A stretch of 49,840 nucleotides of DNA from Burkholderia sp. Ac-20379 (GTDB taxonomy: Bacteria; Pseudomonadota; Gammaproteobacteria; Burkholderiales; Burkholderiaceae). The notes beneath the pieces are model-generated. The model did not search any database. It was not told the DNA's origin and saw only the letters and a list, made by a program, of their open reading frames with translations. The position numbers and the translations under genes were made by a program. This document shows positions 1 to 49,840 of this stretch, piece by piece; the first letter of the stretch is position 1, and each line of letters opens with the position of its first letter. The DNA is taken from positions 1-49,840 of the forward strand of contig NZ_JAAGPF010000014.1 in NCBI RefSeq assembly GCF_017104645.1, written 5' to 3'.

Positions 1-2
1 AG

Positions 3-176
3 ATCCTGACCAGCTGCCCGTCGTGCCTGCAGGGCCTGTCGCGCTACAACGAGGACGCCAACATCGACGCCGATTACATCGTCGTCGAGATCGCCCGCAA
101 CGTGCTCGGCGAGAACTGGATGGCGGATTACGTCGACCAGGCGAATCGGTGCGGCATCGAACGGATCCTGATGTGA
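3..176 (+). CDS. C-terminal end of a large FAD-linked oxidase / Fe-S protein (partial)
   Basis: Only the last 57 codons are present, entering at the left edge and ending at the TGA at 174-176. The peptide carries a TSCPSC cysteine motif followed by an LSRYN segment and ends in GIERILM. This is the typical C-terminus of the long FAD-linked oxidase/(Fe-S)-binding proteins with a DUF3683 domain found in Burkholderiales, which resemble D-lactate dehydrogenase and GlcF CCG domains. The cysteines would belong to the C-terminal CCG-like domain. It points the same way as the following operon but is separated from it by 187 bases holding a promoter candidate. I take it as the core-genome neighbour on the left side of the accessory region. 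The exact substrate cannot be told from this piece. Confidence 0.7.
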   Translation: MLTSCPSCLQGLSRYNEDANIDADYIVVEIARNVLGENWMADYVDQANRCGIERILM

Positions 177-244
177 TGCGAGCGCGATCGGCTCGGCCCA
201 GGGCCCGCGCGCGCGCGTCGCGCGCCCCATCCAGCGGCGCAGGG

Positions 245-289
245 CTGCCCAACCGAACAGGTTCGCGGCATTCGACGGCTTGCTATCCT
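245..289 (+). promoter_or_regulatory. Promoter candidate of the export operon: LuxR-type box plus -10
   Basis: CTGCCCAACCGAACAG at 245-260 fits CTG-N10-CAG, and TATCCT at 284-289 is a -10-like hexamer. The gap between them is exactly 23 nt, the same as in three other promoters of this window. After the box comes GTT, as in two of the others. The layout fits a LuxR-type activator sitting over the -35 position. The first gene starts at 364. Seen: motif and spacing. Inferred: regulator class. Confidence 0.55.
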
Positions 290-363
290 GCGCACCGTAG
301 TTGCCCTTGCAGCACCCCTTGCTCGCGCCTTTGCCGGGCTGTCCACACGCCTATCCCGAGATC

Positions 364-1068
364 ATGAACGCCGTCATCCTCGAAGACGTAGAGAAGCATT
401 ACCTGCTGGGTTCCGTGAAGGTCGCCGCGCTGCGCGCCGTGAATCTGAGCGTTCGCCCGCAACGCCTGACCGTGATCGCCGGCGCCTCCGGCAGCGGCAA
501 ATCCACGCTGCTGAATCTGATCGGCTGTGTGGATCGTCCCGACAGCGGGCGTGTGCTGGTGGCGGGGCACGACGTGACGTCCCTGTCCGACGATGCGCTG
601 TCGGATTTTCGCGCGCGGCATCTCGGCTTCGTCTTCCAGAACTTCAATCTGCTGCCGGTCTTGACCGCGCACGAGAACGTCGAATACCCGTTACTGCTGG
701 CCGGAACGCGGATCAGTGCGACCGAGCGCAGCCGGCGCGTGCGCGACATGCTCGACGCGGTCGGGCTGGCCGACAAGGCCGCCCATCGACCGGGACAACT
801 CTCGGGCGGCCAGCGCCAGCGTGTCGCGGTGGCGCGTGCGTTGATCGGGGAGCCCGCCCTGGTGCTGGCCGACGAGCCCACGGCGAATCTCGACAGCGGC
901 ACCGGGCAGGCCGTGATCGCGTTGATGCGGCGCCTGCAGCGCGAGCGTCAGGTGTCCTTCGTGATTTCGTCGCACGATCCGCAAATGCTGTCGGCCGGCG
1001 ACGACGTCATCCATATCGCGGACGGCCGGATCAATACGGCCTCCACCCCGACGAAGGAGTACGCATGA
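364..1068 (+). CDS. ABC transporter ATP-binding protein, LolD/MacB family
   Basis: A 234-residue ATPase that powers a LolCDE/MacB-type mechanotransmission transporter from the cytoplasmic face. Walker A GASGSGKST is at residues 40-48, the signature LSGGQRQ at 146-152 and Walker B VLADEPT at 167-173, all intact. The Q-loop region FVFQNFNLLPVL is typical of the LolD/MacB group. I chose ATG 364 because the protein then begins at the first beta strand of the fold. The stop overlaps the start of the permease (ATGA at 1065-1068), and AAGGAG at 1054-1059 serves the next gene. First gene of an operon running to 6772. The partners (lipoprotein, lipoprotein-sorting-like protein, barrel) suggest export of a compound or lipid-like cargo, most likely the product of the downstream synthases, but that is inference. 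Confidence 0.9.
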   Translation: MNAVILEDVEKHYLLGSVKVAALRAVNLSVRPQRLTVIAGASGSGKSTLLNLIGCVDRPDSGRVLVAGHDVTSLSDDALSDFRARHLGFVFQNFNLLPVLTAHENVEYPLLLAGTRISATERSRRVRDMLDAVGLADKAAHRPGQLSGGQRQRVAVARALIGEPALVLADEPTANLDSGTGQAVIALMRRLQRERQVSFVISSHDPQMLSAGDDVIHIADGRINTASTPTKEYA

Positions 1069-2459
1069 AAACGCTCTCGCTCGCGCTGCGTAACCTGTTG
1101 CGAAACCGCCGACGCTCGATCACCACGCTGCTGGCGATGATCGTCGGCGCGCATGCCGTGTTGCTGTTTGGCGGATATACGCGAAACATCACGTATGGCC
1201 TGCAGACCGACTATGTGAAATACGGCGGCCATTTACAGATCGAACGAAAGGGCTACTACGAATTCGGCAGCGGCAATCCGTCAGCCTACGGGATCGCCAA
1301 TTATCCCGAGATGATCGAGGCCGTGAAGTCCGATCCGGTGCTCGCCCCGATGCTGACGGTGGTGACGCCGACCCTGCAATTGCAGGGGATTGCCGGCAAC
1401 TTCCGTCAGGGCCTGTCGCGCACCGCGCTTGCGCTTGGCGTGCGCGTGGACGACCAGAACCGCATGCGCGCCTGGAACGATTACCGATTTCCGGTGACGG
1501 TGCCGCAGATGGCGCTGACGGGATCCGGCATCGATACCGCCGTGGTCGGCACCGGTTTGGCGCGCGTGCTGAATCTTTGCGGCCCGCTCAAGCTCAGCGG
1601 TTGTGCGCCGCACGTCGAGGCGGCGGGCGCGCAGGCTCCGGCGCTGCCCGACGACATCGCGCAACTGGCTGGCGCCACGGGCCGCGAAGGCGGCGGGCCG
1701 GCGCGCGAGCGCGATGCCACGATCGAGCTGTTGGCCGCCACGGCCCAGGGGGCGCCCAACGTCGCCGCACTGACCGTGCTGAAGGCCGAACAGCAGGGCA
1801 TCAAGGAATACGACGACATGTACGTGGGGCTGCACCTCGAACAGGCTCAGCGGCTCGTGTATGGCGCGGCGCATCCGAAGGCCACGGCGATCGTGGTGCA
1901 ACTGCGCCATACGGCGGATCTGCCGATTGCCAAGGCGCGCCTGGATGCGTTGCTGAAATCACACTTCTCGGCCGACGACATGGAAGTGGTGGACTACACG
2001 ACGCTGAACCCGTTCTACGGGCAGGCGCTCGCCATGTTTTCGACGCTGTTCGGATTCGTCGCGCTGTTGATTGCGGCCATCGTCTTGTTTACGGTCGGCA
2101 ACACCATGAGCATGGCGGTATTCGAGCGCACGGCCGAGATCGGCACGTTGCGCGCCATGGGCCTGCGCCGCGCGGGGGTGCGCCGGCTGTTTCTGTGCGA
2201 GGGCCTGCTGCTCGGCGTCTGCGGCGCGGCGCTCGGCGTGATCAGCGCGGCGGCGCTTGCCGGTGCGATCAACAGCGCCGGTCTGACCTGGACGCCGCCG
2301 GGGCGCTCGCCCGTACCGCTGATCATTCGCGTGTGGGGAGAAAACGATCTGATCCTGGGCACGGCGGCCGGCTTGCTGGTGGTGTCGATGCTCTCCGCGC
2401 TGCTGCCGGCGCGTCGTGCCTCGCGCATGGACATCGTGGATGCGCTGCGCTATGCGTGA
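1065..2459 (+). CDS. ABC transporter permease, FtsX/MacB family
   Basis: A 464-residue inner-membrane permease. One N-terminal membrane segment (about residues 16-38) follows a basic NRRR stretch. A periplasmic domain of about 280 residues comes next, then three C-terminal membrane segments. The conserved FtsX cytoplasmic loop with an ERTAEIGTLRAMG motif lies between the second and third. The C-terminus ends in PARRASRMDIVDALRYA, a typical LolC/E-MacB tail. Translation is coupled to the ATPase by the ATGA overlap, and its own stop overlaps the next start by 8 bases. With the ATPase it forms a type VII ABC system that would push or extract substrate on the periplasmic side. The cargo is unknown. 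Confidence 0.88.
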   Translation: MKTLSLALRNLLRNRRRSITTLLAMIVGAHAVLLFGGYTRNITYGLQTDYVKYGGHLQIERKGYYEFGSGNPSAYGIANYPEMIEAVKSDPVLAPMLTVVTPTLQLQGIAGNFRQGLSRTALALGVRVDDQNRMRAWNDYRFPVTVPQMALTGSGIDTAVVGTGLARVLNLCGPLKLSGCAPHVEAAGAQAPALPDDIAQLAGATGREGGGPARERDATIELLAATAQGAPNVAALTVLKAEQQGIKEYDDMYVGLHLEQAQRLVYGAAHPKATAIVVQLRHTADLPIAKARLDALLKSHFSADDMEVVDYTTLNPFYGQALAMFSTLFGFVALLIAAIVLFTVGNTMSMAVFERTAEIGTLRAMGLRRAGVRRLFLCEGLLLGVCGAALGVISAAALAGAINSAGLTWTPPGRSPVPLIIRVWGENDLILGTAAGLLVVSMLSALLPARRASRMDIVDALRYA

Positions 2460-2925
2460 GCGCCCGCGCACCGGCCATCGCCGCCGTCTCTCGATCCGTC
2501 TGCTGGGCGCCGCCGTGCTCGGCCTGACGCTTGCGGGCTGTCATTCGCCGGATCGCGGGCGGCCGGCCGATCTGGATCTGTCGCTCTCGCGCAGCACGCG
2601 CGACGGGCTTTACCGCGTGAGCCTGGTGCCGCCGGCGGCGCCTCTGCCGCTGAATCGGATCCACACGTGGCGGATCCGCCTGACGTCGCGCTCGGGGGCG
2701 CCTGTCGACGGCGCCACGATCAGCGTCGATGGCGGCATGCCGGAACACGGGCACGGCCTGCCGACGCGGCCGCGTGTCGTGCCCGCCGGAAGCGACGGTC
2801 TCTATGCGCTGCAGGGCATGAAATTCAGCATGACGGGCTGGTGGGAGATTCGGCTGGGCGTGCATTCGCCGATCGGCAGCGACGCTGTCACGATCAATGT
2901 GATCCTGCCGCCGGCCGCGAGTTGA
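2452..2925 (+). CDS. Lipoprotein with FixH/YtkA-like beta-sandwich
   Basis: A 157-residue predicted lipoprotein. A basic N-terminus and hydrophobic stretch lead to the lipobox LAGC with Cys30 as the lipidated residue. The rest resembles the FixH/YtkA-like immunoglobulin fold: a DGLYRVSL strand, a TWRIRLTSRSGAPVDGA segment and a HGHGLPT..P motif ending in GWWEIRLGV. Proteins of this kind sit in the cell envelope, often near copper- or redox-related or transporter genes. ATG 2452 was chosen because it overlaps the permease stop and gives a clean lipoprotein signal. The role is unknown; an accessory part of the ABC system or a ligand-binding subunit are both possible. Confidence 0.7.
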   Translation: MRERPRTGHRRRLSIRLLGAAVLGLTLAGCHSPDRGRPADLDLSLSRSTRDGLYRVSLVPPAAPLPLNRIHTWRIRLTSRSGAPVDGATISVDGGMPEHGHGLPTRPRVVPAGSDGLYALQGMKFSMTGWWEIRLGVHSPIGSDAVTINVILPPAAS

Positions 2926-2985
2926 ACCGGTGCGGCGGCCAGGCCGTCGCACCCCGTACATTTTTTATCGATCGAGAGGGGCGCG

Positions 2986-4131
2986 ATGCAAACGAAGGTG
3001 ATGGCTTGGCTGATGACGCTGATGGTGGCGCTGATGGGGGGCGCGGGCGCACTCGCGCAGACCGCCGCAACGGACGGGGATTCCGGCCTGAGCTTCCCCG
3101 CGCGGATCACGCCGTCCGAGGCGGATCGCCTGCCGGCTTACCAGCCGCGCTTCGGCCGGGCCCGCCCGGTTGTCGCGGTGGTGGGCGAGAATTACTACAC
3201 GGAGCTGACCGACTACGTGGTGCCGTACGGCATCCTGAAGGAATCGGCCGCCGCCGACGTCGTCTCGCTGGCCACCAAGCCGGGCCCGATCCGGATGTTC
3301 CCCGCCCCGATGAACGTCTTGCCCGATGAAACCACGGCGCAGTTCGATGCGCGTCTGCCCGACGGCGCCGACTACGTGATCGTGCCCGCGGTGCATCGCG
3401 ACGAGGATCCGACGCTGATCGCCTGGGTGGCCGCGCAGGCGCGCAAGGGCGCCACCATCATCGGGGTGTGCGACGGGGTGTGGGTGGTCGCGCGCGCGGG
3501 CTTGCTGGAAGATCGCCGCGCAACCGGACACTGGTATTCGATGGGCGACCTGCGCAAGAAATTCCCGAATACGCGCTGGGTCGACGACAAGCGCTATGTG
3601 GCGGATGGCAAGGTGGTCACCACCACCGGCGTGACCGCCACCATTCCGGCCTCGCTGGCCCTGGTCGAGGCGATTGCCGGGCATGAACAGGCACGCAAGG
3701 TGGCGGAGCGCCTGGGACGGCCGGCGTGGTCCTCGGAGATCGCCGGAGGCAGCTTCCGGCTCGGTTTTCCGGCCATGATGACGATCGCGACCAACTACGT
3801 GAAATTCTGGTCGCACGAGGACGTCGGCATCCCGATTGCGCCTGGCGTGGACGAGATCGCCCTGGTGCTGGAAGCCGATGTCTATTCGACCACCTTTCGC
3901 TCCACGGCCTACACCGTCGCGCAGAATCGCGAGCCGCTGCGCACCCGGCGCGGCCTGACGATCGTGCCGGATCGCGTGGCGGGCGTGGATGCCCCCACGC
4001 GCATGCTGGCCGCGCCCGATACGCGTCGTCCGCTGCTGGCGCTCGACCAGGCGCTCAACGCCGTGTCGGGCTCGTTCGGGCCGCGCACGGCGGCCTGGGT
4101 CGCGCTGCAGATGCAGTACCCCGGGTACTGA
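2986..4131 (+). CDS. Secreted DJ-1/PfpI (GATase-1-like) family protein
   Basis: A 381-residue protein with a signal peptide (about residues 1-25, ending GALAQ). A DJ-1/PfpI-like fold follows, with the nucleophile elbow IIGVCDGVW placing Cys162 at the active site and Glu68 of VVGENYYTE in the usual acidic position. It resembles the N-terminal domain of GlxA-type regulators, but no AraC DNA-binding domain follows and the protein is exported, so a transcription role is unlikely. The start at 2986 has a GAGAGGGG ribosome site at 2974-2981. About 180 residues after the DJ-1 domain continue as a second, related-looking half. A periplasmic hydrolase, lyase or small-molecule handling role is possible. 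No function is shown by the sequence. Confidence 0.65.
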   Translation: MQTKVMAWLMTLMVALMGGAGALAQTAATDGDSGLSFPARITPSEADRLPAYQPRFGRARPVVAVVGENYYTELTDYVVPYGILKESAAADVVSLATKPGPIRMFPAPMNVLPDETTAQFDARLPDGADYVIVPAVHRDEDPTLIAWVAAQARKGATIIGVCDGVWVVARAGLLEDRRATGHWYSMGDLRKKFPNTRWVDDKRYVADGKVVTTTGVTATIPASLALVEAIAGHEQARKVAERLGRPAWSSEIAGGSFRLGFPAMMTIATNYVKFWSHEDVGIPIAPGVDEIALVLEADVYSTTFRSTAYTVAQNREPLRTRRGLTIVPDRVAGVDAPTRMLAAPDTRRPLLALDQALNAVSGSFGPRTAAWVALQMQYPGY

Positions 4132-4236
4132 GCGCACCGGCCGCCGCCTTCCGCCGTCCCACCCGCCCGCCGCCGCGGCCCAGGCCATGCGGTGCGGGCG
4201 TCGCACACTGTTCCTGCCTGACCGGGAGATTCCCTC

Positions 4237-5019
4237 ATGCTCAGCTTCTCAGCAGGCCGCCGCACGTTCGGCGCCGCGCTCCTGGCCGTGTGCGGCATCG
4301 CGCACGCCGCCCCCGATGCCCAGCGTCTGCTCGCCGACAGCGATGCGGTACGCAATCCGTCCGAACCGTTCTCGTTGAACGTGACGCTCACGCAGTACAC
4401 GGATGGCAAGCAGACCGATGCCAATGCGCTGACCGCCTATTCACGCATCAACCCGGTTTCCGGGCAGTTCCGCAGCCTGATCCGCTTCGCCGCGCCGGCG
4501 CGCGATGCCAACAAGCTGATGCTGAAGACCGGCAGCGACCTGTGGTTCTTCGATCCCGCCAGCAAGGCGAGCATCCGTATTTCGCCGCAGCAGCGCTTGC
4601 TCGGGCAAGCGTCGAACGGCGATGTGGTGACCGTCAATTTCGCGCACGGCTATCGTGCTTCATTCGAGGCCGAAGAGGATATTCAGGATGGCGATCGGCA
4701 GAAGCGCCAGGCATACCGCCTGAAGCTCGAGGCGAGCGCGCCCGATATGACCTATCACGCGATCGAGATGTGGCTGGACGCAACGGATTCGCGGCCGATC
4801 AAGGCGCGCTTCTACAGCGAGAGCGGCAAGTTGCTGAAGACGGCGTTTTATCGACGGTATCAGCCTCAGCTCGGCGCCACGCGTCCGACCGAAATCGTCA
4901 TCATCGACGGGCTCAACCCGAACCTTGTGACCGTCATGCGGTATGGCGAATTCAAGGCGCGTGCGATTCCCGACGCCTGGTTCCAGCAGGATTACCTGCC
5001 TCAGTTCCAGCCGGAATGA
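4237..5019 (+). CDS. Outer-membrane lipoprotein-sorting protein (LolA/LolB-like fold)
   Basis: A 260-residue protein with a signal peptide (about 1-24, ending IAHA). The middle carries the family hallmark in which a PARDANKLMLK strand is followed by DLWFFDPASKASIRISPQQRLLGQASNGDVV. This is the 'outer membrane lipoprotein-sorting protein' family, a half-barrel of the LolA type that usually accompanies FtsX/MacB-like or RND exporters. It would carry a hydrophobic molecule across the periplasm. ATG 4237 lies 105 bases after the DJ-1 gene; CGGGAGA just upstream serves as ribosome site. Its stop overlaps the next start by ATGA, so the two are translated together. That fits a shuttle working with the barrel protein. 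Confidence 0.8.
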   Translation: MLSFSAGRRTFGAALLAVCGIAHAAPDAQRLLADSDAVRNPSEPFSLNVTLTQYTDGKQTDANALTAYSRINPVSGQFRSLIRFAAPARDANKLMLKTGSDLWFFDPASKASIRISPQQRLLGQASNGDVVTVNFAHGYRASFEAEEDIQDGDRQKRQAYRLKLEASAPDMTYHAIEMWLDATDSRPIKARFYSESGKLLKTAFYRRYQPQLGATRPTEIVIIDGLNPNLVTVMRYGEFKARAIPDAWFQQDYLPQFQPE

Positions 5020-6311
5020 TCAGGCTGAAGCGGCTGGCATATCGCGCATGCGCGGCGTGGGCGCTGTTCTCGGGCTGGCCCGACACGGTGTGGGCGGACG
5101 ACGCGGAGGAGGCCGGGCTGGCGCTTGCCGACGACACCCCGGTGATGCGTGTGGAGCGTACCCACTATCAGTTCAGCCTCGAGCCGGGCTTGCGATTCGC
5201 CACCGAGCGGCCCGGCGACGGCGTACGCGCCGCCACGCGCTTGTCGAGCGATTTCTCGATACGCCGCTCGCTGCTGGATGGATGGGATATCGCCGTTGCC
5301 GACCGGCTCGACCTGAACGGGCCGGGGCGTCTGAGTGGCGACGCGGGCGCGATCAATACGCTCAAGGAGTGGTACGTCAGCGGCAAGCTGGGCCGCGATG
5401 GCCAGACGCTCGTCGATATCGGGCGTGTCAACGTCCGGCTCGGCGTGGCCACCGGCTTCAACCCGACCGATTATCTGCGTGACGGTGCGGTGCGCTCGAT
5501 CACCTCGGTCGACCCCGCCAGCCTGCGCGAAAACCGGCTCGGCACGGTGATGCTGCGCGGCCAACGGCTCTGGAGCGGCGGTTCGCTGTCGGCGATGTAT
5601 GCGCCGCGCGTGGCGCAGGGGCCGTCCGATGCCGCGTATTCGCCCGATTTCGGCGCGACCAATGCCCGCAACCGATGGATGCTGAGCGTGAGCCAGCGCC
5701 TGTTCGCCGATCTGTCTCCGCAGTGGCTGCTGTACGACGACGGCGAGCGAGGCAGCTCGCCGCAGTTCGGGGTGAACCTGACCCACTTGCTCAACGAGGC
5801 CTGTGTCGGCTACCTGGAGTGGTCCGGCGGGCGCGCCCCATCGACCTTGGCACGTGCGCTGGGGCGCGCCGCCAGCGACGTGGCGTTTCGCTGGAAGCTC
5901 GCCACGGGCATGACCTGCACCACCGCACGCAACCTGTCGCTGACCCTCGAATATGACCGCGACGGCGCGGCGCTGGACCGGGCCGGTTGGCGCGCGCTGC
6001 GAGCCAACCCGGCGGCCGGCCTGCTGGCCTACCGCACCACGGCGGCGATGCGGCAGGATCTGGTCACGCGCGATGCCGTGTTCACCATGCTGCGCTGGCA
6101 GGATGCGGGCGTGCCGCACCTGGATCTGTCGGCGTTCCTGCGTCTGAACCTGGCGGACAGCAGCCGCCTGAGCTGGGTGGAGGCGCGCTATCACTTCACG
6201 CGCACCGATGTGGCGCTGCAATGGCAGCGGCAGTCGGGCAGCGGTCTCAGCGAGTTCGGCGCGCTCGCGCAGAGCCAGCTCTGGCAACTGCTCGTCAAGC
6301 ATTACTTCTGA
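5016..6311 (+). CDS. Outer-membrane beta-barrel candidate
   Basis: A 431-residue protein with an N-terminal signal peptide (about 1-27, ending TVWA). The mature part alternates short amphipathic strands, is rich in Arg, Asp, Tyr and Trp, and ends in an aromatic residue (LLVKHYF), the usual BAM recognition signature of outer-membrane barrels. Proteins of this layout are often found directly after the lipoprotein-sorting protein, as here (ATGA overlap, 5016-5019). I infer the last step of the export route built by the ABC pair and the shuttle. The family name cannot be fixed by eye; a DUF1302-like barrel is one option. Confidence 0.65.
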   Translation: MIRLKRLAYRACAAWALFSGWPDTVWADDAEEAGLALADDTPVMRVERTHYQFSLEPGLRFATERPGDGVRAATRLSSDFSIRRSLLDGWDIAVADRLDLNGPGRLSGDAGAINTLKEWYVSGKLGRDGQTLVDIGRVNVRLGVATGFNPTDYLRDGAVRSITSVDPASLRENRLGTVMLRGQRLWSGGSLSAMYAPRVAQGPSDAAYSPDFGATNARNRWMLSVSQRLFADLSPQWLLYDDGERGSSPQFGVNLTHLLNEACVGYLEWSGGRAPSTLARALGRAASDVAFRWKLATGMTCTTARNLSLTLEYDRDGAALDRAGWRALRANPAAGLLAYRTTAAMRQDLVTRDAVFTMLRWQDAGVPHLDLSAFLRLNLADSSRLSWVEARYHFTRTDVALQWQRQSGSGLSEFGALAQSQLWQLLVKHYF

Positions 6312-6349
6312 GGCCGGTGATCCGGGCCATGACTCACAAGGACATCACA

Positions 6350-6772
6350 ATGCGTCGATTCATCAGCACGGGCGACGGGCTACCGCAATGGCCCTCGCCC
6401 ATCAGCCATGCCGTCGTCGTCAACGACACCTGTTACCTGAGCGGGCAGTTGTCGCTCGACGCCACCGGTGCGTATCGGCGCGGCACGCCGGCGCAGGAGG
6501 CGAGGCGTGCTTTCGCCCATCTGTTTCGTGCACTCGAGGCGGCGGGCTTCCGGCGCGACGAGCTGGTGTTCGTCGATATCGCCTTCGTCGATCTGGCCGC
6601 GTTGCCGGAAGTGAACGAAGTATTTGCCGAGCTGTTCGAGGCGGGCCGGCGGCCCGCGCGTACCGTGTACCAGGTTGCGGCGTTGCCGTTCGGCGGACAG
6701 GTCAAGGTGATGGGGACGGCCGTACGCGATACCGCTGCCGGGCAGCCGCCCCGGGCAGGCGTGGCCGCCTGA
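6350..6772 (+). CDS. RidA/YjgF/YER057c family protein
   Basis: A 140-residue RidA-fold protein; RidA enzymes hydrolyse reactive enamines and imines. It keeps the strand pattern VVVNDTCYLSGQLSLD and the RPARTVYQVAALPFGGQVKV segment with the conserved substrate-binding Arg. The Glu of the archetypal VEIEAIA motif is replaced (VKVMGTAV), so it belongs to a divergent Rid subfamily and may lack classical deaminase activity. An ATG at 6329 is in frame, but AAGGA at 6338-6342 favours 6350. It is the last gene of the operon and meets the peroxidase gene tail-to-tail with a 2-base gap, leaving no room for a terminator. In a cluster whose synthase ends in a reductase domain, an imine-handling role is plausible. 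Confidence 0.82.
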   Translation: MRRFISTGDGLPQWPSPISHAVVVNDTCYLSGQLSLDATGAYRRGTPAQEARRAFAHLFRALEAAGFRRDELVFVDIAFVDLAALPEVNEVFAELFEAGRRPARTVYQVAALPFGGQVKVMGTAVRDTAAGQPPRAGVAA

Positions 6773-6774
6773 CC

Positions 6775-8085
6775 CTAGCGCGCCTGCGGCCGTTCGGCGA
6801 GCGGGGAGGCGAGCGCCTGCATCAGCGCAACCAGTTGCTGCTGTTCGAGGGGTGTCAGCGCCACGGGCTTGAGCTCGCTGTGCCCGAGGGCCGCGGCCGG
6901 CGGCTCGGCGTAGTGGCGCATCACGGCCTCGAGCGTCGCGAACTGCCCGGCATGCATGTAGGGCGGCCGCTCGGCGACGTTGCGCAGGCCAGGCGTCTTG
7001 AAGGCGCCGCTCGACTGAGGATCGTCGGCGGCGATGAACTCGAGCTCGTCGCAACGCGATGGCGGCTGATCGCTGTAGGGGCCGCGGCAGTTGAATTCGT
7101 CGGCCAGCACCTTGTGCACGCCGTCGGCGCGGCCAGGATCGGGCGACGCAGGTTGGCGAGGGGGCACCCCGATATTGTGGAACTGGCGATCCGTGAGCAG
7201 CGGCCCGGTATGGCAGGTGATGCATTGACCGCGGCCGATGAAAACCCGCAGCCCCGCCTTTTCGGCCGGCGACAGCGCCATCAACTGACGTTGGTCGCCG
7301 GTGCGCACGCCGTCGATATACGTATCGACACGCGAGGGCGCCAGATGCAACGTGCTCTCGTAGGCGGCGATCGCCTTGCCGAGGTTCGAGAAAGCCCGCG
7401 AGACGGCCGCCTGCGATGCGGCATCGAGCGCCTGCCACGCCGCGCGCTCGTCCGGTGTGCCGATCGGGCTGGCGCCCCGTGCCGTCGATGGCAATGCCGG
7501 CAATGCGCCGAACAACGCCTCGTAATCGGTGCGATAGTGGCGGGCCAGCACGCGCACCAGATCGAGCCGGTTGCCGCCGTGTTCGTTGCCGTCCTCGAGC
7601 GGGCCGAGCGCCTGCGACCACAGGCTGTCCTTGCGGCCGTCCCAGAAAAACCACGGGCCACCGGTCAGATCGGCCACGGGCATGGTGCGGCGTTTGCCGA
7701 TACCGAGGCCGATCGCCAGCGGCCGGCCGTCCTGGAATTGGTGCTGCGGGAGATGGCACGAGGCGCAGGCGATCTTGCCGTCGCGGCTCAGGCGGGGATC
7801 GAAGAACAGACGTTTGCCGAGCGCGGCGGCAGCCGGCACGGCGGCGACACGATTGCTCGGATCGGGCATGGCCGGACGTTGCGCGGGCAGCGCGAGCGTG
7901 CCGAGCAGGGCCCGCTCGTCGGCGTTCCAGCCATCGGGGCCGGTATCGGCGGCTTCGTGCGGCAGCGCCGACCAGGCCGCCCAACCGAGCGCGAGGCCGA
8001 GCACGGCGCCGAACACCAGCCGAGGCTCGATGCGACGTTTGCCGGCGCGGCGCGTGCGGTGAGGCCGCGGCGTGTCTTCACGCAT
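6775..8085 (-). CDS. Membrane-anchored di-heme cytochrome c peroxidase / MauG family
   Basis: A 436-residue periplasmic protein held by an N-terminal membrane segment (about residues 23-41). Two c-type heme sites are visible: CASCH at 107-111 and CITCH at 288-292, spaced as in bacterial di-heme peroxidases and MauG. Family members either reduce peroxide or, like MauG and MbnH, oxidise a partner protein or molecule. The end of the upstream amidohydrolase gene overlaps the ATG at 8085 by 8 bases, so it is the last gene of the SbnA-GNAT-amidohydrolase operon. A peroxidase co-expressed with precursor genes may act as a tailoring oxidase on exported product; simple peroxide defence is the alternative. 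The start at 8085 was preferred over 8121 because it leads straight into the anchor. Confidence 0.85.
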   Translation of the reverse strand: MREDTPRPHRTRRAGKRRIEPRLVFGAVLGLALGWAAWSALPHEAADTGPDGWNADERALLGTLALPAQRPAMPDPSNRVAAVPAAAALGKRLFFDPRLSRDGKIACASCHLPQHQFQDGRPLAIGLGIGKRRTMPVADLTGGPWFFWDGRKDSLWSQALGPLEDGNEHGGNRLDLVRVLARHYRTDYEALFGALPALPSTARGASPIGTPDERAAWQALDAASQAAVSRAFSNLGKAIAAYESTLHLAPSRVDTYIDGVRTGDQRQLMALSPAEKAGLRVFIGRGQCITCHTGPLLTDRQFHNIGVPPRQPASPDPGRADGVHKVLADEFNCRGPYSDQPPSRCDELEFIAADDPQSSGAFKTPGLRNVAERPPYMHAGQFATLEAVMRHYAEPPAAALGHSELKPVALTPLEQQQLVALMQALASPLAERPQAR

Positions 8086-9034
8086 CGGCGGTCTGCCGGG
8101 CCGGCAGCAGCGTGCGCACATTGCCGGCCATCAGCCAGCCGCGCTGCTGCGCGGAGACGCCGGCCAGCGGGCCGTCCTTGGCCAGGAACTGATCCATGAC
8201 CTTGCGATGGCCGCCCGAATTCCGAAACACCGGCCAGTCGGTACCGAACAGAATCTTGTGATTGATGTTCATCCGGAACAGTTCGGCCAACGCGGCGCGC
8301 CATCCTTGCGGATGCTGCGAGCCCAGAAAGGCGCTGACGTCGAGATACACATTGGGCCGGTAGGCGCAGAGCCGTGTACAACTCGCGACGTGATTGACCG
8401 CACCGTGCGCGAGGATGAAGTTCACGTCGGGAAAATCGAATGCCGCGCGATCGAGCAGGTCCGGGTGCGCATAGGCGAACTCCAGCGTCGGGCTCGTCGG
8501 TCCGATGTGCAGCAGCACCGGCAATCGATGTGCGCGGCACAGCTCGTAGAACGGGTAGAGCGCGCGATCGCTGGGGCTGTAGCCGCACGGCGGATAGAGC
8601 TTGAGTCCGGCGAAGCCATATTCCGTCACGCCCTTTTCGAACAGGGTCACGCCGTCGTTCCCCCAGCGTGGATCGATGCCGCCGAATACGTGAAAGCGCC
8701 CCGCGTGGCGAGCCAGAATGCGGGCATGTTCGGCGTACATTTCGGCAATGCTCAGTTCGCTCTGCATGACGAACGTGAAGTCGGGCAGCAGCAGGACCGC
8801 CTCGTCGATGCCGGCCGAGGTCATCTCTCCGAGCAGCGCATCGGCCTCGTGATCCTGAGCCTGCAGGCAAAAGGATTCGATCAGTTCGGCGTGCGTTTTT
8901 TTGATGCCGTTGGCGGCAAGACGTGACTGCACATTGCGGCACAGGCCGTCGAAAAAGGCGAGCGGGATGAAGCGCGTCGACGCGACGTGACAGTGGCTGT
9001 CGATAATCGGGCCGCCATAGACCGGCTCGCTCAT
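8078..9034 (-). CDS. Amidohydrolase family protein (TIM barrel, amidohydrolase_2 type)
   Basis: A 318-residue metal-dependent hydrolase or decarboxylase. The N-terminal metal motif IIDSHCH gives His14-x-His16. Later come LLHIG and FILAHGA histidines and the C-terminal FGTDWPVFR with the catalytic Asp, all in the order expected for the ACMSD/amidohydrolase_2 superfamily. No signal peptide is seen. The start overlaps the GNAT stop (4-base overlap, 9031-9034), so the two are co-translated. It could remove a carboxyl group, cleave an amide or lactone, or hydrolyse an acetylated intermediate made by the adjacent GNAT. The exact reaction cannot be derived from the sequence. Confidence 0.8.
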   Translation of the reverse strand: MSEPVYGGPIIDSHCHVASTRFIPLAFFDGLCRNVQSRLAANGIKKTHAELIESFCLQAQDHEADALLGEMTSAGIDEAVLLLPDFTFVMQSELSIAEMYAEHARILARHAGRFHVFGGIDPRWGNDGVTLFEKGVTEYGFAGLKLYPPCGYSPSDRALYPFYELCRAHRLPVLLHIGPTSPTLEFAYAHPDLLDRAAFDFPDVNFILAHGAVNHVASCTRLCAYRPNVYLDVSAFLGSQHPQGWRAALAELFRMNINHKILFGTDWPVFRNSGGHRKVMDQFLAKDGPLAGVSAQQRGWLMAGNVRTLLPARQTADA

Positions 9035-9693
9035 GATGTCGCCACCGGGCCGCCGATGCGCGCCTCGAGCATGCCCAGTGCGCGCGCCTTGAGCGCGGCC
9101 ACCGGCTGCATCATGAAGTGGCCGGCATGCACGCTGCCCTGAGCGCGCGCATAGTCGGGAAGCACGCCCCACGTTTCGAAACCGAAGTGCTTCCAGACGC
9201 GATGCGCGGGCGTATCGGCGCGCACGTCGAGCGTCACGATATCGACCCCCTCCGCTTCGCAGCGCAGCGCGATTTCGACGAACGCGGCCGGCAACACGCC
9301 GCCGCCGCGGAAATCCTGATGAATCATGCCCTTGGCGAGATCGGTCAGATGGCTGTTGTTCGGGTTCAGGTTGCGACGCAGCGTGCACAGGCCGATCAGC
9401 GTATCCGTCCCGATCTCGATGGCGAGCAGGCGAACCTTTTGCGCCGCCAGATTGCCTTGCAGTTCGATCAGGTAGTCCGCGGCCTCGCGATCGCTGATCG
9501 ATTCGGCAAAGCCGATAATCGGCGCGCCTTCGGTCGTGTGCCGCATCAGGGCGATGATCCGCTCGCCGAGCAGGGGATCGATGGTCTCGACCCAGCGATA
9601 GGCGACCACGCTCGGGGCGTGGCGCTCGAACGTCATGGTGTAGTGTGCGACGCCGGCCTCGGCGGATCGCAATGCGTCGATCGGGGTGCTCAT
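9031..9693 (-). CDS. GNAT-family N-acetyltransferase
   Basis: A 220-residue protein with a GNAT core in the second half. The segment KGMIHQDFRGGGVLPAAF has the shape of the acetyl-CoA pyrophosphate loop (R-G-G-G, close to the usual QxxGxG/A). HRVWKHFGFETWGVLPDYAR is the usual beta6-alpha4 end with the Phe-Gly-Phe turn. The first 100 residues are less typical. ATG 9693 lies 5 bases after the SbnA-like stop, and an upstream in-frame ATG (9801) is within that gene and is rejected. In this operon it may acylate the amino acid made by the SbnA-like enzyme, as protection or activation. That is inference from position only. Confidence 0.75.
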   Translation of the reverse strand: MSTPIDALRSAEAGVAHYTMTFERHAPSVVAYRWVETIDPLLGERIIALMRHTTEGAPIIGFAESISDREAADYLIELQGNLAAQKVRLLAIEIGTDTLIGLCTLRRNLNPNNSHLTDLAKGMIHQDFRGGGVLPAAFVEIALRCEAEGVDIVTLDVRADTPAHRVWKHFGFETWGVLPDYARAQGSVHAGHFMMQPVAALKARALGMLEARIGGPVATS

Positions 9694-9698
9694 GGTGG

Positions 9699-10727
9699 TC
9701 AGACTGCCTCGAGGGTGGGGTGATGGTCGGCCGTGGCGGGATGGGGGGCCGCTTGCGACGCGGCATGAATGACGTCCTGCATGCCGTGCGAGACGAGCCA
9801 TTGGTCGTCGTAGATCGTGTCGAGATACTTGGTGCCGCTATCCGGCAGGATCAGGACGATATTGGCCGGCCCGTCGATGTGCGCCAGATGGCGGCGGGCC
9901 GCCTGGGCAATCGCTCCGGACGAGCCGCCCAGCAGCAGCCCCTCGTCGAGCGCGAGCCGCCGGCAGCCGAGGAACGCGTCGCGATCGGTCACGCGAACGG
10001 TTTCGTCGACGAACTGCATCTGGATGTTGCCGGGACGAAAGCTCAGCCCGGCGCCGTTTTGCAGGTGCGGCCGATAGGTGCCGCCGAATACCACCGAGCC
10101 CTCCGGCTCGACGCCGATCACGCGCGTGGCCCGATTGCGCTCCTTCACGTAGCGGGCGATGCCGCTCAGATGGCTGCCCGTGCTGGCGGAGACGATCACG
10201 GTATCCACGCGATGCGCGAGCTGCGCGACGATCTCGGGGCCGGTTGAATAGTAGTGCGCATCGATGGCGGCCGGGTTGTTGTACTGATCCAGGTTGATGC
10301 AGTTCGGCCGGCTGGCCGCGATGGCGCGGGCCACCGCGATGCGCTTCTTCTGGAAGCTGCCCGTTTCGTCGGGTTGCTCGACCATTTCCACCTGGCCGCC
10401 GAACGCGCGCACCAGGTTGGCGTTGGTCTTCGGCGTTTTCGGATCGAGCACGCAAATGAAGCGGTAGCCGTGCGTGGCGCAGAGCATCGCGAGCGCATGC
10501 CCCATGTTGCCCGAGGTCGATTCGACCACGGTCCACCCCGGGCGGAGGCCATGATCGAGCTCGGCCTGACGCAGCAGTTGCAATGCGCTGCGATCCTTGA
10601 CGCTGTTGCCCGGGTTGTAGCACTCGAGCTTTCCGTAGACGCGAATCCGCCGGCGCTCGTCCGACAGGCTCTTGAGATAAAGCAGCGGCGTATCGCCGAT
10701 CAGTTCGACAAGGCTATTTGCGTACAT
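9699..10727 (-). CDS. sbnA: SbnA-like PLP enzyme (2,3-diaminopropionate precursor synthase family)
   Basis: A 342-residue fold-type II PLP enzyme. NPGNSVKDR places the Schiff-base lysine at residue 44, followed by the ESTSGNMGHALAM phosphate/substrate loop, a STGSHLSG loop and GGSSGA. From memory, the S. aureus SbnA pattern is matched at VDPK.xPTN-like, VEMVEQPDE, GCRRLALDEG and LPDSGTKYLD positions, more closely than housekeeping CysK. SbnA joins O-phospho-L-serine and L-glutamate, and SbnB then releases L-2,3-diaminopropionate. No SbnB homologue is in the window, so the product may stay as the adduct, be processed by the GNAT/amidohydrolase pair, or be finished elsewhere. First gene of a four-gene minus-strand operon; GGAG precedes ATG 10727. 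Confidence 0.85.
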   Translation of the reverse strand: MYANSLVELIGDTPLLYLKSLSDERRRIRVYGKLECYNPGNSVKDRSALQLLRQAELDHGLRPGWTVVESTSGNMGHALAMLCATHGYRFICVLDPKTPKTNANLVRAFGGQVEMVEQPDETGSFQKKRIAVARAIAASRPNCINLDQYNNPAAIDAHYYSTGPEIVAQLAHRVDTVIVSASTGSHLSGIARYVKERNRATRVIGVEPEGSVVFGGTYRPHLQNGAGLSFRPGNIQMQFVDETVRVTDRDAFLGCRRLALDEGLLLGGSSGAIAQAARRHLAHIDGPANIVLILPDSGTKYLDTIYDDQWLVSHGMQDVIHAASQAAPHPATADHHPTLEAV

Positions 10728-10780
10728 TCAGCATCTCCGGGCGTCATGATGACTCGTGCCCGCGAGGCGGGCAGGGAAGG

Positions 10781-10808
10781 AAAAAAGGCGGCCGCCGCGG
10801 GTGGCGGC
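10781..10808 (-). terminator. Hairpin plus T6 tract in the leader of the SbnA operon
   Basis: Read on the minus strand, GCCGCC-ACCCGC-GGCGGC (10808-10791) forms a perfect 6-bp GC stem, followed after CGCC by six T (10786-10781). It lies downstream of the proposed promoter of the SbnA operon (-10 at 10820-10825), so it could stop readthrough from the transferase gene and also attenuate the SbnA transcript. The 4-base gap between stem and T tract makes it an imperfect intrinsic terminator. Confidence 0.4.
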
Positions 10809-10819
10809 ACGCTGGTTTC

Positions 10820-10864
10820 ACTGTAGTGGACGCGATTCAACCCGTTAGCTGTCCGAACGGGCAG
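10820..10864 (-). promoter_or_regulatory. Promoter candidate of the SbnA operon: LuxR-type box plus -10
   Basis: On the minus strand CTGCCCGTTCGGACAG (10864-10849) is CTG-N10-CAG with near-perfect dyad symmetry. Exactly 23 nt downstream comes TACAGT (10825-10820) as -10. This is the most symmetric of the four related boxes. It lies inside the 155-base gap between the transferase stop and the SbnA start. Confidence 0.6.
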
Positions 10865-10882
10865 ACTGTGTTCCGATCCGGC

Positions 10883-12382
10883 CTACAGTTCCCCGGTTTC
10901 CACGTCGTCCGGTCGCGTCTTTTCCGTTTCCGACCGGACGACGCGGGACGGCAAGGGGCTCGGTGTGTCGCCGGTGGCGATGAAGGCGGAGACGAACGCG
11001 GCGAGCAAGGCCGCGTTTTGATGGATCATCTGGTGAGCGCCGAACCGGAGCACGAAGCGCTGGACGTTGGCGAACCCGTCGCACAGGTCGTGGGCGCGCG
11101 CCGCCGACGTCATTTCGTCATATTCGCCGGTGATCAGCAGGCAAGGCACCGGCCCGAGTGCCGGGCCGATCGATGTCTCGACGGCATGCTCGCGGAACGC
11201 CGCCAGCTGCCGGCTGTACTCGACCATGTTCGACGCCGATGCGAACGGCGCCCCGAGCCAATGCCGGGTGTTGGCATCGGGCTGGGAGAAAAGCGCTGCA
11301 TCGTCGCTCGCGGCGCCGGGCGCCGCCTGCTTGTCGAGCAGCGCACGCATCGATTCCGCCATGCTGTTCGCCGCCTGTGGCATGCGATTGACGAGCTTGG
11401 CCATGGTGTGAAGGTTGGTCTCGTAGGCCGAGTCCTGGCCCACGCCCGCGGCGGCGCCGGCGAACGAAGGCGCGAGAAAGCTCATCGACGCGATCCGGCC
11501 GGGAAGGGTTCGTGCCAGCTCGAGCGCGTAGCGTACGCCACCGCACCAGCTCACGAGGTGCAGTGAATCGAGCGACTCGTTGGCCATCAACTCGCGGACC
11601 GCGTGTGCGAAACGCGCCGGCGCGTCAGGCGTGGCGTAGTAGACGCGCGTGAACCCGGCATCGCCGCCGCCGCTGTCCGCGTCGTCGAACAGATAGACCG
11701 CGTGATCGTCCGGGAGCGCGGCGGCGAACCGGCTCCAGACATCGTGCGGCATTCCGAATGCATTGAGCAGCAGCACCGGCGTGGCGCCCCGGCGGTAGCG
11801 CAGATAGGGCTGTCCGCTCGCGGTGGTGACGCGATCCAGATCGGGCAGATCGAGGTAGCGCGGCGCGGCGCGCGAGGCTTCGTCGGCGAGCCGGGCCGCC
11901 ACGCGCATGCGCACCGGCTCGGCCTGGTTGAATCCGGATTCGTCGGGCAGGCGCGCGGCGATGCGGGGCGATTCGCTCGACGGCGCGTCCTGGGCAGCGG
12001 CGATGCCATGGCGCAGCGACACGTCGCGGCATGCGTCGGCGAGCAAGGTCGCGACGCCATCCGCCGTGACGCCCTGAGCCGATTCCACGACGTCGATCTC
12101 GCAGAGGCGGGCGACGCACCGCACCAGCGCGGGCCAGTCGATGCCGGTTGCCGAAACCGGCCACCGCGCATCGCGCGCGCTCGACAGCCGCAGCGGCTGT
12201 TGGCGGAACGCGGCAGGGTTGCGCCGCTGCACCTCGAGCAGCACGTCGAGGATCGCGTCGATGGCATCGTCGAGCCAGGCCGGCGGCGGCGGGCTGTGAG
12301 CAACGACGTGCGCCGCGAGCGGATCGGCGAGCCGAATAGGTGCAATCGGCGCAGTCGGCGAGACAGGCGTGGCGTCCGGCAT
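10883..12382 (-). CDS. Cys-type alpha/beta-hydrolase, SyrC/CmaE-like aminoacyl/acyl shuttle candidate
   Basis: A 499-residue cytoplasmic protein: about 180 residues of unassigned helical N-terminal region, then an alpha/beta-hydrolase fold. The nucleophile elbow reads LVSWCGGVRY, so Cys280 stands where thioesterases have Ser. Asp422 (ITGEYDEM) and His450 or His454 (RFGAHQMIH) complete the triad. Cys-type hydrolases of this sort, SyrC (syringomycin) and CmaE (coronatine), do not hydrolyse but move aminoacyl groups between carrier proteins, loading T domains that lack an adenylation domain. Here it is translationally coupled (TGATG) to a free carrier protein and sits beside two NRPS modules with decayed A domains. 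Assignment as a shuttle is inference; a plain type II thioesterase with Cys is the main alternative. Confidence 0.72.
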   Translation of the reverse strand: MPDATPVSPTAPIAPIRLADPLAAHVVAHSPPPPAWLDDAIDAILDVLLEVQRRNPAAFRQQPLRLSSARDARWPVSATGIDWPALVRCVARLCEIDVVESAQGVTADGVATLLADACRDVSLRHGIAAAQDAPSSESPRIAARLPDESGFNQAEPVRMRVAARLADEASRAAPRYLDLPDLDRVTTASGQPYLRYRRGATPVLLLNAFGMPHDVWSRFAAALPDDHAVYLFDDADSGGGDAGFTRVYYATPDAPARFAHAVRELMANESLDSLHLVSWCGGVRYALELARTLPGRIASMSFLAPSFAGAAAGVGQDSAYETNLHTMAKLVNRMPQAANSMAESMRALLDKQAAPGAASDDAALFSQPDANTRHWLGAPFASASNMVEYSRQLAAFREHAVETSIGPALGPVPCLLITGEYDEMTSAARAHDLCDGFANVQRFVLRFGAHQMIHQNAALLAAFVSAFIATGDTPSPLPSRVVRSETEKTRPDDVETGEL

Positions 12383-12663
12383 CACGATGCCTCGGCCTGA
12401 GCCTGAGCCTGGACCAGCTCGCTGGCCAGCGCGACCGCGTCGCCCACGGTGTCGAGTTCGGCGACACGGCTCGTGCTCCCCGAAAAACTGATGGCCAGAC
12501 GTTCCTCGGCCAGCGCGATCAACGATAGCAACGAGATCGAGTCGAGCATCAGATCCGCGGTCAGCGACATGGCCGGCGTGATCATTTCCGGCGCGACTTC
12601 TATGGCGACGATCTCGGTGATGATTTCCACGACGACGTCGAAGACGTGGGTTTCCTGTTCCAT
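12382..12663 (-). CDS. Free-standing acyl/peptidyl carrier protein
   Basis: A 93-residue four-helix carrier protein. The phosphopantetheine attachment site is LMLDSISLL with Ser42, and the acidic N-terminus (MEQETHVFD, VVEIITEIVAIE) is typical for ACPs. AGGAG stands 6 bases before ATG 12663. Its stop and the transferase start share a base (TGATG), which implies the two proteins work as a pair. It probably holds a building block activated by a ligase, such as the ANL enzyme at 13602, while it is modified or handed on. It needs a phosphopantetheinyl transferase from elsewhere in the genome. Confidence 0.85.
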   Translation of the reverse strand: MEQETHVFDVVVEIITEIVAIEVAPEMITPAMSLTADLMLDSISLLSLIALAEERLAISFSGSTSRVAELDTVGDAVALASELVQAQAQAEAS

Positions 12664-12692
12664 CGGCGGCTCCTGGTTGAGTGACCGTCGCA

Positions 12693-12737
12693 GTTATAGC
12701 CGATGGCGCGCGTGCTGAAACCTGCACTGCCGTACAG
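12693..12737 (-). promoter_or_regulatory. Promoter candidate of carrier-protein/transferase operon: LuxR-type box plus -10
   Basis: On the minus strand CTGTACGGCAGTGCAG (12737-12722) is CTG-N10-CAG, and TATAAC (12698-12693) follows after exactly 23 nt. On the plus strand the 20-mer at 12720-12739 (ACCTG...CGTACAGTT) agrees with the Vibrio lux box at 14 of 20 positions by my hand count. The carrier gene starts 30 bases after the -10. Confidence 0.6.
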
Positions 12738-12758
12738 TTTTCACGCCGGGCTCCGACA

Positions 12759-12803
12759 TCGCCCGAACGGACAGGTTTCAAGCGGTTCAACGACCATTAC
12801 ATT
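12759..12803 (+). promoter_or_regulatory. Promoter candidate of the biosynthetic operon: half-conserved box plus -10
   Basis: TCGCCCGAACGGACAG at 12759-12774 matches the SbnA box in 12 of 16 positions; its left CTG half is degenerate (TCG). Exactly 23 nt later TACATT (12798-12803) is the -10 candidate. GTTTCA directly after the box is shared with the divergent promoter. The diiron oxidase starts at 12834. Confidence 0.55.
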
Positions 12804-12833
12804 GCGCTTACCCCATCGAATGGATCGCCTACC

Positions 12834-13589
12834 ATGTCTTCAGCACTCGCTTTGCCCATGGAAAAACCCGAGTTTGCTCGCACGCTGCGCGCCACGCTCG
12901 ACGAGCAACTGACCCTCGATCATCCGATCTTCAAGGAGTTGTTCACGCCGGAGAAGAATTGGCGACTCCTGAAGATCATCTCGCTGGAGGGGTATCAGAT
13001 CACGCGCTACTTCCTCGAGTACATCGAGAACCTCTATTTCCGCTGCCCGTTCCCCGATCACAAGCGCCGTCTGCTCTATAACCTGTTCGAGGAGGAAACG
13101 GGGCGCTTCTCCAAGACCAAGAACCACGTCGAGCTGATGGAGGATTTCATCCGCGCGCAGGGCATCTCGGACGAGGAGCGCGATGCGTGGACGCCGTCGG
13201 CCGCGACGCAGGAGCTGATCGACTACCGCCTCGAGAACTGCAAGGGTGCGGGCACCTATCACATCGGCGCCGCTGCCGTGATGATCGCGAGCGAAGGGCA
13301 GAGCCTCGAGACGCGTGCCGGCGATGCGCGCCACACGATCCTGGCCCAATGCTATGGCCTGTCCGAGAACGACACGCGGTTCTTCTCGGTGCATCAGAAG
13401 GAAGATGTCGCGCATGTGGCCGAGGGCATTTCGCTGGTTGCGGATCTCTGCACCACCGAACGCATGCAGGAAGAGGCGCTCTTCTCGGTACGTCATACCT
13501 GCAAGCTGTTCTGGAACATGTACGAAAGCGCGGCGCAGAAATACTACGCCGCCGATGCGCAGGCCGAATCGGCCGCGCTCGATGCCTGA
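12834..13589 (+). CDS. Heme-oxygenase-like diiron oxidase (HDO; TenA/PqqC-like fold)
   Basis: A 251-residue all-helical protein of the heme-oxygenase-like superfamily. The HDO metal set is visible: FEEETG (Glu87/88), KNHVEL (His98), ASEGQS (Glu154) and SVHQKEDVAH (His187, Asp191, His194). That is three His and carboxylates in the order used by UndA-, BesC- and SznF-type iron oxygenases. Such enzymes oxidise amino or fatty acids: N-oxygenation, desaturation or oxidative cleavage. It is the first gene of the long biosynthetic operon and lies 12 bases before the ANL ligase. ATG 12834 has a weak ribosome site, and ATG 12858 is the alternative. Substrate unknown; an amino acid or carrier-bound building block is likely. 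PqqC-like cofactor-free oxidases lack this full ligand set. Confidence 0.75.
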   Translation: MSSALALPMEKPEFARTLRATLDEQLTLDHPIFKELFTPEKNWRLLKIISLEGYQITRYFLEYIENLYFRCPFPDHKRRLLYNLFEEETGRFSKTKNHVELMEDFIRAQGISDEERDAWTPSAATQELIDYRLENCKGAGTYHIGAAAVMIASEGQSLETRAGDARHTILAQCYGLSENDTRFFSVHQKEDVAHVAEGISLVADLCTTERMQEEALFSVRHTCKLFWNMYESAAQKYYAADAQAESAALDA

Positions 13590-13601
13590 GCAGGAGCGTT
13601 C

Positions 13602-15131
13602 ATGAAGCTTGGCGACATCGTTGGCCGCCTGGCGGCCCATCGCGGACAACTCGTGTTCGCCGCGCCGGACGGTGCGGAATGCGTGCGTTCGTTTCAGGAT
13701 CTGCACCGCGATGTCATCGCGACCGCCCAATGGGTCGGGCAGCTGGGATTGCGTCCCGGCGCTCGCATCGGGCTCGCGGGGCCGGCCGGTTATGCATGGA
13801 TGGTGTGGGATCTGGCCTGTATCGAGCTCGGATGCGTGTCGGTGGCATTTCCCAACGAACGGGGCGCCGATGCCTGCGACACGCTGATTCAACGCTACGG
13901 CCTGAGCCTGCTGGCGATCGACGCGGCGTGGCTGGATCGATCCGACGGCGTGGCCAGCTTGCCGGCCAACACCGTCTTGCTGGATGCGGCGCCGTCGCCT
14001 GTCGCGGTGTGCGCGTCCACGGAGGCGCGCGAGGATGTGGCGGCGCAGGCGCCGGATACGCATTCGCTCGTATTCAGCTCGGGCACCACCGGCAAGACCA
14101 AGGGCCTGGTCATGAGCGCGCGGGGCACGGAGCATCTGATCGACCTGTACCATGATGCATTCGGCGTGGCCGACGGCGAACGCTTCCTGACCTTTCTGCC
14201 GTTCGCGAATTACCAGCAACGGATGATCTACTACTTCTGCCTGTACTACGGCATCGATTTCGTATCGGTGCCGTTTCAGGGGCTGTTCGCGGGCCTGAAG
14301 CAGTACCAGCCGAGTTTCCTGATCGCGCCGCCGATCGTCTACGAAACCTTGCAGACGCTGGCGAGCGCCGGCGTGGGCAAGGCCGATGCGCAGCGCGAGG
14401 CACGCCTGACGGAACGGCTGTCGGCGTTGACCGGCGGAAAGATCCGATACATGGTGACCGGCATGGCGCCGATCCGTCGCGCCACCCTCGATTTCTTCTG
14501 GCGTCACGATATTACGTTATACGAAGCATTCGGCATCACGGAAGCCGGCATGGTGGCCTGGAACAAGCCCGGCAGCGTGCGGCTCGGCTCGGTGGGGCGT
14601 CCCGCCGAGGCCGCAAGCGTGTCGCTCACGGAGGAGGGCGAGGTCATCGTGAAGCGCGATGCCCTGCTGTCGCTCGGATACTTCGAGGCCTCGGAGGAAG
14701 ATCGCCTCGCGACGTTCGTTGCGGCGGATGCGGTTGCCACCGGCGATATCGGCCAATTCGACGACGATGGTTTCCTGCGTGTCGTCGGCAGAAAGAAGGA
14801 CGCCATCATCTCCAGCAACGGCGAGAAATTTCATCCCGAGCCGATCGAGGCGATGTTGCAACAAGATTCGCGCATCGACGTGGCCGTCGTCATGGGCAGC
14901 ACGGCGCCCGGCCTTCGCGCGGTGATCGGAACGCGGCACCATGCCGACGCGGCCGTGCTGGGCGAATTGCGGGCGCATGTCGCGCAGGTGAATGCGGCGC
15001 TGCCGGCCCAACGCAAGCTGGTCGATCTCGTCTTTACCGGTAGCGAATTCAGCATCGCGAATGGTCTGCGCACACCCAACCTGAAACTGAACCGGCGCGC
15101 GATTGCGGCGACCTTCAGCTCACCCGAATAA
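13602..15131 (+). CDS. ANL-superfamily acyl/aryl ligase (acyl-CoA synthetase-like)
   Basis: A 509-residue AMP-forming ligase. The P-loop SSGTTGKTKG is at 159-168, the A5-type motif YEAFGITE near 305, and TGDIGQFDDDGFLRVVGRKKD carries the hinge Asp and following residues. The C-terminus TPNLKLNRR supplies the A10 lysine in long-chain acyl-CoA synthetase style. The stretch FLPFANYQQRMIYY corresponds to the acyl-CoA synthetase A4 region and lacks the Asp that amino-acid A domains use to hold the alpha-amino group. It therefore probably activates a carboxylic acid rather than a standard amino acid. CAGGAG at 13591-13596 is the ribosome site. It may load the free carrier protein or a T domain. It is the only intact stand-alone activating enzyme in the cluster besides the FAAL. 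Confidence 0.85.
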   Translation: MKLGDIVGRLAAHRGQLVFAAPDGAECVRSFQDLHRDVIATAQWVGQLGLRPGARIGLAGPAGYAWMVWDLACIELGCVSVAFPNERGADACDTLIQRYGLSLLAIDAAWLDRSDGVASLPANTVLLDAAPSPVAVCASTEAREDVAAQAPDTHSLVFSSGTTGKTKGLVMSARGTEHLIDLYHDAFGVADGERFLTFLPFANYQQRMIYYFCLYYGIDFVSVPFQGLFAGLKQYQPSFLIAPPIVYETLQTLASAGVGKADAQREARLTERLSALTGGKIRYMVTGMAPIRRATLDFFWRHDITLYEAFGITEAGMVAWNKPGSVRLGSVGRPAEAASVSLTEEGEVIVKRDALLSLGYFEASEEDRLATFVAADAVATGDIGQFDDDGFLRVVGRKKDAIISSNGEKFHPEPIEAMLQQDSRIDVAVVMGSTAPGLRAVIGTRHHADAAVLGELRAHVAQVNAALPAQRKLVDLVFTGSEFSIANGLRTPNLKLNRRAIAATFSSPE

Positions 15132-15140
15132 ATGCGAACG

Positions 15141-15160
15141 GCGCCGCCGCTGGGCGGCGC
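15141..15160 (+). other. Perfect GC hairpin between ligase and FAAL genes
   Basis: GCGCCGCC-GCTG-GGCGGCGC forms an 8-bp perfect stem with a 4-base loop, 10 bases after the ligase stop and 20 bases before the FAAL start. No T tract follows, so it is not an intrinsic terminator. An mRNA-stability or translation-spacing element is possible, or chance in GC-rich DNA. Confidence 0.35.
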
Positions 15161-15179
15161 ACGTTGCGTCGGAGCTCTC

Positions 15180-17429
<2,250 letters not shown>

Positions 17430-17462
17430 GTCGGCCTGCCCGACAACTCCGGAGTGAACAGC

Positions 17463-20400
17463 ATGAATCAGCCCGATGCCATGGGGCTTACGCCTGTCAA
17501 ACAGGCGCTGTTGAAGATCGAGTCGCTCCGACGCGAGCTCGAAGCCAGCCGCGCGGACAGCGGCGAGCCGATCGCGATCGTCGGCATGGGATGCCGCTTG
17601 CCGGGCGGCGTGAATTCGCCCGACGAACTCTGGGCCATGCTGGCGGCAGGCACCGATGCCATCGGCGAGGTGCCGCCGGAGCGCTGGACCGACGCGCTTT
17701 ACGATCCGCGTCCGGGCCGTGCGGATACGAGCTACAGCCGCCACGGTGGCTTCATCGACGCCGTCGATCGCTTCGATCCGGCCTTCTTCGGCATCTCGGC
17801 ACGGGAAGCGGCGCGGATCGATCCGCAGCAGCGGTTGCTGCTCGAATGCAGCTGGCGCGCCGCCGAAGATGCCGGTTTCACGCGGGAAACGCTCGCGGCA
17901 TGTCAGACCGGCGTGTTCGTCGGCTCCTCGGTGGACGACTATGCGCGCATCAGCGAGCACGCCGCCGACGAGTTCAGCTATGCGCAGACCTCGCTCGGCA
18001 CCGCGCGGCCGTTCGCGGCCGGCCGGATCGCGTACCTGTTCGGCCTGCACGGGCCCGCGCTGCATCTGGACACGGCCTGCTCGTCGTCGCTGGTCGCGGT
18101 GCATCTGGCCTGCCAGAGCCTGCGCGCGAAGGAAAGCGACGTGGCGCTGGCCGGGGGCGTCAATCTGATGCTGTCGCCGGAAATGACGATCGCGCTGAGC
18201 GAGCTGCAGGCGCTGTCGCCGGGTGGCCGCTGCCGCACCTTCGACGCCGCGGCGGATGGCTACGTGCGCGGCGAGGGATGCGGCGTGCTCACGCTGATGC
18301 GCCTGTCGGATGCGATCGCGCAGCACCGGCCGATCCGCGCAGTGATCCGCGGCTCGGCGCTCAACCACGACGGCCGCAGCAACGGCATGACGGCGCCAAA
18401 CGGGACGGCGCAGCGCGAGGTGATTCGCGCGGCGCTGGCTCGCGCCGGCATATCGCCTGCCGAAGTCGATTACGTCGAAGCGCACGGCACCGGCACGCCG
18501 TTGGGCGACCCCATCGAGCTGCGAGCGCTGGAGGAGGTCTATTGCCGCGATGTGGCGCGCGCGCATCCGCTCTACGTCGGCAGCATCAAGACCAATATCG
18601 GCCATCTGGAATCGGCCGCCTCCGTGTCCGGGCTGATGAAGCTCGTGTGCGCGTTGCAGCATGGCGAACTGCCGCGTCATCTGCACTGCGACACGCCGAC
18701 GGCTCACGTGGATTGGGCCCGTAACGGGATCCGCGTGGTCACCGAGCCGATGCGCTGGCCGTCTGCACGCCAGGGCGCCCGCGTCGCGGCCATCAGCTCC
18801 TTCGGGATGAGCGGCACGAACGGGCATCTGATCGTCGAGGCATGGCAGGCCGCGTCGCGCCACGACGGCGAGGCGCCGCCGCCGTCGTGGACCGCCGACG
18901 AGGACGTCGCGACGCCGCCGGACATTTTTCCCGTATCGGCGCATTCGGGGGCGTTGCTGACGCGTGCGATCGCGGATTGCGCCACGCAACTGAAGGCCGA
19001 CCGCACGATTTCGCCGGCCGCTTACGGTTTTGCGCTGCGCGCCGGGCGCGATACCCAACGCCACCGTTCGGCCGTGGTCGCGAGCTCGCGCGAGGCGTTG
19101 ATCGAGGCGCTCGAATCGCGTGCGCAAGCGATCCCGTCCCTCGAATCGCGCCCGGCCGGCGCCGGCCGGCTGGCCTTCCTGATGACCGGCCAGGGCGCGC
19201 AGCGCATCGACATGGCCAAGGCCTGTTATCGGCAATACCGCGTGTTTCGCGAGGTGTTCGACGAATGCGACCGGCATGTCACGGCGCTCGGCGAGCTGTC
19301 GCTGGTCGACGTGCTGTGGGGGGACGAGCAGGCTCGGATCGACCATACGCGTCACACCCAACCCGCGATGTTTGCGGTGGAGCTTGCGCTGGCGACGCTC
19401 TGGATGCACTGGGGCGTCGTGCCCGACGCCCTGATGGGACACAGTATCGGCGAGTATGCCGCGGCCTGTGTGGCGGGCGTGTTCTCGATCGAGGACGGCT
19501 GCCGGCTGGTGGTCGCGCGCGGCCGTCTCATGGAGACGCTCACCGGGGCGGGCGCGATGCTGGCCGTGCTGGCCTCGGCGCAGGACGTGCAGGATTGGAT
19601 CGCGGCGTCGGCGGAATCGGACGGGCCCGTCGCGATTGCCGCCGACAACGGCCCGGCCAACACGGTGGTGGCCGGCGAGCCGGCGGCGATCGAGGCGTTC
19701 TCCCGGCGCTGTCGCGAGCAGGGCGTCGCCACCCGCGCGCTCGACGTCACGCGGGCGTTCCATTCCCCGGCGATGGCGCCGATGCTGGCGGCCTTTGCGG
19801 ACGTGGCGGCCAGCGTGCAGTTCCACGCGCCGCGCATCCGCCTGGTGTCCAACGTTTCGGCAGGCTTCGAGACGACGCGTCTGCTGGATCCGCGCTACTG
19901 GGTGGAACATGTGAGTGCGCCGGTGGCGTTTCGCGCCGGCATGGACACCTTGCTCGACGACGCGATCCGCACGTTTGTCGAAATCGGCCCGGGCGGCACG
20001 CTCGTCGCACTCGCGAGTGCGTGCATCGAGGCCCGTGCGGCCGGCGCCTTGGCCGGGCCGACTTGCGTGTTGCGCTCGCTCGGCGCGCCGCAGCAGGAGG
20101 CGCACACGCTGCTGCTCGCGCTGGCGAGCCTGTACGAGGCGGGGTGGCCGGTGGACTGGACGGCGTACGAGCGTTCGCTGAATCGGCCCGCCACGCTGCC
20201 CCGGCTCGTGCTGCCGCCTTACCCGCTCGATGAAGGGCGCTACTGGGTCGGCCCGCGCGTGCCGGCCACACGCGCCAGGCCGCTGTCGGGCGCGATGGGC
20301 GTGGCGCCGGGCGGCGGATCGGGCGGCCTTCTCGGCGCCCGACTGGAACTGCCCGACAGCCGGGCGCAACGATACGAGGGACGGTTCGCGATCGAAGCCG

Positions 20401-23174
20401 ATCCCTGGCTCGACGGACATCGGGTGCAGGGGCACTGGGTTGCGCCGGCCGCGGCATTCGTCGATATGGCGCTCGACGCCGTGCGGCGCGGGCGATCGGG
20501 CGAGGCCGCGGCGCAGGGTTCGGCCGGGCACGGCTGGATCGCGGCGCAAGCGCTGACGTTCGAACGCGCGCTGCGGCTGACACGCCGCGACGCGGCGTTT
20601 GCGCTGGGCACCGTGGTGGAGTCCGAAGCCGGCGGCGATGTGGATACCGCTTGGCGGATTGCCGTGTACGCCCGGCCGATCCAGGCCGACGCGCCCGCCT
20701 GGGTGCGGCACAGCACGGCGCAAGCGGGCGCGGCGGCAGGTGCGCACGGTCACGAATGCGCGGACGCGCCGCCGCTTGCCGGGTGGCACGTGCAATGCAC
20801 GTCGGTTTTGCCGGTCGAGGCGTTCTACGCCCGTCTGGCCGAGCTCGGCCTCGGCTACAGCGGTGCATTCCGCTCGATCCGGCAACTGGTGCGAGGGGAG
20901 CTCAGCGCGCTGTCGCGCATCGAGCTTGCCGCCGACGATCGCGCGCTCGCCGCGGGCGTGGTTCAACCGGCCTTGCTCGACTGCGCGTTCCAGAGCGTCG
21001 CCGCGGCGGTCTGGGACACCGGTACGGGGCATGCCCATGTGCCGGTCGCGTTGGGCCGCATCGTCGTCCGGCCGTGTGCCGAACGCCTCGCTGCATGGTG
21101 CGCGGTACGTGTGCGACCGGGGCGAGGGCGGATCGAGGCGGATATTTGGCTCTACGACGATGACGGCGCCTGCTTCGCATCGATCGAACGCCTGACGCTG
21201 GCCGCCGTCGATGCGCGCGCATTCGGCGTGTCGGACGCGCCACCGGCCGCTCTGGCGGTCGCGCATCATCGCATCGACTGGCCGGCCATCGCGCTCGCGG
21301 CCGAGCCCGCCGATCTGCCGGCGCGCTGGACGCTGTTTGCCGGCGGCTCGGCGCTCGATGCCGGGTTGCTCGAGCGCTGCCGCGAGAGCGGTTGGCCCGT
21401 GCATTGCGTGCCGGCTTCCCGGCCCGCGCGCGTGAGCGATGCGGGTGCGGATGCCGATGCCGATGCCGATCAGGCCTTCGAATTCGATGACGATGCGTGG
21501 CTGGCCGGCGTGCGCGAGGCGTGCGAAGCGCACGTGGCCGCCGGCGCTGGCGCCGGGCGTCTGATGCTGCTGTACGTCTGGCCGCGTGCAGCGAATCGAT
21601 ACGACGACGATGCGGCCTCGCCCGAGGCGGCATTGGCCGAGGCGCTGCATGCGCAACGCCGCTTCGCGGCCTGGTGGCGCATCGTGCAGGCGATCGACTG
21701 GGCGTCGTGCGATGTCGGGATCGGCGTGCTGACGCAGGGCGCGCTGGCGCTGCCCGGGTCGAGCGCGCGCGTCGAACCGGATCAGGCGGCGGGTTGGGGC
21801 GCCGTGCGCAGCCTGATGCACGAAAGCGGGCCGTTGCACGTCGCGCTGGCCGATCTGTCGGGCCCCGATCGCGAGGCCTGCTCGTGCGCGCTGGCGGCGC
21901 TCAGCGCGGCGTCTCGCATCGGCGAGACGCAGTTCGCGGTACGCGGTGCCGCCGTGCATGGCGCGCGTCTGGTCGAGCGGCCGCTGGAGGCGCCCGTGCC
22001 GCTGGCGTCCGGCGCCTATCTGGTTACCGGCGGGCGCGGCGCCATCGGCGTGCGGCTGATCGAATGGCTGATCGGCCAGCGCGTGCCGAAGGTCGTTGCC
22101 GTGAGCCGGGGGCTGCCCGACCCGGCATTGCGCGATCGGCTGTGCGAGCTTGCCGAGGCGCACGCCGTGCAACTCGCGTTCGAGTCCGCCGATCTGGCCT
22201 GTTACCGCGACGTGGTGAATCTCGTCGAGCGCATCGGGACCGATCGGCAGGCGCCGCTGGTCGGCATCCTGCACGCCGCGGGGGTGCTCGAGGATGGCCT
22301 GCTCGACAGTCAGCCCGCTGCCGCGGTGCGGCGTGTGCTGGCGCCGAAGGTGGCCGGCACGCGGCATCTCGATCGCGCCACGGCCCACCTGCCGCTCAAG
22401 TCCTTCGTGACGTTTTCCTCGATCGTCGCCTGTATCGGCTCGCCCGGGCAGAGCGCCTACGCGGCCGCCAACGCGTGGATGGATGGCTTGATGCACGAGC
22501 GTCAAGCGGCCGGCCGGCCCGGACACACGATCAATTGGGGGCTCTGGGACGGCAGGGGCATGGCCGAGCAGCTCGACGCGAGGCAGCGCGAGCGGATTGC
22601 CGCCTACGGGCTCGGCGCACTCGATCCCGATGCGGCGCTGGTTTCGCTCGCCGCGCTGATCGGCGAGCCGGCGGGCCAGTCGCTGGTCTGGTGCGTCGAT
22701 CCCGAACGCCTCGCCGCGCGCGGTTCGAGCCCCGCGCTGCCCGCCTTGCTCGGGCCGCTGCTGCGCGGCCCCGGGCCCGTGCAGGCCGGCGCGGCGCGGG
22801 CGGAGGGCTTGCGCGATCGCGTGCTCGCGGCGCCCGCCCCGGCACGCCGTGCGTTGCTGCGCGAGCATCTGCTCGGGGACATCGCCACGACGCTGCGCAC
22901 CCCGGTCGGGCAGCTCGACGCGGATCGGCCGCTGATCGAACTCGGGCTCGATTCGTTGATGGCCGGCGAATTTCGCAGCGCGCTGCGCCGCCAGCTCGGC
23001 GTGGACATCCCGTTCGGCCGGCTGCTTGAAGGGGCGACGCTCGACGACGTCGTCGTCAGTGCGCTGGCGACGCTGTCCGGCGCGCGTGCCGCGGCGCACG
23101 GGGATCATCCACATACCGAGGTCGCGGCGCCGCAGCCGGCGCTGGCGATCGACATGGAAGGGGGAGAACTGTGA
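17463..23174 (+). CDS. Type I PKS module: KS-AT-DH-KR-ACP
   Basis: A 1903-residue module. A short N-terminal coiled helix (about 8-32) precedes the KS, whose active residues are Cys206 (DTACSSSL), His341 (EAHGTGT) and His381 (KTNIGHLE). The AT has GHSIGEY with Ser661 and an AFHS motif suggesting malonyl-CoA. The DH has HRVQGHWVAP (His986) and the LLDCAFQ Asp1173, so it looks active. The KR has TGGRGAIG near 1520, a B-type-like LED motif and YAAAN with Tyr1666. The carrier ends the protein (LGLDSL, Ser1831). There is no ER or methyltransferase, so an alpha,beta-unsaturated acyl chain is expected. Stop and NRPS start overlap (GTGA at 23171-23174). It extends the FAAL-loaded fatty acid by one two-carbon unit. 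Confidence 0.93.
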   Translation: MNQPDAMGLTPVKQALLKIESLRRELEASRADSGEPIAIVGMGCRLPGGVNSPDELWAMLAAGTDAIGEVPPERWTDALYDPRPGRADTSYSRHGGFIDAVDRFDPAFFGISAREAARIDPQQRLLLECSWRAAEDAGFTRETLAACQTGVFVGSSVDDYARISEHAADEFSYAQTSLGTARPFAAGRIAYLFGLHGPALHLDTACSSSLVAVHLACQSLRAKESDVALAGGVNLMLSPEMTIALSELQALSPGGRCRTFDAAADGYVRGEGCGVLTLMRLSDAIAQHRPIRAVIRGSALNHDGRSNGMTAPNGTAQREVIRAALARAGISPAEVDYVEAHGTGTPLGDPIELRALEEVYCRDVARAHPLYVGSIKTNIGHLESAASVSGLMKLVCALQHGELPRHLHCDTPTAHVDWARNGIRVVTEPMRWPSARQGARVAAISSFGMSGTNGHLIVEAWQAASRHDGEAPPPSWTADEDVATPPDIFPVSAHSGALLTRAIADCATQLKADRTISPAAYGFALRAGRDTQRHRSAVVASSREALIEALESRAQAIPSLESRPAGAGRLAFLMTGQGAQRIDMAKACYRQYRVFREVFDECDRHVTALGELSLVDVLWGDEQARIDHTRHTQPAMFAVELALATLWMHWGVVPDALMGHSIGEYAAACVAGVFSIEDGCRLVVARGRLMETLTGAGAMLAVLASAQDVQDWIAASAESDGPVAIAADNGPANTVVAGEPAAIEAFSRRCREQGVATRALDVTRAFHSPAMAPMLAAFADVAASVQFHAPRIRLVSNVSAGFETTRLLDPRYWVEHVSAPVAFRAGMDTLLDDAIRTFVEIGPGGTLVALASACIEARAAGALAGPTCVLRSLGAPQQEAHTLLLALASLYEAGWPVDWTAYERSLNRPATLPRLVLPPYPLDEGRYWVGPRVPATRARPLSGAMGVAPGGGSGGLLGARLELPDSRAQRYEGRFAIEADPWLDGHRVQGHWVAPAAAFVDMALDAVRRGRSGEAAAQGSAGHGWIAAQALTFERALRLTRRDAAFALGTVVESEAGGDVDTAWRIAVYARPIQADAPAWVRHSTAQAGAAAGAHGHECADAPPLAGWHVQCTSVLPVEAFYARLAELGLGYSGAFRSIRQLVRGELSALSRIELAADDRALAAGVVQPALLDCAFQSVAAAVWDTGTGHAHVPVALGRIVVRPCAERLAAWCAVRVRPGRGRIEADIWLYDDDGACFASIERLTLAAVDARAFGVSDAPPAALAVAHHRIDWPAIALAAEPADLPARWTLFAGGSALDAGLLERCRESGWPVHCVPASRPARVSDAGADADADADQAFEFDDDAWLAGVREACEAHVAAGAGAGRLMLLYVWPRAANRYDDDAASPEAALAEALHAQRRFAAWWRIVQAIDWASCDVGIGVLTQGALALPGSSARVEPDQAAGWGAVRSLMHESGPLHVALADLSGPDREACSCALAALSAASRIGETQFAVRGAAVHGARLVERPLEAPVPLASGAYLVTGGRGAIGVRLIEWLIGQRVPKVVAVSRGLPDPALRDRLCELAEAHAVQLAFESADLACYRDVVNLVERIGTDRQAPLVGILHAAGVLEDGLLDSQPAAAVRRVLAPKVAGTRHLDRATAHLPLKSFVTFSSIVACIGSPGQSAYAAANAWMDGLMHERQAAGRPGHTINWGLWDGRGMAEQLDARQRERIAAYGLGALDPDAALVSLAALIGEPAGQSLVWCVDPERLAARGSSPALPALLGPLLRGPGPVQAGAARAEGLRDRVLAAPAPARRALLREHLLGDIATTLRTPVGQLDADRPLIELGLDSLMAGEFRSALRRQLGVDIPFGRLLEGATLDDVVVSALATLSGARAAAHGDHPHTEVAAPQPALAIDMEGGEL

Positions 23175-26100
23175 GTTCGATCGAATTCATCCGGGATCTG
23201 GGGCGCCAGGGCATCGAGCTTTGGGCACAGGACGGCAAGCTGCAGTACAAGGCGCCGAAGGGCGCCATGACGCCCGAACTGATCGCCACGCTGAAGGCCG
23301 ACAAGGCCGAGCTGGTCGCATTGCTGGAGCAGTTTGCCGGCACGCTCGGCAGCTATCCGCTGTCGTACGCGCAGGCTTCGCTCTGGTCGCTTCACCAGCT
23401 CAATCCCGAGAGCGCCGCGTATAACGTGACCTATGCGATACAGCTCGACGATGCGGTGGAGAGCGCGACGTTGCGGCGTTGCGTCGATTATCTGATCGCG
23501 CGCCATCCGATCCTGCGCACCGCTTATCGCGTGATCGACGGCGAGCCGTGTCAGGAGGTCGTGGCGACGGCGGCCGCGAGCCTCGCCATCGACCGGCTGT
23601 TCGACGCGGATGAGGCGGCGATCCGACACTGGATCGACGATCAGGCCAACCAGCCGTTCGATCTCGCGCAATCCCCGATCCGGCTCAAGCTGCTGGTCAA
23701 TGTGCCGCGAGAGGCCCAGGGGATCCGGCAGGTGCTGCTGATCAACGTGCATCACATCGCCGCCGATTTCCGCTCGCTGGAGATCCTGATCCGCGAGTTG
23801 CACGCGCTGTATGCCCAGGCCGTCGCCGGCGCACCGCTCGCGCTGCCGCCGCTTGCGCTGCAGTACCGCGACTGTGTCCAGCATGAGCTGGCCCGGCTGG
23901 GGCGCGGCGCCAGCGAACCGGCGGCGGCGTTCTGGCGTCACGAATTGCGCGATGGCTGGCCGGTGCTCGAACTCGCCACGGACCGCGTCCGGCCGCCGCT
24001 GAAGAGCGAGCGTGGGCGCGTGCACGAACTGGCGCTGGGCGAGGCGCTATCGGCCCGCGTGCGCGACGCCGCCCGGCAGGCGCACGTCACGCCCTACATG
24101 TGGCTGCTCACCGTCTACCAGTTGTTTCTTTACTGTCATACCGGCCAGCCCCGGCTGATGATCGGGGCGCCGACGTCCGGTCGCGGCGTGGCAGGCAGCG
24201 AGAATGTGCTCGGCCACTTCGTCAACACGGTCGTGCTGGCGTGCGACGTGAACGAGGGCGACACGTTTTCCACGTTGCTGGATCGCACGCGCGAGATGAT
24301 GCTGCGGGTGCTCGAGCATCAGGACTATCCGTTTCCGATGTTGGTGGACATGCTGCGCCCGCCGCGCGATGCGAGCCGTTCGCCGATCTATCAGGTGATG
24401 TTCAACTGGAATCAGGCCCACGGCGAAACCGGGCTGGACGCGGCAGGCGGCGTGCCGTTCTACGGGGCGCGGCTCGCGGCCTCCAGCACCGGCACGCGAG
24501 GCGCGACGCATGACCTGACGCTGAATCTCCAGGATCTCGGCAATGCTTACCTGAGCGCCTGGACCTTCAATACCGATCTGTTCGAGCCGGAGAGTATCGA
24601 GCGCTTCGCCAGGCAGTACGTGCGTCTCGTCGAGCAGGCGCTCGAGGATCCCGCTCGCGCGCTGGCGCGCTTCAGCACCGCGGATCAGCAATCCGGCGCC
24701 GCACTGATGGCGCGGCTCGCCCGTGTGCTGCCCGGTTCGCCGGCGGCCCTGTCCGAGTGCGCCACGACGTCGCTCGACGCGAGCGCCGTGGTGTGGCAAC
24801 TGGACGGCGCGGGGCTGACGCGGGCCGACGTCGACGCGGCCCGGCGAGCCCTGACGGCGCGTCTGGCGAGCGCCGGTGTGGCGAAGGGCACGTGCGTCGC
24901 GTTGCATCTGACGGCGCCGGCGCAATGCGCGCTGGCGCTGTTGGCCGTGTGCGAGCTGGGCGCGCGCGTGCTGCGCACGACGATCGGCCTGCCGCGCGCC
25001 GACGACGCATGGGTCGATCCGCGCGTCGGCGTGACGCTGCTCGACGGCGGCACGCCGGATTGGCACCCCGCCTCGATCCGCATCGAGGCAGCCCGGCAGG
25101 GCGCGCATGTGCGCTCGGACGATACCCGCGACGCGATGGACGCGGGTGCCGTCATGGCGTTCACGGCGGATCTCGCGCGCCTGTTGCGCGCCGATCGGGA
25201 CAGCGTGGTGGTGGCGTTGTGCGACCAGCCCGCGTGGCTGACGGTCGCCTCGCTCGTGCATGCGTTCAGCCGCGGCGGATCGGTGCGGCTGAGCTCGCAG
25301 GCTTCCATTTCCGCGCTGGCAAGCCCCGACGCGTCGCTCGCCCGGGCGGCGCGAGCGACGCTGGGAGCGCTGCTCTCGCCCGCCGCGTGTCTGATGGTGC
25401 CCGCGTTGCTGGCCACCCGGTTGGCCGACGCCGGCATCGACCGGGTTCGGCACCGGCTTGTCTATGGCGATCGGCCCGGCGGCGCGTCGGGCTCGACCGT
25501 TTTTGTACCGCTCGCCGCCGTGGAACCGTGGCACACGCTTGCCGGCTTCGTGCCCGATCGCGGACGATGGCGCTTCCTGGCGCCGTCCGCCGATGGCCGC
25601 GTGGCCGTGGTGGTCGGCCCGACGGGGCGCCTGGCCGACGAGCGTCAGGCCGGCGAACTGCGTTTCGTCTGGCCTGCCGCGGGCGCATGCGACATCGCAA
25701 GCCCGCCTGATTCGCCAGATGCGCTGTTGGACGGGGCGGTGCCGCTCGGCGCCGGCCTGCGCGCGGTGCGGATCGGCGAGACCATCCTGAGCGATGCGCC
25801 GTCGTTGCGCGGGAGCGATGCGTCATGCGGTGTCGCCGATGCGATCGAGCGGCATCTGCGCGGTGTGCCGGGTGTCCAGGACGCCGCCTGCGAGGCGCGC
25901 GAGGTGGCGGGCGCCGTGGTGCGGGTCGCCTATTTGACGCCCGATCCGGCGCTGGCCGATAGCGGGCCCGACGCCTTGCTCGTGCGTGCGCGGGCTGCAC
26001 TGAAGGCGGCGTTGCCCGATGCCATGCATCCCGATGCGATCCAGTGGCTCGCGCAATTGCCGCTCGACGCGCGAGGCGCACTCGACGTGTCGCGCCTGCC

Positions 26101-27838
26101 GCTTCCGGATGCGCAGCCGGGTGCGTCGCGAGAGGCGGACAGCGAGATCGAGCACGCCTTGGTCGCGATCTGGCGCGACGTCCTGGGGCGCGCGACGATC
26201 GGTGTCGACGACGATTTCTTCGAGTCGGGCGGCGACTCGATTCTGGCCGCGGTCATCGTGTCGCGTGCGGCGCTCGACGGGCTGTATCTGAAGCCGAAGG
26301 ATCTGTTCGAACATACGACGGTGGCGGAGCTGGCCGCCGTGGTGCAGGCTGCGCCGGCGCTCGGCGTGGATCAAGGGCCGGTGCGTGGCGACGCGGCGCT
26401 CGGGCCGGCCGCCGCCTGGTTTGTCGAGAAAGTCGACCGCGATCGCTCGCATTTCAACCAGGCGCTGCTGGTGTCGCTGCGCGACGAGCCCGATCTGGCG
26501 ATGCTGGCCGAAGCCTGGCGCGTGGTTGTGCAGCATCACGACGGCCTTCGCTCACGCTTCGCAGCCGACGGCGCGAGCCTGCGTCAGCACTTTCCCGATA
26601 CCGCCGGCGACGATGGCATCGATGTCGACGCGGTGTCCTGCGTCGATGCCGCCGGGCGCCACGACGAGGCGGCTTGGCGAGCGGCGATCGCCGCCGCGCA
26701 AACCGGCCTCGATATCGAGCGCGGCCGGCTGCTGGCCGTGCGTTGGCTCAAAAGCGCCAGCTTATGGTCCAGCCGGCTACTGATCGTCGTCCATCACCTG
26801 GCGATCGACGGCGTATCGTGGGCCATTCTGCTGCAGGATCTGGCCGATGCGTATCTGCAGATCCGCCAGCGCACGACGCCGAAACTGCCGCTGAAAACCA
26901 GCGCCGCGAAGGCCTGGGTCGAGCACTGGCAAGCCCTGGTCGCCACCGGCGCGCTCGATCGTGACCGGGCCTACTGGCTGGCGCGCGCCGAACATGTCCG
27001 GGCGGCGCTCGGCGGCGGGACGCGCGTGGCGCTGATGCGTCACAGTCTCAACCCGATCGTGCACCACACCTACGAGGATTCGCCGCTGAGCTGCACGATC
27101 ACGCTCGATGCGAAAACCACCACGCGCTTGCGTACCACCGCGCATCGCGCCTATGGCACGGACGCCAACGATCTGCTGGTGGCGGCCCTGCATGGCGGCT
27201 TCTGGGACTGGAGCCGCAGCGAGGCGCTCTGGATCGACGTCGAGGGGCATGGTCGCAACGCGTTCGACGACGAGGCGCTGGACCTGAGCCGCAGCATTGG
27301 CTGGTTTACCTCGATTTATCCCGTGTTCGTCGATGCGCCGGCCGACGGCGAGGCGGCGCGCTTGATCAAGGGCGTCAAGCAGCGCCTGCGCGAGGTGCCC
27401 CGCCATGGGGCCGGCTTCGGCGCACTGCGCTATCTCGACGGCGACGCGACGCTGGCGGCGCTGCCCGCCGCCCCGATCCTGTTCACCTATCTCGGGCAAC
27501 TCGAGCAGATGGCCGGCAACCCCGACTTTTATCGCGGCACGCTCGAGGCTGCCCCCGGCATCCGCAGCCCGCGCCAGCGACGCACGCATCTGCTGGACAT
27601 CGTGGCGTATGTGGCCGGCGGCAGGCTCATCCTCGATGCGTCGTTCCACGGGGCGCCCGGCGTGGACGAGAGCATCGGCTGCCTGATGTGCCACGTCGAG
27701 GCACGGCTCAGAGCGCTGATCGATCACTGCGACGCGGCGCCGGACGGCGGCATGACACCGTCCGATGTGCCTCAGCTGGACGTGGATCAGGACGAGCTGG
27801 ACGCCGTGCTCGCCGAAATCGACGCCCTCGAACCATGA
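23171..27838 (+). CDS. NRPS: TubC docking-C-A*(decayed)-T-E
   Basis: A 1555-residue NRPS starting with GTG, overlapping the PKS stop. Residues 1-55 form a TubC-type docking domain (SIEFIRDLGRQGIELWAQDGK). The C domain follows with HHIAADF at 194-200: the catalytic HHxxxD is kept but the usual Gly is Phe. Residues about 490-985 are where an A domain belongs, yet no P-loop, no YGxTE, no YRTGDL and no A10 lysine remain (PLDARGALDVSRL has Ala in place of Lys). The T domain is normal (ESGGDSILA, Ser1023). An epimerization domain follows, with HHLAIDGVSW at 1208-1217, the EGHGR motif and RSIGWFTSIYP. The module should therefore add a residue supplied in trans and epimerise it to D. Same operon; 58 bases before the next NRPS. 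Confidence 0.9.
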   Translation: MSSIEFIRDLGRQGIELWAQDGKLQYKAPKGAMTPELIATLKADKAELVALLEQFAGTLGSYPLSYAQASLWSLHQLNPESAAYNVTYAIQLDDAVESATLRRCVDYLIARHPILRTAYRVIDGEPCQEVVATAAASLAIDRLFDADEAAIRHWIDDQANQPFDLAQSPIRLKLLVNVPREAQGIRQVLLINVHHIAADFRSLEILIRELHALYAQAVAGAPLALPPLALQYRDCVQHELARLGRGASEPAAAFWRHELRDGWPVLELATDRVRPPLKSERGRVHELALGEALSARVRDAARQAHVTPYMWLLTVYQLFLYCHTGQPRLMIGAPTSGRGVAGSENVLGHFVNTVVLACDVNEGDTFSTLLDRTREMMLRVLEHQDYPFPMLVDMLRPPRDASRSPIYQVMFNWNQAHGETGLDAAGGVPFYGARLAASSTGTRGATHDLTLNLQDLGNAYLSAWTFNTDLFEPESIERFARQYVRLVEQALEDPARALARFSTADQQSGAALMARLARVLPGSPAALSECATTSLDASAVVWQLDGAGLTRADVDAARRALTARLASAGVAKGTCVALHLTAPAQCALALLAVCELGARVLRTTIGLPRADDAWVDPRVGVTLLDGGTPDWHPASIRIEAARQGAHVRSDDTRDAMDAGAVMAFTADLARLLRADRDSVVVALCDQPAWLTVASLVHAFSRGGSVRLSSQASISALASPDASLARAARATLGALLSPAACLMVPALLATRLADAGIDRVRHRLVYGDRPGGASGSTVFVPLAAVEPWHTLAGFVPDRGRWRFLAPSADGRVAVVVGPTGRLADERQAGELRFVWPAAGACDIASPPDSPDALLDGAVPLGAGLRAVRIGETILSDAPSLRGSDASCGVADAIERHLRGVPGVQDAACEAREVAGAVVRVAYLTPDPALADSGPDALLVRARAALKAALPDAMHPDAIQWLAQLPLDARGALDVSRLPLPDAQPGASREADSEIEHALVAIWRDVLGRATIGVDDDFFESGGDSILAAVIVSRAALDGLYLKPKDLFEHTTVAELAAVVQAAPALGVDQGPVRGDAALGPAAAWFVEKVDRDRSHFNQALLVSLRDEPDLAMLAEAWRVVVQHHDGLRSRFAADGASLRQHFPDTAGDDGIDVDAVSCVDAAGRHDEAAWRAAIAAAQTGLDIERGRLLAVRWLKSASLWSSRLLIVVHHLAIDGVSWAILLQDLADAYLQIRQRTTPKLPLKTSAAKAWVEHWQALVATGALDRDRAYWLARAEHVRAALGGGTRVALMRHSLNPIVHHTYEDSPLSCTITLDAKTTTRLRTTAHRAYGTDANDLLVAALHGGFWDWSRSEALWIDVEGHGRNAFDDEALDLSRSIGWFTSIYPVFVDAPADGEAARLIKGVKQRLREVPRHGAGFGALRYLDGDATLAALPAAPILFTYLGQLEQMAGNPDFYRGTLEAAPGIRSPRQRRTHLLDIVAYVAGGRLILDASFHGAPGVDESIGCLMCHVEARLRALIDHCDAAPDGGMTPSDVPQLDVDQDELDAVLAEIDALEP

Positions 27839-27896
27839 CCCGATGGCGGTGCGCGGCCCGCGCATCGCCCGTCATTTCCCGAATCAGGAATTCTGC

Positions 27897-30800
27897 ATGG
27901 CACGCAACGTCGATACGCTCTATTACGCTACGCCGCTACAGCGCGGCATGCTGCATCACTCGCGGCTCGATCCGTCGTCGGGCATCTATGTCGAACAGTT
28001 TTCGTGCGTGTTGCGCGGTGCGATGGACATCGAGCGATTCCGCGCGGCCTGGCAGACCGTGGTGCTGCGGCACGACGTGCTCAAGACGCTGTTCATCCGG
28101 CTGCACGAGGCACGCCCGATGCAGGTGGTGCGCCAGCGCGCGACCCTGCCGCTCGAGGTACGCGACTGGCGCACGCTTGCGAGCGAGGAACACGCGTCGC
28201 GCTTCGAGGCCTTGCTGGCCGACGATCGCCGGCGCGGCATCGCGTTCGACGTCGCGCCGCTGATGCGCGTCACCGTCGTCACGCTGGCCGACGACCGCCA
28301 TCGCTTCCTCTGGACCTATCACCACGCGATCCTGGATGGCTGGTCGATGCCGGTGCTGCTCGGCGAGGTGTTCGCGAGCTACGCGCGACCCGAGCTGCCG
28401 CTGCCGGCCGCGGCCCGGGATTATCGTCACTACGTGCAGTGGTTGGCGGCGCAGGACACGCAGGCCGCGAACGCATTCTGGCGCGACATGCTGGCCGGGT
28501 ATCGCGAGCCGTTGCGTTTCGCGCCCTCGGTCGAACCCAGCGTGGCGGCCGCGTCGGCGGAGCGCCGATTGCGGTCGGTGGAGGCGGCGTTGCCCGCCGA
28601 CTGGCTTCAGACGGCGCAACAGCGCTGTCGTGCCGAGCACATCACGCTCAGCACGTTGTGCCAGGGCGCCTGGATGCTGCTGCTGGCCCGCCTGGGCGGC
28701 GTGGACGATGTCGTCAGCGGGGTGGTGATGTCCGGCCGTCAGTCGACCTTCGAGGGCGCGGAGCGGATTGCCGGTTTGTTCATCAACACCTTGCCCGTGC
28801 GGGTGCGGCTGGATGGCGAGTCGCGCGTGGGCGACTGGCTGCGCGGCGTGCAGCGGCTCACGCGCGAGGTCGAGCAGAATGCGTCCTGCGCATTGACCGA
28901 GGCGCTGCAGTGCAGCGACGTGCCACGCCATCTTCCGCTGTTCGACGCACTTTACGTATTCGAGAACTACCCGGGGCGCGATGCGTTCGATCGGCTGGCG
29001 GCCGATTGCGGCTGGCGCGTCGAGGCAACGCGTGCGGTCGAGGAAACGAACTACGCGCTGGCCCTGATCGTGCTGCCGGCCGATGCGCTGCACCTGCAAC
29101 TGACCTATGACACGGCGCGCTTCGACGCGCGATTCGTCGATCGTCTGCTCGGGCACTATCGCGCGCTGCTCGAGTGCATGATCGCGGACCCGATGCCGCG
29201 CCTGGGCGCGCTTGCGCTGGCGGCGCCCGAGTGGCGGCGGATCCGGCCCGAGGCGGCGGCGCCCGCGCCGATCGCGCTGGTCGACGCGCTGCTGGCTCGG
29301 GCCACGCATGCGCCCGAGCAACTGGCGTTGTCGTATGCGCATCAGCAGGGTACTGCCGAGGGCGGGCTGACCATTGCCGTGACGATCGCCTACGCGGCGT
29401 TGGCCGAGCGTGTGACGCGGGCGATTCGGCAGTGGAAGCGCTTCGGGCTGCAGGCGGGCGATCGCGTGATCCTGATCGAGCCTGAGCCGATCACGCGGCT
29501 CGTGTTGTTGTATTCGGGGCTGGCCTGCGGCATCGATTGCTGGATGGCGGAGGATAGCCAATCGGCGGCCGCGCTCGCGGAATTGCGCCGCGAGGGGGCG
29601 GGTTGGCCGACGCTGCGCGGGTGCGCGAGCGCGTCGTCCGCCGTGTCCGGCATGCTCTGTTTCGTTTTCGACGAGCGCCACCCCGATTATGGCAAGCCGG
29701 CGCCGGCCGCCGATCAGCGTGCCACCGATCCGATGCCGGCCGCGCAGGGCGCCTGTTCGCTGTTCACGTGCGACGCCGACGGCACCTGGCAACAGGTACG
29801 CTATCGCCACCACCAGCTCGCGCTCGCCGCGCAGTCGTTCGCCGAATCGTTCAGCGCCGGCGAGTGCGTGGATGTCGCGATCGATGGGCCGCTCGATGCC
29901 CCGACGCATCTCGCGATCGTGCTGGGCGCGCTGCATGCGGGCCTGTCGATTCATCAGGTGGCAGGCAGCGATGCCGGGAGCGTTCTGCAACGGCTGGCGG
30001 ATTCGGCACGCCGCTGGCACAGCGTGTTTCTCGGCGCACCTGCCACGCGCCGTCTCGAGCCGATGCTGGAGCGGGCGCCGCACGCGCGTATCGAATGCGC
30101 CTATCTGGTGGCCGACAGCCGTTCGTTGACCCCGCACGGTGCGCGCGCGATGGGGATCCTCGCACCGCGTGCGCGGCACTATCGGGTGCTGCGATGGCCG
30201 GCCGTTTCGTTGCCGCACGCGTTGGATCCGATCGACGCCGGCACCACGGCCTTGGCGGCGCTGATCCACCCCTTGGGCCCGGATGCCACGGTGGGAGTGG
30301 TCGATACGCACGGTAATCCGGCCGGCACGGATGCCTTGGGCCGGCTTGCACTCGGTGGCGCGAGCGTGCCCGAATCCATCCGGACGGGGGCGGCGTTCGA
30401 CGGCACGGCGGGGCCGGGGCCATCCCGGGATGCCCCGCTGCCGACCACGCTCGAGGCGTGGCGCACGGCGGCGGGATGCGAGCTGCGCCTGCCGGATCCG
30501 CGTGCGGCCGCCGATGCCCCCGCGGCCGATTGGGCGGCGCTCGAGGTGCTGGCCGCACGCGCTGCCGACGCCGATGCGCATGCGCTCGCCGTGGTCGAGC
30601 GTCTCGACGCGAATGCCCGGTGGGAGACGATCCTGTTCCACGTCGGCGCGCAGGCGGCATGCGACGTACTGCTTGCCGCCTGCGAGGGCGATCCGGAGCG
30701 GCGCGCGAGCATCGATGCGGTGATCGAGCTGGCGGCCATGCCGCGCGACGCGCATGGCCGTATCGACCGGGCCTGCCTGATCGCGGGCGCGGCGACACCC

Positions 30801-32258
30801 GTCAGGCCGTCGAGTTCAGGCGAGCCCGCCAGTCCGATCGAAGCGGGCATTCTCGAGATCTGGCAAGCATTGCTCCAGCGCCAGGACATCGGCCTGCACG
30901 ACGACTACTTCGAACTCGGCGGCGATTCGCTGCAGGCCACGGTCATGCTCTATCAGATCGAGGCGCAGTTCGGGAAGAAGATCGGCACGCAGGCATTGCT
31001 GGCGAAGCCGACGATTGCGGCATTGGCCGCCCGCGTGGCGAGTGAGGCGGACGACGCCGACGATGCGATGCCGGATCTCCGCGCCGATGCGGTCCTGGAT
31101 CCCGCGATCACGCCGAATGCCGTGCCGACGGCCGCAGCCGCGCGTGCCGTATTGCTGACCGGCGCGACGGGGTTCCTGGGCGTGCACCTGCTCGAGGCGC
31201 TGCTGAACGACACCGCGGCGGACGTGTGGTGCCTGGTGCGCGCGAACGATGCTCAGGCCGGGGCGCGCCGTCTGCGTGACGCGATGCAGGCGCATGGCGT
31301 CTGGCGCGAGGCCTATGCGGCGCGCATTCGGGCCGTGCCCGGCGATTTGGCGCTGCGGAATCTGGGCTTGTCCGACGCCGATTTCGATGCGCTGGCAAGG
31401 TCGGTCGACGTCATTTATCACAACGGCGCGCTCGTCAATTTCGTCTATTCGTATGCGGCGCTGAAACCGGCCAATGTCGATGCGACCGAAGCGATTCTGC
31501 GGCTCGCGAGCCTGCACGGCGCGATTCCCGTTCACTATGTTTCGACAGTCGGCACACTGAACCGCCATGCCGATGCGATCCCTGAAACATTGGCCGTGCC
31601 GTATCACGACTATCTGGCAACCGGGTACGAACAGAGCAAGTGGGTGGCCGAGCAACTGGTCGCGCAAGCATCGGCCCGCGGTCTGCCGGTGACGGTATAT
31701 CGACCGTCGCGCATCGTGGGGCACTCGTCCAGCGGCCGCATGAACCTCGACGATCTGTTCAGCCGCCTGATCAAGGGCATCGCGCTTCAAGGCCAGGCGC
31801 CACGCAATGTCGGGTTCGACAACATGCTGCCGGTCGACGTGGTGAGTCGCATCATCGTGGCATCCTCGCTGAGCGCGGAATCGGCGGGCAAGGCGGTGCA
31901 TGTCGTCAATCCGGTATGGAATTCTCTTGATGCGCTGGTCGATTACATCGAACAGGCCGGGTATCCGTTGACACGCCTCGACTACGACCAGTGGCTTGCC
32001 GCGCTCGACGATCACGTGCGCGTCATGCCGGAGCATCCGCTGGCGACGCTGATCCCGGTGCTCACGAAGCTGAATCCGTCGGCGGATCCGTCGATCGGAA
32101 AGATTCTGCCGATCGAATCGGTGCAGCTTCATCGCCTGGCGGGCGCCGTTCTGGCCGACAGCTTGCGTCCTGCCGAGGTGTGGCTCGACACGTTCTTCGA
32201 TTACTTCCATGCCGAGGGTTTTCTGCCGGCCGTGGCGGACGCGGTCGATGGTGCCTGA
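27897..32258 (+). CDS. NRPS: C-A*(decayed)-T-R (reductive release)
   Basis: A 1453-residue terminal NRPS. The C domain has HHAILDGWSM (His142-His143, Asp147); following an E domain it should accept a D-residue donor. Residues about 450-960 align in position with an A domain but lack the core motifs. A remnant near LFTCDADGTWQQVRY stands where the P-loop should be, and the A10 site reads PRDAHGRIDRACL with Arg for Lys. The T domain is intact (ELGGDSLQA, Ser1011). A thioester reductase domain closes the protein: LLTGATGFLG near 1085, YHNGALVNFVYSY, and catalytic YEQSK (Tyr1244, Lys1248). It would release the product with NADPH as an aldehyde or alcohol. AGGAA 6 bases before ATG 27897 supports this start; 27843 is an in-frame alternative. 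Confidence 0.9.
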   Translation: MARNVDTLYYATPLQRGMLHHSRLDPSSGIYVEQFSCVLRGAMDIERFRAAWQTVVLRHDVLKTLFIRLHEARPMQVVRQRATLPLEVRDWRTLASEEHASRFEALLADDRRRGIAFDVAPLMRVTVVTLADDRHRFLWTYHHAILDGWSMPVLLGEVFASYARPELPLPAAARDYRHYVQWLAAQDTQAANAFWRDMLAGYREPLRFAPSVEPSVAAASAERRLRSVEAALPADWLQTAQQRCRAEHITLSTLCQGAWMLLLARLGGVDDVVSGVVMSGRQSTFEGAERIAGLFINTLPVRVRLDGESRVGDWLRGVQRLTREVEQNASCALTEALQCSDVPRHLPLFDALYVFENYPGRDAFDRLAADCGWRVEATRAVEETNYALALIVLPADALHLQLTYDTARFDARFVDRLLGHYRALLECMIADPMPRLGALALAAPEWRRIRPEAAAPAPIALVDALLARATHAPEQLALSYAHQQGTAEGGLTIAVTIAYAALAERVTRAIRQWKRFGLQAGDRVILIEPEPITRLVLLYSGLACGIDCWMAEDSQSAAALAELRREGAGWPTLRGCASASSAVSGMLCFVFDERHPDYGKPAPAADQRATDPMPAAQGACSLFTCDADGTWQQVRYRHHQLALAAQSFAESFSAGECVDVAIDGPLDAPTHLAIVLGALHAGLSIHQVAGSDAGSVLQRLADSARRWHSVFLGAPATRRLEPMLERAPHARIECAYLVADSRSLTPHGARAMGILAPRARHYRVLRWPAVSLPHALDPIDAGTTALAALIHPLGPDATVGVVDTHGNPAGTDALGRLALGGASVPESIRTGAAFDGTAGPGPSRDAPLPTTLEAWRTAAGCELRLPDPRAAADAPAADWAALEVLAARAADADAHALAVVERLDANARWETILFHVGAQAACDVLLAACEGDPERRASIDAVIELAAMPRDAHGRIDRACLIAGAATPVRPSSSGEPASPIEAGILEIWQALLQRQDIGLHDDYFELGGDSLQATVMLYQIEAQFGKKIGTQALLAKPTIAALAARVASEADDADDAMPDLRADAVLDPAITPNAVPTAAAARAVLLTGATGFLGVHLLEALLNDTAADVWCLVRANDAQAGARRLRDAMQAHGVWREAYAARIRAVPGDLALRNLGLSDADFDALARSVDVIYHNGALVNFVYSYAALKPANVDATEAILRLASLHGAIPVHYVSTVGTLNRHADAIPETLAVPYHDYLATGYEQSKWVAEQLVAQASARGLPVTVYRPSRIVGHSSSGRMNLDDLFSRLIKGIALQGQAPRNVGFDNMLPVDVVSRIIVASSLSAESAGKAVHVVNPVWNSLDALVDYIEQAGYPLTRLDYDQWLAALDDHVRVMPEHPLATLIPVLTKLNPSADPSIGKILPIESVQLHRLAGAVLADSLRPAEVWLDTFFDYFHAEGFLPAVADAVDGA

Positions 32259-32637
32259 GCGAAGCGCCATGCGGACGCCTCGCGGCCATGCTGCATTCCC
32301 GGGGGCAAGGCCTGATCGTGTTTCTGCGCCGGACGGCGTTCGGTTCGACGAAGCCCGGCGCGATTCGCAAGCCGACCGCGAGCCCCCGGCTGGCGATCGC
32401 CGGGGCGGCTCGATGGCCGGAAACGTTCGGCTCGCGGGCTGACGTGTTCCGAGCAGCGGAATCCCGGCCAGCCGACGATCGGTGCCGACTGGCGGCGCGT
32501 GCAGGCGCGTGACGCGCCGTGTGGCGGGGATCGCCGCGCCGGCCTGCGCGGCGTGGCGCCGCTGCGCGCCGAACACCCGCCCGTGCGGTTCTCCAGACGC
32601 ACTTCGCGCAACGCCCCGATCGCCATCCTCCATAGAT
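32259..32637 (+). other. Long non-coding gap after the NRPS operon
   Basis: About 380 bases with no supported gene. A GC hairpin (32382-32406, GCCCCCGGC...GCCGGGGC, loop TGGCGATC) is present but has no T tract. The gap separates the biosynthetic operon from the iron-sensing operon, whose control site begins at about 32638. Nothing else is recognised. Confidence 0.4.
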
Positions 32638-32656
32638 GAGAATGATTCGTATTTGT
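32638..32656 (+). promoter_or_regulatory. Fur-box candidate upstream of the FecI sigma factor
   Basis: The 19-mer starting GAGAATGATTCG at 32638 agrees with the classical Fur consensus at about 11 of 19 positions, with the left GAGAATGAT half well kept. It lies 37 bases before the sigma-factor start in an otherwise rare AT-rich patch. Iron-dependent repression is the expected control for a FecI-type system. Confidence 0.6.
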
Positions 32657-32693
32657 GATACATTGCGCCCTTCGATACTGAAAGGTTTGCAAC

Positions 32694-33221
32694 ATGACGA
32701 CTGCCACGACCGCCGCGTATCAGGATGTTCAAGCGCTGTATCGCGATCATCACGCGTGGTTGCAGTCGTGGCTTCGGCGGCGCTTGGGCGATGCCGTCGA
32801 TGCCGCGGATCTTGCGCACGACGCCTTCCTGCGCCTGATCGTCAAACCCGCTCCGACGGGGCTTGCCAGCGAAGGCGAGGCGCGCGCCTATTTGCGCACG
32901 CTGGCGCATGGCATGTGCATCGATCTGTGGCGCCGCCGCCAGGTCGAACAGGCGTGGCTCGAATCGTTGGCCGCCCAGCCGGAGCTGTATGAACCGTCGC
33001 CCGAGCATCGGGCCGTGGTGATCGAGACGCTGCTCGAGATCGGCACGGCGATAGGCCGTTTGTCCGCCAAGGCGCAGCAGGCGTTCGTGATGGCTCAGAT
33101 CCATGAACTGCCGACGCGCGTGATCGCAGAGCGGTTGGGCGTGTCCGACCGGATGGTGCAGAAGTATCTGGCCCAGGCGATGCTGCAACTGGCCCTGCTC
33201 GACGCCGGCCTCGACGCGTGA
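32694..33221 (+). CDS. ECF sigma factor, FecI family
   Basis: A 175-residue sigma-70-family protein with region 2 (LYRDHHAWLQSWLRRRLG, DLAHDAFLRLI, YLRTLAHGMCIDLWRR) and region 4 (AKAQQAFVMAQIHELPTRVIAERLGVSDRMVQKYLAQAM). The pattern is that of iron-starvation FecI/PvdS-like factors, which direct transcription of a cognate TonB-dependent receptor after a surface signal. AAAGG precedes ATG 32694. The stop overlaps the FecR start (GTGA), so both are made together, and the signal-transducing receptor follows. Confidence 0.93.
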   Translation: MTTATTAAYQDVQALYRDHHAWLQSWLRRRLGDAVDAADLAHDAFLRLIVKPAPTGLASEGEARAYLRTLAHGMCIDLWRRRQVEQAWLESLAAQPELYEPSPEHRAVVIETLLEIGTAIGRLSAKAQQAFVMAQIHELPTRVIAERLGVSDRMVQKYLAQAMLQLALLDAGLDA

Positions 33222-34231
33222 GCCATCCGTGCGACACCTCGCCGGACGCCGAAGCGAGCGTCCGCGCCGATTTCCGCAGTCTCGAGCAGGCGGCCGAGTG
33301 GTACGCCGTGCTCTACGCCGGTGACGCCGCCGCCGGCCATCACGAAGCGTGGCTGCGCTGGATGGCGGAGCGGCCCGAGAACCGTCAGGCGTGGGCGCAC
33401 ATCGAATCCGTCAGGCGCCGCATCGTGCCGTTGCGCAGGGAAGGGGTGCGCGAAGCCAACGCGGCTGCCGTCAAGGTGTCGGCGCGGCTGACGCCGGGGC
33501 GCCGCAAGGTACTCGGCGTCGCGCTGGCCGCACTCGGCGGCTCCGGCTGCGCCGCTTGGCTCGGCTGGCGCGATCCCGACGTGCGGGACCGGATCGCCGC
33601 CTGGCGCTCGGATTACTCGACCCGCGTGGGCGAGCGCCGCGATATTCGCCTTGCCGACGGCACGCGGGTCTGGCTCAACACGGGCAGCGCCTTCGATGCG
33701 GATTACAGCGCCGGCCGGCGCGACCTTCGGCTGACGGCAGGCGAAATGCTCGTCGAGACCGGCCGCGACGGCGGCGGCCGCCCGTTCTTCGTCACGAGCC
33801 GGAACGGCCGGATGCAGGCGCTCGGCACGCGCTTCACGGTGCGTCAGACGCCCGGCGCCACGCTGCTGGCCGTCTACGACGGGCGCGTGCGAATCCGGAA
33901 TCTGGCGGGCGGCGAGGCGATCGTCGAGGCGGGCCGGCAGCGCACGTTCACGGCGCACGACATCGGCGCCGAGGTGCCGGCCGAACCGGCGCGCGAGGCC
34001 TGGTCGCGCGGCTTGCTGCTGGCCGACGACATCACGCTGGGCGCGCTGTTCGACGAGCTGGGCCGCTATCGGCACGGCCATATCGCCGTGGATCCGCAGG
34101 TGGCCGGCATCCGCGTGGTGGGCCGCTTCCCGCTCGGCAATGCCGACCAAACCTTCGCGATGCTCGAGCGCGATCTGCCGATCCGCATCCGCCAGCCGCT
34201 GCCGTGGTGGGTCACGGTGGCCGCTCGCTGA
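33218..34231 (+). CDS. FecR-family anti-sigma/transmembrane sensor
   Basis: A 337-residue protein starting at GTG 33218, which overlaps the sigma-factor stop. The N-terminal DUF4880 region (EWYAVLYAGDAAAGHHEAWLRWMAERPENRQAW) binds the sigma factor. A single membrane segment (about 86-106) follows, then the periplasmic FecR domain (RLADGTRVWLNTGSAFDADYSAGRRDLRL, GEMLVET, ALGTRFTVR) and the C-terminal domain that contacts the receptor's STN domain. It relays the substrate-bound state of the TonB-dependent receptor at 34403 to the sigma factor. Confidence 0.93.
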   Translation: MSHPCDTSPDAEASVRADFRSLEQAAEWYAVLYAGDAAAGHHEAWLRWMAERPENRQAWAHIESVRRRIVPLRREGVREANAAAVKVSARLTPGRRKVLGVALAALGGSGCAAWLGWRDPDVRDRIAAWRSDYSTRVGERRDIRLADGTRVWLNTGSAFDADYSAGRRDLRLTAGEMLVETGRDGGGRPFFVTSRNGRMQALGTRFTVRQTPGATLLAVYDGRVRIRNLAGGEAIVEAGRQRTFTAHDIGAEVPAEPAREAWSRGLLLADDITLGALFDELGRYRHGHIAVDPQVAGIRVVGRFPLGNADQTFAMLERDLPIRIRQPLPWWVTVAAR

Positions 34232-34402
34232 GCCGCGCCGCCGCGTTTGCCGGCGGCCGATGACGGCCGCTCGAAAAAATTTTCGCGAATCGGTTCGCAC
34301 TTCCGATCCTCATCCGGTTTACACAGCAAGGACGACGATGCCGCCGCGCGAGGTGCGGCGCATCGCCGGCTCCGCAACGTCGACCCTGAGGAATCCCGTT
34401 TC

Positions 34403-36874
34403 ATGCATCGCCCGCCGTTCCCCGCGAACCCGCCCCGTTCCGTGTCCGCCCGTGTTGCGCACTTGCGCGTCCGGGCGGCGCGGCTGGCCGTGGTCGGCCT
34501 GCTGCTGGCGGCGGGCCTGGCGGGCACCGGGCCGCGCGCGTTCGCCGAGACATCGGGCGCGCCGGGCGCCTCGGCCTCGGCGGTGCGGCGTTTCGCGATC
34601 CCGGCCGGGCCGCTGGCCACGAACCTGAACCGGCTCGCCGAGCAGGCCGACGTGCTGCTCAGCGTGCCCGGCGATTACACGGCCGGCAAGACCGCGCCGG
34701 CGGTGCGCGGCACGTACACCACCGACGAGGCGTTTCGCGCGCTGCTGAACGGCAGCGGGCTCGAGGCGGTGCGGCAGAGCGACGGCAGCTATTCGCTGCG
34801 GCCGGCCCCGATCGCCGACCTGCGCGGCGTGCTGCCGAGCGTCGAGGTGCGCGGCCGCCGCCGTGCCGATGCGGCCGTCGAGCCGTATGCGGGCGGGCAG
34901 GTCGCGCAGGGCGCGGAACTGGGCCTGCTCGGCAATCGCGATTTCATGGACACGCCGTTCAGCCTGACCGGCTACACCGACAAGCTGCTGCGCGACACGC
35001 AGGCGACGAGCGTGGCAGATCTGTTGAGCACCACGGATCCGTCGGTGCGCGCGGCGATCGACGGCAGCAACCGCTACGACGCGCTGACGATACGCGGGCT
35101 GCGCGTGGAGAACGGCGAGATCGCGCTGAACGGGCTGTACGGCCTCGTGCCGAACTACCGCATCGGGCCCGATCCGGTGCAGCGCATCGAGCTGCTGCGT
35201 GGGCCGGGCGCGATGCTGAACGGCATGCTGCCGCTCGGCGGCGTGGGCGGCAACGTCAACGTCGTGACCAAGCGCGCCGACGACACGCCGCTGACGCGGC
35301 TGACGGCCGAGGCGATGTCCGGCGGCCTGGCGGGCGCGCACGCCGATATCGGCCGGCGCTTCGGCCGCGACGGCGAATTCGGCGTGCGCATCAATGCGTC
35401 GCGCCGGCAGGGCGATACGCCGATCGACGAACAATTCAGGCGCAACAGCGCGTTCTCGGCCGGCCTCGACTATCGCGGCGGCCGGCTGCGCCTGTCGGGC
35501 GACGTCGTCTATCAGGACGACACCATGCGCGGCGCCGCGCGCGGCTACACGCCGATCGCGGGCATCGCGCTGCCCGACGCCCCCGATCCGCGCATCAATC
35601 TCGCGCAGCCGTTCTCGTATTCGAATTCGCACAGCCTGACGACGATGGGCCGCGCCGAATACGATCTCGCGCCGAACACGACGCTGTTCGGCGCGGTGGG
35701 CGTCAACCGCTTCGGCTACGACAAGCTGGAGGATCCCGGCGCGACGCTGCTCGATGCGCAGGGCGATGCGCTGGCCGCCACGAAATACCAGGACGGCCGC
35801 GCACAGGCGCTCTCGGCGCAGGCGGGCGCGAGGACGCGGGTGCGGACCGGGCCCGTCGAGCATCGTCTCGTGGTGGCCGGCAACTACCTGCAACAGACGA
35901 CCTGGCTCGGCCAGGCCGTCTACGGCAGCTATGCGACCAACATCTTTCTGCCGACCCGGCTGGCCGGGCTCGGCGAGCCCGTTTCGGCTTCGCCGCAGGC
36001 GCGCGACAGCGCGCAGATCCTGCGCGGCATCGCGTTCGCCGACACGCTGTCGGTGGCGGGCGGGCTCGTGCAACTGACGCTCGGGCTGCGCCGCCAGCAG
36101 ATCGCCAGCGCCAACTTCGCCGCGTCCGGCGTCGAGACCGCGCACTACGATCGCGGCGCCACCACGCCGTCCGCCGCGCTGCTGATCCGGCCGCTCGATC
36201 GGCTCGCGTTTTACGCCAACTACATCGAGGCGCTGACGCCGGGCGCGACGCCGCCCGCCGACGCGGCCAATCCCGACCAGGTGTTCGCGCCGTACCGATC
36301 GAAGCAGGTCGAGCTCGGCGGCAAGCTCGACCTCGGCCGCTTCGGCGCCACGTTGGCGCTGTTCCAGATCGACGTGCCGAGCGGCATCGTCGATCCCGTC
36401 ACCAGGATCTACGGCATGACCGGCCTGCAGCGCAATCGCGGCGCGGAGCTGTCGGGCTTCGGGCGGCTCGCGCCCGGCCTGCGCGTGCTCGGCGGCGCGA
36501 GCTGGCTCGACGCGATCCTGCGCCAGACGCAGGGCGGGGCCAACGACGGCAACCGCGCCGTCGGCGCGCCGGCGTTCCAGGCGAACCTCGGCGCCGAATG
36601 GGATGTGCCCGCCGCGCCCGGCGTCACGCTGACGAGCCGGCTCATCTACACCGGCTCGGCCTATGTCAGCCAGGACAACACGCAGCGCGTGCCGTCGTGG
36701 ACCCGCGTCGATCTCGGCGGCCGCTACGCCACGCATGTCGCGGGGCACGGCCTGACGGTGCGCGCCAACGTCGTCAACCTGTTCGGCCGGCGCTACTGGC
36801 AGGCCAATCCAACCGGCTACTTGATCGGCGGCATGCCGCGCACGGTCTGGCTGTCGGTTTCGACCGACCTGTAG
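34403..36874 (+). CDS. TonB-dependent siderophore receptor with STN signalling domain
   Basis: An 823-residue outer-membrane receptor. A long signal peptide (about 1-50) is followed by an STN domain (VRRFAIPAGPLATNLNRLAEQADVLLS ... LLNGSGLEAV), the part that touches FecR and marks a transducer. Plug and barrel follow, with the plug motif RIELLRGPGAMLNGMLPLGGVGGNVNVVTKRA. GAGGAA at 34388-34393 supports ATG 34403. Position directly after FecI-FecR means it is probably the cognate sensor/importer. The C-terminus (WLSVSTDL) is not aromatic, as in some of these receptors. Whether its ligand is the product of the neighbouring synthases, a foreign siderophore or a heme-type compound cannot be told. 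Confidence 0.92.
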   Translation: MHRPPFPANPPRSVSARVAHLRVRAARLAVVGLLLAAGLAGTGPRAFAETSGAPGASASAVRRFAIPAGPLATNLNRLAEQADVLLSVPGDYTAGKTAPAVRGTYTTDEAFRALLNGSGLEAVRQSDGSYSLRPAPIADLRGVLPSVEVRGRRRADAAVEPYAGGQVAQGAELGLLGNRDFMDTPFSLTGYTDKLLRDTQATSVADLLSTTDPSVRAAIDGSNRYDALTIRGLRVENGEIALNGLYGLVPNYRIGPDPVQRIELLRGPGAMLNGMLPLGGVGGNVNVVTKRADDTPLTRLTAEAMSGGLAGAHADIGRRFGRDGEFGVRINASRRQGDTPIDEQFRRNSAFSAGLDYRGGRLRLSGDVVYQDDTMRGAARGYTPIAGIALPDAPDPRINLAQPFSYSNSHSLTTMGRAEYDLAPNTTLFGAVGVNRFGYDKLEDPGATLLDAQGDALAATKYQDGRAQALSAQAGARTRVRTGPVEHRLVVAGNYLQQTTWLGQAVYGSYATNIFLPTRLAGLGEPVSASPQARDSAQILRGIAFADTLSVAGGLVQLTLGLRRQQIASANFAASGVETAHYDRGATTPSAALLIRPLDRLAFYANYIEALTPGATPPADAANPDQVFAPYRSKQVELGGKLDLGRFGATLALFQIDVPSGIVDPVTRIYGMTGLQRNRGAELSGFGRLAPGLRVLGGASWLDAILRQTQGGANDGNRAVGAPAFQANLGAEWDVPAAPGVTLTSRLIYTGSAYVSQDNTQRVPSWTRVDLGGRYATHVAGHGLTVRANVVNLFGRRYWQANPTGYLIGGMPRTVWLSVSTDL

Positions 36875-37062
36875 CGCAGGCCCGGCGCGCCGCATCGCGA
36901 TGCGATGCGGATCGGCAGCCGCCGCGTGCCATTTGAATCGGACTACGAAGTATTGAAGTGTGCTGGAAAGGGAATGGTCTTCATTCCGGGGTTGCGAGGA
37001 CGTGCTCGTCCGCCGGCCGGCGGCGAGCGATTTCGACAATAAGACGAAACGGAAGCAGAGCG

Positions 37063-39237
37063 ATGCGACAGATCGGCAAGGCAGAGGGGAAACACACACG
37101 GGCGGGCGGCGCGCGGCGCATGCCGGCGATGCGGCAGGACAGGTTGATCCTGGCCTGCGCGATGGCGTTCGCCTCGTGGAGCGTGCAGGCGCAGGAGACG
37201 GCGCCCGCGCAGGATGCGGCCGCACCGGGGGCGCAGCCGCCGACGGCGCTCGAAACCGTGACCGTGAAGGCCAGCCGGCCGTCGCTGTACTCGGTGCCGG
37301 ACGTCAACGTCGGCGCGCTCGGCGCGAAGGATCCGAAGGATCTGCCGCTGTCGGTGGCGTCGTATTCGAGCGAGCTGATCGAGGCGCAACGCGCGCGCAC
37401 GCTGATGGACGTGCTGAAGAACGACCCTTCGGTGCAGAACACGGCGGTGGGCGGCGCGATGGACAACATCAGCATTCGCGGCTTTCCGGTGGACTGGACC
37501 AACACGATGCGGCGCGACGGCATGCCGGTGGCACCGTACTACGATCAGCCGCTCGAGAACGTCGAGCGCGTGGATGTGCTGAAGGGGCCGTCGGGCTTCC
37601 TGTACGGCGTGAATTCGCCGGGCGGCACGGTCAATTACGTGCTCAAGCGCCCGACGCGCGACCGCTTCACCACCGTCACCGGCGAGACGCGCAGCTACGA
37701 CGGCTACTACGGCGCCGTCGACACGGGCGGCCCGATCGGCGACGGCCGCTTCGGCTACCGCTTCAACGCCGCCGGCGAGAAGGTCGGCAACTTCGGCCAT
37801 GCGGGCGACCTGCGCCGCACGTTCGTGAGCGGCGCGCTCGACTGGGCGATCTCGCCGCGCGCGCTGCTGCGCTTCAACTTCGATTACCAGAACAAGCGGC
37901 TCGCCGCGCAGCCGGTGATCGGCACGCAGCCCGACGGCGCGCTGCCGCCGATGTTCGATCCGCGCACGCTGCTGGGCCAGCCCTGGCTGCAATACAGCAC
38001 GAATACCTTCAACGTCGGCGGCCAGTTCGACTACAAGCTGACCGACAACTGGAGCTTCACGACGCAGATCGCGCAGTCGTACAACAACCGCGATGCCGCG
38101 TTCCCCGATGTCTATTCGGTGGCGCCGAACGGCAACATCCTCAGCGGCGATATTTATCTGTCGCCGAGCCAGAGCTACCGCGTGCTGTCCACCAACACCT
38201 TCGTGACCGGCAAGTTCGGCACCGGGCCGCTCAAGCACCAGCTGGTCGCCGGTATCTCGACGCGCAACTACGATTCGCAGCAGGGCGGCTTCGGCGTGAT
38301 TCCGATCACGGTCGGCAATATCTTCAGCCCCGTCTATTCGGCGCCGCAAGGCACGACCTATCCGGCCAAGACGGCCACCAGGAACTTCCAGCCGAGCGTG
38401 TTCGTCAGCGACCTGATCGACATCGGCTCGCACTGGAGCGTGATGCTGGGCCTGCGCCACGTGCGCTATCGCGACGATGCCTATGCGCCGGGCAGCGCCG
38501 ATACGCATTACCAGACCAGCGTCAACGTGCCGTCGGTGGGCGTGGTGTTCAAGCCGCTGCCCGCGCTGTCCACCTATCTCAGCTATGCCGAAGGCTTCGA
38601 GGAGGGCGGCGTGGCGCCCTATAACGCGCTCAATGCCGGCGCGACCCTGTCGCCCGTGAAAAGCAAGCAGTACGAAGCGGGGATGAAGGCCGACGTGGGC
38701 CGCGATCTCAGTGTCAACGCCGCGGTGTTCCGCATCGAGAAATCGCTGCAGTACGTGAACGGCGCGAACTACTACGTGCAGGCCGGCACCGAGCGCCACG
38801 TCGGCGTGGAGCTGACGGCCAACGGCCGCGTGACGCGCGACCTGTCGATCGTGGCGGGCGCGTCCTACCTGCATACCGAGCAGATCGGCACCGGCGACGC
38901 CAGCACCGACGGCAAGCGTGCGGCCAACGTACCGACGTTCCAGGCCAGCGCCTTCCTCGACTATCGGGTTGCGGCCGTGCACGGTCTGAACCTCGACGCC
39001 GGCGTGTACTACGTCGGCGCGCGTCCGCTCGATGCGGCCAACACCGTGTCGCTGCCGGGCTATGTGCGCTTCGACGCGGGCGCGCGCTACCAGATGCGGA
39101 TCGGCGGCCACAACACGATCTTCCGCGCCGGCGTGCAGAACCTGACCGACAAGCGCTACTGGGCCGCCGCCAACTACAACGCGGTGTGGCCGGGCCAGCC
39201 GCGTACGTTCTTCCTGTCGGCGCAGGTCGACATGTAA
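37063..39237 (+). CDS. TonB-dependent receptor, second copy without STN domain
   Basis: A 724-residue outer-membrane receptor with a signal peptide (about 1-46, ending VQA). The N-terminal TonB-box region is LETVTVKAS. The plug contains RVDVLKGPSGFLYGVNSPGGTVNYVLKRP, and the barrel ends in AQVDM. It lacks the STN extension, so it imports but does not signal to FecR. ATG 37063 was chosen for the GGAAG site; the internal ATG at 37129 would also give a signal peptide. It is separated by 188 bases from the first receptor. The next sequence is an integrase fragment, so this receptor may be the last gene of the acquired region. Confidence 0.9.
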   Translation: MRQIGKAEGKHTRAGGARRMPAMRQDRLILACAMAFASWSVQAQETAPAQDAAAPGAQPPTALETVTVKASRPSLYSVPDVNVGALGAKDPKDLPLSVASYSSELIEAQRARTLMDVLKNDPSVQNTAVGGAMDNISIRGFPVDWTNTMRRDGMPVAPYYDQPLENVERVDVLKGPSGFLYGVNSPGGTVNYVLKRPTRDRFTTVTGETRSYDGYYGAVDTGGPIGDGRFGYRFNAAGEKVGNFGHAGDLRRTFVSGALDWAISPRALLRFNFDYQNKRLAAQPVIGTQPDGALPPMFDPRTLLGQPWLQYSTNTFNVGGQFDYKLTDNWSFTTQIAQSYNNRDAAFPDVYSVAPNGNILSGDIYLSPSQSYRVLSTNTFVTGKFGTGPLKHQLVAGISTRNYDSQQGGFGVIPITVGNIFSPVYSAPQGTTYPAKTATRNFQPSVFVSDLIDIGSHWSVMLGLRHVRYRDDAYAPGSADTHYQTSVNVPSVGVVFKPLPALSTYLSYAEGFEEGGVAPYNALNAGATLSPVKSKQYEAGMKADVGRDLSVNAAVFRIEKSLQYVNGANYYVQAGTERHVGVELTANGRVTRDLSIVAGASYLHTEQIGTGDASTDGKRAANVPTFQASAFLDYRVAAVHGLNLDAGVYYVGARPLDAANTVSLPGYVRFDAGARYQMRIGGHNTIFRAGVQNLTDKRYWAAANYNAVWPGQPRTFFLSAQVDM

Positions 39238-39322
39238 GCCGCTTCACGAGGGCCGTCGAGCGCCACCGAGAGACGACGGTACCGGACGCGCCGCAGAGCG
39301 CGCCGGCCGTCACCTGCCACGA

Positions 39323-39487
39323 CGCGTGTACGCCGCGGCGGGCATGGCGCTGGAAGTGCTGCAGCAAGTGTTGGGACACGCCTCGCTGCAAACCACCACG
39401 ATCTACGTCAATGCAGAGCAGCAGCGCATGCGTAAGGAATCAGCCGAATACCATGCACGTTTGGCCGCTCGGGCTTTGGAAACATGA
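39323..39487 (+). pseudogene. C-terminal remnant of a tyrosine recombinase/integrase
   Basis: A short reading frame ending at TGA 39485-39487 encodes GMALEVLQQVLGHASLQTTT, then an IYVNAEQQRMR segment. This is the C-terminal catalytic end of phage-type integrases: the HxxR-side GHAS box and the nucleophilic Tyr. The rest of the gene is missing; no start, no N-terminus and no upstream Arg-box are found in the 85 bases back to the receptor stop. Together with 39488-39640, where I see no gene but a direct repeat ATTTGGGTAA (twice), it makes a 403-base gene-free junction. It probably marks an old insertion boundary of the accessory region. Confidence 0.75.
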
Positions 39488-39640
39488 AATCCGTGAAACT
39501 CGGAAGTTATTTGGGTAACGACGTGCCCGCTAACTGGCTTTTTCGGCTCGAAATGCCCCTTCGACGGAAGCGATTTGGGTAATTTCGGGGAAATGAATCG
39601 AGTACCTCTACAGTAATCGCTCCACGACCCGACGCGTGTA

Positions 39641-41749
39641 TCACATACGGGCGCGGTCGAGCGCATCGAGTATCGCGGAGGTGTTCAACAATTCGGGAAG
39701 GGCCCGGCCGTTCGGCGCGCCGGGCCCGTACACCACGTCGAGCGGAATGCCGGCGCGGCCGAAGCCGTCCACGTAGCGCGCGATGCCGGGATCGGCGTGA
39801 CTCCAGTCGGCGCGCATGCGCACGAGGTTCGGCGCGGCAAGCGCGCGCTGGATCTCGGGCCGGCGCAGGACGGTCAGCGCGTTGACCTTGCAGGTCAGGC
39901 ACCAGGTGGCGTCGACGTCGACGAATACCGTCTTGCCCTTCGCCACCAGTGTTGGGATCCGCGCCGGATCGAACGCCTGCCAGCCGTCGCCGGCGGGGGG
40001 CGCTGCAGTGCGGCTTGCCGCCGCCGCGGCCGGCGCCGAGTCGTGTTCTTTCGGCAGCGCCGCGACGACGATCGCGCCGATCGCGAGCCCCGCAAGCAGC
40101 GGGGTCGTCCAGCGCGATGCCGGCGCCTTGCCCGCCCCGGACAGCAGCGCGCGCATGCCGAGCAGCGCCGCGATCACCAGCGCGACCGCGAGCGCGATAC
40201 GCACGCCGGTGGCGCTCGCCAGCAACACCAACAGCCATCCGGTCGTCGCCAACAGCAAGAGTCCGAGCAGGGTTCGTACACGGTTCATCCACGGGCCGGG
40301 ACGCGGCAGCCAGGCAACCAGCGACGGTGCGATCGCTATCGCGAGGAAGGGCGACGACATGCCCAGCCCCATCGCGAGCAGCACGGCGACGATCTCGACG
40401 GGGCCGCGCCCGAGCGCAAAGCCGATCGCCGTGCCGACCAGCGGCGCGGAACACGGCGTGGCCAGCAAGGTCGAGAACGCGCCCGAAACGAACGCCTCGG
40501 CGAGCGGGCCGCGCGTGGTGGCGGTGCCTGCCAGGTCGGCGAGCGTGCGCGGCAGGCCGATCGCGAGCCAGTCGAACAGGCTCGCCGCGAAGAGCGCGGT
40601 CGCCACGGCCATGCTCGCGAGAAACCACGGTTGCTGGAACTGAATGCCCCAGCCGATTGCGACGCCGCCGAGCTTCAGCGCGCTCAGCGCCAGGGCCAGC
40701 AAGGCAAACGCGGCAAGGGTGCCGAGCACGGACGCGCCGGCAAGCCGGCTCGTCGACCGGCGCGAGGCGCCGGCCGTCTTCAGCAGGGCGAACGCCTTCA
40801 GCGACAGAACCGGCAGCACGCACGGCATCAGGTTGAGGATCAGGCCGCCCGCGAACGCGGTGAGCAGGATCGACAGCAGCGGCAGGATCGACGCGCGGCC
40901 GTTCGCGCTTGCGGGGCCGATTTCGACGGCGCGGGCGCCATCGACGAGCGTCAGGGTCATCGACTGCGCGTTGCCGGTCGAGCCGGGCAGCGCGACGTCC
41001 AGTTCGGCGTCGCGCCGATCGTTCGACAGCCGGACGACCGGCGCCGCAGGCAGCCCGCTGCCCGCGCCTTCGACGAACAGGTCGGGGGCCGTGAACGGCA
41101 GCGTGCTGCTGCGCAGATGGATGTCGAGGCTGCGTACGCCCGCGTGCATCGAGATGTCGCTGGAGATCACCGAGATTCCGGCCTGGGCGGCAGGCACCGG
41201 CACGGCGCGTCGCGCCGCGTCGAGTTCGGCGGCTTCCGCCGAGGCCGGCGGCGGATCCGTCGCGGCCGGCAGCGCGAGCGTCAACGCCGCATGCTCGGGG
41301 ACACAGACATTCGAGCAGGCCGCGTAGTCGAGCGTCAGGTTCAGATGCGCCGGCGCGCCGGCCTGGCGAAGCCGGATCGTCGTGGGCAGCACGACATCCT
41401 CGCGATACACCGCGTTTTGCAGTCCGTCGATCACGAGCCGCGTCGGCGCCGGCCACTGCATCGTGGCCGACGCCACGTCCGGCGCGTGCGACCAGTCCGG
41501 ATGCGGGGCGACGCCGGCATCGCCGGGGGTGCGCCAATAGCCGTGCCAGCCGCGTGGGAAATGAAATTCGATGCCGGCCTGCAGCGAGGTGCCGGCCACC
41601 GCGTCGACGGCGGTGACGAGGCGCGCCTGCGCACGCGCGTCGCCGACCCAAACGGACGCGGCGGCGTGGGCGGCGCTCGCCTGACCGAGCGCCGCCGCGC
41701 ACAGTGCCGCCGCGAGTATGCCGCCCAGCCGCGTGCTCGGGTTTCGCAT
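39641..41749 (-). CDS. dsbD: Thiol:disulfide interchange protein DsbD/ScsB
   Basis: A 702-residue inner-membrane reductase that carries electrons from cytoplasmic thioredoxin to periplasmic thiols. A signal segment (about 1-29) precedes an N-terminal periplasmic domain with YAACSNVCVPEHA (CxxxC). The central membrane domain carries PCVLPVLSLKAF and LATPCSAPLVGTA cysteines. The C-terminal thioredoxin-like domain has VDATWCLTCK (CxxC). GGGAGG precedes ATG 41749; an upstream in-frame ATG at 41800 reaches into the next gene and is less likely. The DUF1223 gene lies just upstream on the same strand. The length and N-terminal region fit the ScsB-like subgroup. Confidence 0.9.
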   Translation of the reverse strand: MRNPSTRLGGILAAALCAAALGQASAAHAAASVWVGDARAQARLVTAVDAVAGTSLQAGIEFHFPRGWHGYWRTPGDAGVAPHPDWSHAPDVASATMQWPAPTRLVIDGLQNAVYREDVVLPTTIRLRQAGAPAHLNLTLDYAACSNVCVPEHAALTLALPAATDPPPASAEAAELDAARRAVPVPAAQAGISVISSDISMHAGVRSLDIHLRSSTLPFTAPDLFVEGAGSGLPAAPVVRLSNDRRDAELDVALPGSTGNAQSMTLTLVDGARAVEIGPASANGRASILPLLSILLTAFAGGLILNLMPCVLPVLSLKAFALLKTAGASRRSTSRLAGASVLGTLAAFALLALALSALKLGGVAIGWGIQFQQPWFLASMAVATALFAASLFDWLAIGLPRTLADLAGTATTRGPLAEAFVSGAFSTLLATPCSAPLVGTAIGFALGRGPVEIVAVLLAMGLGMSSPFLAIAIAPSLVAWLPRPGPWMNRVRTLLGLLLLATTGWLLVLLASATGVRIALAVALVIAALLGMRALLSGAGKAPASRWTTPLLAGLAIGAIVVAALPKEHDSAPAAAAASRTAAPPAGDGWQAFDPARIPTLVAKGKTVFVDVDATWCLTCKVNALTVLRRPEIQRALAAPNLVRMRADWSHADPGIARYVDGFGRAGIPLDVVYGPGAPNGRALPELLNTSAILDALDRARM

Positions 41750-41774
41750 TGCCGCCTCCCGGTGCGCCGCCCGC

Positions 41775-42485
41775 TCAGTGCGCACCGGCGTCCGCGACAC
41801 GCGCGGCGCCGACGATCCTGCCGTCCGGCGCTTCCAGCAGCACTGCCAGCCGTTCGCCCGACACGGGAGCCGTCTTGAGCGCCAGTGCGGCGCCCGACCA
41901 TTCGCCGATCGGCATGAAGCTGCGCACGATATTCGATTCGGTCAGCGTGCGGCCCGAGTTTTCGCCGCGTCCGATCGCGGTGGCGTGGCGCGTGTCGTAG
42001 CCGACCAGCAGCACACGGGCCCGCCCGGCGCCCGCGCCAACCGACACCGTGACCGTGCCGCCGTCGCGGCTCGCGTCGACGGCGGCGGCCGTCACGCTCG
42101 ACGTCTTCGCTTTCGCGATCGCGGCATTGACTGCGCCGCGATCGGAGCCGACCACGCCGGCTGCGCCGTCGATCACCATCTCGGGCGTGTACGAGCCGTC
42201 TCCGAAGCGCTGGGCGTAGCGCGCCTGTCGATCCGTGGCGAGGTCCAGCGAATAGGGATCCTTCCAGCCGAGCTGGTTCCAGTAGGTCACGTGAAACGCT
42301 AGCGGCAGCACATCGGCGCGCGTATCGCCAAGTTCGGAGAGAAAGCGGTCGGCCGGCGGACACGACGAGCAACCTTGCGAGGTATACAACTCCACGACGA
42401 CGGGGCGTGACGCCGCGGCGAACGCGTGGGCGCTGGCGAGCACGGCGGAACCGGCGCACAGGGCGAGAAGAAAACGGGGCAGCAT
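41775..42485 (-). CDS. Secreted DUF1223 protein (thioredoxin-like)
   Basis: A 236-residue protein with a signal peptide (about 1-24) and the DUF1223 opening VVVELYTSQGCSSCPPADRFL, where a Cys-x-x-Cys pair stands at the usual thioredoxin-like position. Further hallmarks are HVTYWNQLGWKDPYS and YTPEMVIDG. The family is periplasmic and often sits beside thiol-redox genes; here the DsbD gene is 25 bases downstream in the same direction, so DsbD is a likely electron donor. TGGAG precedes ATG 42485. The 256 bases between this gene and the RpiR regulator show nothing I can name. Confidence 0.85.
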   Translation of the reverse strand: MLPRFLLALCAGSAVLASAHAFAAASRPVVVELYTSQGCSSCPPADRFLSELGDTRADVLPLAFHVTYWNQLGWKDPYSLDLATDRQARYAQRFGDGSYTPEMVIDGAAGVVGSDRGAVNAAIAKAKTSSVTAAAVDASRDGGTVTVSVGAGAGRARVLLVGYDTRHATAIGRGENSGRTLTESNIVRSFMPIGEWSGAALALKTAPVSGERLAVLLEAPDGRIVGAARVADAGAH

Positions 42486-42741
42486 GGCGAACTCCAGTGA
42501 AGGACGTGATGGGTAGTTCGTCGTTTGCCGCCGGCGGGTTACACCCGCTTCGCCGAAACGCGCTCGAAAATACCGGGCTGCGCGGCGAGGTCGCGGTGTC
42601 GTTGGGGATGGCCGCTCGCAGGTCAGCCTGTCGGGCGCCGGATATCGGTGGCTATTCGAGGCTCGGCGACGATCAGAAACGTCGGCCGGGCAAGGCGGTG
42701 TCACCGAACCGGAAACAGGCGGCGCGCGCCCGCTTCCTTCC

Positions 42742-43611
42742 TCATCCCACCGCCGGCCCCGCCAGCTCCATTCGATACGCCACGCTCAAAAACAACGCCT
42801 GCGCGAGACACATCGAGCTCGTCAGCGCGCGGAAGCCGAACGTGCTGCCTTCGCGCGCGAGCAAGGCCACGGCGGCGCGCGGGATCAGCGGACTGAACTG
42901 GCTGTCGGTGATGGCCAGCACGCGGGCGCCGCGCGCCACGGCGGTGTCCACGGCGTCCAGTGTTTCCGGCGCGTACGGCTCGAACGAGATGGCGATCAGC
43001 ACGTCGTCCGGCGTGATTGCGCGCAGTTCGCCCTGCTGTGTGAAACCGAGGCCCTGCAGCCAGTGGATCGGCTTGCCCGTCTGCTGCAGCGAATAGGCGA
43101 GGTAGGCGGCCACCGGGAACGGCCGCCGCGAGGCGATCAGCCAGATCGAGCGCGCGCCGAGCATCAGCTCCACTGCGGCGTCGAGGTCGGGCATCGGCAA
43201 CTGGTCGAGCAGCAGATGCAGGCTATCAATGCTGTTGCCCGTGACTTCCCGGGCAATTCGCGAAGGCGTGATCGGGCCGGAATCGGTATCGATCAGCGAG
43301 CGCAGCCGCTCGTGATACACGAGCTCAGGCGCGAGCCGCCGCGCCGCGCCGGCCCGGAACAGCGCCTGCATCTCGCTGAATCCTGAAAACCCGAAGCGCT
43401 TCGCGAAGCGCACCACGGCCGAAGGCTGCACGCCGCACTGGCGCGCCGTGTCCTGAATCCCCTCGATCGCGATCCGCTCCCCCTGCGCCTCGATGTAGCG
43501 CGCCACCAGTTTGAGCTGACGGCTCAGCCCGTCGAATTCCGCCTGGATCGTCTCCATGAACGCCGCGACGTCGGCGGGCGGGGCGGTATCGGGCAGGGCG
43601 GCTGGGTTCAT
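42742..43611 (-). CDS. MurR/RpiR-family transcriptional regulator
   Basis: A 289-residue regulator. The N-terminal helix-turn-helix of the RpiR type reads QCGVQPSAVVRFAKRFGFSGFSEMQ. A SIS sugar-phosphate-binding domain follows (SIWLIASRRPFPVAAYLAY, VLIAISFEPYAPE, VLAITDS). It points away from the kinase operon starting at 43835, and an AT-rich gap with two related palindromes (43697-43739) lies between. It probably represses or activates that operon in response to a phosphorylated sugar acid made by the kinase. Confidence 0.9.
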   Translation of the reverse strand: MNPAALPDTAPPADVAAFMETIQAEFDGLSRQLKLVARYIEAQGERIAIEGIQDTARQCGVQPSAVVRFAKRFGFSGFSEMQALFRAGAARRLAPELVYHERLRSLIDTDSGPITPSRIAREVTGNSIDSLHLLLDQLPMPDLDAAVELMLGARSIWLIASRRPFPVAAYLAYSLQQTGKPIHWLQGLGFTQQGELRAITPDDVLIAISFEPYAPETLDAVDTAVARGARVLAITDSQFSPLIPRAAVALLAREGSTFGFRALTSSMCLAQALFLSVAYRMELAGPAVG

Positions 43612-43696
43612 GGGGCTTGAAGGTCTCGCAGTGCGGCGTTCGCCGTCGTCGGGAAGGCTGGATTATACGGCCCGGGCGCCACCCGTCTCATTGATC

Positions 43697-43739
43697 GGAA
43701 AATAAATTCCAATTTAAAAAGTATTGGAAATTTATTTCC
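43697..43739 (-). promoter_or_regulatory. Double palindromic operator between RpiR regulator and kinase operon
   Basis: GGAAAATAAATTCC (43697-43710) and GGAAATTTATTTCC (43726-43739) are each near-perfect palindromes. Together they form a 17-bp inverted repeat (14 of 17 pairs match) with a 9-base spacer, TTAAAAAGT. The AT-rich patch stands out in a GC-rich window and lies in the divergent gap of an RpiR gene, so it is the likely operator/promoter. Confidence 0.65.
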
Positions 43740-43834
43740 ATTTGAGTAGACTGCGTTCCATGCCCGAGACGCCGGATGGCACCGGGCTCACGAAGACAGC
43801 CCCGCAGCGGGCGCAGATTGGAGATACGTGGCGC

Positions 43835-45784
43835 ATGGAACTTCCTTTTCCCTCAGGTCGGTCGATCGACGTGGCCTGCCTCGGCCGGCTCGGCGTCGAT
43901 CTCTACGCCGACCAGATCGGCTGCAGCCTCGAAGACGCAACCCGGTTTTCCAAATACCTCGGCGGTTCGTCGGCCAACATCGCGTTCGGCACGGCGCGGC
44001 TCGGGCTGGCCTCGGCGATGATCTCGCGCGTCGGCAACGAGCAGAACGGCCGTTTCCTCGTCAACACGTTGAAAAATGAAGGCTGCGACGTTTCGCAGAT
44101 CCAGGTCGATCCGCAACGTCTGACGGCCATGGTGCTGCTGGGCATCAAGGATCAGCACACGTTTCCGCTGCTGTTCCTGCGCGAGAACTGCGCGGACATG
44201 GCGATCGAGGCCGAGGCGATCGACGCCGCGTTTCTCGCCGATTGCCGCAGCCTGCTGATCACGGGCACCCACCTGAGCACGCCGGCCATGCTCGCCACCT
44301 GCCGCCACGCGCTCGACATCGCGGGTCGACACGGCCTGGTACGCGTGCTCGACATCGATTACCGCCCCGTGCTGTGGGGCCTGACGAGCCGCGGCGACGG
44401 CGAGACGCGCTATATCGGCAACGACGGCGTGAGCCGCCATCTGCAGGCCCAGCTTGGCCAGTTCGAGCTGATCATCGGCACCGAGGAGGAGTGGATCATC
44501 GCGGGCGGCGTGGAGGGCGACCTGATCGCTAGCCTGCGTCGTGCGCGCGAATGCACGCAGGCGGCATTCGTCGTGAAGCGCGGCGCGCTCGGTTGCAGCA
44601 TCGTGCCGGGCGCGATTCCCGATTCGATCGACGATGCGCTGACCGTGCTCGGCGAGCGCATCGAGGTGTTGAACGTGCTGGGCGCCGGCGACGCCTTCGC
44701 GTCGGGGCTGTTGTCGGGGCTGCTGCGCGGCAAGGACTGGCGCGAATCGGCGTCCATCGCCAATGCCTGCGGCGCGATCGTGGTGTCGCGTCATGGCTGT
44801 GCGCCGGCCATGCCGACGCCGGACGAACTCGCGCACTGGTTCTCCGGGCATCGTCATCCGCGCCCCGATCAGGATCCGCAACTGGCGCATTTGCATCGGG
44901 TGTCGGTCAAGCGGCGCGCGTGGCCCGAGCTGCACGTGCTCGCCTACGATCACCGCCCGCAGTTCCTGGAGATGGCCGATGCCGCCGGCGCACCGCCCGA
45001 GCGGGCCGCCGCGCTGAAGCACCAGCTCAACGCGGTGCTGGCGCGGATCGAGCGCGATTACCCCGATTGCCGCGGCAAGCTCGGCCTGCTGCTCGACGGT
45101 CGGCCCGGGCTCGGCGAATCGGCGTTGCACGCGGCGACCGGGCGCGGCTGGTGGGTCGGTCGCCCGGTGGAGTTGCCGGGTTCGCGCCCGCTGCAGTTCG
45201 ACGGCAGCGAATCGGTGGCGACCGGCCTCGCACACTGGCCGCTCGAACAGGTGGTCAAGTGCCTCGTGCTGATTCATCCCGACGACGAGGCGGCCCTGCG
45301 CGCGCAACAACTGGCGCGGCTGCGCGAGCTGTGGGAAGCCACGCGCGCGAGCGGGCACGAACTGCTGCTCGAGATCATCCCGCCGGCGGCCACGCTTGCG
45401 CCCGACGATGCAGGCGAGGCCGTGGTGCGGATGATCCGCGAGCTGTATGCGCTCGGCTTCCGGCCCGAGTGGTGGAAGGTCGGCACGATGTCGGCGGCCA
45501 ACTGGGAGGTGCTCGATGCGCTGGTGCGCGAGCAGGATCCGTATTGCCGAGGCGCCGTGATTCTCGGTCTGGCTCAGCCGATCGAGCAACTGGTTGAGGC
45601 GTTCGCGCAGGCTCGCGCACCGATCGTCAAGGGCTTCATGGTCGGCCGCTCGGTGTGGTCGGAGCCGGGTGCGGCCTGGCTGCGCGGCGAGATCGACGAT
45701 GCGACGCTGCAGGCACGGATCGCCGCCAATTTCCTCGCGCTGATCCGGGGCTGGCAATCACGGCATGAACGCCACGCTGGCTGA
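43835..45784 (+). CDS. iolC: PfkB-type 5-dehydro-2-deoxygluconokinase fused to DUF2090
   Basis: A 649-residue fusion. The N-terminal PfkB kinase half (about 1-325) has the YLGGSSANIAFGTARLGL substrate loop and NVLGAGDAFASGLL with the catalytic Asp. The C-terminal half (about 345-645) is DUF2090, with HVLAYDHRPQFLEMAD and LGLLLDGRPG, an aldolase-like barrel. This is the proteobacterial IolC architecture. IolC phosphorylates 5-dehydro-2-deoxygluconate in myo-inositol breakdown, and the barrel may cleave the product to DHAP and malonate semialdehyde (inference from the absence of IolJ in genomes with the fusion). No iolB, iolD, iolE or iolG lies beside it. The in-frame start at 43760 is possible, but 43835 fits the family. 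Confidence 0.85.
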   Translation: MELPFPSGRSIDVACLGRLGVDLYADQIGCSLEDATRFSKYLGGSSANIAFGTARLGLASAMISRVGNEQNGRFLVNTLKNEGCDVSQIQVDPQRLTAMVLLGIKDQHTFPLLFLRENCADMAIEAEAIDAAFLADCRSLLITGTHLSTPAMLATCRHALDIAGRHGLVRVLDIDYRPVLWGLTSRGDGETRYIGNDGVSRHLQAQLGQFELIIGTEEEWIIAGGVEGDLIASLRRARECTQAAFVVKRGALGCSIVPGAIPDSIDDALTVLGERIEVLNVLGAGDAFASGLLSGLLRGKDWRESASIANACGAIVVSRHGCAPAMPTPDELAHWFSGHRHPRPDQDPQLAHLHRVSVKRRAWPELHVLAYDHRPQFLEMADAAGAPPERAAALKHQLNAVLARIERDYPDCRGKLGLLLDGRPGLGESALHAATGRGWWVGRPVELPGSRPLQFDGSESVATGLAHWPLEQVVKCLVLIHPDDEAALRAQQLARLRELWEATRASGHELLLEIIPPAATLAPDDAGEAVVRMIRELYALGFRPEWWKVGTMSAANWEVLDALVREQDPYCRGAVILGLAQPIEQLVEAFAQARAPIVKGFMVGRSVWSEPGAAWLRGEIDDATLQARIAANFLALIRGWQSRHERHAG

Positions 45785-45811
45785 ACCACGATATCGATCC
45801 AGGAGACGAAC

Positions 45812-46618
45812 ATGAACGACAACACTTCCACGCAGCGCCTCGCCTCGCGCACGGCTCTGATTACGGGCAGCGCCAGCGGGCTGGGCCTCGCGACGGCGCG
45901 TCGGCTGCTCGGCGAAGGCGCGCAGGTGGCGCTGGCCGACCTCGATTCGGCAGCACTTGATCGCGCCGCAGCCTCGCTCGAGGCGCCCGCCGGGCGCGTG
46001 CGCGGCTACCGGCTCGACGTGCGCGACGCCGCGAATGTCGAGGCCGTCGTGGCGCAGGCCGAAGCCGATTTCGGCCGCATCGACATCCTCGTCAACAGCG
46101 CCGGCGTCAGCTATCAGGGCTCCGTGCTCGACAATCCGCTCGACGCCTGGGAGCGCGTGATCGGCATTAACCTGACGGGCACCTATCTCTGTACCCAGGC
46201 CGTCGCGCGCCGCATGGCGGAGCGTCGCTACGGCCGCATCGTGATGTTGGCCTCGATCTCGGGTCAGCAGGTGTGGTCGGGGCGCGTCGCGTATTCGTCG
46301 TCGAAGGCGGGCGTGTTGGGGCTGGCGAAATCCTGTGCGATCGACCTCGCGCCGTTCGGCATCACCGTGAATTCGGTGTCGCCCGGCCCGATCGAGACAC
46401 CGCAAACCGCCGCGCTGCACAACCAGCTGATCCGCGACACGATCGTGCAGGCCACGCCGATGGCGCGCTACGGCCGCCCCGACGAAGTGGCCGATGCGAT
46501 TGCGTTCCTCGCCAGCGACGATGCTCGTTTCGTGACGGGCCACGACCTCGTGGTGGACGGCGGCCTCACCAGCGCCGCGATCCTCTACGACCTCGCGAAG
46601 AACCCGCAACCGAGCTGA
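45812..46618 (+). CDS. Short-chain dehydrogenase/reductase (SDR)
   Basis: A 268-residue classical SDR. Cofactor loop TGSASGLG near residue 19, NSAG of the fourth strand, and catalytic YSSSK with Ser of SISG before it are all present. AGGAG precedes ATG 45812. Placed 27 bases after the kinase gene and 7 before the phosphatase, it belongs to the sugar-acid operon. It likely oxidises or reduces the imported sugar acid, for example a gluconate 5-dehydrogenase-type step. Asp in ALADLD after the second strand suggests NAD(H) preference. Confidence 0.88.
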   Translation: MNDNTSTQRLASRTALITGSASGLGLATARRLLGEGAQVALADLDSAALDRAAASLEAPAGRVRGYRLDVRDAANVEAVVAQAEADFGRIDILVNSAGVSYQGSVLDNPLDAWERVIGINLTGTYLCTQAVARRMAERRYGRIVMLASISGQQVWSGRVAYSSSKAGVLGLAKSCAIDLAPFGITVNSVSPGPIETPQTAALHNQLIRDTIVQATPMARYGRPDEVADAIAFLASDDARFVTGHDLVVDGGLTSAAILYDLAKNPQPS

Positions 46619-46625
46619 GCCCGCC

Positions 46626-47294
46626 ATGACGACGCTGAATTCCGCCTCCACCTCGCCCGCCACCATCCAGGCCGTGATCTTCGACTGCGACGGCACGCTC
46701 GTCGACAGCGAACCGATCGCGATCGCGGCGCTGCTCGACGAAGCCCGTGGAGAAGGCTTCGTTCTCGACCGGCACGTCGGCGAGGCCCGTTTCAAGGGCG
46801 TGAAGATGGCGCTGTGCGTGGCCGAAATCGAGCGCGAGCTCGGCCGCGCGCTGCCCGACGATTTCGTTTCGCGCGTGCGGGCGCGGATGGTGCGCGGTTT
46901 CGAGGCGAACCTGCCGCTCATGCCCGATGCGATGCGCGTGATCCGCGAGCTGCCGCTGCCGTATTGCGTTGCGTCGAACGGGCCGCCCGAGCGGTTGCGC
47001 GTCACGCTTGGCGTGAGCGGCCTGTTGCCGGAACTGCGCGGGCCCGTGATCAGCGCCTACGAAGTCGGCCACTGGAAGCCTTCGCCGGCATTGTTCCTGC
47101 ACGCGGCCGCGATGCTCGGGGTGGCGCCACAACACTGTGCAGTGGTGGAAGACAGCGCGCCGGGCATCGAGGCGGGCGTGGCCGCCGGCATGACGGTGTT
47201 CGCGCTGTGCGCCGAGCACGAGATCGATCCGCGCTGGCGCGGAGAGGTGGTGCGGATCGACCGCCTCGGCGAGCTGCTCGACCGGCTCGCCTGA
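46626..47294 (+). CDS. HAD-superfamily phosphatase (subclass IA)
   Basis: A 222-residue phosphatase. Motif I FDCDGTLVDSEP carries the nucleophilic Asp. Motif II is the SNG of VASNGPP, Lys of HWKPSP is motif III, and VEDSAPGIEAG is motif IV. The size, C1 cap and neighbourhood fit the YieH/6-phosphogluconate phosphatase-like group. In this operon it may relieve build-up of a phosphorylated sugar acid or remove an inhibitory by-product. Starts 7 bases after the SDR stop. Confidence 0.88.
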   Translation: MTTLNSASTSPATIQAVIFDCDGTLVDSEPIAIAALLDEARGEGFVLDRHVGEARFKGVKMALCVAEIERELGRALPDDFVSRVRARMVRGFEANLPLMPDAMRVIRELPLPYCVASNGPPERLRVTLGVSGLLPELRGPVISAYEVGHWKPSPALFLHAAAMLGVAPQHCAVVEDSAPGIEAGVAAGMTVFALCAEHEIDPRWRGEVVRIDRLGELLDRLA

Positions 47295-47363
47295 GGCGCG
47301 AGCGAGCGTTTCATGTTGCATCTTCAGAATGACTAACCAAAAAGCAAACATCAGGAGACAACC

Positions 47364-48686
47364 ATGCCATTGATCATTCTGGCAGTCGGCATCGCCGTGC
47401 TGTTCGTGTTGATCGTCGGGTTCCGCATCAACAGTTTTCTGTCGCTGATTGTCGTCAGCCTCGGTATCGGCTGGGCCGAAGGGCTGCCGCTCGCCAAGGT
47501 GCTGCAGGCGATCGAGACGGGCGTGGGCGGCACGCTGGGCCACCTCGCGATCGTCGTCACCTTCGGCGCCGTGCTCGGCACCTGGATGGTGGACAGCGGC
47601 GGCGCACAGCGCATCGCCTCGGTACTGATCGGCGCGGTCGGGCGCAAGTATTTGCGCTGGGCTGTGTGTCTGAGCGGCTTCATCGTCGGCATCGCGCTGT
47701 TCTATGAAGTGGGCTTCGTGCTGCTGATTCCGCTGGTGTTCTCGATCGCGATCGGCGCGCGCATGTCGGTGCTCGAAGTGGGCGTGCCGATGGCCGCTGC
47801 CTTGTCCGTCACGCACTGCTTCCTGCCGCCTCACCCGGGGCCGACCGCGATCGCCGTGATATACGGCGCGAACGTGGGCCGCACGCTGCTGTACGGCATC
47901 GCGATCGGCATTCCGGCCGCGATCATCGCCGGGCCGCTGTTCCTGCCGCTGATGAAGAATATCCGGCCGGCCATGCTCGACGGCATCGCCTCGACGCGCA
48001 CGTTCCGGGACGACGAAATGCCCCCGTTCCTGACCAGCCTGCTGACCGCACTGACGCCGGTGATCCTGATGGGGGCGGCGTCGATCGCGAGCCTCACGCT
48101 GCCGGCCGGCTCGGGCCTGCGCGCGTTCCTCGAATTCGTCGGCAATGCGGACATGGCGCTGCTGATCGCTGTCTGTGTGGCATTCGTGACGTTCGGCCGG
48201 GCGCGCGGCATCGCCACGCCGGAACTGATGTCGGGCGTGCAGAAGGCCGCCGCGACGGTGGCCATGATTCTGCTCGTGATCGGCGGCGGCGGGGCGCTCA
48301 AGCAGGTGTTGATCGACAGCGGCGTGGGCAAGTACATCCAGTCGCTGATGGTGGGCTCGAGCGTGTCGCCGTACATCCTCGCCTGGCTGACCGCCTGCCT
48401 GCTGCGCGTCGCGGTCGGCTCCGCCACAGTGGCCGCGCTGACGACGGGCGGCATGATGGTCTCGCTGATCGAATCGACCGGCGTGAGCCCCGAGCTGATG
48501 GTGCTCGCGACCGGCGCCGGCAGCGTGTTCGCCGGGCCGCCGAACGATCCGGGCTTCTGGATGTTCAAGGAGTTCTTCAACCTGTCGGTCAAGGAAACGC
48601 TGCGGACTTGGTCGGTGCTGGAAACTGTGATTTCGGTGGTCGGCATTGGCGGCGTGATGACGCTGGCCGCGCTCGGCGTGCACTGA
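47364..48686 (+). CDS. GntP-family sugar-acid permease
   Basis: A 440-residue hydrophobic transporter with about twelve membrane segments. GntP hallmarks are GGTLGHLAIVVTFGAVLG, FYEVGFVLLIPLVF, HCFLPPHPGPTAIA and the late GPPNDPGFWMFKEFF. The family imports gluconate and related acids with protons. AGGAG sits before ATG 47364. Its presence with an IolC-type kinase shows that the operon imports a sugar acid instead of inositol. The 69-base gap before it is the largest inside the operon. Confidence 0.9.
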   Translation: MPLIILAVGIAVLFVLIVGFRINSFLSLIVVSLGIGWAEGLPLAKVLQAIETGVGGTLGHLAIVVTFGAVLGTWMVDSGGAQRIASVLIGAVGRKYLRWAVCLSGFIVGIALFYEVGFVLLIPLVFSIAIGARMSVLEVGVPMAAALSVTHCFLPPHPGPTAIAVIYGANVGRTLLYGIAIGIPAAIIAGPLFLPLMKNIRPAMLDGIASTRTFRDDEMPPFLTSLLTALTPVILMGAASIASLTLPAGSGLRAFLEFVGNADMALLIAVCVAFVTFGRARGIATPELMSGVQKAAATVAMILLVIGGGGALKQVLIDSGVGKYIQSLMVGSSVSPYILAWLTACLLRVAVGSATVAALTTGGMMVSLIESTGVSPELMVLATGAGSVFAGPPNDPGFWMFKEFFNLSVKETLRTWSVLETVISVVGIGGVMTLAALGVH

Positions 48687-48764
48687 CGCGATGGCGCGGG
48701 CCATCGGTGGTGGCGGCCCGCGAGAACTTGCCGTACTTCCCGTTCATTCCGAGGAGACCTGATC

Positions 48765-49523
48765 ATGTCCGAGGCGATTGCCGCGCCTTTGTCCGGAAAA
48801 ACCGCACTCGTCACCGGCTCGGCCGGCACCATGGGGCTGGCCGCCGTCAGGGCGCTGCTGGCCGACGGCTGCCGCGTCGCGATGGTCGACGCCAACGTCG
48901 CCCGCAACGAAGCGCTGGCCCGCGAGCTGGGCGTGGGCGTGCAGGCTTTCTCGTTCGACATCGCCGACCCGGAGCAGGTGCAGGCTCACCACGAGGCGAT
49001 CGTCGCCGCGCTCGGGCCGGTCGACATTCTCGTCAACAACGCAGGCATCCTGTCGAACAACAAGGCCGAGGCCACCAACGCCACCGAATGGCGCCGCGTG
49101 CTCGGCGCGAACCTCGACGGCGCGTTCTATCTGGCCCGGCAGGCGATCCCGTCGATGAAGGCACGCCGCTTTGGCCGGATCATCAACACAACGTCGCTGG
49201 CCGCGAAGACGGGCGGATTGACGGCCGGTACCGCCTACTCGGTGTCGAAGGGCGCGCTGGCCTCGCTGACGTTCTCGCTCGCGCGCGAGCTGGCCGCGTT
49301 CGGCGTGACGGCCAACGGCATCTCGCCGGCCTACGTGAAGACGCCCATGATCATCGAGCAGCTCGACGAGGCCCAGCGGCAGAAGTTGCTGAAGGAGATC
49401 CCCGTGGGCCGCTTCTGCGAGCCGGAGGAGTTCGCTCATGTCGTGCGTTTCCTGGCTTCGCCGCTGGCCGGCTTCATCACCGGCGAGGTGGTGGACATCA
49501 ACGGCGGGCTGTTGATGGATTGA
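48765..49523 (+). CDS. Short-chain dehydrogenase/reductase (SDR), second copy
   Basis: A 252-residue SDR with TGSAGTMG, NNAG, TSLA and catalytic YSVSK in the usual order, and a C-terminus GEVVDINGGLLMD. GAGGAGA at about 48751-48757 precedes ATG 48765. It lies 78 bases after the permease, making it the last complete gene of the sugar-acid operon. Two SDRs in one operon suggest an oxidation and a reduction at different carbons, or two epimeric substrates. Confidence 0.88.
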   Translation: MSEAIAAPLSGKTALVTGSAGTMGLAAVRALLADGCRVAMVDANVARNEALARELGVGVQAFSFDIADPEQVQAHHEAIVAALGPVDILVNNAGILSNNKAEATNATEWRRVLGANLDGAFYLARQAIPSMKARRFGRIINTTSLAAKTGGLTAGTAYSVSKGALASLTFSLARELAAFGVTANGISPAYVKTPMIIEQLDEAQRQKLLKEIPVGRFCEPEEFAHVVRFLASPLAGFITGEVVDINGGLLMD

Positions 49524-49557
49524 GCGCGCGAAGCGGGCGGCGGTGCTCGAACGCCCG

Positions 49558-49782
49558 CTACACCGTCTCCCAGAACGCCCGCCGATCCACCGATTCCGGC
49601 AACGCCTCCCCGATCCGCGCCCGGAACACCGCCGTATCCGCGCCCACCGCCGCGCGCTGGGCGACGATCCGCGCGATCGGCCCGCTATGTGTCGCGCGCC
49701 GCCGCGCGGCCCGTTCGACCAGCGCGGGATCGAACGCCGCGGCCACCGTGCTGGCCTGCGCGCCGCGACCGCGCCTCCGGGT
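49558..49782 (-). CDS. C-terminal piece of an unidentified protein (5' end lost at assembly edge)
   Basis: About 74 codons on the minus strand ending at TAG 49558-49560 with the tail RRAFWETV. The real N-terminus is cut off where the adapter begins (49783). The residues show no motif I can name. Any longer protein starting MPYTTLFRS is an artefact, since that peptide is translated adapter. Confidence 0.45.
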   Translation of the reverse strand, partial: TRRRGRGAQASTVAAAFDPALVERAARRRATHSGPIARIVAQRAAVGADTAVFRARIGEALPESVDRRAFWETV

Positions 49783-49840
49783 AGATCTGAAGAGCGTCGT
49801 GTAGGGCAAGAGTGGTGGTGGCAGTGTAGATCTCGGTGGT
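49783..49840. other. Illumina adapter contamination at the contig end
   Basis: AGATCTGAAGAGCGTCGTGT at 49783 is one base from the TruSeq adapter start. It is followed by AGGGCAAGAGTG, an 8-base index-like stretch (TGGTGGCA) and GTGTAGATCTCGGTGGT, which is the order of the i5-side universal adapter (reverse complement). These bases are not genomic. Confidence 0.95.

What the first reader, a model, noticed from the sequence alone, without database searches (positions are those of the whole stretch)
23171..32258. A two-module NRPS in which both adenylation domains are dead
Seen: in both NRPS proteins the roughly 500 residues between C and T have lost the P-loop, YGxTE and YRTGDL motifs. The A10 lysine is Ala in the first (PLDARGALDV) and Arg in the second (PRDAHGRIDR). 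The C, T, E and R domains retain their catalytic residues, so this is not general decay. Known: a module without a working A domain needs its T domain loaded in trans. Inference: the decayed regions persist as spacers or docking platforms for an external loading system. Two consecutive non-activating modules in a FAAL-PKS-NRPS-R line is not an architecture I recognise.
Basis: partly seen in the sequence, partly recalled or inferred. Interest (0 to 1): 0.92.

Follow-up and report, generated by a model that had tools for sequence, protein, structure and literature searches.

The report
Dead NRPS modules with trans-loading genes
Two neighbouring peptide-assembly modules in a Burkholderia-type genome have both lost their amino-acid-activating sites, and the genes beside them look like an outside loading system whose transfer enzyme carries the same kind of docking tail as the polyketide synthase that feeds the line.

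Summary
Both NRPSs carry a full-length but dead adenylation (A) domain: profile alignment spans 438 and 455 columns of intact A domains, yet P-loop, YGPTE, YRTGDL and A10 Lys are gone. All 7 orthologous clusters found (window, 5 genomes of its genus, 1 of another genus) share the loss, while C, T, E and R motifs persist. The dead regions evolve faster, but under purifying selection.

The likely loading system, conserved in all 7, is a stand-alone AMP ligase, a carrier protein and an alpha/beta hydrolase with Cys nucleophile. The hydrolase ends ETGEL/ESGEL, the PKS EGGEL (VLGEI and TSGEL in the other genus); NRPS1 starts with the docking domain that binds such tails. The codon patterns searched occur once each in the genome, at these two genes. 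I infer a SyrC/CmaE-like transferase docking on NRPS1. A remote Sinorhizobium cluster pairs related ligase, carrier and Cys-hydrolase with another dead A module.

Inactive A domains served in trans are known (albicidin); outsourcing both modules and sharing the PKS tail look new. Substrate and product are unknown, nothing was assayed, and structure predictions never returned.

The parts
23171..27838 (+). NRPS1: TubC-type docking domain - C - dead A - T - E
   Evidence: Pfam (residues 1-1443); motif table
23183..23332 (+). N-terminal beta-hairpin (TubC_N) docking domain of NRPS1
   Evidence: Pfam TubC_N 64 bits; PDB relatives AerJ 8aqq, TubC 2jug, 6cgo, EpoB 5t7z, Kj12
24743..26125 (+). dead adenylation domain 1 (approximate limits)
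   Evidence: hhalign 438 columns, E 5e-17, catalytic motifs lost
26156..26341 (+). T domain 1 (SGGDSI)
   Evidence: Pfam
26393..27805 (+). E domain (HHLAIDG), approximate limits
   Evidence: second Condensation stretch, TIGR01720
27897..32258 (+). NRPS2: C - dead A - T - R (open frame from 27765)
   Evidence: Pfam; conservation starts about residue 39-45 of the long frame
29277..30779 (+). dead adenylation domain 2 (approximate limits)
   Evidence: hhalign 455 columns, E 1.8e-12
30849..31037 (+). T domain 2 (LGGDSL)
   Evidence: Pfam
31155..32105 (+). thioester reductase (R) domain
   Evidence: NAD_binding_4; TIGR01746 321 bits
17454..23174 (+). PKS KS-AT-DH-KR-ACP ending IDMEGGEL
   Evidence: Pfam; tails
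23157..23174 (+). codons of PKS tail E-G-G-E-L-stop
   Evidence: only match of the first codon pattern in the own genome
15132..17429 (+). fatty acyl-AMP ligase (FAAL) - ACP starter
   Evidence: FAAL models of NCBIfam, below their own cut-offs; Pfam AMP-binding and PP-binding
13602..15131 (+). stand-alone AMP ligase (P5), ATP motifs kept
   Evidence: Pfam AMP-binding + AMP-binding_C_3; alignments
12834..13589 (+). haem-oxygenase-like (CADD-type) diiron oxidase
   Evidence: TIGR04305 84 bits, below its cut-off of 200; PDB 1rcw, 8va9
12382..12663 (-). stand-alone carrier protein (LMLDSISL)
   Evidence: PP-binding; Ser invariant in 6 of 6 aligned
10883..12382 (-). alpha/beta hydrolase with Cys nucleophile (SWCGG), proposed aminoacyltransferase
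   Evidence: Cys280, Asp422 and His450 invariant in 6 of 6; SWCGG also in G313
10883..10900 (-). codons of hydrolase tail E-T-G-E-L-stop
   Evidence: only match of the second codon pattern in the own genome
9699..10727 (-). PLP enzyme, SbnA / cysteine-synthase-like
   Evidence: TIGR03945 327.8 bits, cut-off 349.95
9031..9693 (-). GNAT acyltransferase
   Evidence: weak PF00583 and rimI-type matches; 58-71% identical in 5 of 5 genus relatives
6775..8121 (-). MauG-like di-haem enzyme, conserved neighbour
   Evidence: CCP_MauG

Best explanation
A FAAL-PKS-NRPS-R assembly line in which amino-acid activation has been moved out of both NRPS modules. The stand-alone ligase P5 adenylates a carboxylic acid (perhaps an N-acylated, PLP-enzyme-derived amino acid) and puts it on the stand-alone carrier protein; the CADD-type oxidase may modify it there. 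The Cys alpha/beta hydrolase takes the residue from the carrier as a Cys thioester, docks on the TubC-type domain of NRPS1 through its ExGEL tail (the same kind of tail as the PKS has), and passes it to T1, and probably to T2. The C domains then condense, E epimerises and R releases an aldehyde or alcohol. The dead A domains remain as structural spacers. Shown by sequence: dead A domains, gene set, Cys-Asp-His, shared tails, conservation. Inferred: every catalytic step, the docking and the substrate.
For: Loss of the ATP-site motifs in both modules of 7 clusters. Purifying selection on all NRPS parts tested, in 4 pairs of relatives. P5, carrier, Cys-hydrolase, GNAT, PLP enzyme, oxidase and MauG are present in the same order in all 7 clusters. 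Cys at the nucleophile elbow in 10 of 10 hydrolases read (7 clusters, one S. meliloti, two Streptomyces). PKS ends EGGEL in 6 of 7 (TSGEL in G313); hydrolase ends E[ST]GEL in 6 of 7 (VLGEI in G313). Each of two codon patterns for ExGEL-stop matches the own genome once, at the PKS and at the hydrolase end; the backward controls gave 3 and 5 matches, so the weight lies in where the matches fall, not in their rarity. Among 279 distinct coding-like ORF ends in the window and 18 fetched stretches, 10 end GE[LI] and all 10 are PKS or hydrolase genes (the filter dropped 4 of the 14 such genes, the window's hydrolase among them). The tail fits the published rule: Gly packs on a Tyr, Glu pairs with a basic residue, hydrophobic end (PMC6195595 passages); by eye NRPS1's docking domain has KLQYK at the matching strand. 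Remote S. meliloti cluster: P5-like ligase, carrier, GNAT, Cys-hydrolase, and an NRPS whose first module has a dead A domain. GNAT + adenylase + carrier loading of an N-acylated acid is shown for DobB/DobC/DobQ (PMC13061610 passages).
Against: No biochemistry. P5's closest matches are fatty-acid and CoA ligases, and it has Tyr where A domains have the motif-A4 Asp. No SyrC or CmaE sequence was compared, so kinship is untested. The S. meliloti hydrolase has no GEL tail, other NRPS modules of that cluster have intact A domains, and the two large Streptomyces NRPSs near such hydrolases have an intact A domain. In one studied system the tail is dispensable in vivo (PMC13324335 passages). Intact NRPS A domains exist elsewhere in the own genome. 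Nothing shows how T2 on NRPS2 is reached.
Confidence: 0.6

Rival explanations
1. The T domains are charged in trans by an intact A domain of another NRPS in the genome, or directly by P5, with no role for the hydrolase in loading.
For: The genome has intact A domains at other loci; trans complementation by stand-alone A-T proteins is known (PMC8949500 passages); CmnA-A1 loads another module (PMC12400406, start of abstract only).
Against: Those NRPSs lie on other contigs, whereas carrier, hydrolase and P5 stay linked in 7 of 7 clusters; a stand-alone carrier and a tailed Cys-hydrolase would be unexplained.
Confidence: 0.2
2. The Cys-hydrolase is an editing (type II thioesterase-like) enzyme that docks on NRPS1 to clear mis-loaded T domains; loading happens some other way.
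For: Alpha/beta hydrolase family by sequence; a type II thioesterase can both edit and transfer (LgnA, PMC8748450 passages).
Against: Cys instead of Ser nucleophile, and a start codon overlapping the end of the carrier gene, fit transfer from that carrier better.
Confidence: 0.12
3. The two NRPS modules are skipped or non-functional remnants, and only the PKS part makes product.
For: Both A domains dead; the dead regions evolve faster than their neighbours.
Against: The 14 NRPS genes read are open frames, and C, T, E and R motifs and purifying selection are kept.
Confidence: 0.04
4. The A regions activate amino acids by a non-canonical active site.
For: Some stretches, such as LPDxMHPD and LPLDxxGAL, are conserved in dead A 1.
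Against: P-loop, YGPTE, YRTGDL and A10 Lys are lost in all 7, and in dead A 2 the residue replacing the A10 Lys varies.
Confidence: 0.03

Closest known systems
Albicidin / cystobactamid (also ramoplanin, enduracidin) inactive A domain complemented in trans
   Same: An A domain is physically present but inactive, and its T domain is served from a separate protein (PMC8949500 passages).
   Different: There a stand-alone A-T protein complements the inactive module; here both modules are dead and the separate parts are ligase, carrier and Cys-hydrolase.
SyrB1-SyrC (syringomycin) and CmaA-CmaE-CmaD (coronamic acid) aminoacyl shuttles
   Same: Aminoacyl group moved between carriers by a separate transferase (PMC8748450 and PMC8949500 passages).
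   Different: The acceptors lack an A domain rather than keeping a dead one; no docking tail was mentioned in the passages read; sequence kinship not tested.
LgnA type II thioesterase transferase (legonindolizidine)
   Same: Alpha/beta hydrolase that charges a T domain via an aminoacyl-enzyme (PMC8748450 passages).
   Different: LgnA uses a Ser-Asp-His triad; here Cys-Asp-His with an N-terminal extension.
SLiM / beta-hairpin docking domain pairs (TubC, Kj12, Bamb_5917/5915)
   Same: C-terminal tail with Gly, Glu and a hydrophobic end, and an N-terminal TubC-type domain.
   Different: In the PMC9113145 passages SLiMs are listed on carriers, oxidases and heterocyclisation domains; here the tail is also on a stand-alone hydrolase.
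Hydrazone pathway loading block DobB/DobC/DobQ (triacsin, azaserine kin)
   Same: GNAT, adenylase and carrier protein load an N-acylated acid (PMC13061610 passages).
   Different: I saw no hydrazine-forming genes among the window genes examined; the acid is unknown.
Fungal SidD/SidC and ferrichrome synthetase degenerate A domains
   Same: Modules with dead A loaded from elsewhere (PMC10192304, PMC2644324 passages).
   Different: SidD's is loaded by an active A domain of the same protein and its dead A is truncated; here full length.

Membership tests
Functional NRPS adenylation domain | Homology over the full A-domain length | tested here: met
   438 and 455 aligned columns
Functional NRPS adenylation domain | P-loop, YGPTE, YRTGDL and A10 Lys present | tested here: not met
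   lost in 7 of 7 for both modules
Functional NRPS adenylation domain | ATP-PPi exchange | not testable with these tools
   needs purified protein
SyrC/CmaE-type aminoacyltransferase | Alpha/beta hydrolase family with Cys nucleophile (that SyrC and CmaE use Cys is recalled, from no call) | tested here: met
   SWCGG with Asp and His invariant in 6 of 6; SWCGG in G313; hydrolase family by sequence only
SyrC/CmaE-type aminoacyltransferase | Sequence kinship with SyrC or CmaE | not tested
   no such sequence was fetched; no NCBIfam model named for them was among the 6 matches
SyrC/CmaE-type aminoacyltransferase | Aminoacyl transfer between carriers | not testable with these tools
   needs purified proteins
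SLiM / beta-hairpin docking pair | N-terminal TubC-type domain on the acceptor | tested here: met
SLiM / beta-hairpin docking pair | C-terminal tail with Gly, Glu, hydrophobic last residue | tested here: met
   PKS and hydrolase tails against the rule
SLiM / beta-hairpin docking pair | Measured binding of tail to domain | not testable with these tools
   needs peptides and protein
Albicidin-type trans-complemented inactive A domain | Inactive A present and a stand-alone activating protein in the cluster | tested here: met
   dead A; P5 with ATP motifs kept
Albicidin-type trans-complemented inactive A domain | Activating protein is an amino-acid A-T didomain | tested here: not met
   P5 has no T domain and no A4 Asp; the carrier is a separate gene
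AFC-BC11 type (Burkholderia) | Lacks condensation domains | tested here: not met
   C domains in both NRPSs here; PMC12186527 abstract

The most novel reading that the evidence does not exclude
One external charging relay (ligase, carrier, Cys-transferase) serves two consecutive NRPS modules whose A domains are only spacers, and the transferase reaches the line by copying the docking tail of the upstream PKS, so that chain donor and monomer donor take turns on one docking domain. A related relay and dead A domain in Sinorhizobium would make this a general way of replacing A domains.
Probability: 0.4. Interest if true: 0.85.

Novelty: new variant of a known kind. Interest (0 to 1): 0.7.

Why it matters
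If true, NRPS monomer choice can be separated from the assembly line and plugged in through a five-residue tail, which matters for understanding how A domains are lost and for synthetase design. Genome-mining tools that read monomers from A domains would miscall such clusters. It also gives a marker (Cys-hydrolase with carrier and ligase beside a dead A domain) for finding more. The docking claim can be tested with peptides and excised domains.

Tried and rejected
Structure prediction: two jobs (dead A 1 and 2) had not finished at the last collections, (dead A 1; dead A 2), so no fold comparison was made. Wider search for the hydrolase: own genome only among 369 class genomes (E up to 1e-25) and 398 phylum genomes (E up to 1e-9); 6 of 299 family genomes, own included. 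G015, which has the gene, is not among the rows shown there. The oxidase had no match in the plasmid collection. AFC-BC11 considered and rejected (no C domains there). Literature: 10 searches listed no paper that I recognised as describing this cluster or a docking tail on an aminoacyltransferase; only listings, abstracts and passages were seen, plus the outline and part 1 of 5 of PMC12186527. Decay of the line rejected by selection and conservation. Dead A 1 and dead A 2 as copies of one dead module: weak, since they align with each other over only 136 columns (E 7e-5) but each with intact A domains at E 5e-17 and 1.8e-12.
Full report
What is there. The window is contig C51 of a 7.4-Mb draft genome; the two named relatives of the cluster are Burkholderia. 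The + strand carries a stand-alone AMP ligase P5 (13602-15131), a FAAL-ACP (15132-17429), a PKS with KS-AT-DH-KR-ACP (17454-23174), NRPS1 (23171-27838: TubC-type docking domain, C, A-like region, T, E) and NRPS2 (about 27897-32258: C, A-like region, T, R). Upstream lie a CADD-type oxidase and, divergently, a stand-alone carrier protein, an alpha/beta hydrolase, an SbnA-like PLP enzyme, a GNAT enzyme and a MauG-like enzyme.

The A domains are dead. Pfam gives no A domain above cut-off in either NRPS (the first query covered residues 1-1443 of NRPS1). Profile alignment of 7 orthologues with 6 intact A domains from the own genome covers most of the domain: 438 columns, E 5e-17 for the first and 455 columns, E 1.8e-12 for the second. 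At the motif positions YTSGSTGRPKG keeps at most 2 of 11 residues, NLYGPTEA at most 2 of 8 and YRTGDL at most 4 of 6; the A10 Lys is Ala in 7 of 7 first domains and Arg, Thr, Gly or Ala in the 7 second domains.

It is not decay of the line. The cluster is found in 5 of the 64 other genus genomes searched (6 of 65 with the own genome) and in one genome of another genus, in the same order and about 9 kb from the same LolA-like gene. C, T, E and R motifs persist in 7 of 7, and KS, AT, KR and ACP motifs in the 6 PKS sequences printed (G313's PKS was not printed there). C1 has HHIAADF in 7 of 7. Identity of the window to the five genus relatives is 34-46% in the dead A parts and 56-75% in the other domains. 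dN/dS is 0.15-0.52 in the dead A parts and 0.00-0.27 elsewhere. That test used 4 pairs among the five relatives, three of them sharing G032, and not the window. So the dead A domains are relaxed but still held, which fits spacers with a fold to keep.

The candidate loading system. P5 keeps SSGTTG[KR]xKG, YEAFGITE, ATGD and NLKLNRR in the 6 sequences aligned and aligns with intact A domains over 431 columns, but has Tyr where those have the Asp of motif A4 (that this Asp holds the amino group is recalled). Its best matches among solved structures are acyl-CoA ligases. The start of the hydrolase gene overlaps the end of the carrier gene. The hydrolase reads SWCGG at the nucleophile elbow, with Asp and His also invariant in 6 of 6; the seventh, G313, also has SWCGG. 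One Sinorhizobium and two Streptomyces homologues, all in stretches with NRPS genes, also have Cys there. The 14 solved chains matched are mostly fluoroacetate dehalogenases, weakly, E 2.8e-5 to 1.3e-3, so the transferase role rests on the Cys, the context and analogy.

The shared tail. PKS and hydrolase end in the same kind of peptide: IDMEGGEL and DDVETGEL in the window, EMEGGEL and [DE]MESGEL in the five relatives, EMTSGEL and ALVLGEI in the other genus. In the whole own genome the pattern for ExGEL-stop with CTN-Leu and TAA/TGA matched once, at the PKS, and with CTN/TTN and TAG once, at the hydrolase; TTR-Leu with TAA/TGA was not searched. The backward controls gave 3 and 5 matches, so one or a few chance matches would be ordinary; what is telling is that both matches are the in-frame ends of two genes of this cluster. 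Among 279 distinct coding-like ORF ends in the window and 18 fetched stretches, 10 end GE[LI], and by length and place all 10 are these two genes; the filters dropped 4 of the 14. NRPS1 begins with a TubC-type domain related to the solved AerJ, TubC, 6cgo, EpoB and Kj12 domains. In the Kj12 complex the last five residues bind; a Gly packs on a Tyr, a Glu pairs with an Arg, and large hydrophobic side chains are buried (PMC6195595 passages). By eye NRPS1 has Lys and Tyr at those places. I infer that PKS and hydrolase use the same docking domain.

An independent case. Searching plasmids with the hydrolase (9 records, none covering 80% of the query) and with P5 (1009 records, 15 listed) led to Sinorhizobium meliloti pSmeSM11b. 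It carries a 29%-identical ligase, a carrier, a GNAT enzyme, an iron redox enzyme, a cupin-metRS protein, an N-hydroxylase-type gene, and a 25%-identical Cys-hydrolase next to NRPS genes. In the largest NRPS the A domain of the first module lacks SGSTG and has YRTED and GAIDR at the motif places, while the second is far closer to intact domains (hhalign E 1.6e-22 against 7.4e-98). This pairs ligase, carrier and Cys-hydrolase with a dead A module a second time. Against generality: that hydrolase has no GEL tail, the other NRPSs of that cluster have intact A domains that could also load in trans, and the two large NRPSs near the Streptomyces hydrolases have an intact A domain.

What the residue may be. 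The block GNAT, adenylase and carrier is known from a hydrazone pathway, where a GNAT succinylates hydrazinoacetic acid and an adenylase loads it on a carrier (PMC13061610 passages). An N-acylated substrate would explain why P5 lacks the A4 Asp. In the window the PLP enzyme is SbnA-like but below that model's cut-off (327.8 of 349.95), so a 2,3-diaminopropionate-like amino acid is a guess. The final product is not predicted.

Comparison with the known. Inactive A domains served in trans are documented for albicidin, cystobactamid, ramoplanin and enduracidin, and A-less loading by SyrC (PMC8949500 passages); transfer by CmaE and LgnA (PMC8748450 passages); fungal dead A domains (PMC10192304, PMC2644324 passages); an inactive A domain is also drawn for bripiodionen (PMC10956176 passages). 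This cluster belongs to that kind as a variant: both amino-acid modules of the line are dead, the activating enzyme is CoA-ligase-like, and the proposed transferase carries the upstream subunit's kind of docking tail. I did not find this combination in the 10 searches listed, which cover only part of the literature.

Limits. All function is inferred from sequence. Both structure predictions stayed in the queue. SyrC and CmaE sequences were not compared. How T2 would be reached is open.

Noticed in passing
L042 (NC_010865.1 100000-135000), L044: Sinorhizobium plasmids carry a hydrazine-type NRPS cluster (cupin-metRS, N-hydroxylase, GNAT, ligase, carrier) with a Cys-hydrolase and one NRPS module whose A domain has lost its motifs.
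   Followed up: partly
L043 (NZ_CP051686.1, Massilia forsythiae plasmid): A P5-like ligase (37%) is part of a 636-aa protein annotated as NRPS and sits before an NRPS that begins with a TubC-like docking sequence; the first protein ends GAEEGAI, a possible docking tail.
   Followed up: partly
32694-39237: Sigma factor, FecR-like and two TonB-receptor genes follow the cluster; counterparts of the first three lie within the fetched stretches of 2 of 5 genus relatives (G032, G035), hinting at a metal-related role in some strains.
   Followed up: partly
23171-27838: C domain 1 of NRPS1 reads HHIAADF instead of HHxxxDG in all 7 orthologues.
   Followed up: no
6775-8121: A MauG-like di-haem enzyme is a conserved neighbour of the cluster in all 7; role unknown.
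   Followed up: no
L045, L046: Streptomyces plasmid clusters hold Cys-nucleophile hydrolases of the same kind (GWCSG, CWCSG) beside DUF6039 genes and near a cytochrome P450 and a large NRPS.
   Followed up: partly
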